Assembly (NCBI RefSeq): GCF_029714405.1
Contig: NZ_CP121650.1
Coordinates: 4,221,001-4,285,000 of the forward strand
Direction of reading: 5' to 3'
Length of the DNA: 64,000 nt
Source of the DNA: Bradyrhizobium sp. CB82
Lineage (GTDB): Bacteria > Pseudomonadota > Alphaproteobacteria > Rhizobiales > Xanthobacteraceae
Shown: piece by piece, positions 1 to 64,000 of the stretch
How positions within the stretch are numbered: position 1 is the first letter of the stretch
How the letters are laid out: the number at the start of each line of letters is the position of its first letter
Notes under the pieces: generated by a model
The model's database searches: none
Seen by the model: only the letters and a program-made list of their open reading frames with translations
Told to the model about the DNA's origin: nothing
Program-made: the position numbers and the translations under genes

Positions 1-386
1 GCGCTCTTGTCGATCGAGCGCAGCAGGACGAGACGACCCACCGGGGTCATCATCGCGCCGCCCATTCCTTGCAGGATGCGCGCGAACACGAAGTCGGTGA
101 CGGAGGTTGAGAGCGCACAGCCGACAGAGCCGATCATGAACACGCCGACCGCGATCGCGAATACCAGCCGCGCGCCGAACCGGTCGGCGGTCCAACCGCT
201 TGCCGGAATGAACACTGCGAGCGAGAGCAGGTACGAGGTGATCGCGAGCTTCAGCGTCAGCGGGCTGGTGCCGATGTCGGCGGCGATCGCGGGCAGGGAG
301 GTCGCGATCACCGTCGAGTCCATGTTCTCCATGAACAGGGCGGTGGCCACGATCAGCGGGATCACGCGTTGCTTGTTGACCGACAT
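1..386 (-). CDS. MFS drug/multidrug transporter, DHA2-like, N-terminal part
   Basis: The reverse strand from 386 reads into the N-terminal half of a proton-driven major facilitator exporter and runs off the left edge of the window, so about 128 residues are visible. The first segment contains the family pattern ENMDSTVIATSLPAIAADIG (TM1 with the conserved Asp). Later comes the loop motif with DRFGARLVF between TM2 and TM3, followed by further hydrophobic segments. The start is the ATG at 386-384. It is inferred to sit in the inner membrane and export a drug or metabolite. The substrate cannot be told from this half. No partner gene is visible on this side. Confidence 0.8.
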   Translation of the reverse strand, partial: MSVNKQRVIPLIVATALFMENMDSTVIATSLPAIAADIGTSPLTLKLAITSYLLSLAVFIPASGWTADRFGARLVFAIAVGVFMIGSVGCALSTSVTDFVFARILQGMGGAMMTPVGRLVLLRSIDKS

Positions 387-494
387 CACGGATATTTAAT
401 GGAAATCAGAAGGGAGATGCGAGCGATGGGGCTTAACACCGTCGCTGCCCCGAGACCATTGCGGAACCGCGCATAGCACCTAAATCCTGCGTGA

Positions 495-2477
<1,983 letters not shown>

Positions 2478-2489
2478 GCGCGCTCTGCT

Positions 2490-2625
2490 CTCGTGCCCCG
2501 GACGCAGCGCAGCGCTTCTTCAGCGGTGCGCTGCAGAGCCGGGGCCCAATTCCTACGGAAATGCTTGGCGTGGTCCCGGCTTTGCGGTGCATCGCTGACG
2601 CGCTGCGCCGTGTCCGGGACACGAG
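2490..2625. repeat. intergenic palindromic repeat
   Basis: The two ends are imperfect inverted copies: CTCGTGCCCCGGACGCAGCG at the left matches the complement of the right end, which reads GTGTCCGGGACACGAG. An internal copy of the GCGCTGC and CCGGGGCC words makes further hairpins. It lies between guaB and the oxidoreductase gene and could fold in the guaB 3' UTR. I recall similar elements as scattered in Bradyrhizobium genomes; that is recollection, not a search result. Confidence 0.6.
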
Positions 2626-2728
2626 ATGTGCGCGCATTCGCGACCTCGCAGTCGAGCGCTTTTGTGTTGACGCGACCTCCTTGCTCCGCTTCGCTCCCGC
2701 CGACGAAGAAATCCAGGAGGAAGCCATC

Positions 2729-3751
2729 ATGTCCCAAGGCAAACGCATCGTTCTCGCCGCGCGTCCCGTTGGCGAGCCCAAACCGTCCGATTTCCGCATC
2801 GAGGAATTCGCGGTGCCGACGCCTGGCGCAGGCGAGGTGCTTTTGCGCACGATCTGGCTGTCGCTCGATCCCTACATGCGCGGGCGGATGAGCGAAGGTC
2901 CGTCCTATGCGGCGCCGGTGCCGATCGGCGGCGTGATGGAGGGCGAAACGGTCAGCGAGGTGATGGCCTCCAACAATGCCGATTTCGCCAAGGGCGACAT
3001 CGTGCGCACGCGCGCCGGATGGCTGACGCATGCGATTTCGAACGGCAAGGGATTGATCAAGGTCGATCCGAAGCTGGCGCCGATCTCGACCTCGATCGGC
3101 GTGCTCGGCATGCCCGGCATGACGGCCTATACGGGCCTCCTCGACATCGGCAAGCCGCAAGCCGGCGAGACCGTCGTCGTCGCCGGTGCTTCGGGCGCGG
3201 TGGGCTCGGCCGTCGGCCAGATCGCCAAGATCAAGGGCGCCCGAGCGGTCGGCATCGCCGGCGGCAAGGACAAGTGCGACTACGTCGTCAAAGAGCTCGG
3301 CTTCGACGCCTGCATCGATCACCGCGATCCCGATCTCGCAGCGAAGCTGAAGGACGCGTGCCCCAAGGGCATCGACGTCTATTTCGAGAATGTCGGCGGC
3401 GCGGTGTTCGAGGCGGTCTTCCCGCAGCTCAATGCCTTCGCGCGCGTGCCGGTCTGCGGGCTGATCGCGCATTACAACGACACCGAAGCCAAGCCGCCGA
3501 AGTGGGCGGGCAGCATGATGCGCGCGATCCTGACCAAGCGGCTGACCTTCCGCGGCTTCATCGTCAGCGACTTCGCCGCTCGCCACGGCGACTTCCTGCG
3601 CGACATGTCCGGGTGGGTCCACGAGGGCAAGGTCAAGTACAAGGAGTTCGTCACAGAGGGGTTGGACAGCGCGCCCGGCGCCTTCATGGGGCTCCTGAAA
3701 GGCGCCAATTTCGGCAAGCAGCTCGTGCGGGTCGGGCCGGACAAGGCTTGA
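2729..3751 (+). CDS. NADP-dependent oxidoreductase of the zinc-free MDR family (CurA / LTB4 12-hydroxydehydrogenase type)
   Basis: This is a 340-residue medium-chain reductase that most likely reduces alpha,beta-unsaturated ketones or aldehydes with NADPH in the cytosol. The N-terminal substrate domain has the SLDPYMRGRM motif typical of this branch. The Rossmann glycine motif AGASGAVGSAVGQ lies near residue 152, and VYFENVGG and the GLIAHYN segment follow. The cysteine zinc ligands of classical alcohol dehydrogenases are absent. The ATG at 2729 is preceded by AGGAGG at 2715-2720, which decides the start over an earlier in-frame codon. The gene appears monocistronic. Confidence 0.9.
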   Translation: MSQGKRIVLAARPVGEPKPSDFRIEEFAVPTPGAGEVLLRTIWLSLDPYMRGRMSEGPSYAAPVPIGGVMEGETVSEVMASNNADFAKGDIVRTRAGWLTHAISNGKGLIKVDPKLAPISTSIGVLGMPGMTAYTGLLDIGKPQAGETVVVAGASGAVGSAVGQIAKIKGARAVGIAGGKDKCDYVVKELGFDACIDHRDPDLAAKLKDACPKGIDVYFENVGGAVFEAVFPQLNAFARVPVCGLIAHYNDTEAKPPKWAGSMMRAILTKRLTFRGFIVSDFAARHGDFLRDMSGWVHEGKVKYKEFVTEGLDSAPGAFMGLLKGANFGKQLVRVGPDKA

Positions 3752-3884
3752 TCGGCGGCTGCCAGCCCCTTGCGGGGCCGGCAATGGTTAACAAGGGGTC
3801 ACATCGGCAACACCGGCCCGTAAAAGCCGCAGCCGTGACCGTCGGTTCATTTCCGTAAGCTTCTAACCTTACTGTGTCACTTAC

Positions 3885-3982
3885 CCTCATGGTGAGGAGC
3901 GCGAAGCGCGTCTCGAACCATGAGGCCCCGCCTGTGGCCCACATCCTTCGAGACGCTTGCTTCGCAAGCTCTCAGGATGAGG
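3885..3982. repeat. double-hairpin intergenic repeat
   Basis: Two adjacent inverted repeats are visible. The first runs from CCTCATGGT to ACCATGAGG with an inner GAGxGCGAAGCGCGTCTC stem. The second runs from CATCCTTCGAGACGC to the matching CTCTCAGGATG, with GCTTGC and GCAAGC flanking a TTC loop. It lies between convergent genes (oxidoreductase and LacI regulator), so it could act as a bidirectional terminator. I recall this family as abundant in Bradyrhizobium. Confidence 0.6.
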
Positions 3983-4115
3983 AGTTAGAGCGTTTATGAC
4001 GCAGTAAGGCTAAAGCGGGATGAGTTCTGGTGGAATCGGTGCGATGCCGAGGATTCACCTCCCCGCTGGGGAGAGGCGTCCCGATGCGACTGATCGCACT
4101 TAATCTCGTCACGCT

Positions 4116-5180
4116 TTAGACGCTGCCGCGCTCGACCAGGGCGAGTTCGACCGCGCGTCGCGGCTCGGCGCTCGGCGTGCCGGACAGGCGTGCCAGCAGG
4201 AGCTCGCCGGCGATGCGGCCGATCGCAGCCGAATCAAAGGTGATGGTTGTGAGGCCCGGCGTGATCTGGTCCGCCACGTCGTTGTCGCCGAAGCCGAGCA
4301 CGGCGAGATCGCGGGGCACCGTCAGACCGCGCGACCGCGCCTCGATCAGGGCGCCGGTCGCCAGAAGATCGTTGGCGCAGAACACGGCGTCGACGCGTCC
4401 GCCGTGATCGAGCAGGGCGGTGAAAGCGGTGCGGCCGTCGACCAGGCCCGTAATCTCGCCGACGCCGATCTCGTGCACGATCTCGAGCCCGAGCGTGGCC
4501 GCTGCCGCGCGAAAACCGTCGCGGCGGAGCGCACCGCGGCCGCCGGTGCGCCCGATGAAGGCGACGCGGCGATGGCCGGCGTCCGACAGCCGCCGTGCCG
4601 CCATTGCGCCGGCGTCGGTGTTGGAGAGGCCGACCAGCATGTCGATCGGATCGCGCGGAAACGCCCAGGTCTCAATCACGGGTATGCCGAGTTCGGCGAG
4701 CGCGGAACGGTTCTCCTGAAGCTCGATCACGCCGGTGAACATCACCGCTGCCGGACGGATGCCGCGCAGCGACTGGATCATCGCGACCTCCTTGGCGTAG
4801 GAGTAGGAGGTCTGGCCGACCAGCACTTCAAAGCCTTCCGGCTCGAGCGTGGCAGCGAAGCTGCGCACCGCGAGGCCGAACTGCTGGCTCAGGATGTTGG
4901 AGACGAAGGCGACCACCACGTTCGACCGGCCCGAGCGCAGCGCGCGCGCGTGCGGATTCGACGCATATCCTGTCGCCTCGATCACTTCGAGGATGCGGTC
5001 ACGCGTCTCGCGATTGACCTTCTCGGGATGGCGTAGCACCCGCGACACCGTGATTGGCGCGACCCCGGCGCGCCCAGCCACCTCCTCGATGCGCGGCGGT
5101 CGTCCACCCGCAGCGCCGCGGCCAGGCGGCGCCGGAATGCGCAGCACGTCATCGTAGGTTGGCTTTGCCGGAGCGGTCAT
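4116..5180 (-). CDS. LacI/GntR-family transcriptional repressor
   Basis: This is a 354-residue regulator. The helix-turn-helix is at residues 30-55 (IEEVAGRAGVAPITVSRVLR) after an unusually long Pro/Gly-rich leader of about 28 residues. It is followed by the hinge region with ATGYASNPHARAL and a periplasmic-binding-protein-like effector domain ending GLTTITFDSAAIGRIAGELL. It is the last gene of the reverse-strand transport operon 5194-10879 and lies 13 bases downstream of the deacylase gene. It therefore probably controls that operon, responding to the imported compound or a derivative. A perfect LacI-type palindrome with central CG lies upstream of the operon at 10925-10940. Confidence 0.92.
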   Translation of the reverse strand: MTAPAKPTYDDVLRIPAPPGRGAAGGRPPRIEEVAGRAGVAPITVSRVLRHPEKVNRETRDRILEVIEATGYASNPHARALRSGRSNVVVAFVSNILSQQFGLAVRSFAATLEPEGFEVLVGQTSYSYAKEVAMIQSLRGIRPAAVMFTGVIELQENRSALAELGIPVIETWAFPRDPIDMLVGLSNTDAGAMAARRLSDAGHRRVAFIGRTGGRGALRRDGFRAAAATLGLEIVHEIGVGEITGLVDGRTAFTALLDHGGRVDAVFCANDLLATGALIEARSRGLTVPRDLAVLGFGDNDVADQITPGLTTITFDSAAIGRIAGELLLARLSGTPSAEPRRAVELALVERGSV

Positions 5181-5193
5181 CGAATCCCTGACC

Positions 5194-6222
5194 TCATTCC
5201 GATAAAACCTCCTCGCGCGTCAGGGCGCGCCCGACCTGGACCAGGCAATCGCCGCTCTGGCTGTCGGTGTGCAGGCGTTGCGAGATCACGATGCCATCCG
5301 CGGGGAAGCGCAGCACCTCTTCGGGCACTTCCGGGCGCTCGAAATCATGGTACCAGCCGGCGATGTCGCCGGCCTTGACGCGCGCACCGACCGTGACCGC
5401 CGGTTCGAACCAACCGCGCCGGGTCGCGAACACCGCTTGCGCGTGGCTCTGCAGCGCCAGCAATTCGGTGGGGCGCTCGACCGGCGCATGAGGTCCCAGC
5501 ACGGGTGCCTGCACGATGCCGAGCGCGAGCAGCAACCCGTCTACGGCGCGCGCGGTGAGCGCCATCGTCTGCGGTGTGACGGTGCCCCCGCCGCCGAATT
5601 CGCCTGACAGCCCGATGGCGCCGGCGCGCGCCGCCGCCGCCATCGAGGTCGGAGCAGCGGCACCATTCTCGGCGACGAAGGCGAAGGGCATCCCCAGGCC
5701 TTCCATCAGGCGCAGCGCATGGCTGAACATCTCTGGCGGCCCCTGCCGCTCGATCAGCGCGCAAGGCAGATGCGCCATCGAGGTGCCGCCGGAATGGATG
5801 TCGAAGACGACGTCGTGGCGCGGAAACAGCTCGTGCTCGAGGAAGTGAGCCAGACGAAACGTCGGCGTGCCGCCGGCATCGCCAGGGAAGGCGCGGTTGA
5901 GATTGCCCTCGTCGAGCGGCGAGCGCCGTCGCGCCGCCATCACGGCGGGCAGGTTGGCGAAGGGCAGGATGGTGATCTCGCCCTTGATGGCGGCAAGATC
6001 GAGCCGGCGATACAGCCGCGTCAGCGTGATCTCGCCCTCATATTCGTCGCCGTGATTGCCGGCCATCAAAAGCAGCTTCGGGCCGGCGCCGTTCCTGATC
6101 CGAAAGATCGGAATCTTGAGCTGGAAGTAGGGGGAGCGGTCGATCGAGAAGGGAATGCCGAGATGGCCGGACCATTTCTGGTCGTTCTCGAAATCGATCT
6201 CGTGAAAAAGTCCGGTATGCAT
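5194..6222 (-). CDS. succinylglutamate desuccinylase / aspartoacylase family zinc deacylase
   Basis: This 342-residue protein belongs to the AspA/AstE M14-like zinc carboxypeptidase fold. It would hydrolyse an N-acyl group from an amino acid or diamino acid. Zinc ligands are seen in GNHGDEYEGE (His57, Glu60) and DIHSGG (His143). The substrate-binding NLNRAFPG motif lies at about 108-115. The C-terminal part forms the beta-rich lid found in DoeB-like members. Its place between a RidA gene and a LacI repressor, in an operon with an amino-acid ABC importer, suggests that an N-acylated amino acid is part of the diet handled here. The exact substrate is unknown. Confidence 0.85.
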   Translation of the reverse strand: MHTGLFHEIDFENDQKWSGHLGIPFSIDRSPYFQLKIPIFRIRNGAGPKLLLMAGNHGDEYEGEITLTRLYRRLDLAAIKGEITILPFANLPAVMAARRRSPLDEGNLNRAFPGDAGGTPTFRLAHFLEHELFPRHDVVFDIHSGGTSMAHLPCALIERQGPPEMFSHALRLMEGLGMPFAFVAENGAAAPTSMAAAARAGAIGLSGEFGGGGTVTPQTMALTARAVDGLLLALGIVQAPVLGPHAPVERPTELLALQSHAQAVFATRRGWFEPAVTVGARVKAGDIAGWYHDFERPEVPEEVLRFPADGIVISQRLHTDSQSGDCLVQVGRALTREEVLSE

Positions 6223-6284
6223 GGATCGCCTCAGGGCCGCGTCGTCGCCGACGCCGGCCGAAGGTTGGAAGAAGGGCGGAGGCC

Positions 6285-6629
6285 TTAGAGCAAGGCGACC
6301 GCAGTCATCTCGACGCGCAGATCGGGATCGGCGAGGCGGGCTTCGACGCAGGCCCGCGCCGGCGGATTGGCCGGATCGATCCAGCCGTCATAGACCGCGT
6401 TCATGGTGTCGAAATCGGTGATGTGCGGCAGGAAGACGTTGACCGCGACCAACTTGGAGCGATCGGAGCCGGCTTCCTTGAGCAGCGCATCGATCTTGGC
6501 GAGCACTTGCCGGGTTTGCGACACGATGCCTGCCTTGCGGTCATCGGCGACCTGGCCGGCGATGTGCACCATGCCGCCGGCGGCGACGGCCTGGCTCATG
6601 CGGGGGCCGACGACGTAACGTTTGATCAT
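6285..6629 (-). CDS. RidA/YjgF-family enamine/imine deaminase
   Basis: This 114-residue protein would act as a trimer in the cytosol and hydrolyse reactive enamines or imines released by PLP enzymes. Arg92 in PARACVEARL matches the substrate-binding Arg of RidA, and VHIAGQVADD and the DFDTMNAVYDGW segment are typical of the family. Its genetic link to a PLP-dependent D-amino-acid enzyme (9578-10879) fits: that enzyme type can release 2-aminoacrylate-like intermediates. A good ribosome-binding site (GAGGAG) precedes the ATG at 6629. Confidence 0.93.
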   Translation of the reverse strand: MIKRYVVGPRMSQAVAAGGMVHIAGQVADDRKAGIVSQTRQVLAKIDALLKEAGSDRSKLVAVNVFLPHITDFDTMNAVYDGWIDPANPPARACVEARLADPDLRVEMTAVALL

Positions 6630-6689
6630 CTGAAGATTCTCCTCGTGAAGGTGAGCTCCCGCACAGCGCGCGGGAGCGTTTGTCTGAAC

Positions 6690-7487
6690 TTACAGCGTCG
6701 GCAGCGACTGCTCTTCCTTGAACCATTTGAGCTGCAGTGCGCCGAGCTTGCCGTTGAGCTTGTTGGTGAAGATGTCGGTGTTGATCCAGTTGAGCAGGTT
6801 CTGCTCGCCCTGGCGCACGCCGACATGGGCCGGCGACTGGCGGATCAGGAATTTGAGCTCGACGTCCTTGGTCGGGTTCTGCTCCTGTACCTTGATCGCG
6901 ATCGCGCTGTTCTCGGCAAAGGAATCGGCCTGTCCGGCGAGATAGGCGGCGATCGCCGCCGGCGTGTCCTCGAAGCGGACGAGCTTCACCTTCGGCGCGT
7001 TGTCGGTGAGCCAGACGTCGAGCGTCGTGCCCTTGGCAACGGCGACGGTGCGCCCCTCCAGATTGTCGGGCTTCTTGCCGGTCGCCGCCGGAAGCGACTT
7101 GGCGCCGTAGACGCCGAGATTCACCACCGCATAGGGCTGCGAGAACATCACCTGCTGCGCGCGCTCGGGCGTCGCGCCGAGGCCTGCGATGAGGATGTCG
7201 AGCTTGTCCGACAGCAGGCTCGGGATGCGCGCTGGGCCCGTCACCGGTACGAGCTCGAGCTTCACGCCCATGTCGGCGGCGATCAGCTTGGCGAGGTCGG
7301 CATCGAGGCCCGCGATCTCGCCCTTGTCGTCCTTGAAGCCCCAGGGCGCGGCGTCGGTGAGGATGCCGACGCGAAGCTTGCCTGCGCCGAGCACGTCCTG
7401 GAGCTTGTCGGCCTTGGCAAGGCTTGTCGCAGCGAGGACGGCAAGTGCCGCTGCGGCGACCGTGAAGAGGGACTTCCGCTTTCTCAT
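6690..7487 (-). CDS. amino-acid ABC transporter, periplasmic binding protein
   Basis: This is a polar amino-acid-type solute-binding protein (SBP_bac_3) of 265 residues. A Sec signal peptide (KRKSLFTVAAAALAVLAATS, cut near AKA) is followed by the lobe I pattern KLRVGILTDAAPWGFKDDKG and GLDADLAKLIAADMG. It would capture substrate in the periplasm for the permeases at 8250-9570. I chose the ATG at 7487, which has CCAGGAG upstream; an in-frame upstream ATG at 7538 would bury the signal peptide. The substrate is unknown but probably is an amino acid or derivative handled by the PLP enzyme of the operon. Confidence 0.92.
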   Translation of the reverse strand: MRKRKSLFTVAAAALAVLAATSLAKADKLQDVLGAGKLRVGILTDAAPWGFKDDKGEIAGLDADLAKLIAADMGVKLELVPVTGPARIPSLLSDKLDILIAGLGATPERAQQVMFSQPYAVVNLGVYGAKSLPAATGKKPDNLEGRTVAVAKGTTLDVWLTDNAPKVKLVRFEDTPAAIAAYLAGQADSFAENSAIAIKVQEQNPTKDVELKFLIRQSPAHVGVRQGEQNLLNWINTDIFTNKLNGKLGALQLKWFKEEQSLPTL

Positions 7488-7534
7488 GACTTTCTCCTGG
7501 TGGCGGCACGATGGCCTGATTGGTGGGACGACGT

Positions 7535-8263
7535 TCATTTCGCCGAAGCGATGAAGCCTGCGAGTTCGGGCGTCTCGGGATTGGCGAACAGCTTTGCCGG
7601 CGGACCCTGTTCCCAGACGCGGCCCTGATGCATGAAGACGATGCGGTCGGCGACGTTGCGGGCAAAGCCCATCTCGTGGGTGACGAGGATCATCGTCATG
7701 CCCTGCTTGGCCATCGCCTCCATCACCTTCAGAACCTCGCCGACGAGTTCGGGGTCGAGCGCCGAAGTCACCTCGTCGAACAGCATGAGGTGAGGCGCCA
7801 TCGCAAGGCAGCGCGCGATCGCGACGCGCTGCTGCTGGCCGCCGGAGAGTTGTTCCGGCCAGGCGTCGATCTTGTCGGCAAGCCCGACGCGGGTGAGTAC
7901 GTCCTCGGCAAGCGCGCGGGCCTTCGATTTGTCGATGCGGCCGGTGAGCAGCGGCGCGAGCGTGATGTTGCGCTCGACCTTCAGATGCGGAAACAGGTTG
8001 AAGGCCTGGAACACGATGCCGACGTGCTGGCGGAATTTCTTGAGATCGCGCATTTTGGTGTGGACCTTTTGCCCCTCGACGCGGATCTCGCCGGCATCGA
8101 CGCTCTCCAGCGCGTTGATGCAGCGAAGCAGCGTCGACTTGCCGGAGCCGGAGCGGCCGATGATCGTGACGATCTCGCCTTCCTCGACGTCGAGCGAGAC
8201 CCCCTTGAGCACGTCCACCCGGCCGAACTTCTTGTGCACGTCGCGGATTTCAACGAGAGCCAT
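7535..8263 (-). CDS. amino-acid ABC transporter ATPase (GlnQ/HisP type)
   Basis: This 242-residue ATPase powers the importer. Walker A is GRSGSGKST near residue 36, the signature is LSGGQQQR near 143, and Walker [15 protein letters not shown] and the switch His (LVTHEMGFA) follow. Val replaces the more usual Pro after the Walker B Glu (DEV rather than DEP), a tolerated variant. It overlaps the upstream permease gene by 14 bases, which indicates translational coupling. Confidence 0.96.
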
Positions 8264-8900
8264 CGAGGCGGGCCTCCAGGGAGCGGGACCAGAGCGTGAG
8301 CGGCAGGCAGAGCGCGAAATAGATCGCGGCGACGAGCGCGTAGGTGAGCAGCGGCTGGAACGTCGCTGCGCTCACCACTTGTCCGGCGCGGGCGAGCTCG
8401 ACGAAGCCGAGGATCGAGGCGAGCGAGGTGCCCTTGATGAGCTGCACCAGGAAGCCGACAGTCGGCGGTAGCGACAGCCGCAGCGCCTGCGGCGCGATGA
8501 TGTGGCGGAATTGCTGCCAGAGCGACAGGCCGAGGCAACTCCCGGCCTCCCATTGCGCCTGCTTCACCGCCTCGAGCCCGCCGCGCCAGATCTCGCCGAG
8601 GAAGGCGGCGGTGTAGAGCGTATAGGCGATGGTGACGGCGATGATCGCGGGCATTTGGATGCCGAGAAAGACCGGCATGCCGAAATAGAAGAAGAACAGG
8701 AGGCCGAGCAGCGGCACGCTCTGGATGACCTGGATGATTGCCGCCATCGTCCAGCGCATCCCGGCAAAGCGGCTGATGCGGCCCATGGCAAGCCCGAGCG
8801 CCAGCGGCGCGCCGAAGACGAGCGCGAGCACGACGAGGACGACGGTCCAGCGCAGGGCCGCGAACAGCGAGACGAGGTCGATGAGGGAGAAGGATCGCAT
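8250..8900 (-). CDS. amino-acid ABC transporter permease
   Basis: This is a 216-residue inner-membrane subunit of the HisMQ type with about five membrane segments. The EAA loop, which contacts the ATPase, is visible as [23 protein letters not shown]. The start is the ATG at 8900; the open frame extends upstream into the previous gene without homology. It pairs with the permease at 8911-9570, and such importers normally use a heterodimer. Confidence 0.93.
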
Positions 8901-8910
8901 CGCCTCTTCC

Positions 8911-9570
8911 TCAGCGCCGTCGCGGCCAGCGGAAGGCAGCTGCGCCAAGGACCGCGAACAGCGCCTTGAACGACATCGCCATTGCGAAGTAGACGACGCA
9001 GATCACCGCGTAGACCTCGAAGCTGCGATAGGTCCGGCTCTCGATGAAGCCTGCGACGTGAAACAGCTCATCGGCGGCGACTTGCGATGCGAGGGAAGTG
9101 CCGAGCAAGAGCAGGACGAACTGGCTGGTCACCGCCGGATAGGCATTGCGCAGTGCCGGCGGCAGTACGATGTGGCGAAACACCTGCCAGTCGGAAAGCC
9201 CGAGGCACTGCCCGGCCTCGACCTGGCTCCGCGGAATGGAATCGAGGCCCGAGCGGATGATCTCGACCGAATAAGCGCCAAAATAGAGCGACAGCGCCGC
9301 CGCTGCCGCCTCAAACGCCGGTAGCTTCAGGCCGAAAGTCGGCAGCACGAAAAAAACGATGAAGATCTGGATCAGCGACGGCGTGTTGCGGAACAGCTCG
9401 ATGTAGCCGCGCACCAGCCAGCGCAGCGGCGTGACGCGTCCCTTCAGCGCGACGGCGCCGGCAATGCCGATCAACAGCCCGACCAGCGCCGATATCACGG
9501 TCAATTCGAGCGTGACGAAGGCACCGTCGATCAACTGGTTCTGATAGCGCCAGAGCGGGAGGAAGTTCAT
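8911..9570 (-). CDS. amino-acid ABC transporter permease
   Basis: This second HisMQ-type permease has 219 residues. It carries membrane segments and an EAA loop (EAGQCLGLSDWQVFRHIVLP). ELFRNTPSLIQIF in the second segment is the classical family motif. The ATG at 9570 is preceded by GGGAGGAAG-like sequence. It lies 7 bases downstream of the PLP enzyme gene. Confidence 0.93.
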   Translation of the reverse strand: MNFLPLWRYQNQLIDGAFVTLELTVISALVGLLIGIAGAVALKGRVTPLRWLVRGYIELFRNTPSLIQIFIVFFVLPTFGLKLPAFEAAAAALSLYFGAYSVEIIRSGLDSIPRSQVEAGQCLGLSDWQVFRHIVLPPALRNAYPAVTSQFVLLLLGTSLASQVAADELFHVAGFIESRTYRSFEVYAVICVVYFAMAMSFKALFAVLGAAAFRWPRRR

Positions 9571-9577
9571 GCGCTGC

Positions 9578-10879
9578 TCAGCCGAACTGCGTGGTGAGCG
9601 CACGTGTGACCGTGCCGTCGGCATCGAGGCCATAGATCACGCGCCAGCGGTCGAGACAGGTGCAGGGATGCGAGATGCCAAAGGCGATGATGTCGCCGAC
9701 GGCGAGCGGGCTGTCCTCAGGCAGGCCGACGAAGGCTTGCTGGTCGTTGAGCCGCGTGACGGTGAGCGTCTTGGCGAGGTCGCGTTGCTCTACGCCATCG
9801 CGAAGGACGCGCAAGGGCACTGGAAGGCCCTGATCGAACGAGGCGTCGCGCATGCCGAAGCCGCAGATCGCAAGCCTCGCCTCGGGGCGCGACAGCACCT
9901 CGGCCCAGAGCGTGAGGGCAGGGCGAAAGCTTTGGGCTGCGCAGCGGCGCACGCCATCGATGACGAGACCGCCGCGCCGGTCGACCTCCGCGAAGGCACG
10001 CGCATAGATGCCATGATCGGCGAAGAACAGCGCGCCGGAGCGCAAGACGACGCGCGTGTTGCCGTCGCGCCGCGCGACCGGTACGAGCGCGGCTGCGACG
10101 ACATCGAAATAAGCCGAGCCGCCGGCGCTGAGGATCAGCGGGCGGCCGGCGGCGGCGCTGCGCACGAGCGTAAAGGCCTCGATCGTGCGCTCCATCAGTT
10201 TCGCGATGGCGAACGCGGTCTCTTCGGTGTCCGGCGTGGCGACAGCGCCTTCGTAGGTGGCAACGCCGCCGAGCGAGAGGCCCTTCGAGGCGAGCACCGC
10301 CGCGATGACGGCCTCGATCGCCGCGCGATCGCGCGCGCCGGCGCGCCCCGCGCCGAGCTCGACCAGCACGGAAATGTCGCCGCGGCCCGACAGGTGCGCG
10401 GCTTCGGCAAGCGAGGCGACTGCTGCCGGCGAGTCCGCGAAGGCATGAAATTCCACATCAGGATAGGCGCTCAGCAACGCGCCGAGCCGCCGCCCGGCAG
10501 CAAGGCCGCCGATCTCGTTTGCCAAGAGCAGGCGTCGTTCGCCATGGGCGAGCAGCACGGCGGCTTGCTGGATGTTGGCGACCGTCGTGCCCCAGGCGCC
10601 GGCCTCGCGCAGCGAGAGGGCGAGCTCCGGCGACATCGGCGTCTTGGCGTGCGGTGCAACGGCAACGCCGGCACCACTGCACCAGCGCAGGAAGAGGTCG
10701 CGGTTGGCCCCAAAGGCGGCCTCATCCAGGGTGAGGGCGGGGAGCGCGAGGTCGCCACGGGCGGGCTGCCAGCGCTGGCTGCCGATCTCCGCTGTGGCGA
10801 GGCCGTCGACCAGGGGGATGCCCCTCGTGGTCGCAGACAGGCGCCGGGCGCCCCACCGGGAAGACGACTGCATGGTCAC
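9578..10879 (-). CDS. D-threonine aldolase / D-serine dehydratase-like PLP enzyme (alanine-racemase fold type III)
   Basis: This 433-residue enzyme has an alanine-racemase N-terminal barrel with the PLP lysine in PHAKT (Lys79). The C-terminal beta domain has a metal site ISHPCTCLDRW (His404, Cys406) as in eukaryotic-type D-serine dehydratase and D-threonine aldolase. It would cleave or dehydrate a D-beta-hydroxy amino acid. It is the first gene of the reverse operon, so the whole operon looks like an uptake and breakdown route for a D-hydroxyamino acid or its N-acyl form. Which of the two activities it has is not decidable from sequence. Confidence 0.88.
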   Translation of the reverse strand: MTMQSSSRWGARRLSATTRGIPLVDGLATAEIGSQRWQPARGDLALPALTLDEAAFGANRDLFLRWCSGAGVAVAPHAKTPMSPELALSLREAGAWGTTVANIQQAAVLLAHGERRLLLANEIGGLAAGRRLGALLSAYPDVEFHAFADSPAAVASLAEAAHLSGRGDISVLVELGAGRAGARDRAAIEAVIAAVLASKGLSLGGVATYEGAVATPDTEETAFAIAKLMERTIEAFTLVRSAAAGRPLILSAGGSAYFDVVAAALVPVARRDGNTRVVLRSGALFFADHGIYARAFAEVDRRGGLVIDGVRRCAAQSFRPALTLWAEVLSRPEARLAICGFGMRDASFDQGLPVPLRVLRDGVEQRDLAKTLTVTRLNDQQAFVGLPEDSPLAVGDIIAFGISHPCTCLDRWRVIYGLDADGTVTRALTTQFG

Positions 10880-10924
10880 TCCGTGTCGCGGCGTTTAATC
10901 GCCGCGGACAACGATATGACGGAA

Positions 10925-10940
10925 ATGACAACGTTGTCAT
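10925..10940. promoter_or_regulatory. perfect palindrome, likely LacI-family operator
   Basis: ATGACAACGTTGTCAT is a perfect 16-bp palindrome with central CG, the usual form of LacI/GntR operators. It lies 46-61 bases upstream of the start of the D-amino-acid operon (ATG at 10879), which encodes a LacI regulator. A weaker related word (GATATGACGG) precedes it. Autoregulation is inferred. Confidence 0.75.
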
Positions 10941-10997
10941 CAGGAGTTTCTAACTATTTCTGGTTCTATTGTGGGCATAGAGGTACCAAAGTATTGC

Positions 10998-11843
10998 CTA
11001 AGGATGAGGCTGGTCCATCTGCGCCAGCAATTCCTCGATGTCGACATCGACCTGTCCGGCCGCCCTGACGTGGCGGACCTCAAAGCCGTCGGGCTGGAAG
11101 CGGTATTCGACGAGTCCGGTTTCCTTGGTCCCGATCCGCACCTGGCGCTTGTCATTGATCGTGAAGCCCGCCGAGGGCGCCCAGACGTGCCTTGTGTGAC
11201 GAAAGGTGAAATCGCGCCGCTGATGGACGTGCCCGCTCGCAATGAGGCGGAGATCGAGGTGTGAAAACATCTCGATCAAGCGCTGTCGCGCCGGCTGCGG
11301 CACATAGCGGATGGAGGTGTCCACGGTCTCGGGGTCGTCGGGCAGGTTCAGGAACAGCGGCTTGTGCACAAACAGCGCGATCGGCTTGTGCCTCGCGCGC
11401 GCCAGTTCGGACGCCAGCCAGTCGAATTGCTCGGCCTCGAACGCAAGACCCGAATTCATCACCAGCGAGTTGAGGCCGATAAAGCACCAGCCGGCCGCAT
11501 CGAACCGCCAATGGTCGTGGCCGAAGACTGCGCAGAATTGCCGGCGGTGAGCTTCATCCACCGGTGGCGATGGCGCTGGCCCGACCGCGGTCGGATTGTC
11601 GCCGATGTCGTGATTGCCCGGCAGGTACCGGCACGGCACGGACAGGGCGTCGTGCAAACCCTTGGAAAATTCGACATCATCGCGGCTGGTCGGACCGTCG
11701 AAGGACACATCGCCGGTGTTGACGACGAGATCAGGCCTTGCGGCGTCGATGTGCTCGGCGACACGATGGAAGTTCGCGATCAGGCCGGGGAAGCGGCGGC
11801 CGAGATGGGTGTCGGAGATCTGCGTGAGGCGGAACTCGGTCAT
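10998..11843 (-). CDS. metallophosphoesterase (calcineurin-like phosphodiesterase)
   Basis: This is a 281-residue dinuclear metal phosphoesterase. The five family blocks are all present: QISDTHLG (Asp and His metal ligands near residue 10), NTGDVSFDG, PGNHDIGDNP, a histidine in LFVHKPLF, and ASGHVHQRRD. CpdA/Icc-like cyclic-nucleotide or phospholipid phosphodiesterases share this layout. The substrate is open. I take the ATG at 11843, where homology starts. It is divergent from nothing and probably monocistronic. Confidence 0.88.
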   Translation of the reverse strand: MTEFRLTQISDTHLGRRFPGLIANFHRVAEHIDAARPDLVVNTGDVSFDGPTSRDDVEFSKGLHDALSVPCRYLPGNHDIGDNPTAVGPAPSPPVDEAHRRQFCAVFGHDHWRFDAAGWCFIGLNSLVMNSGLAFEAEQFDWLASELARARHKPIALFVHKPLFLNLPDDPETVDTSIRYVPQPARQRLIEMFSHLDLRLIASGHVHQRRDFTFRHTRHVWAPSAGFTINDKRQVRIGTKETGLVEYRFQPDGFEVRHVRAAGQVDVDIEELLAQMDQPHP

Positions 11844-12094
11844 ACCCCTTGTTAGGCCTGACAAGCGTCGGGACCATGACGGTCACAGCAAGCGGAAGCG
11901 GATCGCGAACGCGTCCTGCGGTGCGCTCGCGATCGGCGAGGCGACACGGTGGGCGAGGTGGCCGCCGCGACGCCTGGAAGCGCTGACGTCGGGATGCCGA
12001 GCCCGCCATCGGCGGAATCACCGAACAGGGAGCTCAAAACAGAGGCGCGACAGCGTCTCGCTGGTCGCGCAGGAGGAGAAGCGAAAATCGCTTT

Positions 12095-12108
12095 AACTAT
12101 CGATAGTT
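12095..12108. promoter_or_regulatory. perfect 14-bp palindrome, possible operator
   Basis: AACTATCGATAGTT is a perfect palindrome in the spacer between the divergent metallophosphoesterase (start 11843) and MAPEG (start 12208) genes. It could be a dimeric-regulator site, since it is AT-rich compared with its surroundings. No regulator gene is adjacent. The rest of the 11844-12207 spacer holds no supportable gene. Confidence 0.35.
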
Positions 12109-12207
12109 GATCGCAGATGTGGGAACGGCGGGTCAAGTCGTTGATTGTCAGGGCCAGCGGCGGCGGCTAAGGACGGTCTCGCCCTCCGCCAAGCGGGAAC
12201 GATTCCG

Positions 12208-12630
12208 ATGTCCGTTCAAATGGTTTTGCTGCCGGTCTTCATTCAGGTCGCGCTGACATTCGCGCTCCTGATCTGGATGGCGCTGGCGCGGCGGCAGACA
12301 CTGGTCTCCGGCGAGACCAAAATCCGCGACATTGCGCTCGGCGAGCCGAACTGGCCGAAGCGCGCCACACAGATCGCCAATTGCTTTGCCAACCAGTTCG
12401 AACTGCCGGTGCTGTTCTATGTGCTGATCGCACTGGCGCTGCCGCTCCGCCATGCCGATCTCTTCATCGTGCTGATGTCCTGGGTGTTCGTGGTGATGCG
12501 GTTCGCCCATGCCGGCGTCTTCGTCTCTTCGAACGATCTGGGCCAGCGCTCGACCGTCTGGCTTGCCGGCGTCTTGGTGCTGCTCGCGATGTGGATCTAC
12601 TTCGCGCTGAAGATTTTGTTGCTGATCTGA
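12208..12630 (+). CDS. MAPEG-family membrane protein
   Basis: This 140-residue protein has four hydrophobic segments (about residues 3-23, 60-80, 86-106, 118-138). The MAPEG signature is visible as the conserved polar stretch NCFANQFELPVLFYVL in helix 2, followed by FAHAGVF. Bacterial members are inner-membrane proteins, some with glutathione transferase or peroxidase activity. The specific role is unknown. The ATG at 12208 fits the first helix; no strong ribosome-binding site is visible. The next gene starts 37 bases downstream. Confidence 0.8.
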   Translation: MSVQMVLLPVFIQVALTFALLIWMALARRQTLVSGETKIRDIALGEPNWPKRATQIANCFANQFELPVLFYVLIALALPLRHADLFIVLMSWVFVVMRFAHAGVFVSSNDLGQRSTVWLAGVLVLLAMWIYFALKILLLI

Positions 12631-12667
12631 TGCTTTCAGCATCGGATTTCATTCTGAAAGATTGGAA

Positions 12668-13969
12668 ATGACCCCTGCTGCCCGGCTGTCCGCGGCCATC
12701 GAACTGATCGACACCATCGAGAAAGACCGCGTGCCCGCGGCGAAAGCGCTGAAGGAGTGGGGCACTGCGCATCGCTTCGCCGGCTCCGGCGACCGCGCCG
12801 CGATCGCCGGCCTCGTCTGGGACGTGCTGCGTCGCTACGCCTCCAGCGCCTGGCTAATGGATTCGGACACCGCGCGGGCGCGCCTGCTCGGTATGCTGCG
12901 CCTGGAGCGCAACATGGACACGCCGACCATGGCCGCGCTGTTCGACGGCGGCCGCTATGCGCCTGCGCCGCTGACCGAGGCCGAGCAGGCCGCGCTCGCC
13001 TCACGCTCCCTCAAGGACGCGCCGGCTTCGGTTGCCGGCGATTATCCCGAATGGCTCGATCCGTACCTTGCCAAAGTGTTCGGCGAGATCCGCGCGGCCG
13101 AAGCTGCCGCAATGGCGAGCCGCGCGCCGCTCGATCTGCGCGTCAATACGCTCAGAGGCAATCGCGACAAGGTGCTGCGTTCGCTCGCTCATCTCGGCGC
13201 AAAGCCGACGCCATGGTCGCCGAACGGCCTGCGCATCGAGCTTGGCGCCGACGCGCGCAATCCCGGCGTCCAGGCCGAGGAGGATTTCATCAAGGGCGCC
13301 ATTGAAGTCCAGGATGAAGGCTCGCAGCTTGCGGCGCTGTTCACGGCCGCAAAACCCGGCGAGCAGGTGATCGATCTCTGCGCCGGCGCCGGTGGCAAGA
13401 CGCTGGCGCTGGCGGCCCTCATGCAGGGCAAAGGACGCCTGATCGCGACCGATCGCGACAAGCGCCAGCTCGCGCCGATCCATGAGCGGCTGTCGCGCGC
13501 GGGCGTCCACAATGCGGAAATCCGCTCGCCCAAGGGCGAGGCCGACCCGCTCGCTGACATCCACAGCACCGCGGACCTCGTCGTGATCGACGCCCCCTGC
13601 ACGGGAACCGGTACCTGGCGCCGCAACCCCGACGCCAAATGGCGCATGCGCCCGGGCGCCCTGGAGATACGGCTGAAGGACCAGGCCGAGGTGCTCGAGC
13701 GCGCCGTGCCGCTGGTGAAGGCGGGCGGCCGCATCGCCTATATCACCTGCTCGGTGCTGTCGGAGGAGAACGGCGAGCAGGTGAGGGCGTTCGTGGCGCG
13801 CCATCCGGAATTCTCAGTCGTGCCGCGTGAGCAGACCGCGAGCGTGCTCTGGGACAAGGCGGACGCCTTTGCAGAGGCCGCGCTGCAATCCGACGAAGGC
13901 TGGCTAATGACGCCGCGCCGCACAGGGACGGATGGGTTCTTCGTCTCGGTGCTGAAGAAGGCATCGTAA
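12668..13969 (+). CDS. RsmB/NOP2-family RNA cytosine-C5 methyltransferase
   Basis: This 433-residue enzyme would use SAM to make 5-methylcytosine, probably in 16S rRNA. After an N-terminal NusB-like region, the SAM motif I is DLCAGAGGKT near residue 238. Motif IV DAPCTGTGTWRRNPD and motif VI with TCSVLSEENGEQ supply the two cysteines of the RCMT mechanism. The C-terminal end DGFFVSVLKK is typical. In alphaproteobacteria this gene often lies just upstream of guaA, as here with a csp gene between them. The start at ATG 12668 follows a GGAAATG context without a clear ribosome-binding site. Confidence 0.92.
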   Translation: MTPAARLSAAIELIDTIEKDRVPAAKALKEWGTAHRFAGSGDRAAIAGLVWDVLRRYASSAWLMDSDTARARLLGMLRLERNMDTPTMAALFDGGRYAPAPLTEAEQAALASRSLKDAPASVAGDYPEWLDPYLAKVFGEIRAAEAAAMASRAPLDLRVNTLRGNRDKVLRSLAHLGAKPTPWSPNGLRIELGADARNPGVQAEEDFIKGAIEVQDEGSQLAALFTAAKPGEQVIDLCAGAGGKTLALAALMQGKGRLIATDRDKRQLAPIHERLSRAGVHNAEIRSPKGEADPLADIHSTADLVVIDAPCTGTGTWRRNPDAKWRMRPGALEIRLKDQAEVLERAVPLVKAGGRIAYITCSVLSEENGEQVRAFVARHPEFSVVPREQTASVLWDKADAFAEAALQSDEGWLMTPRRTGTDGFFVSVLKKAS

Positions 13970-14028
13970 CCACGCTCCGTCACTCCAGGCCGGCCGTAGC
14001 GGCGAACCGCGATCCACAATCACAACCG

Positions 14029-14123
14029 TCATCGCCCGCGGAAGCGATCCAGCATTCCAGAGGCAGTGATGGGATACGGAACGGCCGCTGTGTACTGGAT
14101 TGCCGCTTCCGCGGGGAATGACA
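14029..14123. repeat. intergenic repeat with terminal inverted arms
   Basis: The left arm TCATCGCCCGCGGAAGCG pairs with the right arm, whose complement reads TCATTCCCCGCGGAAGCG. The middle holds GGCCGCTGTGTACTGGATTG. I recall this as a dispersed Bradyrhizobium repeat. It sits between RsmB and the csp terminator. Confidence 0.6.
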
Positions 14124-14152
14124 GCGGTGAGTGAGGCAATACTGTCCTGCGC

Positions 14153-14191
14153 AAAACAAAGGCCCCGCACACCGAAGCTCGGTGGCGGGGC
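14153..14191 (-). terminator. Rho-independent terminator of the cold-shock gene
   Basis: On the reverse strand GCCCCGCCACCGAGC and its partner GGTGTGCGGGGC form a long GC stem around a TTC-type loop, followed by CTTTGTTTTG. It begins 64 bases downstream of the csp stop codon. Confidence 0.8.
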
Positions 14192-14254
14192 TTGATAGCT
14201 TGTGCTCTGCCAGTACGTCCGTGGTCAGAGCGCCCTTGCGCGTCGCGCGGCGGA

Positions 14255-14464
14255 CTAGCCGGCGCGGATGTTGTCGGCGGAAGATTTGCCGCTGCGGCGG
14301 TCTGCAACGATGTCGAACGACACCTTCTGACCTTCGTTGAGGGTGCTCAGACCAGCGCGCTCAACCGCGCTGATGTGAACGAAGACGTCCTTGTTGCCGT
14401 CGTCCGGCTGGATGAAGCCGAAGCCCTTTTGATTGTTGAACCACTTCACGGTGCCCATTGCCAT
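14255..14464 (-). CDS. cspA: cold-shock protein (CspA family)
   Basis: This 69-residue single cold-shock domain is an RNA chaperone that binds single-stranded nucleic acid. RNP1 is KGFGFIQP and RNP2 is VFVHIS, and TVKWFNNQ is at the start. The ATG at 14464 has GAAAGGACGAGAC upstream. The long spacer upstream of it may hold the usual structured cold-shock leader. The symbol denotes the family, since rhizobia carry several paralogues. Confidence 0.96.
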
Positions 14465-14875
14465 AGTCTCGTCCTTTCATTGACGATGTTCGCACGTGGA
14501 CCGACACGCATATGTTTTGCGCACGACGGCCCGATTGGTCGATTTTGGGGAAATCTCTGAAACGTGCGCGCCCGTCAAAAACGAGGCGAAGCGGCCCAGT
14601 AGTTCGGCCAAGTATCGATGCTACAACATATAGCGGAATAATGGGGCTACTTCAAGGCGCCGCGCGCGACTCGGGACGTCAAGCCGGTTTTCTATCTTGC
14701 GCTGCATCTGGCGCACTTCAGCGCAGCTCGGCGTCGTCGGGTGGATACGGCGCAAGTGAGCCTTTGCTCACCTACGGCCGACGCGGCCATCTCCTGCCGA
14801 AACCGGCCCAAAAATCCGGCGGGAAAGCCGGTTTCCGGCATTGCGGGGGCGTGCCCGCTCGCGTATCTGCTTGCC
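14465..14875. other. spacer between cspA and guaA, no gene seen
   Basis: This 411-base spacer carries the promoters and leaders of two divergent genes. The AT-rich stretch around 14620-14640 (CTACAACATATAGCGGAATAA) is the most promoter-like part. The guaA frame remains open upstream to 14741, but the residues there are not GuaA-like. No riboswitch fold could be confirmed by eye. Confidence 0.5.
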
Positions 14876-16474
14876 ATGACAGCAGCACAGCACGACCGCT
14901 CCCCGTCGTCGCCCCATGTGGCCTCGGCGCACGACAAGATTCTCATCGTCGACTTCGGCAGCCAGGTGACGCAGCTCATTGCGCGTCGTGTGCGCGAGGA
15001 CGGCGTCTATTGCGAGATCGTCCCGTTCAACAAGGCCGAAGAGGCCTTCAAGGAGATGAAGCCGAAAGCGGTGATTCTCTCCGGCGGACCGGAGTCGGTG
15101 CACGAAGAGGGCTCGCCCCGCGCCCCGCAATTGATCTTCGCCTCCGGCGTGCCGGTGATGGGCATCTGCTACGGCCAGATGACCATGGCGGCCCAGCTCG
15201 GCGGCGAGGTCGAGGGCGGTCATCATCGCGAGTTCGGCCGCGCCGATGTGGAGGTGAAGGCCGACAGCAAGCTGTTCGAGGACACCTGGAAGCTTGGCGG
15301 CAAGCATCAGGTCTGGATGAGCCATGGCGACCGCATTACCAAGATGCCGCCAGGCTTCACCGTCGCAGGCACTTCGCCGAACGCGCCGTTCGCGATCATC
15401 CAGGATGAGAGGCGCAAGTACTATGGGTTGATGTTCCACCCCGAGGTGGTGCACACGCCCGATGGCGCAAAACTGATCCGCAACTTCGTGCGCAAGATCG
15501 CAGGCCTTAGCGGCGACTGGACCATGCGCGCCTTCCGCGAGGAGGCGATCCAGAAGATCCGCAGCCAGGTCGGCAAGGGCAGGGTGATCTGCGGCCTCTC
15601 CGGCGGCGTCGATTCAGCGGTGGCCGCGGTGCTGATCCACGAGGCGATCGGCGACCAGCTCACCTGCGTGTTCGTCGATCATGGGCTGCTTCGTCTCAAC
15701 GAGGCCGAGACGGTGGTCGACCTGTTCCGCCACCACTACAACATCCCGCTCGTGCACGTGGATGCATCCAAGCAGTTTTTGGGCGAGCTCGAAGGGGTCA
15801 CCGACCCGGAAGTGAAGCGCAAGACCATCGGCCGTCTCTTCATCGACGTGTTCGACGCGGAGGCGAAGAAGATCGGCGGCGCCGATTTCCTCGCGCAAGG
15901 CACGCTCTACCCCGACGTGATCGAGAGCGTTTCCTTCACCGGTGGCCCCTCGGTGACGATCAAGTCGCATCACAATGTCGGCGGTCTGCCCGAGCGCATG
16001 AACATGAAGCTCGTCGAGCCCCTGCGCGAGCTCTTCAAGGACGAGGTGCGCGAGCTCGGCCGCGAGCTCGGCCTCCCCGAAATCTTCGTCGGCCGTCACC
16101 CGTTCCCGGGCCCCGGCCTCGCCATCCGCTGCCCCGGCGACATCACCAAGGACAAGCTCGACATCCTGCGCAAGGCGGATGCCGTCTACATCGACCAGAT
16201 CCGAAAGCACGGCCTCTACGACGAGATCTGGCAGGCTTTTGCCGTGCTGCTCCCGGTGAAGACCGTCGGCGTCATGGGCGACGGCCGCACCTATGACTAC
16301 GTCGTGGGCCTGCGCGCCGTGACATCAACCGACGGCATGACCGCGGACTTCTACCAGTTCGACATGAAGTTTCTGGGGGAGACGGCGACGCGCATCATCA
16401 ACGAGGTGAAGGGCGTGAACCGGGTGGTGTACGACGTGACGAGCAAGCCGCCCGGAACGATTGAGTGGGAATAA
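14876..16474 (+). CDS. guaA: GMP synthase (glutamine-hydrolysing)
   Basis: GuaA converts XMP to GMP using ATP and glutamine. The 532-residue chain has an N-terminal class I amidotransferase ([16 protein letters not shown]; nucleophile Cys in MGICYGQM; His in FHPEVVHT). An ATP-pyrophosphatase domain follows (P-loop [12 protein letters not shown]), then the dimerisation domain ending in GTIEWE. I chose ATG 14876, where the chain has a short variable leader before the conserved core. The 3' end of guaA is a known integration site for some genomic islands, and accessory DNA starts right after it here. Confidence 0.98.
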
Positions 16475-16640
16475 TTCGGGCCCGTCCGGGACCATCCCCC
16501 TCTATCCAAATGCACGAATTAACAGGCTGATTTTACGACTGAACTCGTCGTCTACGTTCGACATCTATCGATACGCAGAAATCTGGACAGACGGAGCCCC
16601 TGACGGCGTCACCGTCCATTGAAACCAGCGATCCTGATCG

Positions 16641-16682
16641 ATACCGTCACGCGCGATGCTGCGCCTGACGGTATTTTTCTTT
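16641..16682 (+). terminator. Rho-independent terminator downstream of guaA
   Basis: TACCGTCA and TGACGGTA form a perfect outer stem, with an inner CGCGC/GCGCC pairing around GATGCT, followed by TTTTTCTTT. It ends the guaA transcript 170 bases after its stop codon and marks the border between core and accessory DNA. Confidence 0.85.
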
Positions 16683-16832
16683 GTCTAAGTGTCTGTAAAA
16701 CAAGGAAACCTCCGGCTGTTCGCGGCTCAAAAATGGCCGACGGTATTTGCCCGGAGTGTCAATCGGCTTGCAAATTTGCCCCCTCATCGGCGTCCAATTT
16801 TGACCCCTTCGCGCGGCGGGGTTTACTGGTAG

Positions 16833-18863
<2,031 letters not shown>

Positions 18864-19002
18864 CGCTGGCAATCCTGCGTGATTGTCGCGCAGCGTCAAT
18901 CAAGGCTTGCCAAAACCGCCGCGAGCGTCAATCATCCTCTGACTCGGCCGCCTCGTCTCATCTTGATTGACGCGCCGCTCTCATCCTGATTGTCGCGCTA
19001 TA

Positions 19003-19368
19003 GCATGGGCCGTGATGAATTATCTTGGCGAGGCCGGATATCTGGCACTGGCCCGAAAGGTATTGGAGATCAAACAGCGATACATCGCGGGGATCGAGGC
19101 GATTGGCGGCTTTCATTTTCTCGGAGAGCAGCCGCTCGGGGTGATCGCCTACTCTCACGAGGAGTACGACCTGTTGGACGTCGCAGATCGGATGAGCATG
19201 CGCGGCTGGTACATGAGTCGCGTGCAGTTGCCGGCCGGCCTTCAGCACACCATCACGCCGATCCACGAAGTATCACTTGAGGACTATCTTGCGGACTTGC
19301 GGCGGTGCCTCGTTGGGCCTGATCTTCCGAACAGTGAGCGTGCCGCTCGCGTGGTCACGACTTACTGA
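19003..19368 (+). pseudogene. C-terminal fragment of a PLP decarboxylase (sphingosine-1-phosphate-lyase-like)
   Basis: The frame reads AWAVMNYLGEAGYLALARKV, then LGVIAYSHEEYDLLDVADRM, MSMRGWYMSRVQLPAGLQHT and ends RAARVVTTY. This is the C-terminal small domain of a group II PLP decarboxylase of the DPL1/glutamate-decarboxylase fold. The catalytic lysine part is missing, because the IS21 right end joins it at about 19001. It is a dead remnant of a gene that once crossed this point. Confidence 0.65.
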
Positions 19369-19455
19369 GGACTGAAGCGTTCTCTGTTGCTCGTCAGAAT
19401 ACACTGGATGGAGGGGGACGATGATCAAGCGGGAGTTTCCCGTTGTCTGGACCGG

Positions 19456-19737
19456 TCAAAGTAGCGGTGCCAGCGCCGCAGCCGGCGCTGCGGGAGTTTT
19501 CGTTTTTGTCGACTTTTCACTGTCTTGGCGGGTCATCCGGTTCAAGATCGTGCCCAACTCGCCATAGAGCGTGGCGTTCATCTCGCCGCGCTCGGGACCA
19601 GGTTCCAGAACTATCCGGTCGATCAGATTGCGCAGAGCTTCTGTGGCCTCCGTCCGGTCTTCCGGCCGGTTCAGTGCCGTCCGACCTTCTTGGCATAAAT
19701 CTTCCAAGCGCTCTCGGGTAGCCTTGCTCGCGAACAA
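19456..19737 (-). pseudogene. C-terminal fragment of a large serine recombinase
   Basis: The reverse-strand frame contains RPEDRTEATEALRNLIDRIV, then LEPGPERGEMNATLYGELGT and ILNRMTRQDSEK. This is the typical C-terminal tail of large serine integrases/resolvases found on rhizobial islands. The catalytic resolvase domain and zinc ribbon are absent upstream (19741 onward). It is a further sign that this junction has hosted mobile DNA. Confidence 0.65.
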
Positions 19738-19740
19738 CTA

Positions 19741-20165
19741 AAGCAAGCCGGCCTCGATGAGCCGAGCAAAATCAACCCGCGTTCGATGCGCTCGATTAGC
19801 GCTCCTTCATTGAAACCGTGATTGGTCATTTGTCGCTTTGTCGCCAATGGTCAAACTGGTCCGGTGATCTTCGCTCGACTTGGCCAAGCAGGCGATGGCC
19901 GGTTACCGGACCAATCCGAGAATTGCGGAAGATTACCTTGGTAGGATTTATGCAAGGCCGGGCGGTTGCCGCGCTACTTGGCAATTTTTGTCGAACGATT
20001 TTCGCGGCCGGATCGGACAGACGGAACTTTGAAAAGGAGGCACGCGCTAGAGAGATTCGTCGCCTTTTTCTGGAATCGGGTAAGACGAATGAACGGGCCC
20101 ACCATTTCTTTGAGACTGTCGGCTTCGAGATTTGCTCAGTCGTCGCGCGGATGTCAAGCCGCTAG
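19741..20165 (+). other. gene debris, possibly a decayed GNAT acetyltransferase end
   Basis: This stretch of about 425 bases holds no intact gene. One frame (to 20165) ends SGKTNERAHHFFETVGFEIC, which resembles the C-terminal ERAHxFYExxGF block of GNAT acetyltransferases, but the acetyl-CoA-binding motif is not found upstream. I see nothing else recognisable. Confidence 0.3.
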
Positions 20166-20175
20166 AGAGTCGAAG

Positions 20176-21387
20176 TCAGGCGATCGAAGATTGTGCGATC
20201 GTTGTGAAGCACCCCGCCACCTTCCTGATATTGTCAGGCGTAAGGCCGGCAACACACATCCGTCCTGAACCGACAAGATAGATACCTTCCTCTCGCAACC
20301 GAGCGACCTGTGCCGTGGAATACCCGGTGAAGCTGAACATGCCGTGCTGTTGCAGAAGGAACGCTGTATCCACTGCATTTGAGAGCGTTTGGATCTCTGC
20401 TGCGAGCAGACGCCTCATCGTGAGCATGCGTTCACGCATATGGCGTACCTCATTCGACCATAGCGAGAAAAGATCCGGCTCGCCGAGAACGGTCGTTACC
20501 AGGGCGCTTGCGGTGATCGGTGGCGTTGAGTAGCTGCGCCGCACCGCTTGCTTTAGCTGACCGAGAGCGCGTTCCGCTTCGTCGTTGTCGCGGCAGACGA
20601 CCGTCAAGCCGCCGCAACGTTCCCCATAGAGCGCTAGGTTCTTGGAGAAGGAATTTACGATGAGACAGCCGCCGTCAACGGAGCGTTCGGCGAAGCGCCG
20701 CACGAAACCGGCATCGTCATCGAAACCGGAGCCAAATCCTTGGTAGGCCATGTCGAAGACCACTAGGTGTCGTTTCGCAAGGAGCAGCTTCGTGAGGAGC
20801 GCCTCCTGACGCTGGTCCAGGTCGAGGCCGGTCGGATTGTGGCAAATGGGCTGTATGACGACGATCGAGCCTTCGCTCGCGTGCTCCAGGGTATGGGTCA
20901 TTCCGTCAAAATCAAGAGAGCGGGTCTGCGGGTCCCAGTACGGGTAAGTCGCTGTTCCAAAGCCCGAGCGCTGAAACAGCCCGTGGTGGTTCTCCCAGCT
21001 TGGATCGCTGATGTAGACGCGTCGGTTTGGGCAATGCTTGGCGAGGAAATCTGCTGCCAGACTGATGCCGCCCGTGCCTCCCAGGGTCTGCACGGTTACG
21101 ACACGGCCCTCAACGACAGCAGGATGCCGATCTCCCAAGACCAAGCGACAAACGAGGTCGCGGTAGAGCGGATGTCCTTCCATCGGGAGATAGCCGCGCG
21201 CCTGCTCACCAAAGCGCTGGCTCGCGATCCGCACAGACGGCAGGAGGGGGATTCTGCCTTCCTCATCGACGTAGATGCCAATCCCAAGGTTGACCTTATC
21301 CAACCGCGGGTCGTCCCGATAGAGATCGTTGAGTAACAGGATGGGATCTCCCGCGTAGGGCTCGATGACCCCAAACAAGCTGTTCAT
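20176..21387 (-). CDS. aromatic/aspartate aminotransferase (class I, TyrB/AspC type)
   Basis: This 403-residue fold-type I aminotransferase exchanges amino groups between aromatic or acidic amino acids and 2-oxo acids. It starts like AspC/TyrB (DPILLLNDLYRDDPRLDKVNLGIGIY). It has the Asp that holds the PLP pyridine in DMAYQGFGSG, the PLP Lys in NSFSKNLALYGER, and the C-terminal substrate Arg in LVGSGRMCVAGL. It lies in reverse orientation next to UbiX and shares the divergent control region at 22180-22419 with the plus-strand aromatic cluster. It may make or recycle an aromatic amino acid there. Confidence 0.92.
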   Translation of the reverse strand: MNSLFGVIEPYAGDPILLLNDLYRDDPRLDKVNLGIGIYVDEEGRIPLLPSVRIASQRFGEQARGYLPMEGHPLYRDLVCRLVLGDRHPAVVEGRVVTVQTLGGTGGISLAADFLAKHCPNRRVYISDPSWENHHGLFQRSGFGTATYPYWDPQTRSLDFDGMTHTLEHASEGSIVVIQPICHNPTGLDLDQRQEALLTKLLLAKRHLVVFDMAYQGFGSGFDDDAGFVRRFAERSVDGGCLIVNSFSKNLALYGERCGGLTVVCRDNDEAERALGQLKQAVRRSYSTPPITASALVTTVLGEPDLFSLWSNEVRHMRERMLTMRRLLAAEIQTLSNAVDTAFLLQQHGMFSFTGYSTAQVARLREEGIYLVGSGRMCVAGLTPDNIRKVAGCFTTIAQSSIA

Positions 21388-21567
21388 ATGATCGTTCCGA
21401 ATTCGAGTGCGGAGGGGGTATTAAAGTTGGCAGCTACGACACGCCCCGTTGAAGCGCGCATCGACCGCTTGTTGCCGGGTTGAGAGCCTCGTTTCCGAGA
21501 ATACACACGATGCGAGCCGTTAAAATTTGCAAGACGTGTAGCTTGACGCCGATGTGCCGAGAAATCT

Positions 21568-22179
21568 TTATCTCCGTTCAATTGCGTCTTGCCGGCGAAC
21601 CGAACCGCCTTCGTCATCGGTCCACCTACGGACGACGCCCACATCGATGTCGTAGAGATCGAGGACACGGCCAATGGTATGGTCAACCATATCTTCGAGA
21701 GTCTGCGGTCTGGCATAGAATGCCGGAACCGGCGGATAGATGACCGCACCCATCTCGGACAGTGTCGTCATCGTTCTCAGGTGGCCGGTATGCAATGGCG
21801 TTTCGCGCACCATGAGCACCAAGCGTCGTCTTTCCTTTAAGACCACGTCGGCTGCACGCGTCAGCAGAGACGACGTGACGCCCGTAGCAATTTCCGACAT
21901 CGAACGAATGGAGCAGGGAGCGACGATCATTCCGTTCGTTCTGAATGATCCGCTTGAAATCGCTGCACCAATGTCGTCGGCCTTGTACCACCTGTCGGCC
22001 AATGATCGCACATCGGCAACCTTGACAGGTCCCTCGTGAGCCATGGCTATTTCTGCGGCCTTGGAAATCACGAGATAGGTTTCCACTGGAGCTTGCCGCA
22101 ATACGCTCAGTAGTCGCACGCCATAAGCAATGCCTGAAGCGCCGGAAATCCCAACAACTAGACGGGGTAAATCAACCAT
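21568..22179 (-). CDS. ubiX: UbiX-family flavin prenyltransferase
   Basis: UbiX prenylates FMN with dimethylallyl phosphate to make prFMN, the cofactor of UbiD-type decarboxylases. The 203-residue chain has the N-terminal glycine motif VVGISGASGIAYGVRLL, the APCSIRSMSEIATGVTSSLL stretch, and RRRLVLMVRETPLHTGHLRT, all family hallmarks. The last 20 residues are variable. Its partner UbiD gene is 2.3 kb away on the other strand (24462-25934). The spacer to the aminotransferase gene (21388-21567) holds no gene. Confidence 0.93.
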   Translation of the reverse strand: MVDLPRLVVGISGASGIAYGVRLLSVLRQAPVETYLVISKAAEIAMAHEGPVKVADVRSLADRWYKADDIGAAISSGSFRTNGMIVAPCSIRSMSEIATGVTSSLLTRAADVVLKERRRLVLMVRETPLHTGHLRTMTTLSEMGAVIYPPVPAFYARPQTLEDMVDHTIGRVLDLYDIDVGVVRRWTDDEGGSVRRQDAIERR

Positions 22180-22419
22180 TCAGCAACTCCACAATTTACC
22201 CCCATGCTCGATTGGAGATCACAAGTCAAGCGAATGGCTGCTGTCATTGTAGAAATCGATCGACACATTCAACTGCATTGGAGCGTCACAGCGGCCGCGA
22301 GTTCCATTCGAGTGAATTGTTGATCAACCCGCAGTCGGTCGTGACGAGCTATCGTCATATTTGACCTCTATCATAAGTTGCACTATGACCTCAAGGCTTT
22401 GAGGCGTGGAGCTGCTTGC
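22180..22419. promoter_or_regulatory. divergent control region of the aromatic cluster
   Basis: This spacer of 240 bases separates UbiX (reverse) from the MFS gene (forward) and must carry promoters for both arms. It is clearly AT-richer than the genes. GTGAATTGTTGATCAAC near 22312-22328 contains the 8-base palindrome GTTGATCAAC. No sigma-70 site of high quality could be assigned by eye. Confidence 0.4.
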
Positions 22420-23688
22420 ATGACAACCTCGGACTCGGCCGCTGAAACTCCTCCGACGCTGATGTCTACACGTGCCATCGTCGTTGCCGTTGTCGCCGCG
22501 ACGATAATCTCGTTGAGCATGGGGCTCCGTCAAAGTCTAAGTCTGTTTCTTCCCCCCATGGAGGCCGATCTCGGCGTTTCCGCGTCTGCCTTCGGATTTG
22601 CGATTGCACTCCAAAGCCTGGTGTGGGGCATCAGCCAACCTTTCATCGGAATTCTGGGCGATCGCTTTGGCGCTCGCCCTGTTCTTGTAGGCTGTGCGAT
22701 CATCTATGCCGCTGGGCTCTTGCTTATGGCTACAGCATCCCCGACTGCCGCGCTGGACCTCGGAGCTGGAGTTTTGGTCGGGCTTGGCGTTTCTGGAACC
22801 AGCTTCGGCGTCCTGCTTGGCACCGTATCCCGAATTGCCCCGCCTCAATGGCGAAGCCAGATCGTAGGGCTCGTTTCCGCCGGCGGCTCTCTTGGTACAC
22901 TCGCGCTTGCGCCATTCGGGCAGATTTTGATTTCAGGGCACGGCTGGCGTGCCGCCCTGATTGCCTTTGCAATTGTCGCGCTTCTTACCGGTGTTATTTC
23001 ATTCGCGATCGGACGCGACCGCGATGCTCCGTCGGTATCAGCTGCGCAGCCTGACTTCGGGTCACTTCGAACAACGCTGTCCAGCGCCGCGCATCATCGC
23101 GGATTCATCGTAATGACTGTCGCCTTCTTTGCCTGCGGCTTCCAGCTCCTGTTCATCGCCACCCATTTGCCCCAATTTCTCCAGCTCTGTGGGATCGCTC
23201 CAGCGGTGAGTGCGAGCGCCCTCGGATTGATCGGGCTTGGCAATGCCATCGGCTCCTACATTGGCGGTCTACTCGGTGCTCGTTTTAGTCAGAAGCGCCT
23301 ACTGGCTCTGGTGTATCTACTGCGCACGCTCACGATCGTCGTCTACCTCGCACTACCTATTAGCGATGTGGCGACGTTGGTATTTGGATTCGTTATGGGG
23401 CTGCTCTGGTTCAGCGTCACGCCGTTGGTAAGCGGGCTTATTGGACGCATGTTTGGACTGCAGCACTTCAACACGCTCTTCGGCTTTACGTTCTTGAGTC
23501 ACCAACTGGGCTCGTTTGCTGGCGCGTGGCTGGGCGGGATGAGTTTCGATTTCACTGGCTCTTACACTGTAGCCTGGAGCGCTGTGGTCATCGTCGGCTT
23601 GGGCGCGGCTGTATTGCAATGGCTAGGCGATGACAGTCCGGCGCCCGTCACCGCCATGCCCGCAACACGCGTAGCAGCGTCAGCGTGA
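22420..23688 (+). CDS. MFS transporter (oxalate/formate antiporter or monocarboxylate-like)
   Basis: This is a 422-residue inner-membrane carrier with twelve membrane segments. Visible landmarks are the TM1 stretch LSMGLRQSLSLFLPPMEADL, the loop GDRFGARPVL between TM2 and TM3, and the mirrored C-terminal loop GARFSQKRLLALV. I prefer the ATG at 22420, which has GGAG eight bases upstream, over the TTG at 22378. As the first gene of the plus-strand arm of the aromatic cluster, it may export the product or import a precursor. Confidence 0.88.
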   Translation: MTTSDSAAETPPTLMSTRAIVVAVVAATIISLSMGLRQSLSLFLPPMEADLGVSASAFGFAIALQSLVWGISQPFIGILGDRFGARPVLVGCAIIYAAGLLLMATASPTAALDLGAGVLVGLGVSGTSFGVLLGTVSRIAPPQWRSQIVGLVSAGGSLGTLALAPFGQILISGHGWRAALIAFAIVALLTGVISFAIGRDRDAPSVSAAQPDFGSLRTTLSSAAHHRGFIVMTVAFFACGFQLLFIATHLPQFLQLCGIAPAVSASALGLIGLGNAIGSYIGGLLGARFSQKRLLALVYLLRTLTIVVYLALPISDVATLVFGFVMGLLWFSVTPLVSGLIGRMFGLQHFNTLFGFTFLSHQLGSFAGAWLGGMSFDFTGSYTVAWSAVVIVGLGAAVLQWLGDDSPAPVTAMPATRVAASA

Positions 23689-23849
23689 TTGTTCTTCGAG
23701 CATCGTTGAGAAATGCAACGATACAACTAAAAAGAGTCTTTTTATAATTGACGACTTTTACGATTTTTGATTTGGTGCCCGCGCTCGATGTCGGTATCGC
23801 TGCATTATCGAGCGGTTGGTGGTGTGGCGCGCAAATCTGAGGCGGGGAC

Positions 23850-24490
23850 ATGGACGCTCGGTCGCGAGTTACGATTCTTTGTGGATCGGAGCGCTCGGAC
23901 GGCAATACCGAGCAAATCTCTCGGTATTCAGCGGACTATCTCTCACAGCGTGGGCACGAGGTGGAAGTGTTCTGCCTTGGTCGACTCAACATCGAGCCGT
24001 GCGGGACGTGCGGGGATTGCAATTTTGCGCAGCGTCCCTGTACGATCGACGACGACATGCCGCGCATCATCGAGCGGATGATCCAGTCGGATGCTGTCAT
24101 CTACGCCGCACCGGTCCATGGCTTCGGTTTGGCGCATCCTATGCAGGTCTTTATCGAGCGCGCGGGCGTTTGCTTCCTTCGTTTCGAGCGCCCCCTCGAA
24201 AACAAAATCGGCGAAGTGATCACCATCGGACGGCGTTATAGCCTCGGTAGTGTTCACGATCAGCTTGTGAACAACATCCTCCTTAACCGCATGATCAAAC
24301 CGGGAAGTGGTTACCCCGTACTTCTCGAAGGGGGCGCCCCGGAAAAGTCTTTTCGGACGGGGAAGGCATGTCCGCTCTTCATGCCATGCTGAGCCGGTTG
24401 TCGGATCTGCTCGTTCACCTGCGGCCGGCGTTTCAGGACATGAAGAAAATGGATCTGGGGAATGAACGAGTTGCCGCTCCGGCCGTCTGA
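23850..24490 (+). pseudogene. flavodoxin-fold NAD(P)H-dependent FMN reductase, frameshifted near the C-terminus
   Basis: The frame begins with the FMN-binding pattern TILCGSERSDGNTEQIS and a CGTCGDC cysteine pair, and continues with YAAPVHGFGLAHPMQVFIER. This fits the NADPH-dependent FMN reductase family, which can supply reduced FMN for UbiX. At about 24340 the frame breaks. The expected C-terminal sequence VFSDGEGMSALHAMLSRLSD is encoded in the -1 frame and ends at the TGA 24490. That end overlaps the UbiD start (24462), as expected of an intact ancestral operon. One A missing from the AAAA run would explain it. As read, the product ends at 24392 with 12 foreign residues. Confidence 0.8.
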
Positions 24491-25934
24491 CGCGTCGGGT
24501 GAGCCGCTGACCTACATGTCTGATCTCGCATCGGTGCTTCGCGAATTCGCTCGGCTCGGCGAAACCGTAAGCTATGTTGATCAGGTCCTCTCGCCCGACC
24601 TCGAGATCGCCGGTCATTACGCACAACAGGCGGGTTCTCCCGCCTCTTCGCGCAGCGAGGACGAAGGCATCCTTGTCTATACCGGCACAGCGATACCCGT
24701 CGTCATGGGTCTGTTCGGCGCGCGTCGGAGAAATAACATCTTGTTGTCCGGAGCGCCGACCCTGGACAAGCGGGGTCTCGCCAACCGCCTCAAGCGACAG
24801 ATCGCGCCGATCGTCGTGCAAGATCCGCGTTGCCAACGGCGGCGGATCGAGCCAGTGGCGCTGAGTGCCTTACCCATCTTGCGCTATACTCAACAAGATG
24901 GCGGACCGTATATCACTTCGGGGATCGTTTATGCTCAAAGTCCGACGGGAGGCGCGTCCAACGTGTCGATCCATCGCCTCTGTGTTGTCGACGACCGGCA
25001 TTGCACGATTTGGATGGTGCCGGGACGGCATCTGGAGACCTTTTACAAGGCGGCTTTAGCGCGCGGACAATCGCTCAAGATATCCATCAATATTGGTGGT
25101 GATCCGTTGATCTATCTCGCGTCGTCATTCTCGCCGCCGCACACAGAGCTCTTTACCAACGAACTCCACATTGCGGGCGCCATGCGCGGCCGTCCTGTGC
25201 CTATCGCTAAATGCGCGACAAACGAAGCGTTCTGTTTCGCAAATACCGATATTGTCCTCGAAGCGGAGATCACGGCAGAAGCAGCTCCCGAGGGACACAC
25301 CGGATACTCCATGCCGGAGTTTCTCGGCTATATGGGGGAGAGCAAATCGACGTTGCCGCTCGTTCGAATAAACGCGATCACCACACGCGATCAGCCATTC
25401 TACCAGACGTTTCTGGGGCCAGGACGAGAGCAGTCGGAACTCCTCGCCATCCCCCAAGAGGTCTCGATCCTGGAGGCAGCCGGCGAGGTTCCCGGGGTGA
25501 CCGTACTTGATGTTCACTGTCCGAGCTATGGCGGCGGACTTCTCGTGGCGGTCGTGAGCGTGTGCAAGACCTCCCGGGAAGGCGATGCTGGTGTTCATTT
25601 CCTCGGCAGGAAAATCCTCGATACGCACAAATACGTCAAGAATGTCTATGTCGTAGGCGAAGATATCGACATCTACTCGCCGGAAGATGTTCTATGGGCC
25701 ATGACGACGCGGATGCAGCCCGATCTCGATCTGCGAATTCTGACGGAGCAACCCGGATTTCCGATGGACCCCAGTCAGACCGTCGCTTTCCGCGGCGCCC
25801 GGCTGAGTGGCGCGGCTCCTGAAGCGCCGTTGACAAGCCGCAGCGTAATGGACTGCACATGCCCCTACGCCATGAAGCACGCCATCCGTTCGTCCTTTTC
25901 ATCTTATCCACAATCAGAGGTACGCCATGGATGA
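24462..25934 (+). CDS. UbiD-family prFMN-dependent (de)carboxylase
   Basis: This 490-residue enzyme would remove or add a carboxyl group on an aromatic or unsaturated acid using prenylated FMN. Family landmarks are GARRRNNILLSGAPTLDKRG near residue 85-105, GGPYITSGIVYAQSPTGGAS in the prFMN-binding region, INIGGDPLIYLASSF, the acidic EITAEAAPEGHTGYSMPEF block, and LDVHCPSYGGGLLVAVVSV. It overlaps the reductase remnant by 29 bases and the chorismate mutase by 8 bases, so it is translated as part of an operon. The substrate is unknown. Confidence 0.9.
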   Translation: MNELPLRPSDASGEPLTYMSDLASVLREFARLGETVSYVDQVLSPDLEIAGHYAQQAGSPASSRSEDEGILVYTGTAIPVVMGLFGARRRNNILLSGAPTLDKRGLANRLKRQIAPIVVQDPRCQRRRIEPVALSALPILRYTQQDGGPYITSGIVYAQSPTGGASNVSIHRLCVVDDRHCTIWMVPGRHLETFYKAALARGQSLKISINIGGDPLIYLASSFSPPHTELFTNELHIAGAMRGRPVPIAKCATNEAFCFANTDIVLEAEITAEAAPEGHTGYSMPEFLGYMGESKSTLPLVRINAITTRDQPFYQTFLGPGREQSELLAIPQEVSILEAAGEVPGVTVLDVHCPSYGGGLLVAVVSVCKTSREGDAGVHFLGRKILDTHKYVKNVYVVGEDIDIYSPEDVLWAMTTRMQPDLDLRILTEQPGFPMDPSQTVAFRGARLSGAAPEAPLTSRSVMDCTCPYAMKHAIRSSFSSYPQSEVRHG

Positions 25935-26229
25935 ACCTGTGACCACGCTGCGCCAAGTGCGGGCCGAAATTGACACGATCGATGATGAATTGGTGGCTCT
26001 TCTGGCGCGCCGTCTCCTATTGGCGCAGCAAGCCCGCCAGTTCAAGGAGCCGACCAAGACGAGTATCCAAGCGAGCGATCGCGTTGCGGCGGTGATCGCG
26101 CGTGTTCGCGAGCGTGCGCTAGCGTCAGGCGGTGACCCCGACATCACGCAGCGAATCTATGAACTTATCATTCGTGAGTTCACCGCAGTACAGTTGAAGG
26201 AAGCCGCGCAGCAGGCTGGCGACAAGTAA
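25927..26229 (+). CDS. chorismate mutase (AroQ type)
   Basis: This 100-residue all-helical monofunctional mutase would convert chorismate to prephenate. The N-terminal LRQVRAEIDTIDDELVALLARR and QRIYELIIREFTAVQ segments match AroQ helix 1 and helix 3. It has no signal peptide, so it is cytosolic. It overlaps the UbiD gene by 8 bases. AroQ-fold proteins can also act on aminodeoxychorismate (PapB) or isochorismate, so the substrate needs context. In this cluster it competes with TrpE/TrpG for chorismate. Confidence 0.9.
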   Translation: MDEPVTTLRQVRAEIDTIDDELVALLARRLLLAQQARQFKEPTKTSIQASDRVAAVIARVRERALASGGDPDITQRIYELIIREFTAVQLKEAAQQAGDK

Positions 26230-26255
26230 CCGGCCAAGAGGGCCCAGAGGAACTC

Positions 26256-26996
26256 ATGCGAATTGAGAATATCATTGCTTACGATGCCGGCTTGATGACG
26301 CGCTTCGACGGATTTCGTGCCGGGCTCGTCTTGATCGACGAGTTCGAACTCACTCAGCTTGAATCCGCTGTTCCGAAAATCGTGCTGTCGGCCGAGCAGG
26401 ATGTCGCCGAGATGGCAAGCATCAAGGCGTGGCGCGACGTCTATCGGCAGATGGGCGTCAACCCGACCAAGACGCGCAATGCAGCGGAGGCGTTGATACG
26501 ACGCTTCAAGAAGGATGGCAGCTTGCCGATGATCAATCCCGTCGTGGATGCGTGTAACCACGCGGCCGTCGTTCACGGCATCCCGATTGCCGCTGTCGAC
26601 ATATCGACGATGCCGTTACCGCTCGTGGTAAGGCAGGCGTCGGGGACCGAAGTCTTCTTCGACATATCCGGCAACGAAAGCACGCTGAGCGGCGAGGAGG
26701 TTACGTATCTCGATGACCGTGGCCGAGCACATGCGCGCTATTGGAATCATAAGCAAAGCGGCGCGTCCGCGGTCAGTCGAACGTCAAAGCGCGTTCTTAT
26801 CACGATAGAAGCGATACACGGAGATGCCGGCGAAACTGTGCGTGCCGCGACTGACGACGTCATTCGATTGCTGAAGGCTCATGGGGTGCGCCTGACAGAC
26901 GGCAACGTGCACATCTGGTTATACGATGGAAACTCCGGGTCGTTTGATGTCCTCGCGGGCGCCAGCAAATCAGAAGGTGTCGATCGGCTCCAGTAG
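26256..26996 (+). CDS. free-standing B3/B4 tRNA-editing-type domain protein
   Basis: This 246-residue protein is built on the B3/B4 domain known from the beta subunit of phenylalanyl-tRNA synthetase, where it clears mischarged Tyr-tRNA(Phe). Typical free-standing signatures are IKAWRDVYRQMGVNPTKTRN near residue 50 and LPMINPVVDACNHAAVVHGI near 90, with PIAAVDISTM after it. It is separated from the chorismate mutase by 26 bases. In an operon making or using aromatic amino acids, a trans-editing or analogue-sensing role is possible, but that is inference. Confidence 0.8.
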   Translation: MRIENIIAYDAGLMTRFDGFRAGLVLIDEFELTQLESAVPKIVLSAEQDVAEMASIKAWRDVYRQMGVNPTKTRNAAEALIRRFKKDGSLPMINPVVDACNHAAVVHGIPIAAVDISTMPLPLVVRQASGTEVFFDISGNESTLSGEEVTYLDDRGRAHARYWNHKQSGASAVSRTSKRVLITIEAIHGDAGETVRAATDDVIRLLKAHGVRLTDGNVHIWLYDGNSGSFDVLAGASKSEGVDRLQ

Positions 26997-27115
26997 AGAA
27001 CCGAGTTTGCCGACCAATACCGTCCTTCCATAGACGTTACTGTTAAGCACGGCGGATAAGACGATCATCCCCTTGCAGCGGACCTTCTGAGAGCAACTAT
27101 CGGGGAGAGAAAACT

Positions 27116-27484
27116 GTGACGAACGAAACATCATTGGCCTCTGAGCAGAGTGCGCTCAAGCGATCGCCGGTGCGGATCAACCTCCCGGAAATATCCTGGG
27201 ACAAATGGTCCAAGCCGGGCGCAGATGGCCGCGTCAAGCTAGCGCGAGCGTTCGGCAAACGTGTTCGGATTCTCGAATTGCCTAAAGGATTCGACGAGCA
27301 GAACTGGTGCGACAAGGGGCACCAGGGTTTCGTACTCGAAGGTGAGTTCACGATCAGCTTTGAGACCGGTGACGAGTTCACCTGCAAGCAGAACGACGCA
27401 TTCGTCATTCCCGACAATATCCGGCATCGGTCACGAGGCGCGGCCAGCGGACAGACGGTCGTGTTTGTCGTGGACGAACTATAG
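27116..27484 (+). CDS. single-domain cupin protein
   Basis: This 122-residue protein has one cupin barrel. Motif 1 resembles KGHQGFVLEGEFTISFETGD, and motif 2 lies at DAFVIPDNIRHRSRG with one His. The metal-ligand set is incomplete compared with classical dioxygenases (one His in motif 1, one in motif 2), so a binding or isomerase role is as likely as oxygenation. The start is GTG 27116 with GGGGAGAG upstream. It lies 119 bases after the B3/B4 gene and 45 bases before TrpB2. Its job in the cluster is unknown. Confidence 0.75.
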   Translation: MTNETSLASEQSALKRSPVRINLPEISWDKWSKPGADGRVKLARAFGKRVRILELPKGFDEQNWCDKGHQGFVLEGEFTISFETGDEFTCKQNDAFVIPDNIRHRSRGAASGQTVVFVVDEL

Positions 27485-27529
27485 CAACGCAGAAGTCCTG
27501 CGAAACAAGCTTTCAAGGAGAGGAGTGTG

Positions 27530-28878
27530 ATGGATACTACCGTTAAATACGTGTTGGACGAGCAACATCTCGCAAAAACCTGGTACAACATTGCTGCTGA
27601 TCTTCCGGGTGGGGCATCACCTCTCGTTCACCCTGCAACGCGTGCGCCGATCGGTGCCACCGAGCTTGAGCCGCTGTTCCCCCGAGAGCTCATTCAGCAA
27701 GAGCTGAGCAAGGAACGGCGCATTGAGATTCCGGAGCCGGTTCGCGCTCTCTATCGCCAATGGCGACCGTCGCCGCTCTACCGTGCCCGCCGACTGGAGC
27801 AGGCGCTCGATACACCTGCCAAGATCTATTACAAGTACGAGGGCGTCAGCGCGTCGGGCAGCCACAAGCCCAACACCGCCATTCCCCAGGCCTTTTATGC
27901 GAAGCAGGAAGGCGTGAAGCGTCTCACAACCGAAACGGGCGCGGGACAGTGGGGATCGGCGCTGTCGCTTGCCGGTAATTTCTTCGGGCTCGAAGTCGAA
28001 GTGTTCATGGTTCGGGTAAGCTTCAATCAGAAGCCTTACCGCCGTGCTTTCATGGAGAGCTTCGGCGCGAAGTGCATCGCGAGCCCAAGCGACGTCACTG
28101 AGGCGGGACGTGCGATCCTGAAGGCGGATCCCAACAGCACGGGAAGCCTCGGAATCGCAATCAGCGAAGCCGTCGAGCGAGCTGTCCAGCGCGATGATAC
28201 GAAATACGCGCTCGGAAGCGTTCTTAATCATGTGCTGATGCACCAGACAATCATCGGCCAGGAAGCCATGGCGCAGTTCGATCTTGCGGGCGACTACCCG
28301 GATATCGTGGTCGGATGTACCGGGGGAGGCAGCAACTTTGCCGGCGTTTCCTTCCCATTCCTCGGAGAGAAGCTGAGGGGGGAGCGCGACGTCAAGATTA
28401 TCGCGGTCGAGCCTGTCCCTCACTCACCCGTGGAAAATACGGTTATGATTTCGGCGATACCGCTCGCATGACGCCCCTCCTGAAGATGCACAGCCTGGGT
28501 AGTGCGTTTATTCCACCGGCAACGCACGCGGGCGGCCTCCGCTACCACGGCATGGCGCCGCTGGTGAGTCAGTTGGTCGACAGCGGGCATATCCAGGCCG
28601 TCGCCTACAAGCAGCTTGAGTGCTTCGATGCCGGTCTGACCTTCGCCAAGGCTGAGGGCATCCTGCCGGCACCGGAAGCGACACATGCGATCAAGGGCGC
28701 AATCGAGGCTGCGCTGGATTGCAAGATGCGTGGCGAGAAGAAGACGATCCTGTTCAATCTGTGTGGCCACGGGTATTTCGACATGCAAGCCTACAGCGAC
28801 TACCTCGGAGGGAAGCTGGTCGACGACACGCCTGACGAAGAAAAGATGAGTGAAGCGCTCGCAACGGTCGCGGCATAG
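27530..28878 (+). pseudogene. trpB2: tryptophan synthase beta-like PLP enzyme (TrpB2), split by a frameshift
   Basis: The two parts together make a full-length TrpB2 of about 449 residues, a class that works without the TrpA subunit. The first part has YYKYEGVSASGSHKPNTAIP with the PLP lysine, LTTETGAGQWGSALSLAGNF, and the phosphate-binding GCTGGGSNFAG. At about 28411 the frame changes: after AIIAVEP-like sequence the expected C-P-S-L-T continues in another frame with YGYDFGDTARMTPLLKMHSL, then FIPPATHAGGLRYHGMAPLV. One missing base explains it. The reading is either true decay or a sequencing error. The ATG at 27530 follows AAGGAGAGGAG. Confidence 0.85.
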
Positions 28879-28926
28879 CGGCGTATCTGGGCGAATCCAG
28901 CAACGTTGTTGGAGATGAGTATCACC

Positions 28927-30426
28927 ATGAATTCGATCGCGTTGCCGGGCCGCCCGTCATGGCGTGTGCAGTCGGAGACCTTGACCGGCTGCACACCCCT
29001 GCAATCCTATCTCGCCTTGCGCGAGCGGTATGGCGCGGACGGCGTCTACATCCTCGAATCTCTTGCGGGGCCGGGGCGTGACGTACGGGTGGCCCTTGTC
29101 GGATTCGACAAGGTCGCCGAGATAACCATCCGTGGAAGCTCACTTTTGGTCGAGGGAAGAGACCCATTTGTGGGCATGTTCCGGGCGTGGGCGCACAGCT
29201 GTGTGTTTATTGACTGTGACGCTAGCGGCCTGACGATCAAGCCTGATCGTACATGGGATGTTTTGAAAGCGTTGCGGCAGGAATTCGCGCCACCGGGGAC
29301 GACCGACATCGGATTTCTTTCGTTTTTTTCTTATGATGCCGCTTGGCTGATCGAGAAGCTGCCGCGACATATTCCGGCGGAAGAAACGGAGGTGCCGGAC
29401 ATATCGCTTTCTCTCTTTCGAGGGACACTCACATTCGACATCGTCCAGGGAACGGCAAAGGTCGAGTATCTCGAGAATGAGGCCGATGAGCCATTTTCGA
29501 CGCAAACCCTGCGCGACCAAATCGCCGCCGTTGTCGAGCCGATTGACGTTCCTCAGGCAGTTCCGCCCTCTCGTGTGACAGATTCGATGACGAAGCAAAA
29601 GTTTGAAGAGACGGTGCGCGATTGCCTGGAGCACATTGCAGCTGGTGACATCTATCAGATCCAGCTTGGTCACGAAGTACGCATTCAATCCGCCGCGGAT
29701 CCTTTCGATGTGTATCGGCGCCTCCGCAGCATCAATCCATCGCCCTACATGTATTTTGCTCCGGTATGCGGGACCTTGGTCATCGGTGCCAGTCCAGAGC
29801 TTTTTATTCGTAAGGAGAATAATGAGGCCTCGATGCGTCCCATTGCGGGCACCAAGCGACGCTCGGGCGACGATTCAACCGATGCCAAGATCGCCGATGC
29901 GCTCCGCCAGGACGAGAAGGAGCGTGCCGAGCACGTTATGCTGATCGATTTGTGCCGGAACGATCTTGGACGTGTTTGTGAGCCGGGCACGCTTGTCGTC
30001 GATGAATGCATGGTTGTCGAGCGTTACTCTCACGTCCTGCATCTCGTCTCGAACGTCCGGGCGTTTCTTGCACCTGAGGAAGATGTGTTCAGTTTCATCC
30101 GAGCGACGTTTCCGGCGGGGACGATGACGGGTGCGCCGAAGATCAGGGCCATGGAACTGATCGAGAGTTTCGAGTCGACGCGCCGCAGCTTTTATGCCGG
30201 TGCGGGTGGGCTCATCACCCTTAGTGGTGACGGAGTCCTCGCGCTCTGTATTCGTACCGCACTCTTTCGTCGCGGCGAGTATTTCATTCGGGCGTCTGCC
30301 GGCGTCGTCGCAGACTCGCAACCCGAATCGGAATGGCAGGAAACCCTTAGCAAACTCGCGGGCACGTTTGTTGCCATAACGGGCGCCGACTTCCCGAAGA
30401 ATTATACAGGCGAGCCGGCGCGGTAG
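28927..30426 (+). CDS. trpE: anthranilate synthase component I
   Basis: TrpE converts chorismate and ammonia to anthranilate and pyruvate. The 499-residue chain has the N-terminal regulatory motif with VYILESLAGPG (equivalent of the LLES tryptophan site). The catalytic half has NPSPYMYF, the PIAGTKRR motif, HVMLIDLCRNDLGR, and FPAGTMTGAPKIRAMELI. The Ala in PIAGT points to TrpE, since PabB enzymes have a catalytic Lys there (PIKGT). The start is uncertain: ATG 28915 abuts GGAG, while ATG 28927 is better spaced. No trpD, trpF or trpC gene is nearby. Confidence 0.92.
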   Translation: MNSIALPGRPSWRVQSETLTGCTPLQSYLALRERYGADGVYILESLAGPGRDVRVALVGFDKVAEITIRGSSLLVEGRDPFVGMFRAWAHSCVFIDCDASGLTIKPDRTWDVLKALRQEFAPPGTTDIGFLSFFSYDAAWLIEKLPRHIPAEETEVPDISLSLFRGTLTFDIVQGTAKVEYLENEADEPFSTQTLRDQIAAVVEPIDVPQAVPPSRVTDSMTKQKFEETVRDCLEHIAAGDIYQIQLGHEVRIQSAADPFDVYRRLRSINPSPYMYFAPVCGTLVIGASPELFIRKENNEASMRPIAGTKRRSGDDSTDAKIADALRQDEKERAEHVMLIDLCRNDLGRVCEPGTLVVDECMVVERYSHVLHLVSNVRAFLAPEEDVFSFIRATFPAGTMTGAPKIRAMELIESFESTRRSFYAGAGGLITLSGDGVLALCIRTALFRRGEYFIRASAGVVADSQPESEWQETLSKLAGTFVAITGADFPKNYTGEPAR

Positions 30427-30447
30427 CTCAGCAAAAAGGGGACGGAT

Positions 30448-31062
30448 GTGAAAACCTTGGTCGTGGATGCGTATGACAGCTTCGTTTACATCATTGCGCA
30501 ATATCTCAGTCAGGCTGGCATGAATCCGACGGTTGTCCGTAATGATTATATCTCGATTGCAAAAATCGAGCGGATGAATCCCGATATGATCCTGCTTGGC
30601 CCTGGTCCTGGCCACCCCGCGGACGCGGGATATGTCGATATTATCCATCATTTCAAAGGCCGCATTCCGATCATGGGAGTCTGCCTTGGACATCAAGCGA
30701 TCGGCTTGGCCTTTGGTGCCGAGGTCATCCGCGCCAAACGGCTGATGCATGGAAAGGACAGCCGCATCAACCACGATGGCAGGGGGTGTTTCGCGGGAGC
30801 GCCGCCTGACCTCACGGCGGTTCGATATCATTCCTTGATCATTGATGGCGCTAGGATCGGGAATGAGCTGGAGGTGACTGCCCTGGCGACCGACGATGGT
30901 TATGTTATGGGTGTGCGGCACCGGCACTACAGCATTGAGGGGGTCCAGTTTCATCCGGAGAGCATCGGAACGGAGTTTGGCATCAAATTCTTCGACAGTT
31001 TCCGTCGAACCTATTGCGATCCAGCGTCCATACCAGCGGCCGCTGTTGCCTCGGCGAGGTAG
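30448..31062 (+). CDS. trpG: anthranilate synthase component II (glutamine amidotransferase)
   Basis: This 204-residue class I amidotransferase feeds ammonia to TrpE. The triad is visible: Cys79 in MGVCLGHQAIG, His in GVQFHPESIG, and the following Glu; the oxyanion strand LLGPGPGHPADAG is present. It starts at GTG 30448, 21 bases after TrpE. Cys/His spacing and the FHPES motif are those of TrpG/PabA, which cannot be separated by sequence alone; its neighbour decides for TrpG. It is the last gene of the aromatic operon before the intron remnants. Confidence 0.92.
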   Translation: MKTLVVDAYDSFVYIIAQYLSQAGMNPTVVRNDYISIAKIERMNPDMILLGPGPGHPADAGYVDIIHHFKGRIPIMGVCLGHQAIGLAFGAEVIRAKRLMHGKDSRINHDGRGCFAGAPPDLTAVRYHSLIIDGARIGNELEVTALATDDGYVMGVRHRHYSIEGVQFHPESIGTEFGIKFFDSFRRTYCDPASIPAAAVASAR

Positions 31063-31230
31063 TCAGCCAACGACAAAGGCGATCCTGATTATTTGTCCCT
31101 AAACAGCACCACGATCTATCCTTGAGTCCGATGAACCCACGTGGCGCACCGCCTTACCCGCTCCGGCATTCATGTGTCGCTCTAACCGATCATGAGCGAC
31201 ATTTTTTCGCGTTTGATCTAGCGCATCCCT

Positions 31231-31404
31231 GGCAACAGCACCTGCCTCGGTCGCTTCCGTCTTCAAGTAATGAAGGCGTGGCGGCGAGTCCTACTCCGGC
31301 GAAGCCAACGGCCGAAGCTGTCGTGGGAGCGGTTCAGCGCGATCTTGAAGGTCTTCCCGATACCGATCGGGCATGTACACGACTGGCGTCACCAAATGGC
31401 CTGA
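31231..31404 (+). pseudogene. C-terminal tail of a group II intron reverse transcriptase/maturase
   Basis: The 57-residue frame reads GNSTCLGRFRLQVMKAWRRV and then LLRRSQRPKLSWERFSAILK, and ends DWRHQMA at the TGA 31404. This is the maturase (domain X) tail of a bacterial intron-encoded protein. The reverse transcriptase part is absent upstream. The tail starts at the same protein position (the GN after YYGV) where the downstream copy at 33141 stops being homologous. The spacer 31063-31230 shows nothing else. Confidence 0.7.
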
Positions 31405-31422
31405 TCCAGTTACTCGTCAGAG

Positions 31423-31456
31423 GAGCCGGATGCGGGAAAGCTGCACGTCCGGATCT
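31423..31456 (+). ncRNA. group II intron domain V
   Basis: A 34-base segment starting GAGCCGGATGCGGGAAAG and ending GTCCGGATCT has the length, GAGCC start, GAAA tetraloop, two-base bulge and closing CCGGA/TCCGG stem of domain V, the catalytic heart of group II introns. It lies 18 bases after the maturase tail, the correct position for the 3' end of an intron. Confidence 0.7.
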
Positions 31457-31479
31457 GAGAGGGTTGCGCCTTGCAAGCG

Positions 31480-33176
31480 CGTTGAAGTCTGCCGTCTGCG
31501 ATGACGGCCGCGGCAAAGCCTAGCGAGCAGCCGCGAACCGAGTCTTGCGTGGCGTCCGGTAACGGCCGTTGCGAAGCGTAGACAGGGAGGTTGCAGGCCG
31601 GAATCAAGTGAACGGGAAGATAGCCCCGAAATCGAACGTGATCGGAGTAGCCGACCCTGTCTCTCAAAGGGGAGGGCGGAATCGCAACCCGCGTCATCGC
31701 GAGCGGGCTGAGGTGCTCGCGGGGTTCGTACCGCCAGCATGCAACCAAAGGAAGCAACGTGAACAAGGGAGATCCATCCGGTTCAAGCGCAAGCTTGTAG
31801 GACCTGCCAAGCCGATGAGGTGAGAAGGGTCTGATGACCGGGTGGAAGTCAGACTGACTGATAGTACTCGGAGGTCGGGAGAGCCGACTACATGGGGAAG
31901 CGGTCAGCGGTAGATGAATTGTTCTTGGGCGACATGGGCTCCATTCAACGGGAGTCACGGCCTTCTATTCTAAGAGAAGATCAGCTGACCATGGAAACGA
32001 AACTTGAACAAATAGCAGTGAAAGCTCGGCGCGAGCCAAATCTTCGCTTCACCTCGTTGGCCCATCACATCACGCGCGACCGAGTGCAAAAGAATCTATT
32101 ACAGATTCCGAAGCGCTCCGCCGCCGGGGTGGACGGACAGACGGTGGAGGCGGCGAGGGAGAGCTTCGACGGATGGATCGAGCCGATGCTCCAATCCATC
32201 CACCGACAGGGATATCGGGCGCCGAACATTCGGCGTGTCTATATCCCCAAGCCCGGTAAGACGGAGAAGCGCCCCCTCGGGGTTCCAACTGTCGCCGACC
32301 GGGCCCTCCAGCGCAGCACGGCTGAGGTGTTGTCCGCCATCTACGAGCAGGACTTCTTGCCCAGCTCGTTCGGCGGCAGGCCGAAGCTCAGCGCCCATCA
32401 CGCCTTGGCGACCCTCAATGAGGTCATCGCCGGCGGCATGATCAGCTGGGTGTTGGAGGCGGATTTGAAGAACTTCTTCGGGAGTCTCGATCATGATTGG
32501 GTCCTCCGGTTTGTCGAACATCGAGTCGGTGATCCGCGCCTGATCAGCTTGATCCGGCGCTGGTTGAAAGCGGGCATCTTGGAAGACGGAGCGGTGCATC
32601 CGAGCGAACAAGGGACGCCACAAGGCGGATCGATCAGTGTGCTTTTGAGCAACCTCTACCTTCATTACGTTCTCGACCTCGTTCGAACGCGTGGTGAAGG
32701 GCCGGTTGCGGGGCGAAGCCCGACTGGTGCGCTATATCGACGACTTTGTGATCTGCTTCCAATATCGATCGGACGCCATCCGCGTACAGGAGGCCTTGCG
32801 TCTTCGGTTGGGGAAGTTCGGCCTCACTCTAGAGCCGACCAAGACCAAGTTGGTCGAGTTTGGTCGGTTCGCGCAAAGACACGCGGGCAAACGCGGCAGA
32901 GACCGCCCGGAAACAATCTACTTTCTGGGTCTAACGCTCTATTGCACGCGAAACCAAAGAGGCAACTTCAAGGTTGGGATGCGTACCGAGAAATCTCGGC
33001 TAAGGCGCAGCCTTATGTCTCTGCAGGAGCTGATGCGGCGAATACGGCATTACAAGATCAGTGACCAGGCCGATGAAATCAACGTCGTCCTGCGCGGCCA
33101 CTATGGCTATTACGGCGTCGCCGGAAATCTCCGATTGCTGGGGTACAATTCTCTGCTTTTTTCAAACACGCGTTGA
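31480..33176 (+). mobile_element. 5' portion of a group II intron with broken intron-encoded protein
   Basis: From about 31480 to 31891 the sequence has the GC-rich, purine-run texture of intron domains I-IV. It ends with GGAGGTCGGGAGAGCCGACT and ACATGGGGAAGCGG just before the protein start, a typical upstream context of bacterial intron proteins. The reverse transcriptase frame follows. No domain V is found after it. The exact 5' boundary cannot be fixed by eye, and no intact 3' boundary exists on this side. Confidence 0.7.
31892..33176 (+). pseudogene. ltrA: group II intron reverse transcriptase, frameshifted and truncated
   Basis: The first part has RT0-RT5 blocks: RSAAGVDGQTVEAARESFDG, RRVYIPKPGKTEKRPLGVPT, VLEADLKNFFGSLDHDWVLR and GTPQGGSISVLLSNLYLHYV. 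Near 32681 the frame breaks (about two bases missing after LHYVLDL). The catalytic YIDDFVICF block and the thumb continue in another frame, ending LRGHYGYYGVAGN before unrelated residues and a stop at 33176. The maturase tail is missing here but a matching tail sits upstream at 31231-31404. It is not functional as read. Confidence 0.85.
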
Positions 33177-33215
33177 TATCGTTGAATCATCAAGCAGGTT
33201 TTGATTCCGCCATTC

Positions 33216-33243
33216 GGAGGTTCGATCCCTCCCGCCCCAGCCA
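33216..33243 (+). other. 3' end of a tRNA or tmRNA gene (attachment-site remnant)
   Basis: GGAGG-TTCGATC-CCTCC forms a perfect T arm with a 7-base loop. It is followed by a 7-base acceptor strand CGCCCCA, a discriminator G and an encoded CCA. The geometry is exact, but the 5' parts are absent; the upstream sequence belongs to the broken intron. Such 3' ends are the usual target and product of island or phage integration. Whether it comes from a tRNA or from ssrA cannot be decided here. Confidence 0.6.
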
Positions 33244-33401
33244 TTTGATTTTACAGGAGAAATTCTCCTTCTTGGTGGCGTCATTTGGAAATGGCGGAGT
33301 CCGCTGCCCATTGAAGAAGAGGCGGCAATTTCGTGGGAGCATCGGGAGAGCGATTTCTTGGCTAATGCGCCACTATCTCACCAAGACGCCGGGCGAGGAG
33401 G

Positions 33402-33626
33402 CCTAGTCTTCGGCCGGAGATCTTTTCCGATGCGATGAATCCCGCAGCGTTCGTAGGCCGCCGCAAACTGCTGGGCGGTCCGGCTCACGAGGCGATCAGT
33501 CGCGAGGTGAAGACGGCGCGTGGCAAGGTCGATGCCGACGCACGGCTGTTAGACGGTTTGGAGGAACAGGTGGAGCGCGCTCATGCGGCGCTGGAGCAGG
33601 CAATATCCGTCTTCGCCGCTGGTTGA
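33402..33626 (+). pseudogene. C-terminal fragment of an argininosuccinate-lyase-like protein
   Basis: The frame reads LRPEIFSDAMNPAAFVGRRK and then LLGGPAHEAISREVKTARGK, and ends QAISVFAAG. The xGGPAxExx block followed by a long helix matches the C-terminal end of ArgH-type lyases of the fumarase superfamily. The catalytic domain is missing. The stop lies 24 bases before the LysR gene on the other strand. The stretch from 33244 to 33401 holds nothing I recognise. Confidence 0.4.
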
Positions 33627-33649
33627 AGATGGATCAGCCTTGCGAAATA

Positions 33650-34534
33650 TCAGTCCAGTTGGCGGCTTGCTTGGCGAACTTCGTTCAGGAATGCCTTGGC
33701 CAAACGCGACAAGGGCTCAGCTTCCGACCACAACATGTAGGCGATTGCGAGCGTCCTGGGCGTGAAGGGGCGGACAATCAGGCCGTTGCTGCTTTGACGT
33801 GGCGAGAATGGATCGACGACGGCCGCGCCGACCCCGGCGGCCGCCAGAACGCAGGCCGTGTTGCAGTATCGCACCTCGACCGTCGGTTGGAATGGCGCTC
33901 CGGCGTCCGCAAAACTGTTGCGCACGGCTTCGCCCAGTCGCGTTCCGCGCTCCAATCCGATCAGGGGCAAGCCGACAAGATCGGTCGCGGAGATCATCGG
34001 CCGTTCGGCAAGGGGATGGCGAGGCGGCAGCACGCAAACCATTTCACCGGTGTGAACCACCTCGTGCGCAATGCCCGGATGATGCGAAAGACCGAGCGCA
34101 AAGCCGAGCTCAGCGACGTGGCTGAGCACGCCTTCGATAATGCCTTCATAGCGTCGCACGTCGAAGAACATCCGTGTCTGGGGACGACGCTGCAGGAAGC
34201 CCGAAAGCGCAGGCGGAATGACGCTGTAGGCGAGCGGCGGAGTGGCCACGATCGACAAATGTCCCGACCGGTTTTCCCGCAAGTCCCGCACGCGACTTTC
34301 GAGTTTGGCGTGCAGCGCAAAGATCGCTTCGCTCTCCTTGTAGAGCGCCATCGCCTCGACGGTCGGAAACAGCCGGTTGTTGACCCGCTCGAACAGCGCG
34401 AAGCCCGCCTGTGCCTCCATGGTCTTCAGCGCGTTGCTGACCGCAGGCTGCGACAATGCCAGCTCGTCCGCCGCCGCGACCGTTGTCCGATGGCGAATGA
34501 CCGCACGAAGGATCTCGAGTTGACGCAGATTCAT
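33650..34534 (-). CDS. LysR-family transcriptional regulator
   Basis: This 294-residue regulator has the winged helix-turn-helix at residues 1-60 (MNLRQLEILRAVIRHRTTVA, then LALSQPAVSNALKTMEAQ) and a two-lobed effector domain. It is divergent from the N-carbamoyl hydrolase gene and probably controls the hydantoin cluster in response to a substrate. I chose ATG 34534 because the LysR core begins there; 14 extra residues from 34576 are not family-like. Confidence 0.93.
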   Translation of the reverse strand: MNLRQLEILRAVIRHRTTVAAADELALSQPAVSNALKTMEAQAGFALFERVNNRLFPTVEAMALYKESEAIFALHAKLESRVRDLRENRSGHLSIVATPPLAYSVIPPALSGFLQRRPQTRMFFDVRRYEGIIEGVLSHVAELGFALGLSHHPGIAHEVVHTGEMVCVLPPRHPLAERPMISATDLVGLPLIGLERGTRLGEAVRNSFADAGAPFQPTVEVRYCNTACVLAAAGVGAAVVDPFSPRQSSNGLIVRPFTPRTLAIAYMLWSEAEPLSRLAKAFLNEVRQASRQLD

Positions 34535-34564
34535 ATAAATCCAGATTATACTCTCGGCCAAAAT

Positions 34565-34581
34565 ATCATAGCGCAAATGAT
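34565..34581. promoter_or_regulatory. dyad in the LysR/hydrolase divergent promoter
   Basis: ATCAT-N7-ATGAT is a 17-bp dyad, the size of LysR-type sites. A second one, TATAA-N7-TTATA, lies at 34534-34550 and overlaps the LysR start codon. Both sit in the AT-rich 147-base spacer between the regulator and the hydrolase gene. Autoregulation and activation of the cluster are inferred. Confidence 0.4.
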
Positions 34582-34681
34582 TGCATTAGGCGCCACGATT
34601 CCGCGTAATGGCCGCGGATTTGCACGCTGTATCAATCGGTTCTTCGCTTATGAAGGCGGCAGCGCGCACATATTGGAGGCA

Positions 34682-35641
34682 ATGTTGGCCCGTATCCTTC
34701 GCGCTGCCGCCGCCCAGATGGGACCGACGCAAAAAGGGGACTCGCGCAGGGCTACGCTGGCCCGGATGCTCAGGCTGCTGGAAGAGGCAGCCGCGGGCGG
34801 TGCAACCCTTGTGGTCTTTCCCGAGCTCGCCTTCACGACCTTCTTTCCACGCTGGCTCATCGAAGGCGAGGCGCTTGACCGATATTTCGAGCCTGCCATG
34901 CCGAACCCGGCCGTCGCGCCGCTGTTCGAGCGCGCCCGCGCGCTCCGCGTCGGCTTCTACGTCGGCTATGCGGAGCTGACCCCCGATGGCCGTCGCTACA
35001 ATTGCTCCATCCTCGTCGACCGCGACGGCGACATTCTCGGTCGCTATCGCAAGGTGCACCTGCCTGGCTCGGTCGAGCCGCGACTGGGGGCGCGGTACCA
35101 GCAGCTCGAAAAGCGCTATTTCGAATATGGCGACCTCGGCTTTCCGGCCTTCCGCGCGGGATCGGCATGGGCTCATGCAATCATGGGCATGATGATATGC
35201 AACGACCGCCGCTGGCCGGAGTCCTGGCGCGTGCTGGGCTTGCAGGGCGTCGAGCTCGTCTGCATCGGCTACAATTCGGCGGCTTATGATCCAAATGGCG
35301 GCACCACGGAAGATGCAGCACTTCGCACCTTCCATTCGACGCTGGTCACGCAGGCCAATGCCTACATGAACGCGACCTGGGCGATCTCCGTGGCCAAGGC
35401 CGGCGAGGAGGATGGCTCGGGGCTGATCGGCGGCTCCTGCATCGTCGATCCGAACGGCCGCATCGTTGCCCAGGCTGAGACATTGGCGGACGAGGTGATT
35501 GTCGCCGACATCGACCTCGATCTCTGCCGCCAGGGCAAGGACAAGATGTTCAATTTCGCCGCTCATCGGCGGCCAGAGCAGTACAGGGTGATCACCGAAC
35601 GCGCCGGCGTCATCGAGCCGGCCGTACTCGATGCGGATTGA
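34682..35641 (+). CDS. nitrilase-superfamily hydrolase, N-carbamoyl-D-amino-acid-hydrolase-like
   Basis: This 319-residue enzyme would hydrolyse an N-carbamoyl amino acid to the free amino acid, CO2 and ammonia. The catalytic triad is Glu48 (VVFPELAF), Lys124 (RYRKVHLPG) and Cys173 (MMICNDRRWPE). The C-terminal part with FNFAAHRRPEQY matches D-carbamoylases, whose triad is at 47/127/172. The related half-amidases of cyclic-imide degradation share this fold and are an alternative. The ATG at 34682 has GGAGG upstream. The first gene of a long co-directional cluster. Confidence 0.9.
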   Translation: MLARILRAAAAQMGPTQKGDSRRATLARMLRLLEEAAAGGATLVVFPELAFTTFFPRWLIEGEALDRYFEPAMPNPAVAPLFERARALRVGFYVGYAELTPDGRRYNCSILVDRDGDILGRYRKVHLPGSVEPRLGARYQQLEKRYFEYGDLGFPAFRAGSAWAHAIMGMMICNDRRWPESWRVLGLQGVELVCIGYNSAAYDPNGGTTEDAALRTFHSTLVTQANAYMNATWAISVAKAGEEDGSGLIGGSCIVDPNGRIVAQAETLADEVIVADIDLDLCRQGKDKMFNFAAHRRPEQYRVITERAGVIEPAVLDAD

Positions 35642-35681
35642 CGTGATGCAGCCGGTCGCGGCGTCGGCAAAAGGAGCTGAC

Positions 35682-36509
35682 ATGACACGCCTCTCGATTA
35701 TCGTCGGACTAGCCGCGCTTGCCGCCGCGGTCGGAGCGCGGGCAGCCGAGCTCCCGGCGGAGATCAAGCAGTCGGGCGCATTGCGGTTGACGGTCAACTC
35801 GACCTACGCGCCGATGGAGTACCGTGATCCCGCCTCAAATGAGCTCGTCGGGCTCGACATCGACCTTGCCAATGAGATCGCCAAACGGCTCGGTGGCCTC
35901 AAGATCGTGTGGAGCGAAACGCCGTTCGCCGAGCTGATCCCGTCGTTGCAGACTAAGCGCGCCGATTTCATCATCAGCGGGATCTCGGACCGCAGCTCGC
36001 GGCGCGAGACCGCTGACTTCATCGACTATCTGACGACCGGTCCGCAGTTCTTTGTGATGGCGGACAGTGAGGCGAAGGCGGCCACCGATCTCTGCGGCAA
36101 GAAGGTCGGAACGACGCGCAGCACAAGCTTTCCCATCGAGATCGAGAAGTGGAGCAAGCAGAACTGCGAGGCGGGCGGCAAGCCGGCCATCCAGTACGTT
36201 CCGGGCGAGAACTCGATCGATGTTCGTAACCAGCTCAAGCAGGGCCGCATCGACGCCGCCGTGCAGGGCAGCGAAACGCTGCCCTATGCGCAAGCGCAGG
36301 AAGCCGGCAAGTACCGTGTGGTCGGCGAGCCCTTCGCCACCGGCTATCAGGGCATCATGTTCCGCAAGGACGACACGGCCTTGCGCGAAGTCGTCACGGA
36401 AAAGCTCGCGGCCATGATCGCGGATGGCTCCTACAAGAAGATCCTCGACAAATGGGGATTGGGAGCCAACGCCGTGGCCCAGCCCTTGATGAATGCGGCT
36501 CCGCAATGA
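35682..36509 (+). CDS. amino-acid-type ABC binding protein (first of three paralogues)
   Basis: This 275-residue periplasmic protein starts with a signal peptide (MTRLSIIVGLAALAAAVGAR, cut before AAELP). It has the SBP_bac_3 pattern LRLTVNSTYAPMEYRDPASN and GLDIDLANEIAKRLG. A Cys pair (CGKKVG ... QNCEAGG) is shared with its paralogues at 38138 and 44944, as is the GRIDAAVQGSETLPY motif, so the three share a ligand class. The ATG at 35682 has AAGGAG upstream. It overlaps the permease gene by four bases. Confidence 0.93.
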   Translation: MTRLSIIVGLAALAAAVGARAAELPAEIKQSGALRLTVNSTYAPMEYRDPASNELVGLDIDLANEIAKRLGGLKIVWSETPFAELIPSLQTKRADFIISGISDRSSRRETADFIDYLTTGPQFFVMADSEAKAATDLCGKKVGTTRSTSFPIEIEKWSKQNCEAGGKPAIQYVPGENSIDVRNQLKQGRIDAAVQGSETLPYAQAQEAGKYRVVGEPFATGYQGIMFRKDDTALREVVTEKLAAMIADGSYKKILDKWGLGANAVAQPLMNAAPQ

Positions 36510-37363
36510 GGATGGCGCCAACCCTCGCGGAGGGATTTGCAGATCTCTCGCAGATGCAGACCGCACGCGAGCTGCATTGGCGGCGGTGGCTCGCTGCGGC
36601 CGCGATCCTCGTGGTGCTGGCGGCGATCGGCCGGGCCTTCGCCGGCGGCCAGATCGAGTGGTCCTTTGTCAGTCGCTTCCTGACCGCCAAGGTGATCCTT
36701 GAAGGGATCGTCAACACCATGGTGATTGCCGTGCTCGCCATGGCGCTCGGCATTGTGCTGGGCGTGGTGGTCGCGATCATGCGGCTGTCGCCGAATCCGG
36801 TGCTGAAGTCGGTTGCCGCGGGCTATACATGGCTGTTCCGCGGCACGCCGCTGATCCTGCAACTGCTGCTGTGGTTCAACCTCGCGCTGGTGTTCCCGAC
36901 CATCGGCATTCCCGGCCTGTGGACGGCGCGCGCCGTCGACGTCATGACGCCGTTCCTCTCGGCGCTGCTTGGGCTCGGCATCAACCAGGGCGCCTACACG
37001 TCCGAGGTGATGCGGGCCGGCATGCTGTCGGTCGACATCGGACAATATGAGGCGGCGCAGGCGATCGGAATGGGACGGCTGAGTGCGCTTCGCAGGATCA
37101 TCCTGCCGCAAGCGATGCGGGTGGTGATCCCACCGCTCGGCAACGAATTCATCGGCATGGTGAAGGCGACCTCGCTTGCCAGCGTGATCCAGTATCCGGA
37201 GGTGCTGCACAACGCCGAGAACATCTATTACGCCAATTCACGCGTGATCGAGCTGCTGATCGTTGCCGGTCTCTGGTATCTGCTGGTCGTGTCGATCCTG
37301 ACGCCGTTGCAGATGCTGCTCGAACGTCGTTTTGCCCGCGGCACCATGCAGTTCGCCCGATGA
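36506..37363 (+). CDS. amino-acid-type ABC permease
   Basis: This 285-residue inner-membrane subunit has an extra N-terminal segment before the usual five helices. [17 protein letters not shown] and the EAA loop [20 protein letters not shown] are clear. It starts at ATG 36506 inside the stop region of the binding-protein gene (ATGA overlap), and its own end overlaps the ATPase start. As the only permease of the cluster, it may serve all three binding proteins as a homodimer. Confidence 0.94.
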
Positions 37364-38124
37364 CAAAACCCCTCGTCGCGATCCGGTCCGTCAGCAAGAA
37401 TTTTGGAGAGTTTCAGGCTCTCAAAGCCGTCTCGCTGGACGTCTGGGCAGGCGAGGTGATGTGCCTGATCGGGGCGTCCGGTTCGGGCAAGACGACGCTG
37501 CTCCGCTGCATCAATCAGCTCACCACGATCGACAGCGGCGGCATCTGGCTCGACGGCGAGCTGCTCGGCGTGCGCGAGGACGGCGGGCGGTTGCGCCGCC
37601 TGACCGAGCGCCAGATCGCGCGGCAGCGCCTCAAGACCGGCATGGTATTTCAACGTTTCAATCTCTTTCCGCACAAGACGGCGTTGGAAAATATCACCGA
37701 GGGCCCGCTGCAGGTGCAGGGCCGCAAATCCGACGAGGTGCGCGCCGAGGCGATGGAGCTGTTGCGACGCGTCGGACTTTCGGCGAAGGCGGATGCCTAT
37801 CCTGCGCAGCTCTCCGGCGGCCAGCAGCAGCGCGTTGCGATCGCCCGGGCGCTGGCGATGAAGCCGATGCTGATGCTGTTCGACGAGCCGACCAGCGCGC
37901 TCGATCCGGAGCTCGTCGGCGAGGTGCTTGCAGTCATGAAGGAGCTCGCACAGAGCGGCATGACCATGATGGTGGTGACGCATGAGCTCGGCTTTGCGCG
38001 CGAGGTCGCTGACCGCGTCGTCTACATGGATCATGGCACGATCGTCGAGTCCGGGACGGCATCGGACGTTCTCGGTGCGCCCCGCGAGGCGCGCACCAGG
38101 GCCTTTCTTTCTGCGGTGATCTGA
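37360..38124 (+). CDS. amino-acid-type ABC transporter ATPase
   Basis: This 254-residue ATPase carries Walker [10 protein letters not shown] near residue 38, signature LSGGQQQR, Walker [15 protein letters not shown] and switch VVTHELGFA. It overlaps the permease gene by four bases (ATGA). Together with the permease and the binding proteins it forms one importer for the ureide or amino-acid derivative processed by the cluster enzymes. Confidence 0.96.
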
Positions 38125-38137
38125 TGAGGGCGATTGG

Positions 38138-38956
38138 ATGATCAGGCTGACTGTTGTTGCGTTGGTGTTCGGATGGGCCATGGCAAATTCTGCGATGGCG
38201 ATCGAGTTGCCTGCGGAAATCACCAAGCGGGGCAGCATCAGGGTTGCCATCGTGCCGAACTATCCGCCGCTGGAGTTCCGCGATCCCGCCACCAGCGCCC
38301 TGTCCGGCTTTGACGTCGAGCTTGGCGAGGCGTTGGGCCGCAAGCTCGGCGTCAAGATCGAGTGGCAGGAGACGAGCTTCGATCAGTTCATGTCGTCGAT
38401 TGCGACCGGGAGGGTGGACGCCGTCCTGTCCGGCATGAGCGACTATGCGAGCCGGCACGAAACCGCGACCTTCGTCGATTATCTGCGCAGCGGCCCGCAT
38501 TTCTTCGTCCAGCAGTCGCATGCGGCCGAGTTCAAGGATACGGCCGCGCTCTGCGGCAAGAAGGTTGGCGCCAGCCGCCGGACCAGTTTCCCGGTGCAGG
38601 TCGCCGCATGGAGCGAGGCGCATTGCGGCAGCAATCCGATTCAGTTCGTCGGCACCGACGGTTCGGCCGATGCCCGAACCCAGCTCAGGCAGGGGCGCAT
38701 CGACGCCGCCGTCCAGGGCAGCGAGACGCTGCCCTACATCATGGACCTCGAGCCCGGAGCCTATGCACCGGTCGGCACGATGTTCGCGCCCGGATTTACC
38801 GGGATTGCCCTGCCCGTCAAGGAGAAGGCACTGCAGCAGGCGATGGCGGAAGCGGTCGACGCGCTGATCGCCGATGGCACCTATCGTGCCCTGCTTGCAA
38901 AGTGGAAATTGAACGGCAACGGAATAGAGAAGGCGACCATCAATGCTGGACAGTAA
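38138..38956 (+). CDS. amino-acid-type ABC binding protein (second paralogue)
   Basis: This 272-residue periplasmic protein has a signal peptide (LTVVALVFGWAMANSAMA). It shares IRVAIVPNYPPLEFRDPATS, the CGKKVGASRRTSFP segment and GRIDAAVQGSETLPY with the proteins at 35682 and 44944. It lies 13 bases after the ATPase gene and overlaps the next gene by 14 bases. Having two tandem binding proteins in one operon suggests different ligands or affinities for the same transporter. Confidence 0.93.
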   Translation: MIRLTVVALVFGWAMANSAMAIELPAEITKRGSIRVAIVPNYPPLEFRDPATSALSGFDVELGEALGRKLGVKIEWQETSFDQFMSSIATGRVDAVLSGMSDYASRHETATFVDYLRSGPHFFVQQSHAAEFKDTAALCGKKVGASRRTSFPVQVAAWSEAHCGSNPIQFVGTDGSADARTQLRQGRIDAAVQGSETLPYIMDLEPGAYAPVGTMFAPGFTGIALPVKEKALQQAMAEAVDALIADGTYRALLAKWKLNGNGIEKATINAGQ

Positions 38957-39827
38957 AGCACTCGCAAGCATCCCGCTCGTCCCGGCGAATATCGCGGACC
39001 CGGCGCCGGACTATCCCTGGCCAAAACCCTACACGTCAGCGATGTTCCTGTCGTTCGACGTGGACGCGGAAAGTGCGTGGACCAGCAAGGACGCTGTGCA
39101 TGCGCAGCGCCTCATCACCATGAGCTATGGCGGCTATGAGGCGCGCGTCGGCACGCCGAAACTCCTGGAGCTGCTGAGCCAACTGGACCTGAAGGCCACG
39201 TTCTTCGTCACCGGCTGGTCGGTCGATGCGCATCCGGCGATGGCCGAGGCCATTCTCAAGGCCGGGCACGAGATCGGCCATCATGGCTATCACCATCTCT
39301 TGCCCGACCCCGGCGATCCGTGGATCGAGGAGGAGCTGGAGCGCGGCTTTGAGGCGCTGAAGCGCCGGCTTGGTGTCAAGCCGATCGGCTACCGCGCACC
39401 TTATGGCGAATTCACCGAGGAATTGCGCGCGGCGCTGGTGCGCCATGGCATCGTCTACACCTCCTCGTTCCGCGACGACGTGCGGCCCTATCGCCATCGC
39501 CTCGCGGACGGGAAGCCGGGAACGATCGAGCTTCCGGTGACCGCGAGCTATGACGACTGGATGCATGGCCTGTCCGCCCGCTTCAGCCCACGCTCGATCT
39601 TCCCCAAGGAGCACGTGCTCTCGATCTGGAAGGATGAGCTCGACGAGGTCAGGGATTGGGGCGCGATGGTGACAACCGTGCTGCATCCGCAATGCAGCGG
39701 CCGTCCGATGCGGCTGCGCCTGCTGCGAGAGTTCCTGACCTATGCCAAATCGTGCCCGGATCTGTGGATCACGACCGGCGAAGCGATCGCGGCGAACTTC
39801 CAGCGCCATGAGGCCGGCAACCGTTGA
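38943..39827 (+). CDS. polysaccharide-deacetylase-fold hydrolase (PuuE allantoinase / cyclic imidase type)
   Basis: This 294-residue NodB-fold enzyme has the metal-binding SFDVDAES near residue 38 and the histidine-rich GHEIGHHGYHHLLPDPGD near 97. YRAPYGEFTEELR follows. In this length class the known members open cyclic amides, as in PuuE allantoinase and cyclic imide hydrolase, rather than act on polysaccharide. There is no signal peptide, in line with a cytosolic ring-opening role. It sits between the transport genes and hydantoin racemase, which supports the ureide or imide assignment. Confidence 0.85.
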   Translation: MLDSKALASIPLVPANIADPAPDYPWPKPYTSAMFLSFDVDAESAWTSKDAVHAQRLITMSYGGYEARVGTPKLLELLSQLDLKATFFVTGWSVDAHPAMAEAILKAGHEIGHHGYHHLLPDPGDPWIEEELERGFEALKRRLGVKPIGYRAPYGEFTEELRAALVRHGIVYTSSFRDDVRPYRHRLADGKPGTIELPVTASYDDWMHGLSARFSPRSIFPKEHVLSIWKDELDEVRDWGAMVTTVLHPQCSGRPMRLRLLREFLTYAKSCPDLWITTGEAIAANFQRHEAGNR

Positions 39828-39835
39828 GCAGCGCC

Positions 39836-40492
39836 ATGACCCGCCGTCGCATCCTGACGATCAATCCGAATTCTTCCGCGGCGGTCACGGCGGCAATCGA
39901 TGACGCCGTCGCGCCGTTGCGGATTGCGGGTGGCCCGGAGATTGTGGTGGTCGGTTTGGCCGAGGGGCCGCCCAGCATCACCTCGCAACGCGATGCCGAC
40001 AGCGTCGTCATGCCGCTGGCTGGCCGCATCGCGCGCGACGATGCGGACGCATTCGTGATCGCCTGCTTCAGCGATCCCGGCCTGCATGCGGCGCGGGAGG
40101 CGGCGGGCAGCCGGCCGGTGATGGGCATCGCCGAGTGGGGCATCTTGCGCGCGCTGACGCTAGGCGAGCGGTTCGGCATCATCGCGCTGTCGCCGTCGAG
40201 CATCGGTCGCCAACAGCGGATGGTGCGGCAGATCGGCGTCGACGGCCGCTATGCCGGAAGCTGGTCGGTCGGCGCCAGTGCCGCGGAGACGGCCGGCGCT
40301 GATATCCGCGACAGGTTGATCGAGGCGGGCCGGGCGCTGGTCGCGCAGCGTGGCGCCGATGTCGTCGTGATGGGGTGCGCGGGCATGGCCTCGCATCGAT
40401 CCGCGATCGAACAGGCGATCGGCGTTCCCGTCGTCGAGCCGGCGCAGCAGGCGGTCGCGGCCGCGATCGGCGCCGTCTTGCTGAAATCATGA
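39836..40492 (+). CDS. hyuA: Asp/Glu/hydantoin racemase family protein
   Basis: This 218-residue racemase inverts the C5 centre of 5-substituted hydantoins or a related substrate by a two-cysteine mechanism. The cysteines are at residue 77 (VIACFSDPGLHAARE) and 181 (VVMGCAGMASH), the positions known from hydantoin racemase. The N-terminal TINPNSSAAVT is a family mark. A TTG at 39824 overlapping the previous stop would add four residues and may be used for coupling; I list the ATG at 39836. Confidence 0.88.
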   Translation: MTRRRILTINPNSSAAVTAAIDDAVAPLRIAGGPEIVVVGLAEGPPSITSQRDADSVVMPLAGRIARDDADAFVIACFSDPGLHAAREAAGSRPVMGIAEWGILRALTLGERFGIIALSPSSIGRQQRMVRQIGVDGRYAGSWSVGASAAETAGADIRDRLIEAGRALVAQRGADVVVMGCAGMASHRSAIEQAIGVPVVEPAQQAVAAAIGAVLLKS

Positions 40493-40502
40493 AAGGCTGA
40501 CG

Positions 40503-41822
40503 ATGCATTTTGACCTTTTGATCCGGAACGGCATCTGCGTCACGCCCTGGGGTGAGGAAGCCGCCAATGTCGGAATCTTTGATGGGCGCATCGCGACGCT
40601 GTCCGCGACATCGGCCGACACGGCCGATCAGGTAGTTGACGCCAGCGGGCTGCACGTCCTGCCCGGCCTGATCGACAGTCACGTCCATCTGCGCGATCCC
40701 GGCGATCCCGCGGTCGAGACCTTGGCGACCGGCACGCGCGCGGCGGTGCTCGGCGGCATCGCGACACTGTTCGACATGCCAAACACCAATCCCGCGATCA
40801 TCGATCAGGAGCGGCTCGACTGGAAGCGCGGTTTTGCTGAACAGCAAAGCTGGTGCGACATCGGCCTCTACATCGCCGGCGCCAAGACCAATATCGGCGA
40901 ACTCGCGCAGCTGGAGAGCCAGCACGGCGTTTGCGCCATCAAGGTGTTCGCCGGCAGCTCGACCGCGTCGCTGCTCGTGGAGGACGACGAGCATCTCGAG
41001 AAGCTCATGCGCGCCGGTCGCCGCCGCATCGCCTTTCACAGCGAGGACGAATATCGTCTCCAGGCGCGCAAGCCGATGTTTTCGCGCGGCATGCCGCATC
41101 GCACCCACATGGAGTGGCGCGACGAGGAATGCGCGTTTCTCGGCACGCGGCGGCTGATGGCGCTGGCGCGCAAGACAGGTCGACCGGCGCACATCCTCCA
41201 CGTCTCGACGGCGGAAGAGCTGAACTATCTGCGCGACTATCGCGACGTCGCGACTGTCGAGGTGCTGGTCAATCATCTCACCCAGGTCGCACCGGACTGT
41301 TACGATACGCTCAAGGGTTTTGGTGTGATGAATCCGCCGATCCGCGGCGAGCGGCATCGCGAGGCGAGCTGGGCCGCGGTGCGCGACGGCATCGTCGATA
41401 CGATCGGCAGCGATCACGCGCCGCATTCGCGCGCCGCCAAGGAACTGCCCTGGCCGGATTGCCCGGCCGGGCTGACCGGGGTGCAGACGCTGGTCCCCAT
41501 CATGCTCGATCACGTCAACGCCGGCCGCCTGCCGCTGTCGCGCCTCGTCGACCTCATGGCGGCCGGGCCCGCCCGCGTCTATGGCCTCGTCGGCAAGGGA
41601 CGCCTGGCTGCGGGCTACGATGCCGACTTCACGCTGGTCGACATGAAGGCGAAGCGCACGATCGAGGACTCCTGGATCGTCTCCCCCTGCGGCTGGACGC
41701 CGTTCGCCGGAAAGAAGATCGCGGGCTGGCCGGTCTCAACCATCATCCGTGGCCACACCGTGATGCGCGACGACGAAGTGCTCGGCGGGCCGGTCGGCCG
41801 TCTGGCACGTTTCTCGTCCTAG
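40503..41822 (+). CDS. dihydroorotase/hydantoinase-type amidohydrolase
   Basis: This 439-residue cyclic amidohydrolase would hydrolyse a cyclic ureide to its N-carbamoyl acid. The binuclear metal site is seen in DSHVHLRDPG (His60, His62), the carboxylated Lys147 in AIKVFAGSS, His in FHSEDE and ILHVST, and Asp in GSDHAPHS. It aligns best by eye with dihydroorotases (PMNTNP-like DMPNTNP) but its genetic setting is that of hydantoinases. It would supply the substrate of the carbamoylase at 34682. Confidence 0.9.
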   Translation: MHFDLLIRNGICVTPWGEEAANVGIFDGRIATLSATSADTADQVVDASGLHVLPGLIDSHVHLRDPGDPAVETLATGTRAAVLGGIATLFDMPNTNPAIIDQERLDWKRGFAEQQSWCDIGLYIAGAKTNIGELAQLESQHGVCAIKVFAGSSTASLLVEDDEHLEKLMRAGRRRIAFHSEDEYRLQARKPMFSRGMPHRTHMEWRDEECAFLGTRRLMALARKTGRPAHILHVSTAEELNYLRDYRDVATVEVLVNHLTQVAPDCYDTLKGFGVMNPPIRGERHREASWAAVRDGIVDTIGSDHAPHSRAAKELPWPDCPAGLTGVQTLVPIMLDHVNAGRLPLSRLVDLMAAGPARVYGLVGKGRLAAGYDADFTLVDMKAKRTIEDSWIVSPCGWTPFAGKKIAGWPVSTIIRGHTVMRDDEVLGGPVGRLARFSS

Positions 41823-41834
41823 GAGTCTTGTTCG

Positions 41835-43418
41835 ATGCCGATCTCCCGCCGCTCCCTGCTCAAAGCTGCAGCCGCTGTCCCGGCGCTCTCATTTCCGGGA
41901 ATCTTGCGCGCCGAAGAGCAGACCACGTTGCACTTCATCCCGGTGATCGATCTTGCCTTCGTCGACCCGATCTATTCGACCGCGCAGGTCTCGCGAAACC
42001 ACGGCTTCATGGTTTACGACACGCTCTACGGCATGAGCGCGTCGCTCGAGGTCTCGCCGCAGATGCTGTCCGGTCATGTCGTGTCGGATGACGGACGGCA
42101 GTGGGACCTCACGCTGCGCGATGGTCTGTTCTGGCACGACGGCGAACGCGTGCTGGCGCGCGACTGCGTTGCGAGCATCCGGCGCTGGGCGGCCCGCGAC
42201 GGCTTCGGCGGCGAGCTGATGGCGGCGACCGACGAGTTGTCCGCCACTGACGATCACACCATCCGCTTCCGCCTCAAGCGCCCGTTCCCGTTGCTGCCGC
42301 AGGCGCTCGGCAAGGCCGCGATCAACGCCTGTTTCATGATGCCGGAGCGGCTCGCAAGCCAGGATCCCTTCAAGCCGCTTACCGAGGTCGTCGGGAGCGG
42401 CCCGTTCCGCTTCCTTGCGGACGAGCGCGTGCAAGGCGTGCGCAACGCCTATGCTCGCTTCGAACGCTATCAGCCCCGCACCGATGGCAAGCCGGACTGG
42501 ACCGCCGGTCCCAAGATCGTGCACTACGAGCGCGTGATCTGGACCACGACGCCGGATGCCGGCACCGGTGTTGCCGCACTCCAGACTGGCGAACAGGACT
42601 GGCAGGAAACGACGCCGCATGATCTCTTGCCGGTCATCAAGGCGGCCGGCGATATCGAGACGCGGATCCTCGATCCGAGAGGCTATACCTGCATGCTGCG
42701 TCTCAATCATTTGCAGCCGCCGTTCGACAATCCCGCCATCCGCCGCGCGCTCCTCGGCGCCATCGACCAGTCCTCGTTCATGACCGCCGTCGCGGGTACC
42801 GATCCGGCCTACCAGGTGTCGCCGATTGGCTTCTTTGCGCCGGGGACGCCGATGGCGAGCGACGTCGGCCTCGATATCTTCCGCGGACCGCGCGACTTCG
42901 CCAAGGTCAAGGCGGACCTGAAGACGGCTGGCTACAATGGTGAGAAGATCGTGCTGCTCGTTCCCACCAATTCGCTGGCGCAGCGGCCGCTCGGCGAAAT
43001 CGCGGCCGACACGCTGCGCAGGGCCGGCATGAACGTCGAATACGCGGCGCTGGATTTCGCGGTCGTGCTGCAACGCCAGCTCAAGAAGGATCCGATCGGG
43101 CAGGGCGGCTGGAGCGCTGCGGTCGCCAACTGGCAGGGGATCGATTGGCTCAATCCGGCCGGCAACTCCAACCTGCGCGGCGAGGGCAAGGTGGCCGGCT
43201 GGTACGCGAGCGAGAAAATGGGAGACTTGCGCAGTCAGTGGCTTGCAGCATCCGATCTGGCCGAGCAGCAGCGAATCTGCCGCGACATCCAGGCGCTCGC
43301 CTTCGAGGAAATTCCCTATCTTCCGATCGGCCTGTACAAGCAGCCTACCGCCTATCGCAAGAGCATCACCGGCATTCTCGACGGCACCCCCGTCTTCTGG
43401 AACGTACGCCCCGCATGA
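41835..43418 (+). CDS. peptide/opine-type ABC substrate-binding protein (SBP_bac_5)
   Basis: This is a 527-residue periplasmic binding protein. It starts with a twin-Arg-like leader (SRRSLLKAAAAVPALSFPGI), so export by Tat is possible. The family pattern LTLRDGLFWHDGERVLARDC is near residue 90, and DNPAIRRALLGAIDQ is near 300. No matching dipeptide-type permeases or ATPases are visible, so it is an orphan subunit here. Its 5' part was duplicated to 47409. It overlaps the next gene by four bases (ATGA). Confidence 0.9.
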   Translation: MPISRRSLLKAAAAVPALSFPGILRAEEQTTLHFIPVIDLAFVDPIYSTAQVSRNHGFMVYDTLYGMSASLEVSPQMLSGHVVSDDGRQWDLTLRDGLFWHDGERVLARDCVASIRRWAARDGFGGELMAATDELSATDDHTIRFRLKRPFPLLPQALGKAAINACFMMPERLASQDPFKPLTEVVGSGPFRFLADERVQGVRNAYARFERYQPRTDGKPDWTAGPKIVHYERVIWTTTPDAGTGVAALQTGEQDWQETTPHDLLPVIKAAGDIETRILDPRGYTCMLRLNHLQPPFDNPAIRRALLGAIDQSSFMTAVAGTDPAYQVSPIGFFAPGTPMASDVGLDIFRGPRDFAKVKADLKTAGYNGEKIVLLVPTNSLAQRPLGEIAADTLRRAGMNVEYAALDFAVVLQRQLKKDPIGQGGWSAAVANWQGIDWLNPAGNSNLRGEGKVAGWYASEKMGDLRSQWLAASDLAEQQRICRDIQALAFEEIPYLPIGLYKQPTAYRKSITGILDGTPVFWNVRPA

Positions 43419-44788
43419 GCACGATCGCAATCTTCGGTAGCTATGTCCTGTCGCGCGAGGATGGTCGGCAGCATGTTCTGCGCGACCACTGGGTGTTGCT
43501 CGAAGGCAAGACCATCGCCGCGGTCACGCGCAACAAGCCGCGCGCCGACCAGGTCTATGACCGGCCTAGCCGTTTCATCCTGCCGGGCCTGTTGAACCTT
43601 CACAATCACTGCTTCAGCGAGGCTGTGGCACGCAGCCACACCGAGGATGGTAACGGCTGCCGCCACGACCAGAGCATCGTCTATACGGTGCTGTTGCCGC
43701 TCACCAAACGCGGCGCTGATCTGTTGTCACCGGAGGAGCGGCTCGCCATCGCGCGGCTTGGCATCCTCCAGCTCCTAAAAGGGGGAGCAACCACCGTGAT
43801 GGAGCCGTTCCGCAATACCATTCCGGAGATGTTTGACGCCGCTGAGGAGATGGGCATCCGCTTCTATGGCGCGCCCTATCTGTTCTCGACGTCCGATGCC
43901 AAGGCCGGTCCGGACGGCGTGGTCCATTATGCTGGCGACGACGGCGCAGCCGACCTGGTGACCTGGGACGCGCTCTATCAACGTTGGCATGGCCGCGGCG
44001 AAGGACGCATTGGGCTCGCGATGAGTCCGCATGCGACCGACACTTGCGGTCCCGACCTGCTGAAGGCCTGCGCGGCGCGGGCGCGCGAGCTTGGCGTTCC
44101 CATCACGACGCATCTCGCGCAGAGCCGTGCCGAGGTCGAGACCATCGGCAAACGGTATGGTGGGCGCACGCCGGCGGAATATCTGGATTGGCTTGGGCTC
44201 CTTGCACCGGACCTGCTCGCGGCACACTGCATTGCCTGCACGGACGACGACCTGAAGCTGATGGCGGCGCGCGGCGCGACCGTGTTGAACTGCCCGCGGG
44301 TGTTTGCGCGCCGAGGCGTCACCGCGCCGTTCAGCCGTTTTGCCGAGCACGGCGTCCGGACGGTGGTTGGGACCGACGGCTACAACATGGACCTGCTCGG
44401 CGAGCTCAACGCCGCCTCGATCATCTCGAAGACGTCATCGCAGCGCGCCGATGTGGCGAATTCGCCGGAGCTGATCGAGTCGGTCACTGCGACCGCGGCC
44501 GGCATCATCAACCGGCCGGACCTCGGCACGATCACACCGGGCGCAACCGCCGATCTCACCGTCGTCGACATGACGCATCCGCACCTTCAGCCGCTATACG
44601 ATCCCCGGCGCGCCCTCGTGGCGCTCGCCAACCGCGCCAATATCGATCAGGTGATCGTCGATGGCCGGGTGCTCGTCGACCAAGGCCATTACGGCCAGGG
44701 CGATGAAGCCGCGATTACTTCGGCAGGCGCGGCTGCGATTGGCAGAATATGGGAGCTTCCGGAAGCGCGGGAAGTCCTGGCTGGGTAA
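43415..44788 (+). CDS. amidohydrolase, ATZ/TRZ-like (cytosine-deaminase-related)
   Basis: This 457-residue metal hydrolase has HNHCFSEA near residue 65 (HxH), MSPHATDTCGPDLL, the metal His in TTHLAQSRAEVE, AHCIACTDDDL, and the catalytic Asp in VVGTDGYNMDLLGEL. Members remove amino or chloro groups from ring nitrogen compounds or hydrolyse cyclic amidines. The ATG at 43415 overlaps the binding-protein stop. The 3' part was duplicated to 47632-47933. Its substrate is probably the ring compound imported by the cluster. Confidence 0.88.
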   Translation: MSTIAIFGSYVLSREDGRQHVLRDHWVLLEGKTIAAVTRNKPRADQVYDRPSRFILPGLLNLHNHCFSEAVARSHTEDGNGCRHDQSIVYTVLLPLTKRGADLLSPEERLAIARLGILQLLKGGATTVMEPFRNTIPEMFDAAEEMGIRFYGAPYLFSTSDAKAGPDGVVHYAGDDGAADLVTWDALYQRWHGRGEGRIGLAMSPHATDTCGPDLLKACAARARELGVPITTHLAQSRAEVETIGKRYGGRTPAEYLDWLGLLAPDLLAAHCIACTDDDLKLMAARGATVLNCPRVFARRGVTAPFSRFAEHGVRTVVGTDGYNMDLLGELNAASIISKTSSQRADVANSPELIESVTATAAGIINRPDLGTITPGATADLTVVDMTHPHLQPLYDPRRALVALANRANIDQVIVDGRVLVDQGHYGQGDEAAITSAGAAAIGRIWELPEAREVLAG

Positions 44789-44943
44789 TCGGGACGCCAC
44801 GAGCATTAGTTTTGAAAGCGTTCGCTGGCGAAGGGCGGAATTGGAGATCTCATCACTCCGAAAATTGCCGGCACGGCTGTAGTCAGAGAACTAGAGCCGC
44901 AGTGTGGAAGCCGACGTGAGATCGCAGAGAGAGGAGCTAATGA

Positions 44944-45774
44944 ATGAATAAGTGTTTTGTGGGCATGGTCATTGCGTGGCTTGGCATGACGACGGTTGTG
45001 GCCGCCGAGTTGCCCGAACGCATAAAAGCCGCCGGAAAGGTGATTGTCGCAACCCAGCCGGTTTATCCGCCGATGGAATACAAGGATCCAGGGACGGGCG
45101 AACTGAAGGGTGCGGACATCGACTTGGGCCGAGCGCTCGCCAAACAGCTCGGCGTGGAGGTCGTGTGGACAGAAACTGCCTTCGAACAGATGATCTCGGC
45201 TGTGACTACCGGCCGGGTCGATGTCATCCATTCGGGTATGGCTGACACTCCAAAGCGCCGCGAATCACTCGATTTCGTCGATTACATGAAGTCGGGCCCG
45301 CAGTTCTACAGTGTTGTTTCGCGAAAGAACGAGTTCAAGACGCCGGTCGACCTTTGTGGCAAGACCATTGGCATGAGCAGGGTTACACTGTTCCCGGATC
45401 AAGCCATAAAGTGGAGTGCGCAAAACTGCGAAAAGTCGGGCAGACCGCCTATCGTCATTTTCGGCACCCAAAGCTCAGCCGACGCTCGCACTCAACTCAG
45501 GCAGGGGCGCGTTGACGCGGTCGTCCAGGGCTCGGAAACGCTTCCTTTCATAATGAATCAGGAGAAGGACACGTATTTCCTGATCGGCGAGCCGTTCGCC
45601 GACGTCTACCAGGGCATTGGTTTCGCAAGGAGCGAGGTGAGCGTGCGTGATGCCTACGCAGCCGCGCTCAAGGTGCTTATGGAAAACGGCGAGTATCGAA
45701 AGATCCTTGCCAGCCAGGGGATCGAAGCCATGGCGCTCGATGCCGTGTACATGAATGGCGAGCGGGTCCGGTAG
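44944..45774 (+). CDS. amino-acid-type ABC binding protein (third paralogue)
   Basis: This 276-residue periplasmic protein has a signal peptide (CFVGMVIAWLGMTTVVAAEL). It shares VIVATQPVYPPMEYKDPGTG and the CGKTIGMS and GRVDAVVQGSETLPF segments with the two paralogues upstream. It sits 155 bases after the amidohydrolase and is followed by a terminator. A good AGAGAGGAG precedes the ATG. Like them it lacks its own permease. Confidence 0.92.
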   Translation: MNKCFVGMVIAWLGMTTVVAAELPERIKAAGKVIVATQPVYPPMEYKDPGTGELKGADIDLGRALAKQLGVEVVWTETAFEQMISAVTTGRVDVIHSGMADTPKRRESLDFVDYMKSGPQFYSVVSRKNEFKTPVDLCGKTIGMSRVTLFPDQAIKWSAQNCEKSGRPPIVIFGTQSSADARTQLRQGRVDAVVQGSETLPFIMNQEKDTYFLIGEPFADVYQGIGFARSEVSVRDAYAAALKVLMENGEYRKILASQGIEAMALDAVYMNGERVR

Positions 45775-45780
45775 ACTCAC

Positions 45781-45810
45781 GCGGACCAGGGACGTCCTGG
45801 TCCGCATTTT
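45781..45810 (+). terminator. Rho-independent terminator closing the ureide cluster
   Basis: GCGGACCAGG and CCTGGTCCGC form a perfect 10-bp stem around GACGT, followed by ATTTTCG. It starts six bases after the stop codon of the third binding-protein gene. Confidence 0.9.
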
Positions 45811-45892
45811 CGTTCGACGCGCTGTCGGGGCCCGAGTCGGTGTTCCAGAGTGGCCTGCGACTTGGATTGCGTTCGAACCAAAGCCGGGCTCC

Positions 45893-46897
45893 TCAATAGC
45901 TATCGAAAGCCCTCTGCAACTGCTCGATGTCTTTGGCGTGGGCGATGCCGAGCATCGCCAGGATTCTCGCCTTTTGTGGCGGTAGAGAACCTGCCGTGAT
46001 GATGCCCAGCTCTGCATCGCTGTGCAGCGGCGCCACGATGCCCTGACCGGATCTGCTGGCGCGAATGAAGATGACACCGGCATCGCGCGCAAGCGCGGCA
46101 CCTTTGCGTAGCCCGGGCGACAAGCTTCCGTTGCCCATGCCTGCGACGACGATCGCCTTGGAACCAGCCTCTACGGATGCCCGGCAAAGGTGAGTGCCCG
46201 CCGCCTGATGATCGAACAGAATATCAACCTGAGGAAGTTCCTGCAGGCGGTTGATCTCGAATTCGCTGGATGCAGTATGCCGCTGTACCGGAGAATGGAA
46301 GAATTGGGCGGCATGTTCCCGGACCTCACCCAGTATGCCGAATTTCGATCCCTGAATGGCGTCGATTGAGGATGTGTCCCGCTTCATGACGTCACGAGCG
46401 CCGTAGATGTGACCGTTGGCCACCACCAGAACACCCTTGCCCCGGGAAGACTGTGTTGTGGCTGTGGCGACGGCATTGAAAAAATTGAGTGCTCCATCCG
46501 AGCTCAGCGACCTGGCCGGACGCATCGCGCCGACCACCACAACGGGCTTGGTCGTTCGAAGCACGAGATGCAGGAAATAGGCAGTTTCCTCGAGTGTATC
46601 CGTGCCGTGGGTGATGACAACGCCATCTGTGCCGGGATCGTCTAGCGCCTCTGAGACGCGACGCGCGAGGCTTAAAAGAATCGAGTTGTCGATTCTGTGG
46701 CTGCTGATGTTGACTGCCTGCACTCCGCAAAGGTCGGCGAGTTCGGCGGCTTCCGGGACGGCTGCCAGGATCTGCTCGATGGAGTCGCTGACATCGTAGT
46801 TGTGAAAGTCTGTGGAAACGGTCGCGGAAGATGCAATAGTGCCGCCTGTTCCCACGACTACGACGCGCGGTCGGGATTTGCTTCTCTCTTCAAACAT
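45893..46897 (-). CDS. L-asparaginase (type II-like, cytosolic)
   Basis: This 334-residue enzyme would hydrolyse L-asparagine or a related amide to aspartate and ammonia. Nucleophile Thr20 is in VVGTGGTIASS, and the second motif is ITHGTDTLEETAYF. No signal peptide is present. It faces the ureide cluster and may handle an amide formed there. I take ATG 46897, only four bases after the stop of the small reading frame upstream (46902), which suggests coupling; a longer start at 46954 is possible. Confidence 0.93.
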   Translation of the reverse strand: MFEERSKSRPRVVVVGTGGTIASSATVSTDFHNYDVSDSIEQILAAVPEAAELADLCGVQAVNISSHRIDNSILLSLARRVSEALDDPGTDGVVITHGTDTLEETAYFLHLVLRTTKPVVVVGAMRPARSLSSDGALNFFNAVATATTQSSRGKGVLVVANGHIYGARDVMKRDTSSIDAIQGSKFGILGEVREHAAQFFHSPVQRHTASSEFEINRLQELPQVDILFDHQAAGTHLCRASVEAGSKAIVVAGMGNGSLSPGLRKGAALARDAGVIFIRASRSGQGIVAPLHSDAELGIITAGSLPPQKARILAMLGIAHAKDIEQLQRAFDSY

Positions 46898-46901
46898 TGC
46901 T

Positions 46902-47192
46902 CTATGCTTCAATACGGTGCAAATAGGCGCGAGCTTGCGACGTTCCACTTTCACAGGTCAGAGCTTTGAACAGCTCAGACTGCAGGAGCACGGGTCGGAT
47001 GTCCATTGGTCTGTTTACATGTAGCGCGACTTCGTCCGCATGCAAGCGTTCGATGGCCAGCTTCGAGCCTAACTGCGCAATAACGGCACCATTCTTGCGA
47101 CGCCAATCCGCTGACCGAACTCGGTAAGGATGCGAACTGGACATTCGCGGATGCCATACGACCTGGCCGCGTAGCATAGTTATTGTTCGCAT
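46902..47192 (-). CDS. small hypothetical protein upstream of asparaginase
   Basis: This 96-residue frame (MRTITMLRGQVVWHPRMSSS at its start, ending YLHRIEA) shows no domain I recognise. It is basic, with no membrane segment. The case for it being real is its position: its stop lies four bases before the asparaginase ATG on the same strand. Codon use is not clearly different. It could also be chance. Confidence 0.35.
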   Translation of the reverse strand: MRTITMLRGQVVWHPRMSSSHPYRVRSADWRRKNGAVIAQLGSKLAIERLHADEVALHVNRPMDIRPVLLQSELFKALTCESGTSQARAYLHRIEA

Positions 47193-47408
47193 CTGGATTG
47201 GAGGTTCGCCCGGACATTCTGCCGGCGCCAAAAAGCGAAGCCCGATGCTTGACGGGGCTTAATCGCAATTGATCTCGAACTCGCTCGACACTGACAGATT
47301 TCACACGAAAGCTTATCAAGCTGCCAGCAGCGGCCAGTCGGTGACGGTAGTCGTGGGTTGGCTACGATGGTGAATAGCTCGCCTGTTGGCGGCGAGTGCT
47401 CCCCGCTA

Positions 47409-47933
47409 CGCTCCCTGTTGAAAGCTGCAGCCGCGGTCCCGGCGCTCTCATTTCCGGGAATCTTGCGCGCCGAAGAGCAGACCACGTTGCACTTCATCCC
47501 GACGATCGATCTTGCCTTCGTCGACCCGATCTATTCGACCGCGCAGGTCTCGCGAAACCACGGCTTCACGGTTTACGACACGCTCTACGGCATGAGCTCG
47601 TCGCTCGAGGTCTCGCCGCAGATGCTGTGCGGCTGCGACCGCTGCCGGCATCATCAACCGGCCGGACCTCGGCACGGTCACACCGGGCGCAACCGCCGAT
47701 CTCACCGTCGTCGACATGACGCATCCGCACCTTCAGCCGCTATACGATCCCGGCGCGCCCTCGTCGCGCTCGCCAACCGCGCCAATATCGATCACGTGAT
47801 CGTCGATGGACGGGTGCTGGTGGGTGACGGCCGGTATCTCCACCGTGATGAGGCCACGATCATTTCGGCAGGCGCCAAGGCGATCGGCAAGATTTGGGAT
47901 CTGCCGGAAGCTCAAACGGCCTTCAAGGGCTGA
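47409..47933 (+). pseudogene. chimeric duplicate: 5' of binding-protein gene joined to 3' of amidohydrolase gene
   Basis: Positions 47409-47628 repeat the start of the SBP_bac_5 gene (41850-42069), with only a few base changes. Positions 47632-47933 repeat the end of the amidohydrolase gene (44486-44788). The 2.4 kb in between is missing, so it is an internal-deletion copy of the neighbouring pair. The second part also lost one C (GATCCCGG for GATCCCCGG). The open frame through it is therefore a fusion of unrelated frames and no product is expected. Confidence 0.9.
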
Positions 47934-47939
47934 GGACCT

Positions 47940-48691
47940 GATGAAGCGCGGATCGATAACCCAGATGAGACAGTGGCCGAAACGGAGCACCGAATGAGAC
48001 ACAGGATCATTTGCCGAGATAGCGGGATGTCGAACGCTCGCTTACTGCCTCCCTTGGGCTTTGGGATGTGGAGCGTACGCCGTCGAAAATCTATGTGTTC
48101 GGGTCTGACCTGCTGCAAGGCGGTGGGTCTAGATCCACACAGCAATGCTAAAAGATGGAATTCGCGCCGGATTGGGTTCTCAAGATTTGCCAGTTCGAGA
48201 AACCATGCTTTCAAATCGCCGGTCCCCATACGGGGGTCTCCAGCCACTCCGAAAAGAGACGTTCAACGTGATCGCAATACCCGCTGATCGTTTTCTCGCT
48301 ACGGCCTTTTTGGATCAAGTGGGCTTCCAGGTAGCGTTGCCAAGCCTGCTCCAGGGTGGCGGCCCTACAGCACCATTCCCATCAGTTGCGGCTTGTTCGG
48401 AGTTTCCGTTCTCCCTGGCTTTCGGGTGCTGTCCCTTGCTGATCTGAGCAAGATATTCCTTGGCAATCGCGCGGGCTGCCCTGGTCGTCAACTCGCTGGC
48501 GTCACCAATCGATACTCTGATGGAGGGATGCCCGCTTTCCTCGTTGTCTAAGATCACCTTGAAACAGTGAAGGTCCTTTTTCGCTTCCCGACAACCACGA
48601 AGAAGCCTTTCAACTCGGTGTCGCGAGCCAAATACCAGCCATCTTCAGGAGTCGGCAGCTGGGCGATGGCCTTATCGCTGAGGTCTGTCAT
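47940..48691 (-). pseudogene. tyrosine recombinase (integrase), multiply frameshifted
   Basis: On the reverse strand, from ATG 48691, MTDLSDKAIAQLPTPEDGWY and LKGFFVVVGKRKK form the N-terminal arm-binding domain. The pieces RAIAKEYLAQISKGQHPKAR and, further on, REFHLLALLCGSRPTALQQV plus PKGGSKRAFDIPLS follow in shifted frames. The latter includes the first catalytic Arg and the beta-strand Lys. The C-terminal His/Arg/Tyr block is not found. It lies 180 bases from a tRNA-Lys 3' end, the classic place for an island integrase. Confidence 0.75.
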
Positions 48692-48870
48692 GAGGGTCGA
48701 CGTGAACTGCTAAAACGGTTTTCAAACGGTTTTGGCGAACTGAGGTGTTTGAGGGTCAGGGTTCGCTGAGCTGCGAAGCTATGCGACAAGTCTCTATAAA
48801 TAAAAGACCTTTCTCGGCTTCATCGTAGTGTGGCGCAGATTCAGAAATCGCGGAGAGGCGCCGGTTTTGA

Positions 48871-48916
48871 ACTCTTAATCAGCGGGTCCCAGGTTCGAGC
48901 CCTGGTGCGCCCACCA
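48871..48916 (+). other. 3' half of a tRNA-Lys(CTT) gene, integration site
   Basis: From ACTCTTAATCAGC the sequence follows a tRNA-Lys: anticodon CTT, variable GGGTC, T arm CCAGG-TTCGAGC-CCTGG, acceptor TGCGCCC, discriminator A and CCA. Upstream of 48871 the D arm and 5' acceptor strand do not fold correctly. This is therefore the crossover copy left by an integrated element and not a working tRNA. No full tRNA-Lys is present in the window. Confidence 0.75.
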
Positions 48917-49246
48917 AGCAAAATCAATCGCTTGTAGCGAATGAGCATCAGAACGGGACGTTTGGTGGACGTTTTCAGCGCCCAACCAAAACAGACCTGC
49001 TCATCGACCCATGCCCCACCGAGAACCGGGCATAGACGAGATCTTCGGCAGCAAAAGCAGAAGCAAGCAGTTGCTCCACCTCGCAAAAAACGGGTGCAAA
49101 GGCTATCGAGACTTGCGGCCGGTCGCGGCGAACACTTGTCCTGCAAAATGGTGCACGGAGGGCGCCCTTGCGCGTCAGTGTCGATTCGGAGAGGCGGTTT
49201 ACGTCATCACTGGTTCTGCGATCCTCGGGTTACAGGAGCATCGGAG
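48917..49246. other. no gene seen
   Basis: This 330-base stretch follows the tRNA-Lys remnant. Frames are open by chance, but none shows a recognisable domain, and no hairpin or repeat stands out. Confidence 0.5.
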
Positions 49247-49390
49247 GTGACCCTCGCCGAGCGGAATGAGCAGGACCTGCCTGCCGGGGACTACATCCGC
49301 ATCTTCGTCACCGACAGCGGTGTTGGCATGGACGGCGAGACGCTCGCCAACGCTGTTGAGCCGTTCTCCACGACAAGGGCATTGGCCGCG
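49247..49390 (+). pseudogene. fragment of a histidine-kinase ATPase domain
   Basis: VTLAERNEQDLPAGDYIRIF followed by VTDSGVGMDGETLANAVEPF matches the stretch around the G1 box (DxGxGM) of a sensor kinase HATPase domain. The rest of the kinase is absent on both sides. The frame runs by chance into the next fragment. Confidence 0.6.
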
Positions 49391-49423
49391 GAACGGGACC
49401 CGGTTTTTTTTGGTTCGCCTACG

Positions 49424-49711
49424 ATGTGCAACCTTTACAGTATCACCACCAACCAAGTCGCCATTCTCGCGCTCTTCCGCGTGGTAAACGGCTACGTTGG
49501 CAACTTGCAACCGATGCCCGGCGTCTTCCCCGACGATGCAGCGTCCGCGATCCGCAACACGGAAGCCGGGAGCGAGTTGGTGCTGATGCGTTGGGGTGCC
49601 GCCGCCCGGTGCTTTGCACTGAACTTGAACTCGATCACTGCGCGAGCGAGCTGGCCAAACAGACGCAAAGAAAGCGATGATCAACGACCAGCTGCGTGTC
49701 ATGGGATGTGA
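49424..49711 (+). pseudogene. N-terminal fragment of an SRAP (YedK/HMCES-type) protein
   Basis: The start MCNLYSITTNQVAILALFRV has the invariant Cys2 that crosslinks to abasic DNA, and NLQPMPGVFPDDAASAIRNT and ELVLMRWG follow as in SRAP proteins. After about residue 58 the sequence no longer fits the family and stops at 49711, short of the usual 220 or so residues. The gene is decayed. Confidence 0.65.
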
Positions 49712-50351
49712 TGTTTCGTGTCCTTGACGAGTCGCTTCATGGTGCCAAGACAGGACTTGGCTTCTTACGAACACAAGGTCCTCATCAGCATTCTAACCCG
49801 ACGCGGTGGAGCTCGCGAATCGCGCGCTCTCTGGCGTGATTGTTGCCGCCAGCAGTCAGATACGGAATAGGTTGAACGCCTCGAACAACAACCCGACGCG
49901 TTGCCTCAAACAATATCCACTCACTGCCGCGGTTAAGATGGTTAGATATGGGCTTGCCGATTGGCTAACGGGGCCGATTGCGTGGTGCATCCGTGATGCC
50001 TAGGTGGACCCGGCAACGTAAAACGGAACAGCTGCATTTCGTCGTTGATGCATTACGAGTGCCCCAGGAGCGACTCCGTGCTGGAACAATGTTCGATGGT
50101 CTGATGAGCGCTCGAAGCTAGCCCTGTCGAAGAAGGCGGTATCATCAAGATCTATCGTCAGAGGCGTCGCATGGACCTGGCTGCGAAGGATCCAGTGCTG
50201 AAGGAGCAACGAATAGCAGAAGCGCATCAACTTTATCGACGACCTGCCGAATATCTTGGCGACAGAACTGATCAGCTCCAGCCCCTTACCTCTCCCTTGC
50301 GGAGGCTCGGTCAGACGAACGAGGGCGCTGGCGTGCTTACAGCATCGTGGT
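49712..50351. other. no gene seen
   Basis: This 640-base stretch is less GC-rich than its surroundings. Short open frames (for example 49806-50003 and 50171-50356) have no recognisable motif and no good ribosome-binding site. It probably is the upstream control region of the AraC gene plus old debris. Confidence 0.5.
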
Positions 50352-50371
50352 TATAATGAACTATCGTTCAT
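50352..50371 (+). promoter_or_regulatory. -10 element with overlapping dyad upstream of the first AraC gene
   Basis: TATAAT at 50352-50357 is a consensus -10 box. It overlaps ATGAAC-TATC-GTTCAT (50356-50371), a perfect 6-bp inverted repeat. A protein bound there would block transcription start. The AraC gene begins 63 bases downstream. The -35 region is poor, so an activator may help. Confidence 0.5.
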
Positions 50372-50433
50372 CACCACGAGGCGCATATTGCGCTGCAGCG
50401 GGCCCCGTCAGCTGACTACACGCGGAGCACGAG

Positions 50434-51294
50434 ATGGAAGCCAAGCGCGAGTTTAGAGGCTCCGATACCCACGGTGTTCTGCAACGGTTTGGGGCCGACA
50501 TCCGTGCTACAAGTGAGGGGCATGGATGGTCTTCGATTTACGCGTCGATCCAAAGAGAGAATCCCTTCGAGGGGCGGTTCGAAGCGATCGCTGACGACCT
50601 CATTGTGTTGCACCGTAGCGGCCCCGTGCAGACGACCTTTGCGTCCGGCGGGCACGTCACTTCACGTTGCATTCCAAAAGGAAGCATCTTTTTTTTGCCG
50701 GCAGGTCATGCGTGCGAGGTAGGATTGCATGGGGCGCTGGATACTCTCCATATTTATCTCCGCGCAAACTTAATTCCTGTCCACGATGTTACACCGCTGC
50801 TGGTGGAACGGGATGTGGTTATACAGCATCTGGCACAGGCGGTTGAGCAGGCGGTTTGCGAGAATGCCCCGAATTCAGATCGCTTCATCGATCCGATAGC
50901 GCGGGCGCTTGCGAACAGGGTCTCCGCGATTAGCAGGAGTAGCGAACCGTGGCAGGTTCAGACCGCTGGGCTGCCTGAATACCAACTTCGGCGCCTTCAG
51001 GATTTCATAGAAGCCAATCTTGAGGGTGAGATCACCCTTGCTGCGATGGCCAGCGCGTGCGGCATCGGCACAAAGTCGTTCGTTCGAGCTTTTGCAGCAA
51101 CGACCGGCAAATCACCATACCAATATGTGATCGCGGCACGTGTCGAACGGGCCAAGCGATTGATCGAGCAAGACCAGGAAGGGCTCGCTGAGATAGCTCT
51201 ACGCTGTGGCTTCTCCCATCAGGAACACTTGACGCGTGCCTTCCGCAGGCTGACGGGTCAAACGCCTGGTCGGTACCGTCGCAGCGTCAACTGA
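50434..51294 (+). CDS. AraC-family regulator (copy 1)
   Basis: This is a 286-residue regulator. The N-terminal domain has the cupin-like pattern GWSSIYASIQRENPFEGRF and FLPAGHACEVGLHG. The C-terminal double helix-turn-helix begins LQDFIEANLEGEITLAAMAS and ends IALRCGFSHQEHLTRAFRRL and TGQTPGRYRR. It is clearly paralogous to the genes at 51312 and 62950. It probably activates the operons carrying the shared TGCA-type promoter repeats (52311, 59252, 63899). Confidence 0.93.
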   Translation: MEAKREFRGSDTHGVLQRFGADIRATSEGHGWSSIYASIQRENPFEGRFEAIADDLIVLHRSGPVQTTFASGGHVTSRCIPKGSIFFLPAGHACEVGLHGALDTLHIYLRANLIPVHDVTPLLVERDVVIQHLAQAVEQAVCENAPNSDRFIDPIARALANRVSAISRSSEPWQVQTAGLPEYQLRRLQDFIEANLEGEITLAAMASACGIGTKSFVRAFAATTGKSPYQYVIAARVERAKRLIEQDQEGLAEIALRCGFSHQEHLTRAFRRLTGQTPGRYRRSVN

Positions 51295-51311
51295 ACAAGC
51301 AGCTAGGGCCA

Positions 51312-52247
51312 ATGCAGAAACGCTCCGATCTACCATCGCCAGCCGCAGCGCAAAATGAGCATACCGTGCGGCCTTTTGACGGAGGCGAGGTCCATTCCGT
51401 GCTGCGACAGTTCGCCGTGAAACGCGAGGCATCCAGTGTGGGGCTCGGCTGGTCGACTATGTTCGCATCGGTTCAGCGGGAAGAGCCGTTCAGGGGCCGC
51501 TTCGAAGCCAATGCCAACGCCCTGCTGGTGACTGCAGCTAGTGGACCAGTCGATGTTACCTATCGGATCGACGGGCGTGTTGTATCCAGGCACTTGCAGG
51601 AGAAGGGTATCTTTTTCCTGCCGCCGCGCCGCGACTGTGAGGTGACGCTAAATACGCCGTTGAATTCGATCCATGTGTACCTGCGTCCTGAACTGTTTTC
51701 TGGCTCTGAAGGTAAAGCGCAGAACTCCGATTTTGGCCTCTTGCCTTTGTTGGGTGAGCCGGAGCCCCTAACCGGCAATCTCCTGGCAGTGGTGGAAGAA
51801 ATGGTGCGTGAGGGTGATACCTCGTGTTCCCTCCTGGCCGATTCAATTTCGCATGCAATAGCCAATCGCCTTGTCGTGCTCAATGCACGGGAGCGGAAAG
51901 CGCCGTGTGCTGTGGAACGCCAGCTGAGTACACGTAGCGTCCGCTCGATTCGTGATTTTGTCGAAGCCAACATCGCGGATTGCATCAAGCTGGACGATTT
52001 GGCTGCGATCTGCGGCGTAAGTCCCGAGTATTTCATACGGGTGTTCAAGGCTTCGCTGGGCGTGTCTCCTCACCGCTACGTTGTGGGGGTGCGAATTCAT
52101 CATGCGAAACTGCTCCTGACGGATCCAAACATTGGCCTCGCGGAAGTTGCAAGGCAATGCGGGTTTGCGCACCAGCAGCATTTCACGAACACGTTCCGTC
52201 GGATGACGGGCTTGTCGCCGGGCGCTTATCGACGGGCGATGAACTAA
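51312..52247 (+). CDS. AraC-family regulator (copy 2)
   Basis: This 311-residue paralogue of the gene 18 bases upstream has a 25-residue N-terminal extension. It shares GLGWSTMFASVQREEPFRGR, FLPPRRDCEV, and the C-terminal FVEANIADCIKLDDLAAICG and VARQCGFAHQQHFTNTFRRM blocks. The recognition helices differ from copy 1 (ICGVSPEYFIRVFK versus ACGIGTKSFVRAFA), so the DNA targets may differ. It lies directly upstream of the flavin-monooxygenase operon. Confidence 0.93.
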   Translation: MQKRSDLPSPAAAQNEHTVRPFDGGEVHSVLRQFAVKREASSVGLGWSTMFASVQREEPFRGRFEANANALLVTAASGPVDVTYRIDGRVVSRHLQEKGIFFLPPRRDCEVTLNTPLNSIHVYLRPELFSGSEGKAQNSDFGLLPLLGEPEPLTGNLLAVVEEMVREGDTSCSLLADSISHAIANRLVVLNARERKAPCAVERQLSTRSVRSIRDFVEANIADCIKLDDLAAICGVSPEYFIRVFKASLGVSPHRYVVGVRIHHAKLLLTDPNIGLAEVARQCGFAHQQHFTNTFRRMTGLSPGAYRRAMN

Positions 52248-52310
52248 GAGCCCCACGATCAGCCTTTCCGATCTGAACGCTGGCTCGTTTCCTGTCAACG
52301 AAGCGGGCAG

Positions 52311-52375
52311 TTTGTGTCAGTTTCCTGCAAACCGGTCCGGTTTGTGCAGGCTTAGCCACCCGGCATGTCCTAATT
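52311..52375 (+). promoter_or_regulatory. shared AraC-type promoter module, copy A
   Basis: TTTGTGTCAG (52311), TTTCCTGCAA (52321) and TTTGTGCAGG (52341) form direct repeats. After 19 bases comes TCCTAATTT (52368-52376), a likely -10 element. The same arrangement is found at 59252 and, more loosely, at 63899. It would drive the leader frame and the FMN reductase operon. Confidence 0.65.
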
Positions 52376-52433
52376 TCACCTCACGAAGAGGCGCCACACG
52401 CAATGACGGCGCCGATGATAGGGAGAGACGCGC

Positions 52434-52550
52434 ATGGCATTGTTCGATGCCGGGCGAGGGTGCTCGCATATCCAAATTGGCCAGCATTCGCTTGAGGAGC
52501 CTTGCACCTCGGGTGATCGTGCTGCTCAGGAAAGTGGGCCGCTGCGATGA
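52434..52550 (+). CDS. short leader reading frame coupled to the FMN reductase
   Basis: ATG 52434 has GGGAGAG seven bases upstream, the best ribosome-binding site of the operon. The 38-residue frame (MALFDAGRGCSHIQIGQHSL, then to SGPLR) stops at TGA 52550, which overlaps the reductase ATG (ATGA). The start GCGCATGGCATTG is identical to that of the leader at 59369. It may be a coupling or attenuating peptide, or the remnant of an ancestral first gene. Confidence 0.5.
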   Translation: MALFDAGRGCSHIQIGQHSLEEPCTSGDRAAQESGPLR

Positions 52551-53176
52551 AGGACTGGTCTCCGCTCGTCGTCGGGATCGGCGGAACGTTGCGCGACGGA
52601 TCAACCTCGGAGAGGGCGCTCCGCCTGGCTTTGACAGAAGCCGCGCGGCTCGGTGCAAGAACACAGATCTTCGCGGGCCAATCGTTGAACCTGCCTCACT
52701 ACGACGCCATCGAACGTACGGAGCGTGCGACGTCGTTGGTCGAAGCACTGCGCACCGCAGACGGCGTCATCATTGCCACCCCAAGCTATCATGGCTCGAT
52801 CTCCGGCCTGGTCAAGAACGCAATAGACTACACCGAGGATCTCCGCGCCGACGCGCGCAGCTATCTTGCCGGACGCGCTGTCGGCGCCATCGTATGCGCG
52901 GGCGGAGCCCAAGCCATGGGAGCGACGCTGGGGACTCTGCGGACCATTGTTCACGCGCTGCGCGGTTGGCCGACTCCATTTTCAGCGGTGATTAACACCG
53001 CGCAGAGGCCATTTTCCGCAGATGGTGCGTGCAGTGATCCGATCATAGCGCAACAGCTTGCATTCGTGGCCGAGCAGGTCGTCGAGTTCGCGAAAATGCG
53101 GCGGCTGTACGAGAGCCGGCGCAATGGGCTGGCGCCTCAACAAATATCAGAAGCCGCGCCGGCGCAATGCGCGTAG
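52547..53176 (+). CDS. NAD(P)H-dependent FMN reductase (SsuE/MsuE type)
   Basis: This 209-residue flavodoxin-fold reductase supplies reduced FMN. It has GIGGTLRDGSTSERALRLAL (phosphate loop) and ATPSYHGSISGLVKNAIDYT, both typical of SsuE-like enzymes, and AGGAQAMGATLGTLRTIVHA after that. It would be the partner of the flavin-dependent oxygenase at 54525. Its ATG has no good ribosome-binding site of its own but overlaps the leader stop, so it depends on translational coupling. Confidence 0.9.
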   Translation: MKDWSPLVVGIGGTLRDGSTSERALRLALTEAARLGARTQIFAGQSLNLPHYDAIERTERATSLVEALRTADGVIIATPSYHGSISGLVKNAIDYTEDLRADARSYLAGRAVGAIVCAGGAQAMGATLGTLRTIVHALRGWPTPFSAVINTAQRPFSADGACSDPIIAQQLAFVAEQVVEFAKMRRLYESRRNGLAPQQISEAAPAQCA

Positions 53177-53221
53177 AACGCGGCCGAAAAAAACCAGAAC
53201 GGGAAACACTAAGGAGGGCTC

Positions 53222-54469
53222 ATGAGCAAGAATCGCATTTTTAGTTATGAAAATCTCGTTGTCGTCTTGATGGGAGCCGCGTTTGGCTTCGTATTTTTCG
53301 ACCGTCTGGCGCTGAATTTTCTAGCTCCATTTCTGGTGCCTGAGCTCCATCTGAACAACACCCAGCTGGGTGCCCTCGCGGGTGGCCTGGCGCTGACCTG
53401 GGCAATCGCCGGCTATGCCGTCGGCACTCTTTCGGACTATTTTCAAAATCGTAAAACGCTCCTGGTCTGCGCGATAGTGATCTTCTCGATCTGCTCGGTA
53501 GGATCCGGTCTCGCCAATTCGTTTCTGACGTTGCTTGCCGCGCGCCTCGTTATGGGATTTGCGGAAGGACCTGTACTTCCGATCGCGCAATCGATCATGG
53601 CTGCGGAATCGTCGGAGCACCGTCGCGGCTTCAACATGGGCGTTCTGCAGAATTTCTTCAGCGCGCTTCTAAGTAATTTTGCCGCTCCTCTGGTGCTCGT
53701 CGCAATTGGGCAGATCTACGGCTGGAGAAGTGCTTTCTACATTGCGGCGGTGCCTGGCTTCGTGGTGGCGGCCCTGATTGTCGCATTTATCCGTGAACCT
53801 TCGTCGGGTGCCGTTCCGATATCGGCTGCGTCTGCGCGCAACACGATCCCGCTTTCGACGATGCTGAAACATCGCAACATCTGGGTTTGCGCGATCGTGA
53901 GCTGCCTGATGGTGTCCTGGCTCCTGATCCAGATAACGTTCCTTCCGATCTACCTGGTGCAGGTTCGCGGTCTGTCGCCCGGCGTGATGAGCGTTGCCGT
54001 GGCCGCGACCGGTATCGCAACGGCCGCGTCTTCGATCATCGTACCGGCGCTGTCGGATCGATTTGGCCGCCGTCCGATTCTCATCTTGTCAGGCTTCGTC
54101 GGCGTGGTTGCCCCGGTGACAACCGTAATGTTCGATGGACCTTTGCCTTTGATGGTGTTGTTCATGGGGGTCGGCTATCTCGCCATTGGCAGCTTCTCGT
54201 TGTTCATGGCCACTGTCCCGTCCGAGACAATCCCGGCGACCCATGTTGCTACTGCGCTTGGCTTCATCATGGGGGTGGGCGAGCTCGCGGGCGGCTTCGC
54301 GGGCCCGGCCCTCGCTGGGATCGCTTCCGACGTGTTCGGTCCGTCCAGCTCGATGTGGATCGCCGCTACGCTTTGTATCTGTGCAGGCTTGCTTTGCCTG
54401 ATGCTGGACGAAACTGCGCCGCGGGTGCTCGAGCGGCACAGAAGAATGATTGTGAGTTCGCCGGCATAA
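53222..54469 (+). CDS. MFS transporter (aromatic acid or organic anion symporter-like)
   Basis: This 415-residue carrier has twelve membrane segments, starting VVLMGAAFGFVFFDRLALNF. The motif-A loop is degenerate (GTLSDYFQNRKTLLV), and the second one reads PALSDRFGRRPILILSGFVG. MGFAEGPVLPIAQSIMAAES in TM4-5 is typical of organic anion symporters. AAGGAGGG lies six bases before the ATG. It probably imports the compound oxidised by the next gene. Confidence 0.9.
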   Translation: MSKNRIFSYENLVVVLMGAAFGFVFFDRLALNFLAPFLVPELHLNNTQLGALAGGLALTWAIAGYAVGTLSDYFQNRKTLLVCAIVIFSICSVGSGLANSFLTLLAARLVMGFAEGPVLPIAQSIMAAESSEHRRGFNMGVLQNFFSALLSNFAAPLVLVAIGQIYGWRSAFYIAAVPGFVVAALIVAFIREPSSGAVPISAASARNTIPLSTMLKHRNIWVCAIVSCLMVSWLLIQITFLPIYLVQVRGLSPGVMSVAVAATGIATAASSIIVPALSDRFGRRPILILSGFVGVVAPVTTVMFDGPLPLMVLFMGVGYLAIGSFSLFMATVPSETIPATHVATALGFIMGVGELAGGFAGPALAGIASDVFGPSSSMWIAATLCICAGLLCLMLDETAPRVLERHRRMIVSSPA

Positions 54470-54524
54470 ATGCCTGTCGCCGGTTAGCCGCAACCGCGCT
54501 CAACGGAAATATCAGGAGATAGAA

Positions 54525-55775
54525 ATGAACGTTCAGGCCATGCGCAAGAGCCTGCCGGCACCGGAACCTCACCTCACTCCGCAGGATCTGGTGGACCGCG
54601 CCGCGTCGATGAGAACGCTGTTGAGGGAATCGCAGGACGAAACCGATGAGCGGGGACATTTTTCGGACGAAATCCAGCAGAAGTTCATTGATGCTGGATT
54701 CTATCGGATCTTGCAGCCCAAAATGTTTGGTGGCTACGAGTTCGATTACGAAACATTTTTTCGCGTCATGGTGGAGATATCGCGCGGTCATCCGTCCGCA
54801 GGGTGGTGCTTGACGTTGGCCGCTTCTCATGCGCCCGTCATAGCCTCGCACTGGTCGGAAGCTGCACAGATCGAAATCTTCGGTTCATCCGGACATTTCG
54901 CGTCACCGCACCGGGCTGCCCCCGGGGGCACGTGCCTGCCGGTCGAGGGCGGCTATATCATTAATGGTGTGTGGCCATATTCGTCGGGAATACCGCACAG
55001 CACGCACTTCCTGGGCGCAACGTTGCTTCAAACTTCGTTCCCACCACGAATCCTGAACTTCGTTGTGCCGCGTGGGCAATACACAATTCTGGGCGATTGG
55101 GGTGGAGACCGCACCTTGGGTATGCGCGGCTCCGGCTCGAACAGCGTCAAGTTGGACAACGTCTTCGTGCCCGAGCACATGACCGCGTTCTTCGACGCGC
55201 TGGGTGTAAAGCAGGATCTCTCCGATGGCACACCCGGAACGCGATTGCATGGCAACCCCATGTATCTCGGCGTTCTCATGGGTCCTTATCACGCGGCCCT
55301 GACATCGCCTATCGTCGGTGCCGCGCGCGCGGCGATCGATGAATATCGCGATATCCTGTTCTCGCAAAACACATTTGTTCCACCTTTCATCAAGCGCGCC
55401 TTCGAGACTGATTTCCAGGTCAACTATGGCCGCGCCATAGCTTTGACCGATGCAGCCGAAGGCGTGCTGCTCCAGGGTTTGCGTAAGCACATGGACTACT
55501 GCCAGCGGTGGGCGAAGACGGGTTTGCAAGCCTCCGCGGAAGAAAACTTGCGACTCTGGGGAATGCTGCAGACCGGCGCACGTCTTGCCTGTGAAGCCAT
55601 CGAACTTTTGTTCCAGACCGCCGGGTCGACCGCGGCGCGGAAGGGCTCAAGGATGCTTCGATACTTTGGCGACGCCCAGATGTATCGAGGACACATGTCC
55701 TCCCAGTACATGACCTTCGCGAAGTACATTGGTCGCAGCAATCTCGGGCTGCCGACCGGTTTTCTGGATCTCTGA
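54525..55775 (+). CDS. flavin-dependent monooxygenase, acyl-CoA-dehydrogenase fold (HpaB/DszC-like)
   Basis: This 416-residue protein has the acyl-CoA dehydrogenase fold used by two-component oxygenases such as HsaA, DszC and p-hydroxyphenylacetate hydroxylase. Landmarks are FYRILQPKMFGGYEFDYETF near residue 60, GHPSAGWCLTLAASHAPVIA, GGYIINGVWPYSSGIPHSTH, and TAGSTAARKGSRMLRYFGDA in the C-terminal helical domain. It uses reduced flavin from the reductase at 52547 to hydroxylate a substrate. The catalytic Glu of true dehydrogenases is not apparent. CAGGAGATAG precedes the ATG. Confidence 0.88.
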   Translation: MNVQAMRKSLPAPEPHLTPQDLVDRAASMRTLLRESQDETDERGHFSDEIQQKFIDAGFYRILQPKMFGGYEFDYETFFRVMVEISRGHPSAGWCLTLAASHAPVIASHWSEAAQIEIFGSSGHFASPHRAAPGGTCLPVEGGYIINGVWPYSSGIPHSTHFLGATLLQTSFPPRILNFVVPRGQYTILGDWGGDRTLGMRGSGSNSVKLDNVFVPEHMTAFFDALGVKQDLSDGTPGTRLHGNPMYLGVLMGPYHAALTSPIVGAARAAIDEYRDILFSQNTFVPPFIKRAFETDFQVNYGRAIALTDAAEGVLLQGLRKHMDYCQRWAKTGLQASAEENLRLWGMLQTGARLACEAIELLFQTAGSTAARKGSRMLRYFGDAQMYRGHMSSQYMTFAKYIGRSNLGLPTGFLDL

Positions 55776-55792
55776 AGAAAGTCGGAGGGGAC

Positions 55793-56869
55793 GTGACCCA
55801 AACTAAAGCAAAACCTGCTCCGTTGGTGCTGGCAGATCAGGGATTCTTTTGGACCGGTTTGGTCCGCCAGCAGACACCGAATGGCACCATCGCTGCGGGC
55901 CAGATGTTCGTACAATATCAGATCCCGGAGCACATCCGGCATCCATATCCCATCGTGATGGTGCATGGAGGTGGGGGGCAGGGAACGGATTTTCTCGGTA
56001 CTGCTGATGGACGGCCTGGATGGGCCACTTATTTTCTGAAACAGGGTTACGCGGTCTATGTCGTCGACCGCCCAGGGCACGGTCGCTCACCCCTGCATCC
56101 GGAGGCTCTGGGTCCCATGACACCTCCGCTGACCTACGAATTTGCCATGACGCTGTTTACCGCGCCCGGCAAGCAGCCGAACAGCTGGCCGAACGCGCAA
56201 AAGCACAATCAGTGGCCTGGTTCCGGCGTCGTAGGCGATCCAGTTCTGGACCAATTCATCGCGACCCAAGGTCCATTCCTTGTCTTTCTGGCACAGACGC
56301 AACAGCTGATGCAGCGAGCCGGAGCCGAATTGCTGGATCGTATCGGTCCAGCGATCCTGCTCACCCATTCCATGGGCGCGCCCTTCGGCTGGCTCGTGGC
56401 CGATAGTCGACCGCACCTGGTGAAAGGCATTGTCGCGGTTGAGCCAATGGGGCCGCCTTTCGCCCAATTGCCAATGGGGCTGGGCGACCTCTCTTACGGA
56501 CTCACCGCGATCCCGATGACGTTCGATCCGCCCGTCAAAGGCCCAACTGAACTGCGGCGCGAAATCCGCAAGGCTCAGAAGCCGGGGCTGGCGGACTGCT
56601 TCGTTCAGAAAGAGCCGGCGAGGCGTCTTCCCAACCTCGCATCGATACCCGTTGCTGTCGTGACATCGGAGGCGTCGGCCTGGTCCATGCACGACCATGG
56701 CACCGTCGATTATCTCGTTCAGGCAGGCGTGCGAGCCGTCCATCTGCGGCTCGAAGACCATGGCCTGCGCGGCAACGGCCACCTGATGATGCAAGAAAGG
56801 AACAGCGATGACATCGCTGCTTTCCTGGAAAGGTGGATCTCGGAATATGTGGGGTCACGACCAACGTAA
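55793..56869 (+). CDS. alpha/beta hydrolase (large esterase-like)
   Basis: This 358-residue hydrolase has the oxyanion region VMVHGGGGQGTDF near residue 64, the nucleophile Ser in LLTHSMGAPFGWLV near 190, and a late catalytic His probably in NGHLMMQERNSDDIAAFLE. The start is GTG 55793 with GGAGGGG upstream, 18 bases after the oxygenase. It may cleave the ester or ring product made by the oxygenase. Members of this long subfamily are poorly characterised. Confidence 0.85.
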   Translation: MTQTKAKPAPLVLADQGFFWTGLVRQQTPNGTIAAGQMFVQYQIPEHIRHPYPIVMVHGGGGQGTDFLGTADGRPGWATYFLKQGYAVYVVDRPGHGRSPLHPEALGPMTPPLTYEFAMTLFTAPGKQPNSWPNAQKHNQWPGSGVVGDPVLDQFIATQGPFLVFLAQTQQLMQRAGAELLDRIGPAILLTHSMGAPFGWLVADSRPHLVKGIVAVEPMGPPFAQLPMGLGDLSYGLTAIPMTFDPPVKGPTELRREIRKAQKPGLADCFVQKEPARRLPNLASIPVAVVTSEASAWSMHDHGTVDYLVQAGVRAVHLRLEDHGLRGNGHLMMQERNSDDIAAFLERWISEYVGSRPT

Positions 56870-57136
56870 ATTCGATTTTACGCGCCGCCGCATCTTGTGG
56901 TGAAGTAGCGGCCGGAGGTCTGGCCGACCATCCCATGAGCCGGCCAAGTTGGCGGACGTCTACGGATCTGGTCAAATGAATTCCGGGATTGTCGTGGACG
57001 CAGCGACCAGCTTGCTGGTGTTCGACGATGCCAGCGAAAGCCTTGCACGCCGTGCGCCCCTCGCCGAAGCTCGAATAGGCTTACTCGCTTGATGCTTGGA
57101 TAGCGGAGGGCGCCGCAAGTAGTGAAAGAACTGACG

Positions 57137-59125
57137 ATGAAAGCAACTGCGACTTTGGAGCTGCTGTGGACCCCGTCCGAGGACAAGATCGTCGGGTCTC
57201 GCTTGTGGGATTACATGGGTTGGCTTGATGAGCGCCAGGGTCGCAAGTTCGAGGACTACGAGGACCTCTGGCGCTGGTCGACGAGCGACTTGAACACCTT
57301 CTGGGGATCGATCTGGGACTATTTCGACGTGCGGGCAGACGGCGACCCGACCCCCGTGCTGCAATCGGACGCGATGCCCGGCGTCGATTGGTTTCCGAAT
57401 ACCCGCCTGAACTATGCCGAGCACATCTTCCGCGCTGCTCGGCCCGTATCGCCTGCGCTCGTCGTGCTCAGTGAAACGGGCGAGGCCCGGGAGGTTAGTT
57501 GGGAAGCTCTGCGGCAACAGACGGCCGCGCTGGCGGCAACACTGCGTCGTCTGGGCATCAAGCGGGGTGACCGCGTTGCCGCCTACCTGCCCAATCGCCC
57601 GGAGACGGTCGTTGCGCTTCTGGCGTGCGCCAGTATTGGCGCCATCTGGTCCAGCTGCTCTCCCGAGATGGGGCGAACCATGGTGCTCGATCGTTTCAGC
57701 CAGATCGAACCGAAAGTTCTGTTTGCGGCCGACAGCTACACTTATAACGGCAAGACCCACGATCGCGCGCCTATCGTCGAGGATTTGCGCGAAGGGCTTC
57801 CGAGCGTCGGCCAGATCATTCATGTTCCCGGCCCGCTCGCGGCGGAGAGACCGATCCGATGGCGCAACGTGATGAGCTGGGGCGATGCCGTCAGCGGCGA
57901 CGCCGAATTGCAGTTCGATCGAGTGCCGTTCTCGCACCCGCTCTGGATCGTCTATTCCTCCGGAACGACGGGCTTGCCGAAGGGGATCGTACACGGCCAC
58001 GGCGGTATCGTCCTTACCCATCTCAAAACCATGTCGCTCCAGCACGACCTGCGTCCCGGCGAACGCCTGATGTTCCTGGCAAGCACTGGATGGATCGTGT
58101 GGAACCTGCAGGTCGGTGCGCTGCTGACCGGTGCCTCGATCGTGCTGTACGACGGCAATCCGGCCTGGCCGGACAATCGGGCGATCTGGAAATTGCTGGA
58201 TGCATACGACGTCACGCATTTCGGCTGCGGCGCCGCGTTTCTCACCAACTGCATGAAGGACGGCTTGCGCCCTGAGGAATTCGTCGCGCTGGAGAAGCTG
58301 CGGTCGATCAGCTCGACCGGCTCGCCGCTGCCGGTCGAGGCCTATCGGTGGGTCTACGACGCGATCAAATCAGATATTTGGCTTGCGTCGATCAGCGGCG
58401 GCACCGACATAGCTTCGGGCTTCGTGAGCTGCAGTCCTGTGCTGCCGGTCCATGCCGGAGAAATCCAATGCCGTGAACTGGGCGTCGCAGCATTCGCCTT
58501 CAACGAGGCGGGTGAACCGGTCATCGACGAGGTCGGCGAGCTCGTCATCGTCAAGCCGATGCCGTCGATGCCGATATTCTTCTGGAACGATGAGGGCGGC
58601 CGACGCTACCAGGAGAGCTACTTCGAGCAGTTTCCCGGCCGCTGGCGACATGGCGACTGGATCCGTTTTTCAGCCGCCGGGACCAGCCAGATCTACGGTC
58701 GCTCCGATACCACAATCAACCGGTTTGGCATCCGTATCGGAACCGCGGAGATCTATCGCGTTGTCGAGGATATTGCAGAAATCCGCGACAGTCTGGTTGT
58801 CGACCTCGAGTATCTCGGGCGAGAATCCTACATGCCGCTCTTTGTCGTGCTGCAGCCGGGGCTCATGCTCACCGATGAACTAAAGGCGAGGATCGCCACA
58901 CAGATCCGCACCTACGGCTCCGCTCGCCACGTGCCGAGCGAGATCTTCCAGGTCGAGGAGATCCCACGCACCCTGACCGGCAAGAAGATGGAGCTTCCGG
59001 TGCGCAAGCTGCTGCTTGGCACTCCTGCCGAAAGGGTGGCGAGCCCCGATTCCATGGCGAACCCGGCGAGCCTCGAATACTTCGTCAGGTTCGCGGAGCA
59101 GCTGAACCTGCCGCAGCGGGTGTAA
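57137..59125 (+). CDS. aacS: acetoacetate-CoA ligase
   Basis: This 662-residue adenylate-forming enzyme activates acetoacetate (or a similar oxo acid) to its CoA thioester. It has the family start RLWDYMGWLDERQGRKFEDY and WPNTRLNYAEH-like WFPNTRLNYAEH. The AMP motif is IVYSSGTTGLPKGIVHGHGG, and GRSDTTINRFGIRIGTAEIY follows. The acylation lysine is in TLTGKKMELPV. It indicates that the pathway ends in an oxo acid entering central metabolism. ATG 57137 is chosen at the conserved start; a GTG at 57122 is possible. The 267-base spacer before it holds no gene. Confidence 0.94.
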   Translation: MKATATLELLWTPSEDKIVGSRLWDYMGWLDERQGRKFEDYEDLWRWSTSDLNTFWGSIWDYFDVRADGDPTPVLQSDAMPGVDWFPNTRLNYAEHIFRAARPVSPALVVLSETGEAREVSWEALRQQTAALAATLRRLGIKRGDRVAAYLPNRPETVVALLACASIGAIWSSCSPEMGRTMVLDRFSQIEPKVLFAADSYTYNGKTHDRAPIVEDLREGLPSVGQIIHVPGPLAAERPIRWRNVMSWGDAVSGDAELQFDRVPFSHPLWIVYSSGTTGLPKGIVHGHGGIVLTHLKTMSLQHDLRPGERLMFLASTGWIVWNLQVGALLTGASIVLYDGNPAWPDNRAIWKLLDAYDVTHFGCGAAFLTNCMKDGLRPEEFVALEKLRSISSTGSPLPVEAYRWVYDAIKSDIWLASISGGTDIASGFVSCSPVLPVHAGEIQCRELGVAAFAFNEAGEPVIDEVGELVIVKPMPSMPIFFWNDEGGRRYQESYFEQFPGRWRHGDWIRFSAAGTSQIYGRSDTTINRFGIRIGTAEIYRVVEDIAEIRDSLVVDLEYLGRESYMPLFVVLQPGLMLTDELKARIATQIRTYGSARHVPSEIFQVEEIPRTLTGKKMELPVRKLLLGTPAERVASPDSMANPASLEYFVRFAEQLNLPQRV

Positions 59126-59251
59126 GGGCAGGAATGGCACTGCCGCCGTGCCGCAAGCTCTGTCCACGCCCGGTGCGTATCGACGCGGATGAACTGAGGA
59201 ATCCCTTCTTTTTTCAAGTGGCCGACGATGATGCCGCATTGCGACATGCAG

Positions 59252-59317
59252 TTTGTGTCAGTTTTTTGCAAGCCGGATCGATTTGTGCAGGCGGCGGTAT
59301 CCTGCTTCTCCTAAATT
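59252..59317 (+). promoter_or_regulatory. shared AraC-type promoter module, copy B
   Basis: TTTGTGTCAG (59252), TTTTTTGCAA (59262) and TTTGTGCAGG (59282) repeat the layout of copy A with the same 30-base spacing of outer repeats. CTCCTAAATT (59308-59317) then follows at the same 19-base distance. It would drive the SDR operon. Confidence 0.65.
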
Positions 59318-59368
59318 GCTTCAACAAACGCTTCGCAAGAACGACGCGGAATTCTGGGGGAGACGCGC

Positions 59369-59422
59369 ATGGCATTGACCAATGCTGGCGGGGCGACCTC
59401 GCATTGGCTTGCGAACAGCTAG
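59369..59422 (+). CDS. short leader reading frame upstream of the SDR operon
   Basis: ATG 59369 has GGGGGAG upstream and encodes 17 residues (MALTNAGGATSHWLANS) to TAG 59422. The sequence GAGACGCGCATGGCATTG is shared with the leader at 52434, and the peptides align as MAL--AG---SH. It ends 44 bases before the SDR start. A leader role or a degenerated first gene is inferred. Confidence 0.4.
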   Translation: MALTNAGGATSHWLANS

Positions 59423-59466
59423 ACATCCCGGGGATGTCCTAGGCTATTCGATTAGGGCGGGAGCTG

Positions 59467-60288
59467 ATGATGTTCGAGAGGTTCTCTGTCGAGGGATATG
59501 GCGCGATTGTCACGGGCGGCGCCAGCGGCATCGGTCTCGCTTTTGTCGAAGCACTGGCCGATAGCGGTGCACGGGTCGCGATCCTTGATGTGGACTCGAT
59601 CTCCCTGGGCAAACAGGTGGACCGGCTCTCCGCAAGAGGTTTGGACGTTCGAGGTCACAAACTTGATGTGACTGATCGCAAGGCGGTCGATCAGGTCTTC
59701 GCAGAAGTCACAGCAGAATACGGACGCCTCGACGTCGTTTTTGCCAACGCAGGCATCGACCCGGGAATTGGCTTTTCCAACCCGGACGGCAGCCCGTCCG
59801 AGGCAGGTGCTATCGAAAACTACGAGGACGAGCGGTGGAACAGAAATATTGAGGTTAATCTCAATGGCATCTTCGCCACCATTCGCGCTGCCGCGCGCCA
59901 CATGAAACGAGGCGGAGGAGGCGGGAGCATCGTCGTCACAACGTCGATCGCCGCCTACTTGAATGAGGGCATGATAGGGGCAGCCTACATGGCCGCGAAG
60001 GCTGGAGCAGCTCATCTGGCGCGCAACGCTGCTCTCGAACTGGCCCAATACAAAATCCGCGTGAACGCAGTCGCGCCCGGGTTCGTCGTCACGAACATAG
60101 GAGGTGGGTGGCTAAAGCAGCCCGAGGTCCAAAACTCAATAGGAGCCACGATCCCGATCGGCCGCATTGGAGACGCTGACGACCTGAAGGGATTAGCTCT
60201 TTTCCTGTCGTCCCCCGCGTCTAGCTACATTACCGGTGCGCAAATTCCGATTGATGGCGGTGTGAGTCTTGGAAAGAGGCCCGCTTGA
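59467..60288 (+). CDS. short-chain dehydrogenase/reductase (SDR)
   Basis: This 273-residue NAD(P)-dependent oxidoreductase has the cofactor motif TGGASGIGLAF, NAG at VVFANAGID, the catalytic Ser in VVTTSIAAYL and YxxxK in AAYMAAKAGAAH. The C-terminal PIDGGVSLG is typical. An Asp after the second strand (ILDVDS) suggests preference for NAD. It would oxidise an alcohol intermediate. A second in-frame ATG directly follows at 59470. Confidence 0.93.
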   Translation: MMFERFSVEGYGAIVTGGASGIGLAFVEALADSGARVAILDVDSISLGKQVDRLSARGLDVRGHKLDVTDRKAVDQVFAEVTAEYGRLDVVFANAGIDPGIGFSNPDGSPSEAGAIENYEDERWNRNIEVNLNGIFATIRAAARHMKRGGGGGSIVVTTSIAAYLNEGMIGAAYMAAKAGAAHLARNAALELAQYKIRVNAVAPGFVVTNIGGGWLKQPEVQNSIGATIPIGRIGDADDLKGLALFLSSPASSYITGAQIPIDGGVSLGKRPA

Positions 60289-60528
60289 ATCGGCGGCGAA
60301 TGGTGGAAGGCGGCCGCGGACGCTGTCGAAGACAAGCATGGCATCGCCGTCGCGGTGGTCACGATCGGCCCAGTTGGATGCGCTGCACTTGACATTTACG
60401 CCGACTGGTATCGACAGTGCGAAATTGAGGAGAGCGGTTGTGTCCTGGTGCGGCCTGACACGTTCGTGGCATGGCGCATCCGTGAAGCGACGCCAGAGGC
60501 ATCGCTCATGCTCGAGAAGGCGCGATGA
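60289..60528 (+). pseudogene. C-terminal remnant of an FAD-dependent aromatic hydroxylase (phenol hydroxylase/TfdB type)
   Basis: The frame reads IGGEWWKAAADAVEDKHGIA and then YRQCEIEESGCVLVRPDTFV before AWRIREATPEASLMLEKA. The ESGxVLVRPDxxVAWR block is the hallmark of the thioredoxin-like C-terminal domain of such hydroxylases. No FAD-binding domain is left upstream; the SDR gene ends directly before it. It is the scar of an enzyme once present in the operon. Confidence 0.7.
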
Positions 60529-60567
60529 CGTCGAGGGGCGAGCGCAAGGGATCAGGAGCGCCATCAA

Positions 60568-61464
60568 ATGAAAGATATCGAAGATAAGGTCGCGTTCATC
60601 ACGGGAGGCGCGAGTGGGATCGGGTTCGGAATGGCCCGCGCGTTCCTGCAACATGGGGTGAAGGTCGTTATCGCGGACGTCCGTCAATCGCATCTCGATG
60701 CGGCGGCTTCCGCCCTCGATCGCTCCAACAAGAACTACCATCTGATCCGTCTGGACGTTACCGACCGCGAGTCAACGGCACGGGCGGCGACGGAGACCGA
60801 GAAGGTATTCGGCAAGGTCCACATACTCTGCAACAATGCAGGCGTATCGAGCATGGTGCCTATGGAAGACGCGAGCTTCGCGGATTGGGATTTTGTGATG
60901 AACATCAACGTCGGGGGCGTCGTCAACGGCGTCGCGACGTTCGTTCCCCGGATTCGAGCGCATGGAGAAGGTGGTCACATCGTCAACACCTCCTCGATGG
61001 CCGGCATTCTCGCTCTTCCAAATCCCGGCGGCATCTACTCGACATCCAAATTCGCGGTGCGCGGCCTGACGGAGTCGTTGCGAATGGCGCTCGGACCGCA
61101 CAACATCGGCGTTTCGCTCCTTTGTCCCGGCCTAGTTCGCAGCAATCTCGTCGACACGACGCTTCACCTCAACACGTTCGGTTCTGCTCAATCGGCGGGC
61201 GGCCCGTTCGCGGCCGGCGGTTCGCCGTTGGAAGCCGGGATGGATCCTCTCGCCGTAGGCGAACGGGTGGTCGAAGGAATCGTCGGGAACGAGCCATACA
61301 TTCTTCCGCACGGCGAATTCAAAGACGAAGTCGCAGAGTCGTTCGGAGAGATACTTCAGTCGTTCCCGACCAATCGAGACATCGATCCGAAACGGCAACA
61401 GTTCGAAGCGATGCGCCGGCAAGCGACGACGGAGGCCAAGCGCTTGGCTGCAAGCATTGGTTAG
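60568..61464 (+). CDS. short-chain dehydrogenase/reductase (SDR), second
   Basis: This 298-residue SDR has FITGGASGIGFGMARAF, NNAGVSS, the catalytic Ser in VNTSSMAGI and the Tyr/Lys in GIYSTSKFAVRGL. An Asp in VVIADVR suggests NAD. The C-terminal 40 residues extend beyond the core, as in the larger classical members. It is only distantly related to the SDR at 59467 and lies 39 bases after the hydroxylase remnant. Confidence 0.92.
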   Translation: MKDIEDKVAFITGGASGIGFGMARAFLQHGVKVVIADVRQSHLDAAASALDRSNKNYHLIRLDVTDRESTARAATETEKVFGKVHILCNNAGVSSMVPMEDASFADWDFVMNINVGGVVNGVATFVPRIRAHGEGGHIVNTSSMAGILALPNPGGIYSTSKFAVRGLTESLRMALGPHNIGVSLLCPGLVRSNLVDTTLHLNTFGSAQSAGGPFAAGGSPLEAGMDPLAVGERVVEGIVGNEPYILPHGEFKDEVAESFGEILQSFPTNRDIDPKRQQFEAMRRQATTEAKRLAASIG

Positions 61465-61611
61465 AACTTCGATCTGGCGCTCGAGGACCCCGCCCATCTC
61501 CATTGGACGCCCGCTCGCAGCCGAGTAATTCGAAAGACGTCGCAAGAATCGTGGGAAAGCTATGCCCCGGACAAACAGCCGCTCTCAGCGCGGCCTATCA
61601 GGGAGGTGTCG

Positions 61612-62814
61612 ATGCGAAGCGCTATCGCAGCTGCAGGGCTGTACGTGGTCTGGTCCGTTCTCGCGGCGCCGGCTGTAGCCGAAGACGAGCCCGGTATCAC
61701 CGCGACCGAGATCCGCATCGGACAGACCATGCCCTATAGCGGGCCGGTGTCCGCCTTCGGCATCCTCGGCAAGGGCGAGGTCGCATATTTCAAGATGGTC
61801 AACGACCGCGGCGGCATCAACGGCCGCAAAGTCAACCTGCTCTCGCTCGACGACAGCTACGTGCCACCCAAGACCGTGGAGCAGACGCGCCGGCTGATCG
61901 AGAGCGACCAGGTTTCGTTCATCTTCTCGACTATGGGGACCGCGCATAACACGGCGATCGCCAAATATCTGCAGGGCAAGAAGGTGCCCCAGCTGTTCGT
62001 CGCCTCGGGCGCCTCGAAGTTCGGCGACCTTACGCAGTTTCCCCTGGCGCTGATGGGCGTGATGGCACCGTTCCGCAACGAGGCCCGCATGTATGCGCGC
62101 TATGCCCTGCAGAAGAAACCCGAGGCGACCTTCGCGGTGCTGGCGCAGAACGACGATTTCGGCCGCGATTACCTTTCCGGGCTCAAGGATGTGCTCGGCG
62201 ATCGGTTCGACACGGCAGTCACGGCGGCGACCTACGAGCCGACCGAGCCGACGATCGACTCCCAGATCGTGAAGCTCAAATCGACCGGCGCGGATGCGCT
62301 CGTGATCGCCGCGACGCCGAAATTCGCTGCGCAGGCGATCCGCAAGACTTACGAGATCAACTGGCGTCCGATGACGTTCCTGACCAATGTGTCGGTATGG
62401 ATGTCCTCGGTGATGGAGCCCGCCGGGCTCGACGCCGGCACCGGCATCATTTCGAGTGCCTATGTCAAAGATCCGCTCGATCCGGCCTGGGCGGACGACC
62501 CCGGCGTGAAGGGGTGGCGCGACTACATGGCCAAATACGTACCTGATGGCGATGTCCGCGACTCCAACTACGTCAACAGTTACAACAACGGCATGGGGCT
62601 GGAGCACGTGCTTAAGGCGGCCGGCGACGACCTCAGTCGCGAGAACATTCTGCGGCAGGCGCTGTCGATCAAAGACCTGGAATTGCCGATGCTACTGCCC
62701 GGCATCAAGGTCAATACCGGCGAGAGTGACCATCTGCCGGTCGAGCAGCTGCAGTTCATGCGCTTCACCGGCAAGCGGTGGGAGCGGTTCGGTGAGGTGC
62801 TCTCGACCAAGTAG
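61612..62814 (+). CDS. branched-chain-amino-acid-type ABC binding protein (Peripla_BP_6)
   Basis: This 400-residue periplasmic protein has a signal peptide (AIAAAGLYVVWSVLAAPAVA). The family start is ITATEIRIGQTMPYSGPVSA, and NDRGGINGRKVNLLSLDDSY and LAQNDDFGRDYLSGLKD follow. Proteins of this class often bind aromatic acids or their CoA-free intermediates in rhizobia. ATG 61612 is chosen because GGGAGG lies six bases upstream; GTG 61606 would be too close. No permease or ATPase genes are in view; they may lie beyond 64000. Confidence 0.93.
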   Translation: MRSAIAAAGLYVVWSVLAAPAVAEDEPGITATEIRIGQTMPYSGPVSAFGILGKGEVAYFKMVNDRGGINGRKVNLLSLDDSYVPPKTVEQTRRLIESDQVSFIFSTMGTAHNTAIAKYLQGKKVPQLFVASGASKFGDLTQFPLALMGVMAPFRNEARMYARYALQKKPEATFAVLAQNDDFGRDYLSGLKDVLGDRFDTAVTAATYEPTEPTIDSQIVKLKSTGADALVIAATPKFAAQAIRKTYEINWRPMTFLTNVSVWMSSVMEPAGLDAGTGIISSAYVKDPLDPAWADDPGVKGWRDYMAKYVPDGDVRDSNYVNSYNNGMGLEHVLKAAGDDLSRENILRQALSIKDLELPMLLPGIKVNTGESDHLPVEQLQFMRFTGKRWERFGEVLSTK

Positions 62815-62949
62815 CGTCGACATCGGGAGATTTTCGTCGGTGATCGATCGCCATTGCGCTGCAGCAACGATGGGAGCGATTGTATTGAAAATTGAGGGCC
62901 ATTGGGTTTTACTCCGCGGCACCGAAGCCTCGAGCCCTTGGTCTGTCGG

Positions 62950-63837
62950 ATGCAGGCGACGTCGAATTTTGGGGTGCAGGAGACGCACGGGATCCTGAAC
63001 CGCTTCCAGGCCGAATTCCGCGGCTCGAGCGAAGGGCTCGGCTGGTCGTCCGCATTTGCCTCGGTTCAGCGCGAACGACCGTTTGAGGGGCACTTCCACG
63101 CACTATCCGACAATCTGATGGTGTTACATCGGGGCGGCCCGGTCGACATCACGTATGTGATGGAGGGCAAGTCGGTCGCCCGGCACATCCCGCGCGGTGG
63201 CGTTTTCTTCCTGCCGGCGGGCCATGCATGCAACGTGCTCCTGCGCGAACCGCTGGAATCCACCCATATCTATCTGCGCTCCGACCTTTTCGCCGGCCCT
63301 GACGGGTCACCCGGCGTGATCAGCGGCCTCGCGCCGATGCTCGGCGATCAGGACGCTGTGCTGGAGCATCTTGCCTCGGCGATCGGTGATACCATCACCG
63401 GTGGTCTGCCGGCCTCGTCGCTCTTCATCGATCCGATCGCGCAAGCGATCGCCAACCGTTTCGTGGCGATCAACTTCCACAAGCCGAGCACGGAAGCCGG
63501 CAAGCATCCGAACCTGCTCAGTGGCAGGCAGATGGCACGCATTCGCGAATTCGTTGATGCCAATATCGATAGCGATATCCGCCTCGACCAGCTGGCGGAG
63601 CTGTGTGGCCGCAGCACCGAGTATTTCGTGCGGCTTTTCAAGGCGACCAGCGGCGTCTCGCCTTATCAATACGTGCTCAATTTGCGCATAGAGCGCGCCA
63701 GGGCGCTGCTTGCCGACGAGACCCTGAGTCTGGCCGAGATCGCGCTGGCTTGCGGCTTCTCCCATCAAGAGCATTTCACGCGGATGTTCCGCCGCTTTAC
63801 TGGCATAACACCCGGACGATACCGACACAGCCACTAG
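62950..63837 (+). CDS. AraC-family regulator (copy 3)
   Basis: This 295-residue paralogue of the genes at 50434 and 51312 shares GLGWSSAFASVQRERPFEGH and FLPAGHACNVLLREPLESTH. The C-terminal FVDANIDSDIRLDQLAELCG is followed by LACGFSHQEHFTRMFRRFTG. I take ATG 62950 at the conserved part; an in-frame start at 62902 adds 16 residues. It is followed by the third copy of the shared promoter module, which would drive the gene just beyond the window edge. Confidence 0.93.
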   Translation: MQATSNFGVQETHGILNRFQAEFRGSSEGLGWSSAFASVQRERPFEGHFHALSDNLMVLHRGGPVDITYVMEGKSVARHIPRGGVFFLPAGHACNVLLREPLESTHIYLRSDLFAGPDGSPGVISGLAPMLGDQDAVLEHLASAIGDTITGGLPASSLFIDPIAQAIANRFVAINFHKPSTEAGKHPNLLSGRQMARIREFVDANIDSDIRLDQLAELCGRSTEYFVRLFKATSGVSPYQYVLNLRIERARALLADETLSLAEIALACGFSHQEHFTRMFRRFTGITPGRYRHSH

Positions 63838-63898
63838 GTTCCGCTGATCGCGGCCGGGGCGGTCGAAGGCCCGATTCGGCCCTGCATTATTTTTCCGG

Positions 63899-63957
63899 TT
63901 TTGTGCAAATTTTCTTCGGTTTCGTGCAGGCCCGCCGCGCCAGCCTGCCCCTAGCTT
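63899..63957 (+). promoter_or_regulatory. shared AraC-type promoter module, copy C, and start of the next transcript
   Basis: TTTTGTGCAAAT (63899) and TTTCGTGCAGG (63920) are direct repeats spaced 21 bases. CCCCTAGCTT (63948-63957) follows about 20 bases later, as in copies A and B. A GGGAGGA motif ends exactly at the window edge, so a start codon should follow a few bases past 64000. Confidence 0.55.
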
Positions 63958-64000
63958 CCTCCCAACGACATGAGATCGCCGGTCCGCCGGCTTGGGAGGA

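What the first reader, a model, noticed from the sequence alone, without database searches (positions are those of the whole stretch)
20176..31062. Unrecognised chorismate/aromatic gene cluster combining UbiX/UbiD, chorismate mutase, TrpB2, TrpE/TrpG and an editing domain
Eleven genes in a divergent layout link a chorismate-using branch (TrpE/TrpG, chorismate mutase), a serine-coupling enzyme (TrpB2), an aromatic aminotransferase and a prFMN decarboxylase pair (UbiX/UbiD). They also include a flavin reductase, a cupin, a B3/B4 protein and an MFS carrier. Overlapping genes show co-translation. None of trpD, trpF, trpC or trpA is present, so this is not ordinary tryptophan synthesis. I know of no described pathway with this set. 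A small aromatic or indolic metabolite made and exported by the cell is the simplest reading.
Basis: partly seen in the sequence, partly recalled or inferred. Interest (0 to 1): 0.82.

Follow-up and report, generated by a model that had tools for sequence, protein, structure and literature searches.

The report
Chorismate-to-amino-acid gene cluster, decayed copy
This stretch holds a partly broken copy of a rare but conserved bacterial gene set that probably turns chorismate into an unusual aromatic amino acid, exports it, and protects the maker with an enzyme that cleans wrongly loaded transfer RNA.

Summary
A real, conserved cluster in a damaged copy. A six-gene core (TrpE- and TrpG-like proteins, iron-sulfur FMN protein, small cupin, UbiD, PchB-like AroQ protein) recurs in nine other loci: 5 of 14 found by UbiD and 4 of 4 fetched by the cupin, from Paenibacillaceae, Ruminiclostridium, Herbaspirillum and an actinomycete MAG. 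The FMN protein is 47-49% identical to SgcG and TrpE 45-46% to SgcD, the C-1027 enzymes that make ADIC and oxidise it to enolpyruvoyl-anthranilate. Six of the nine also have a TrpB (TrpB1 or TrpB2), a B3/4 protein and an amino-acid exporter; the other three showed none. The nearest solved B3/4 relative is the canavanyl-tRNA deacylase CtdA. Best reading: chorismate -> ADIC -> enolpyruvoyl-anthranilate -> decarboxylated aminophenol-type ring -> TrpB + serine -> exported non-protein amino acid, with B3/4 for self-protection. Steps one and two rest on homology; the rest is inferred. In the window TrpB2 is split between frames and the SgcG homologue seems truncated. Five searches of the held papers found no such set.

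The parts
20176..21387 (-). aromatic-amino-acid aminotransferase; no BLAST hit in the nine other core loci, accessory
   Evidence: NCBIfam PRK09257 455.6 bits, cut-off 377
21568..22179 (-). UbiX flavin prenyltransferase (makes prFMN for UbiD); also in L017 and L063
   Evidence: TIGR00421 241.4 bits, cut-off 108.9
22378..23688 (+). MFS transporter, probable exporter
   Evidence: PF07690 E 1.5e-42; under the cut-off of every NCBIfam model listed
23850..24392 (+). SgcG-type [Fe-S]/FMN ADIC dehydrogenase homologue, C-terminus apparently lost by a frame change
   Evidence: 47-49% id to annotated SgcG over 87-89% of the query; four Cys kept; frame change weakly supported
24462..25934 (+). UbiD-family decarboxylase, nearest solved kin 3,4-dihydroxybenzoate (protocatechuate) decarboxylases
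   Evidence: PF01977 and PF20696; 5ny5 profile E 2.5e-119
25927..26229 (+). AroQ-fold protein, nearest solved kin PchB (isochorismate-pyruvate lyase)
   Evidence: PF01817; 3hgw profile E 1.9e-15; R12 R29 K40 R52 V53 Q89 invariant in 6 of 6
26256..26996 (+). standalone B3/4 protein, probable aminoacyl-tRNA deacylase
   Evidence: PF03483 E 2.3e-20; CtdA 9f7e E 4.3e-16
27116..27484 (+). small cupin, the best marker of the core
   Evidence: C65 and H69 invariant, H104 nearly so, in 73 sequences; model mean pLDDT 92
27527..28471 (+). TrpB2, N-terminal piece (homology to about 28414)
   Evidence: 64% id to L018 TrpB2, frame 2
28315..28878 (+). TrpB2, C-terminal piece in another frame (homology from about 28411)
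   Evidence: 58% id to L018 TrpB2, frame 1
28906..30426 (+). SgcD-like, probable ADIC synthase (TrpE family, PIAGT motif)
   Evidence: 45-46% id to SgcD; clade with SgcD 99/99
30448..31062 (+). glutamine amidotransferase subunit (TrpG family)
   Evidence: TIGR00566 205.8 bits, cut-off 121.05

Best explanation
A decaying copy of a rare, horizontally scattered biosynthetic cluster. Proposed route: (1) TrpE/TrpG convert chorismate and glutamine to ADIC (2-amino-2-deoxyisochorismate); (2) the SgcG-type flavoprotein dehydrogenates ADIC to 3-enolpyruvoyl-anthranilate (OPA); (3) the cupin and/or the PchB-like protein remove the enolpyruvyl group, giving 3-hydroxyanthranilate; (4) UbiD with prFMN decarboxylates it to 2-aminophenol or a close analogue; (5) TrpB couples this ring to serine-derived aminoacrylate, giving a non-protein aromatic amino acid; (6) a transporter (MFS here, LysE or AzlCD elsewhere) exports it; (7) the B3/4 protein deacylates tRNA charged with it, protecting the producer. 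Shown: family identities, conservation and linkage. Inferred from close homology: steps 1-2. Inferred: steps 4-7. Step 3 is the weakest: which protein acts, and whether pyruvate is lost or migrates, is unknown.
For: SgcG homology at 47-49%. TrpE in one clade with SgcD, 99/99; grouping with E. coli TrpE rejected, p-AU 0.0006. SgcD/SgcG chemistry from PMC10098953 passages. Six-gene core in nine other loci: 5 of the 14 found by UbiD and 4 of 4 fetched by the cupin. B3/4 + TrpB + AzlC or LysE together in 6 of these 9, none of them seen in 3 of 9 (exporter families). TrpB from two subfamilies. Five of five Paenibacillaceae cluster TrpBs keep K87, E109, D305 and S377 but lack N171 and R175, which E. 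coli, own-genome, ancestral and P. furiosus TrpB keep. 2-Aminophenol is a known TrpB nucleophile that slowly gives a new amino acid (PMC9512447 passages). B3/4 nearest to CtdA, a standalone deacylase for a non-protein amino acid. UbiD nearest to protocatechuate decarboxylases.
Against: No product or enzyme activity is known. Loss of pyruvate by the PchB mechanism needs a hydrogen that OPA lacks (recalled chemistry), so the AroQ protein has no clean role here. The cupin's fold neighbours do not single out a function. The first Cys of the SgcG-type motif is Ser in L024 and in L060-L062, so an Fe-S cluster is doubtful there; in L018 homology starts only about 35 codons into the FMN ORF. The window's own TrpB2 and probably its SgcG homologue are broken. 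Three of nine clusters lack TrpB and B3/4, and their TrpE parts fall outside the SgcD clade. The five Paenibacillaceae loci are one lineage. The TrpE tree has long branches and a single anthranilate-synthase reference. The aminotransferase here would fit an arylpyruvate product instead.
Confidence: 0.45

Rival explanations
1. Claisen route: the AroQ-fold protein rearranges ADIC (or OPA), so the enolpyruvyl group becomes a pyruvyl side chain on carbon; the flavoprotein aromatises, UbiD removes the ring carboxylate, and transamination gives an amino-phenylalanine (from ADIC, 4-aminophenylalanine). TrpB would then have another or an added role.
For: AroQ-fold gene in all ten copies (and the window); an aromatic aminotransferase sits beside UbiX in the window; Ruminiclostridium hungatei has a ketopantoate-reductase-family gene beside the core, as a keto acid might need. 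A Phe analogue would suit a PheRS-derived B3/4 editor.
Against: No BLAST hit to the window aminotransferase in the nine other core loci, only MocR-type regulators in the two tested. TrpB, found in two subfamilies, would be superfluous. V53 and the nearest kin point to PchB rather than to a strong mutase (role of the residue recalled).
Confidence: 0.22
2. The core makes an ADIC/OPA-derived building block (benzoxazolinate-like or aminophenol) for another natural product; TrpB and B3/4 are passengers or belong to tryptophan economy.
For: SgcD/SgcG homology; L016, L017 and L063 have the core with no TrpB or B3/4 in the stretch seen; an AMP-binding ligase lies near the L017 core.
Against: No AMP-binding or NRPS domain among the ten window proteins. 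TrpB, B3/4 and an amino-acid exporter occur together in Herbaspirillum and Paenibacillaceae, and TrpB and B3/4 in the window.
Confidence: 0.15
3. A catabolic or detoxification operon for aromatic acids that uses UbiD/UbiX, with chorismate genes alongside by chance.
For: UbiD nearest to protocatechuate decarboxylases.
Against: TrpE/TrpG in all ten copies and a DAHP synthase in the L016 cluster point to synthesis; no ring-cleavage family among the Pfam hits of the ten window proteins.
Confidence: 0.05

Closest known systems
SgcD/SgcG part of the C-1027 cluster and the benzoxazolinate cassette (xsb, pbz, xvb)
   Same: TrpE-family ADIC synthase with TrpG-type subunit and the [Fe-S]/FMN ADIC dehydrogenase: 45-46% and 47-49% identity
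   Different: No acyl-AMP ligase among the window cluster proteins; instead UbiD, cupin, PchB-like protein, TrpB and B3/4
PchB isochorismate-pyruvate lyase
   Same: AroQ fold, nearest solved kin, Arg/Lys/Gln set kept
   Different: 61 bits against the 126-bit NCBIfam isochorismate lyase cut-off; the chorismate enzyme beside it is of the amino-transferring, SgcD kind
TrpB2 and TrpB1 tryptophan synthase beta chains
   Same: Whole-length homology of the L018 and L024 proteins; PLP lysine and Glu109 kept (roles recalled)
   Different: No trpA hit in the window cluster; Paenibacillaceae copies lack N171 and R175
CtdA canavanyl-tRNA deacylase
   Same: Standalone B3/4 protein beside genes for a non-protein amino acid
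   Different: 62-bit similarity only; here beside what look like synthesis, not degradation, genes; its tRNA is unknown
Protocatechuate (AroY-type, name recalled) UbiD decarboxylases
   Same: Best PDB profile matches (5ny5, 5o3n, 5o3m)
   Different: Window UbiD is 39-47% identical to those of the five core loci; substrate unknown

Membership tests
Benzoxazolinate cassette (SgcD, SgcG, acyl-AMP ligase) | ADIC synthase of the SgcD kind | tested here: met
   45-46% id, clade 99/99; by sequence only, activity not tested
Benzoxazolinate cassette (SgcD, SgcG, acyl-AMP ligase) | FMN/[Fe-S] ADIC dehydrogenase of the SgcG kind | tested here: met
   47-49% id to SgcG; C51 C54 C57 C64 invariant in the 7 aligned, but C51 is Ser in L024 and L060-L062; window copy probably truncated
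Benzoxazolinate cassette (SgcD, SgcG, acyl-AMP ligase) | acyl-AMP ligase that cyclises OPA | tested here: not met
   No AMP-binding hit among the ten window proteins
Tryptophan operon | trpD, trpC, trpF, trpA with trpE/G/B | tested here: not met
   Not among the hits of the ten cluster proteins, apart from fused TrpG-TrpD models matched over the TrpG half
Isochorismate-pyruvate lyase (PchB) | score over the curated isochorismate lyase cut-off | tested here: not met
   61 bits against 126
Isochorismate-pyruvate lyase (PchB) | PchB-type active-site residues | tested here: met
   R12, R29, K40, R52, V53 and Q89 invariant in 6 of 6; their role in PchB is recalled
UbiD decarboxylase | UbiD Rift and C-terminal domains | tested here: met
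   PF01977, PF20696 over their cut-offs; TIGR00148 221.7 bits is under its 244.85 cut-off
Tryptophan synthase beta (TrpB2) | one intact reading frame in the window | tested here: not met
   Split over two frames near 28411-28414
Standalone B3/4 aminoacyl-tRNA deacylase | B3_4 domain without a PheRS | tested here: met
   PF03483 only; CtdA E 4.3e-16
Standalone B3/4 aminoacyl-tRNA deacylase | deacylation of a mischarged tRNA | not testable with these tools
   needs biochemistry

The most novel reading that the evidence does not exclude
A previously undescribed pathway in which chorismate is turned through ADIC and OPA into a decarboxylated aminophenol that a TrpA-free TrpB joins to serine, making a toxic Phe/Tyr/Trp look-alike that is exported, with a dedicated B3/4 tRNA deacylase in the same operon as self-immunity. 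TrpB1 and TrpB2 would have been recruited independently to the same non-tryptophan reaction.
Probability: 0.38. Interest if true: 0.82.

Novelty: new variant of a known kind. Interest (0 to 1): 0.62.

Why it matters
It ties the ADIC/OPA branch of chorismate metabolism, known to me from enediyne and benzoxazolinate pathways, to amino-acid making by TrpB and to tRNA quality control as self-protection. It names carriers (Paenibacillus sinensis, P. zanthoxyli, Herbaspirillum sp. ASV7, Ruminiclostridium hungatei) in which the product can be sought, and gives a sequence marker (the cupin) for finding more. If true, it would also show naturally evolved TrpB enzymes acting on non-indole rings.

Tried and rejected
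Ordinary tryptophan synthesis: no trpA, trpC or trpF hit in the cluster; window TrpE with E. coli TrpE as one clade is rejected (p-AU 0.0006); the genome has three other chorismate-binding genes and another TrpB. Aminodeoxychorismate synthase: the motif is PIAGT, not PIKGT as in the own-genome protein at 7.68 Mb (meaning of the motif recalled), and the tree separates them.

Indole by a Reissert-type closure: on paper the amine of ADIC ends para, not ortho, to a migrated side chain, so I dropped it (reasoning, no call).

Cupin function from fold: hits to TM1459, KdgF, BacB, RemF and DddK do not separate, so no function was taken. KdgF, which acts on an enol ether (recalled), is a hint only.

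Island ends: the repeat scan of 16200-34700 gave only short or imperfect pairs. Plasmids: no match for the cluster DNA (megablast) or the cupin (tblastn, E 1e-8). T-box search in L019 4000-7300: none up to E 0.5.

First TrpE tree held a row of wrong frame and long branches; I dropped own_6.93, own_8.11 and L029 and rebuilt; L061 was in neither tree. Nine of the 14 loci showed no core; L021, L022 and L025 have the UbiD match near an end of the DNA held, so absence there is unsure; four of the nine (L020, L023, L028, L029) had no cupin match in their whole genomes. L027 and L029 carry UbiX and a TrpB-like ORF near UbiD, and L029 also TrpE/TrpG-like ORFs, but no cupin, FMN-protein or AroQ hit; I did not follow them. 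The empty Pseudonocardiaceae-type sample has no positive genome, so it shows little.

Literature: the paper searches returned nothing; two searches returned one off-topic listing each. The library is open-licence PMC only.
Full report
What is there. The window lies in a 10.14 Mb, 2-contig genome. TrpB2 has no single ORF: a whole homologue (L018) matches it in frame 2 up to 28414 and in frame 1 from 28411. The FMN protein ends about 40 residues early compared with its relatives; the rest matches weakly in another frame (E 0.007 with L019, 0.30 with L018). Long ORFs of housekeeping type elsewhere in the window look intact by eye, while the IS21-like istA and the group II intron reverse transcriptase beside the cluster look broken by eye, so decay seems likelier than sequencing error; no reads were available. 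The segment follows a guaA-like ORF (14741-16474, named by eye) and is bounded by an IS21-type remnant and a group II intron (Rfam RF02005).

A conserved unit. A UbiD profile scan of genome contigs gave 14 loci; 5 of 14 hold the core. A cupin profile search in the family of Paenibacillus sinensis and in that of Ruminiclostridium hungatei gave 4 more genomes, all 4 fetched as L060-L063, all 4 with the core. So the nine were found through one or two of the core genes; the other four core genes were not selected for. All nine have FMN protein, TrpE, TrpG, cupin, UbiD and AroQ protein close together. B3/4, TrpB and an AzlC or LysE exporter are together in 6 of 9 (L018, L019, L024, L060-L062) and none was hit in 3 of 9 (L016, L017, L063). 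Five of the six are Paenibacillaceae, so with the window there are three independent lineages. In the protein database, 10 of the 40 UbiD rows I compared share an exact contig length with a cupin or B3/4 row, own genome included; one such pair bears the same Vibrio strain name.

Rarity. Cupin matches: in 398 Pseudomonadota, 56 at E <= 0.001 but only the own genome in the full-score range (189.8 bits, next best 54.7). At E <= 1e-20: 1 of 265 in the own genus (own), 1 of 392 in the family of Herbaspirillum (the centre), 4 of 295 in the family of P. sinensis (centre included), 2 of 11 (centre included), 0 of 249 in the family of L028, without a positive control, 1 of 314 Actinomycetota (the MAG already known; profile A5). 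The protein search lists full-score relatives in Burkholderia, Streptomyces, Vibrio and others, so these samples miss carriers. Scattered presence over phyla suggests horizontal spread (inference).

First steps. tblastn of the FMN protein against plasmids found annotated sgcG at 47-49% identity over 87-89% of the query; a P. zanthoxyli copy gives 46-47% over 93-94%. Four cysteines are invariant in the 7 proteins, but the first is Ser in L024 and in L060-L062, and in L018 homology begins only about 35 codons into the ORF. TrpE is 45-46% identical to SgcD, and eight rows (window, two SgcD types, Herbaspirillum, four Paenibacillaceae) form a clade at 99/99. The fused TrpGE proteins of L016, L017 and L063 lie outside that clade, as its neighbours (88/87), so ADIC synthesis is less secure for them. 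The tree warns of long branches and has one anthranilate synthase (E. coli) and two PabB-type rows for comparison. PMC10098953 (passages) says that SgcD makes ADIC without pyruvate cleavage and that SgcG oxidises ADIC to 3-O-enolpyruvoylanthranilic acid, with an acyl-AMP ligase as third gene; that third gene is missing from the window cluster.

Middle steps. UbiD is nearest to 3,4-dihydroxybenzoate (protocatechuate) decarboxylases. The AroQ protein is nearest to PchB and keeps R12, R29, K40, R52 and Q89 with V53 in 6 of 6; it is well under the NCBIfam isochorismate-lyase cut-off. The cupin is highly conserved (E54, C65 and H69 invariant and H104 nearly so in 73 sequences), is modelled as a single cupin barrel and matches many cupins alike. 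Which of the two acts on the enolpyruvyl group is open. If pyruvate is lost, 3-hydroxyanthranilate and, after UbiD, 2-aminophenol follow; if it migrates, an arylpyruvate follows (reasoning).

TrpB. The L018 copy is a TrpB2 (best PDB 6hul) and the window pieces are 64% and 58% identical to it; the L024 copy is a TrpB1, and L019 and L060-L062 are 81-83% identical to it. The five Paenibacillaceae copies keep K87, E109, D305 and S377 but have D at 171 and N, A or M at 175, where E. coli and own-genome TrpB have N and R, as do the ancestral and P. furiosus TrpB. I recall that position 175 contacts TrpA. PMC9512447 (passages) reports that 2-aminophenol reacts with the TrpB aminoacrylate and slowly yields a new amino acid. 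That makes 2-aminophenol a natural candidate, not a proof.

Self-protection. The B3/4 protein's best solved relative is CtdA (E 4.3e-16), then an unnamed B3/4 protein (9mkl). PMC10018355 (abstract and passages) shows CtdA to be a standalone deacylase that keeps canavanine out of proteins. Joint presence of B3/4, TrpB and amino-acid exporter families (AzlC, AzlD in L019, LysE in L018; Pfam) fits an exported amino acid that PheRS or another synthetase may charge. MocR-type regulators flank the Herbaspirillum and P. zanthoxyli clusters.

Verdict. A real, conserved cluster, seen here in a damaged copy and not found described in the papers searched. The first two steps rest on close homology; the product is a proposal.

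Noticed in passing
L017 14476-14696 (+) and L063 4932-5153 (-): T-box leaders before a second fused trpGE gene followed by an AMP-binding ligase (Pfam for L017); the specifier reads UGG (Trp) by eye. The L017 match is 0.5 bit under the gathering score.
   Followed up: partly
window 16917-18863 and 31499-33176: IS21-type istA/istB remnant (by eye) and a group II intron (RF02005) whose reverse transcriptase lies in two frames (by eye) flank the cluster, next to a guaA-like gene; a possible insertion site.
   Followed up: partly
window 18227-18245 and 31171-31189: 19-nt inverted pair, 89% complementary, on both sides of the cluster.
   Followed up: no
window 18967-19368 (+) and 19456-19737 (-): Short pieces that look like a PLP-dependent decarboxylase and a serine recombinase, by eye only.
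   Followed up: no
L061 12165-13532: A transposase-like ORF sits between trpG and the AroQ gene of an otherwise complete cluster (named by eye).
   Followed up: no
L027 and L029: UbiX and a TrpB-like ORF lie near a UbiD (33-34% id to the window's) on the opposite strand; L029 also has TrpE/TrpG-like ORFs, but neither has a hit to the cupin, FMN protein or AroQ protein.
   Followed up: no
plasmid records H17-H30: SgcG-like proteins (35.5%) on Pseudomonas syringae-group plasmids, one annotated 2-amino-4-deoxychorismate dehydrogenase; context not fetched.
   Followed up: no
cupin list: The cupin family also occurs in Streptomyces, Micromonospora, Burkholderia, Achromobacter, Photobacterium and others, whose gene neighbours I did not see.
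   Followed up: no
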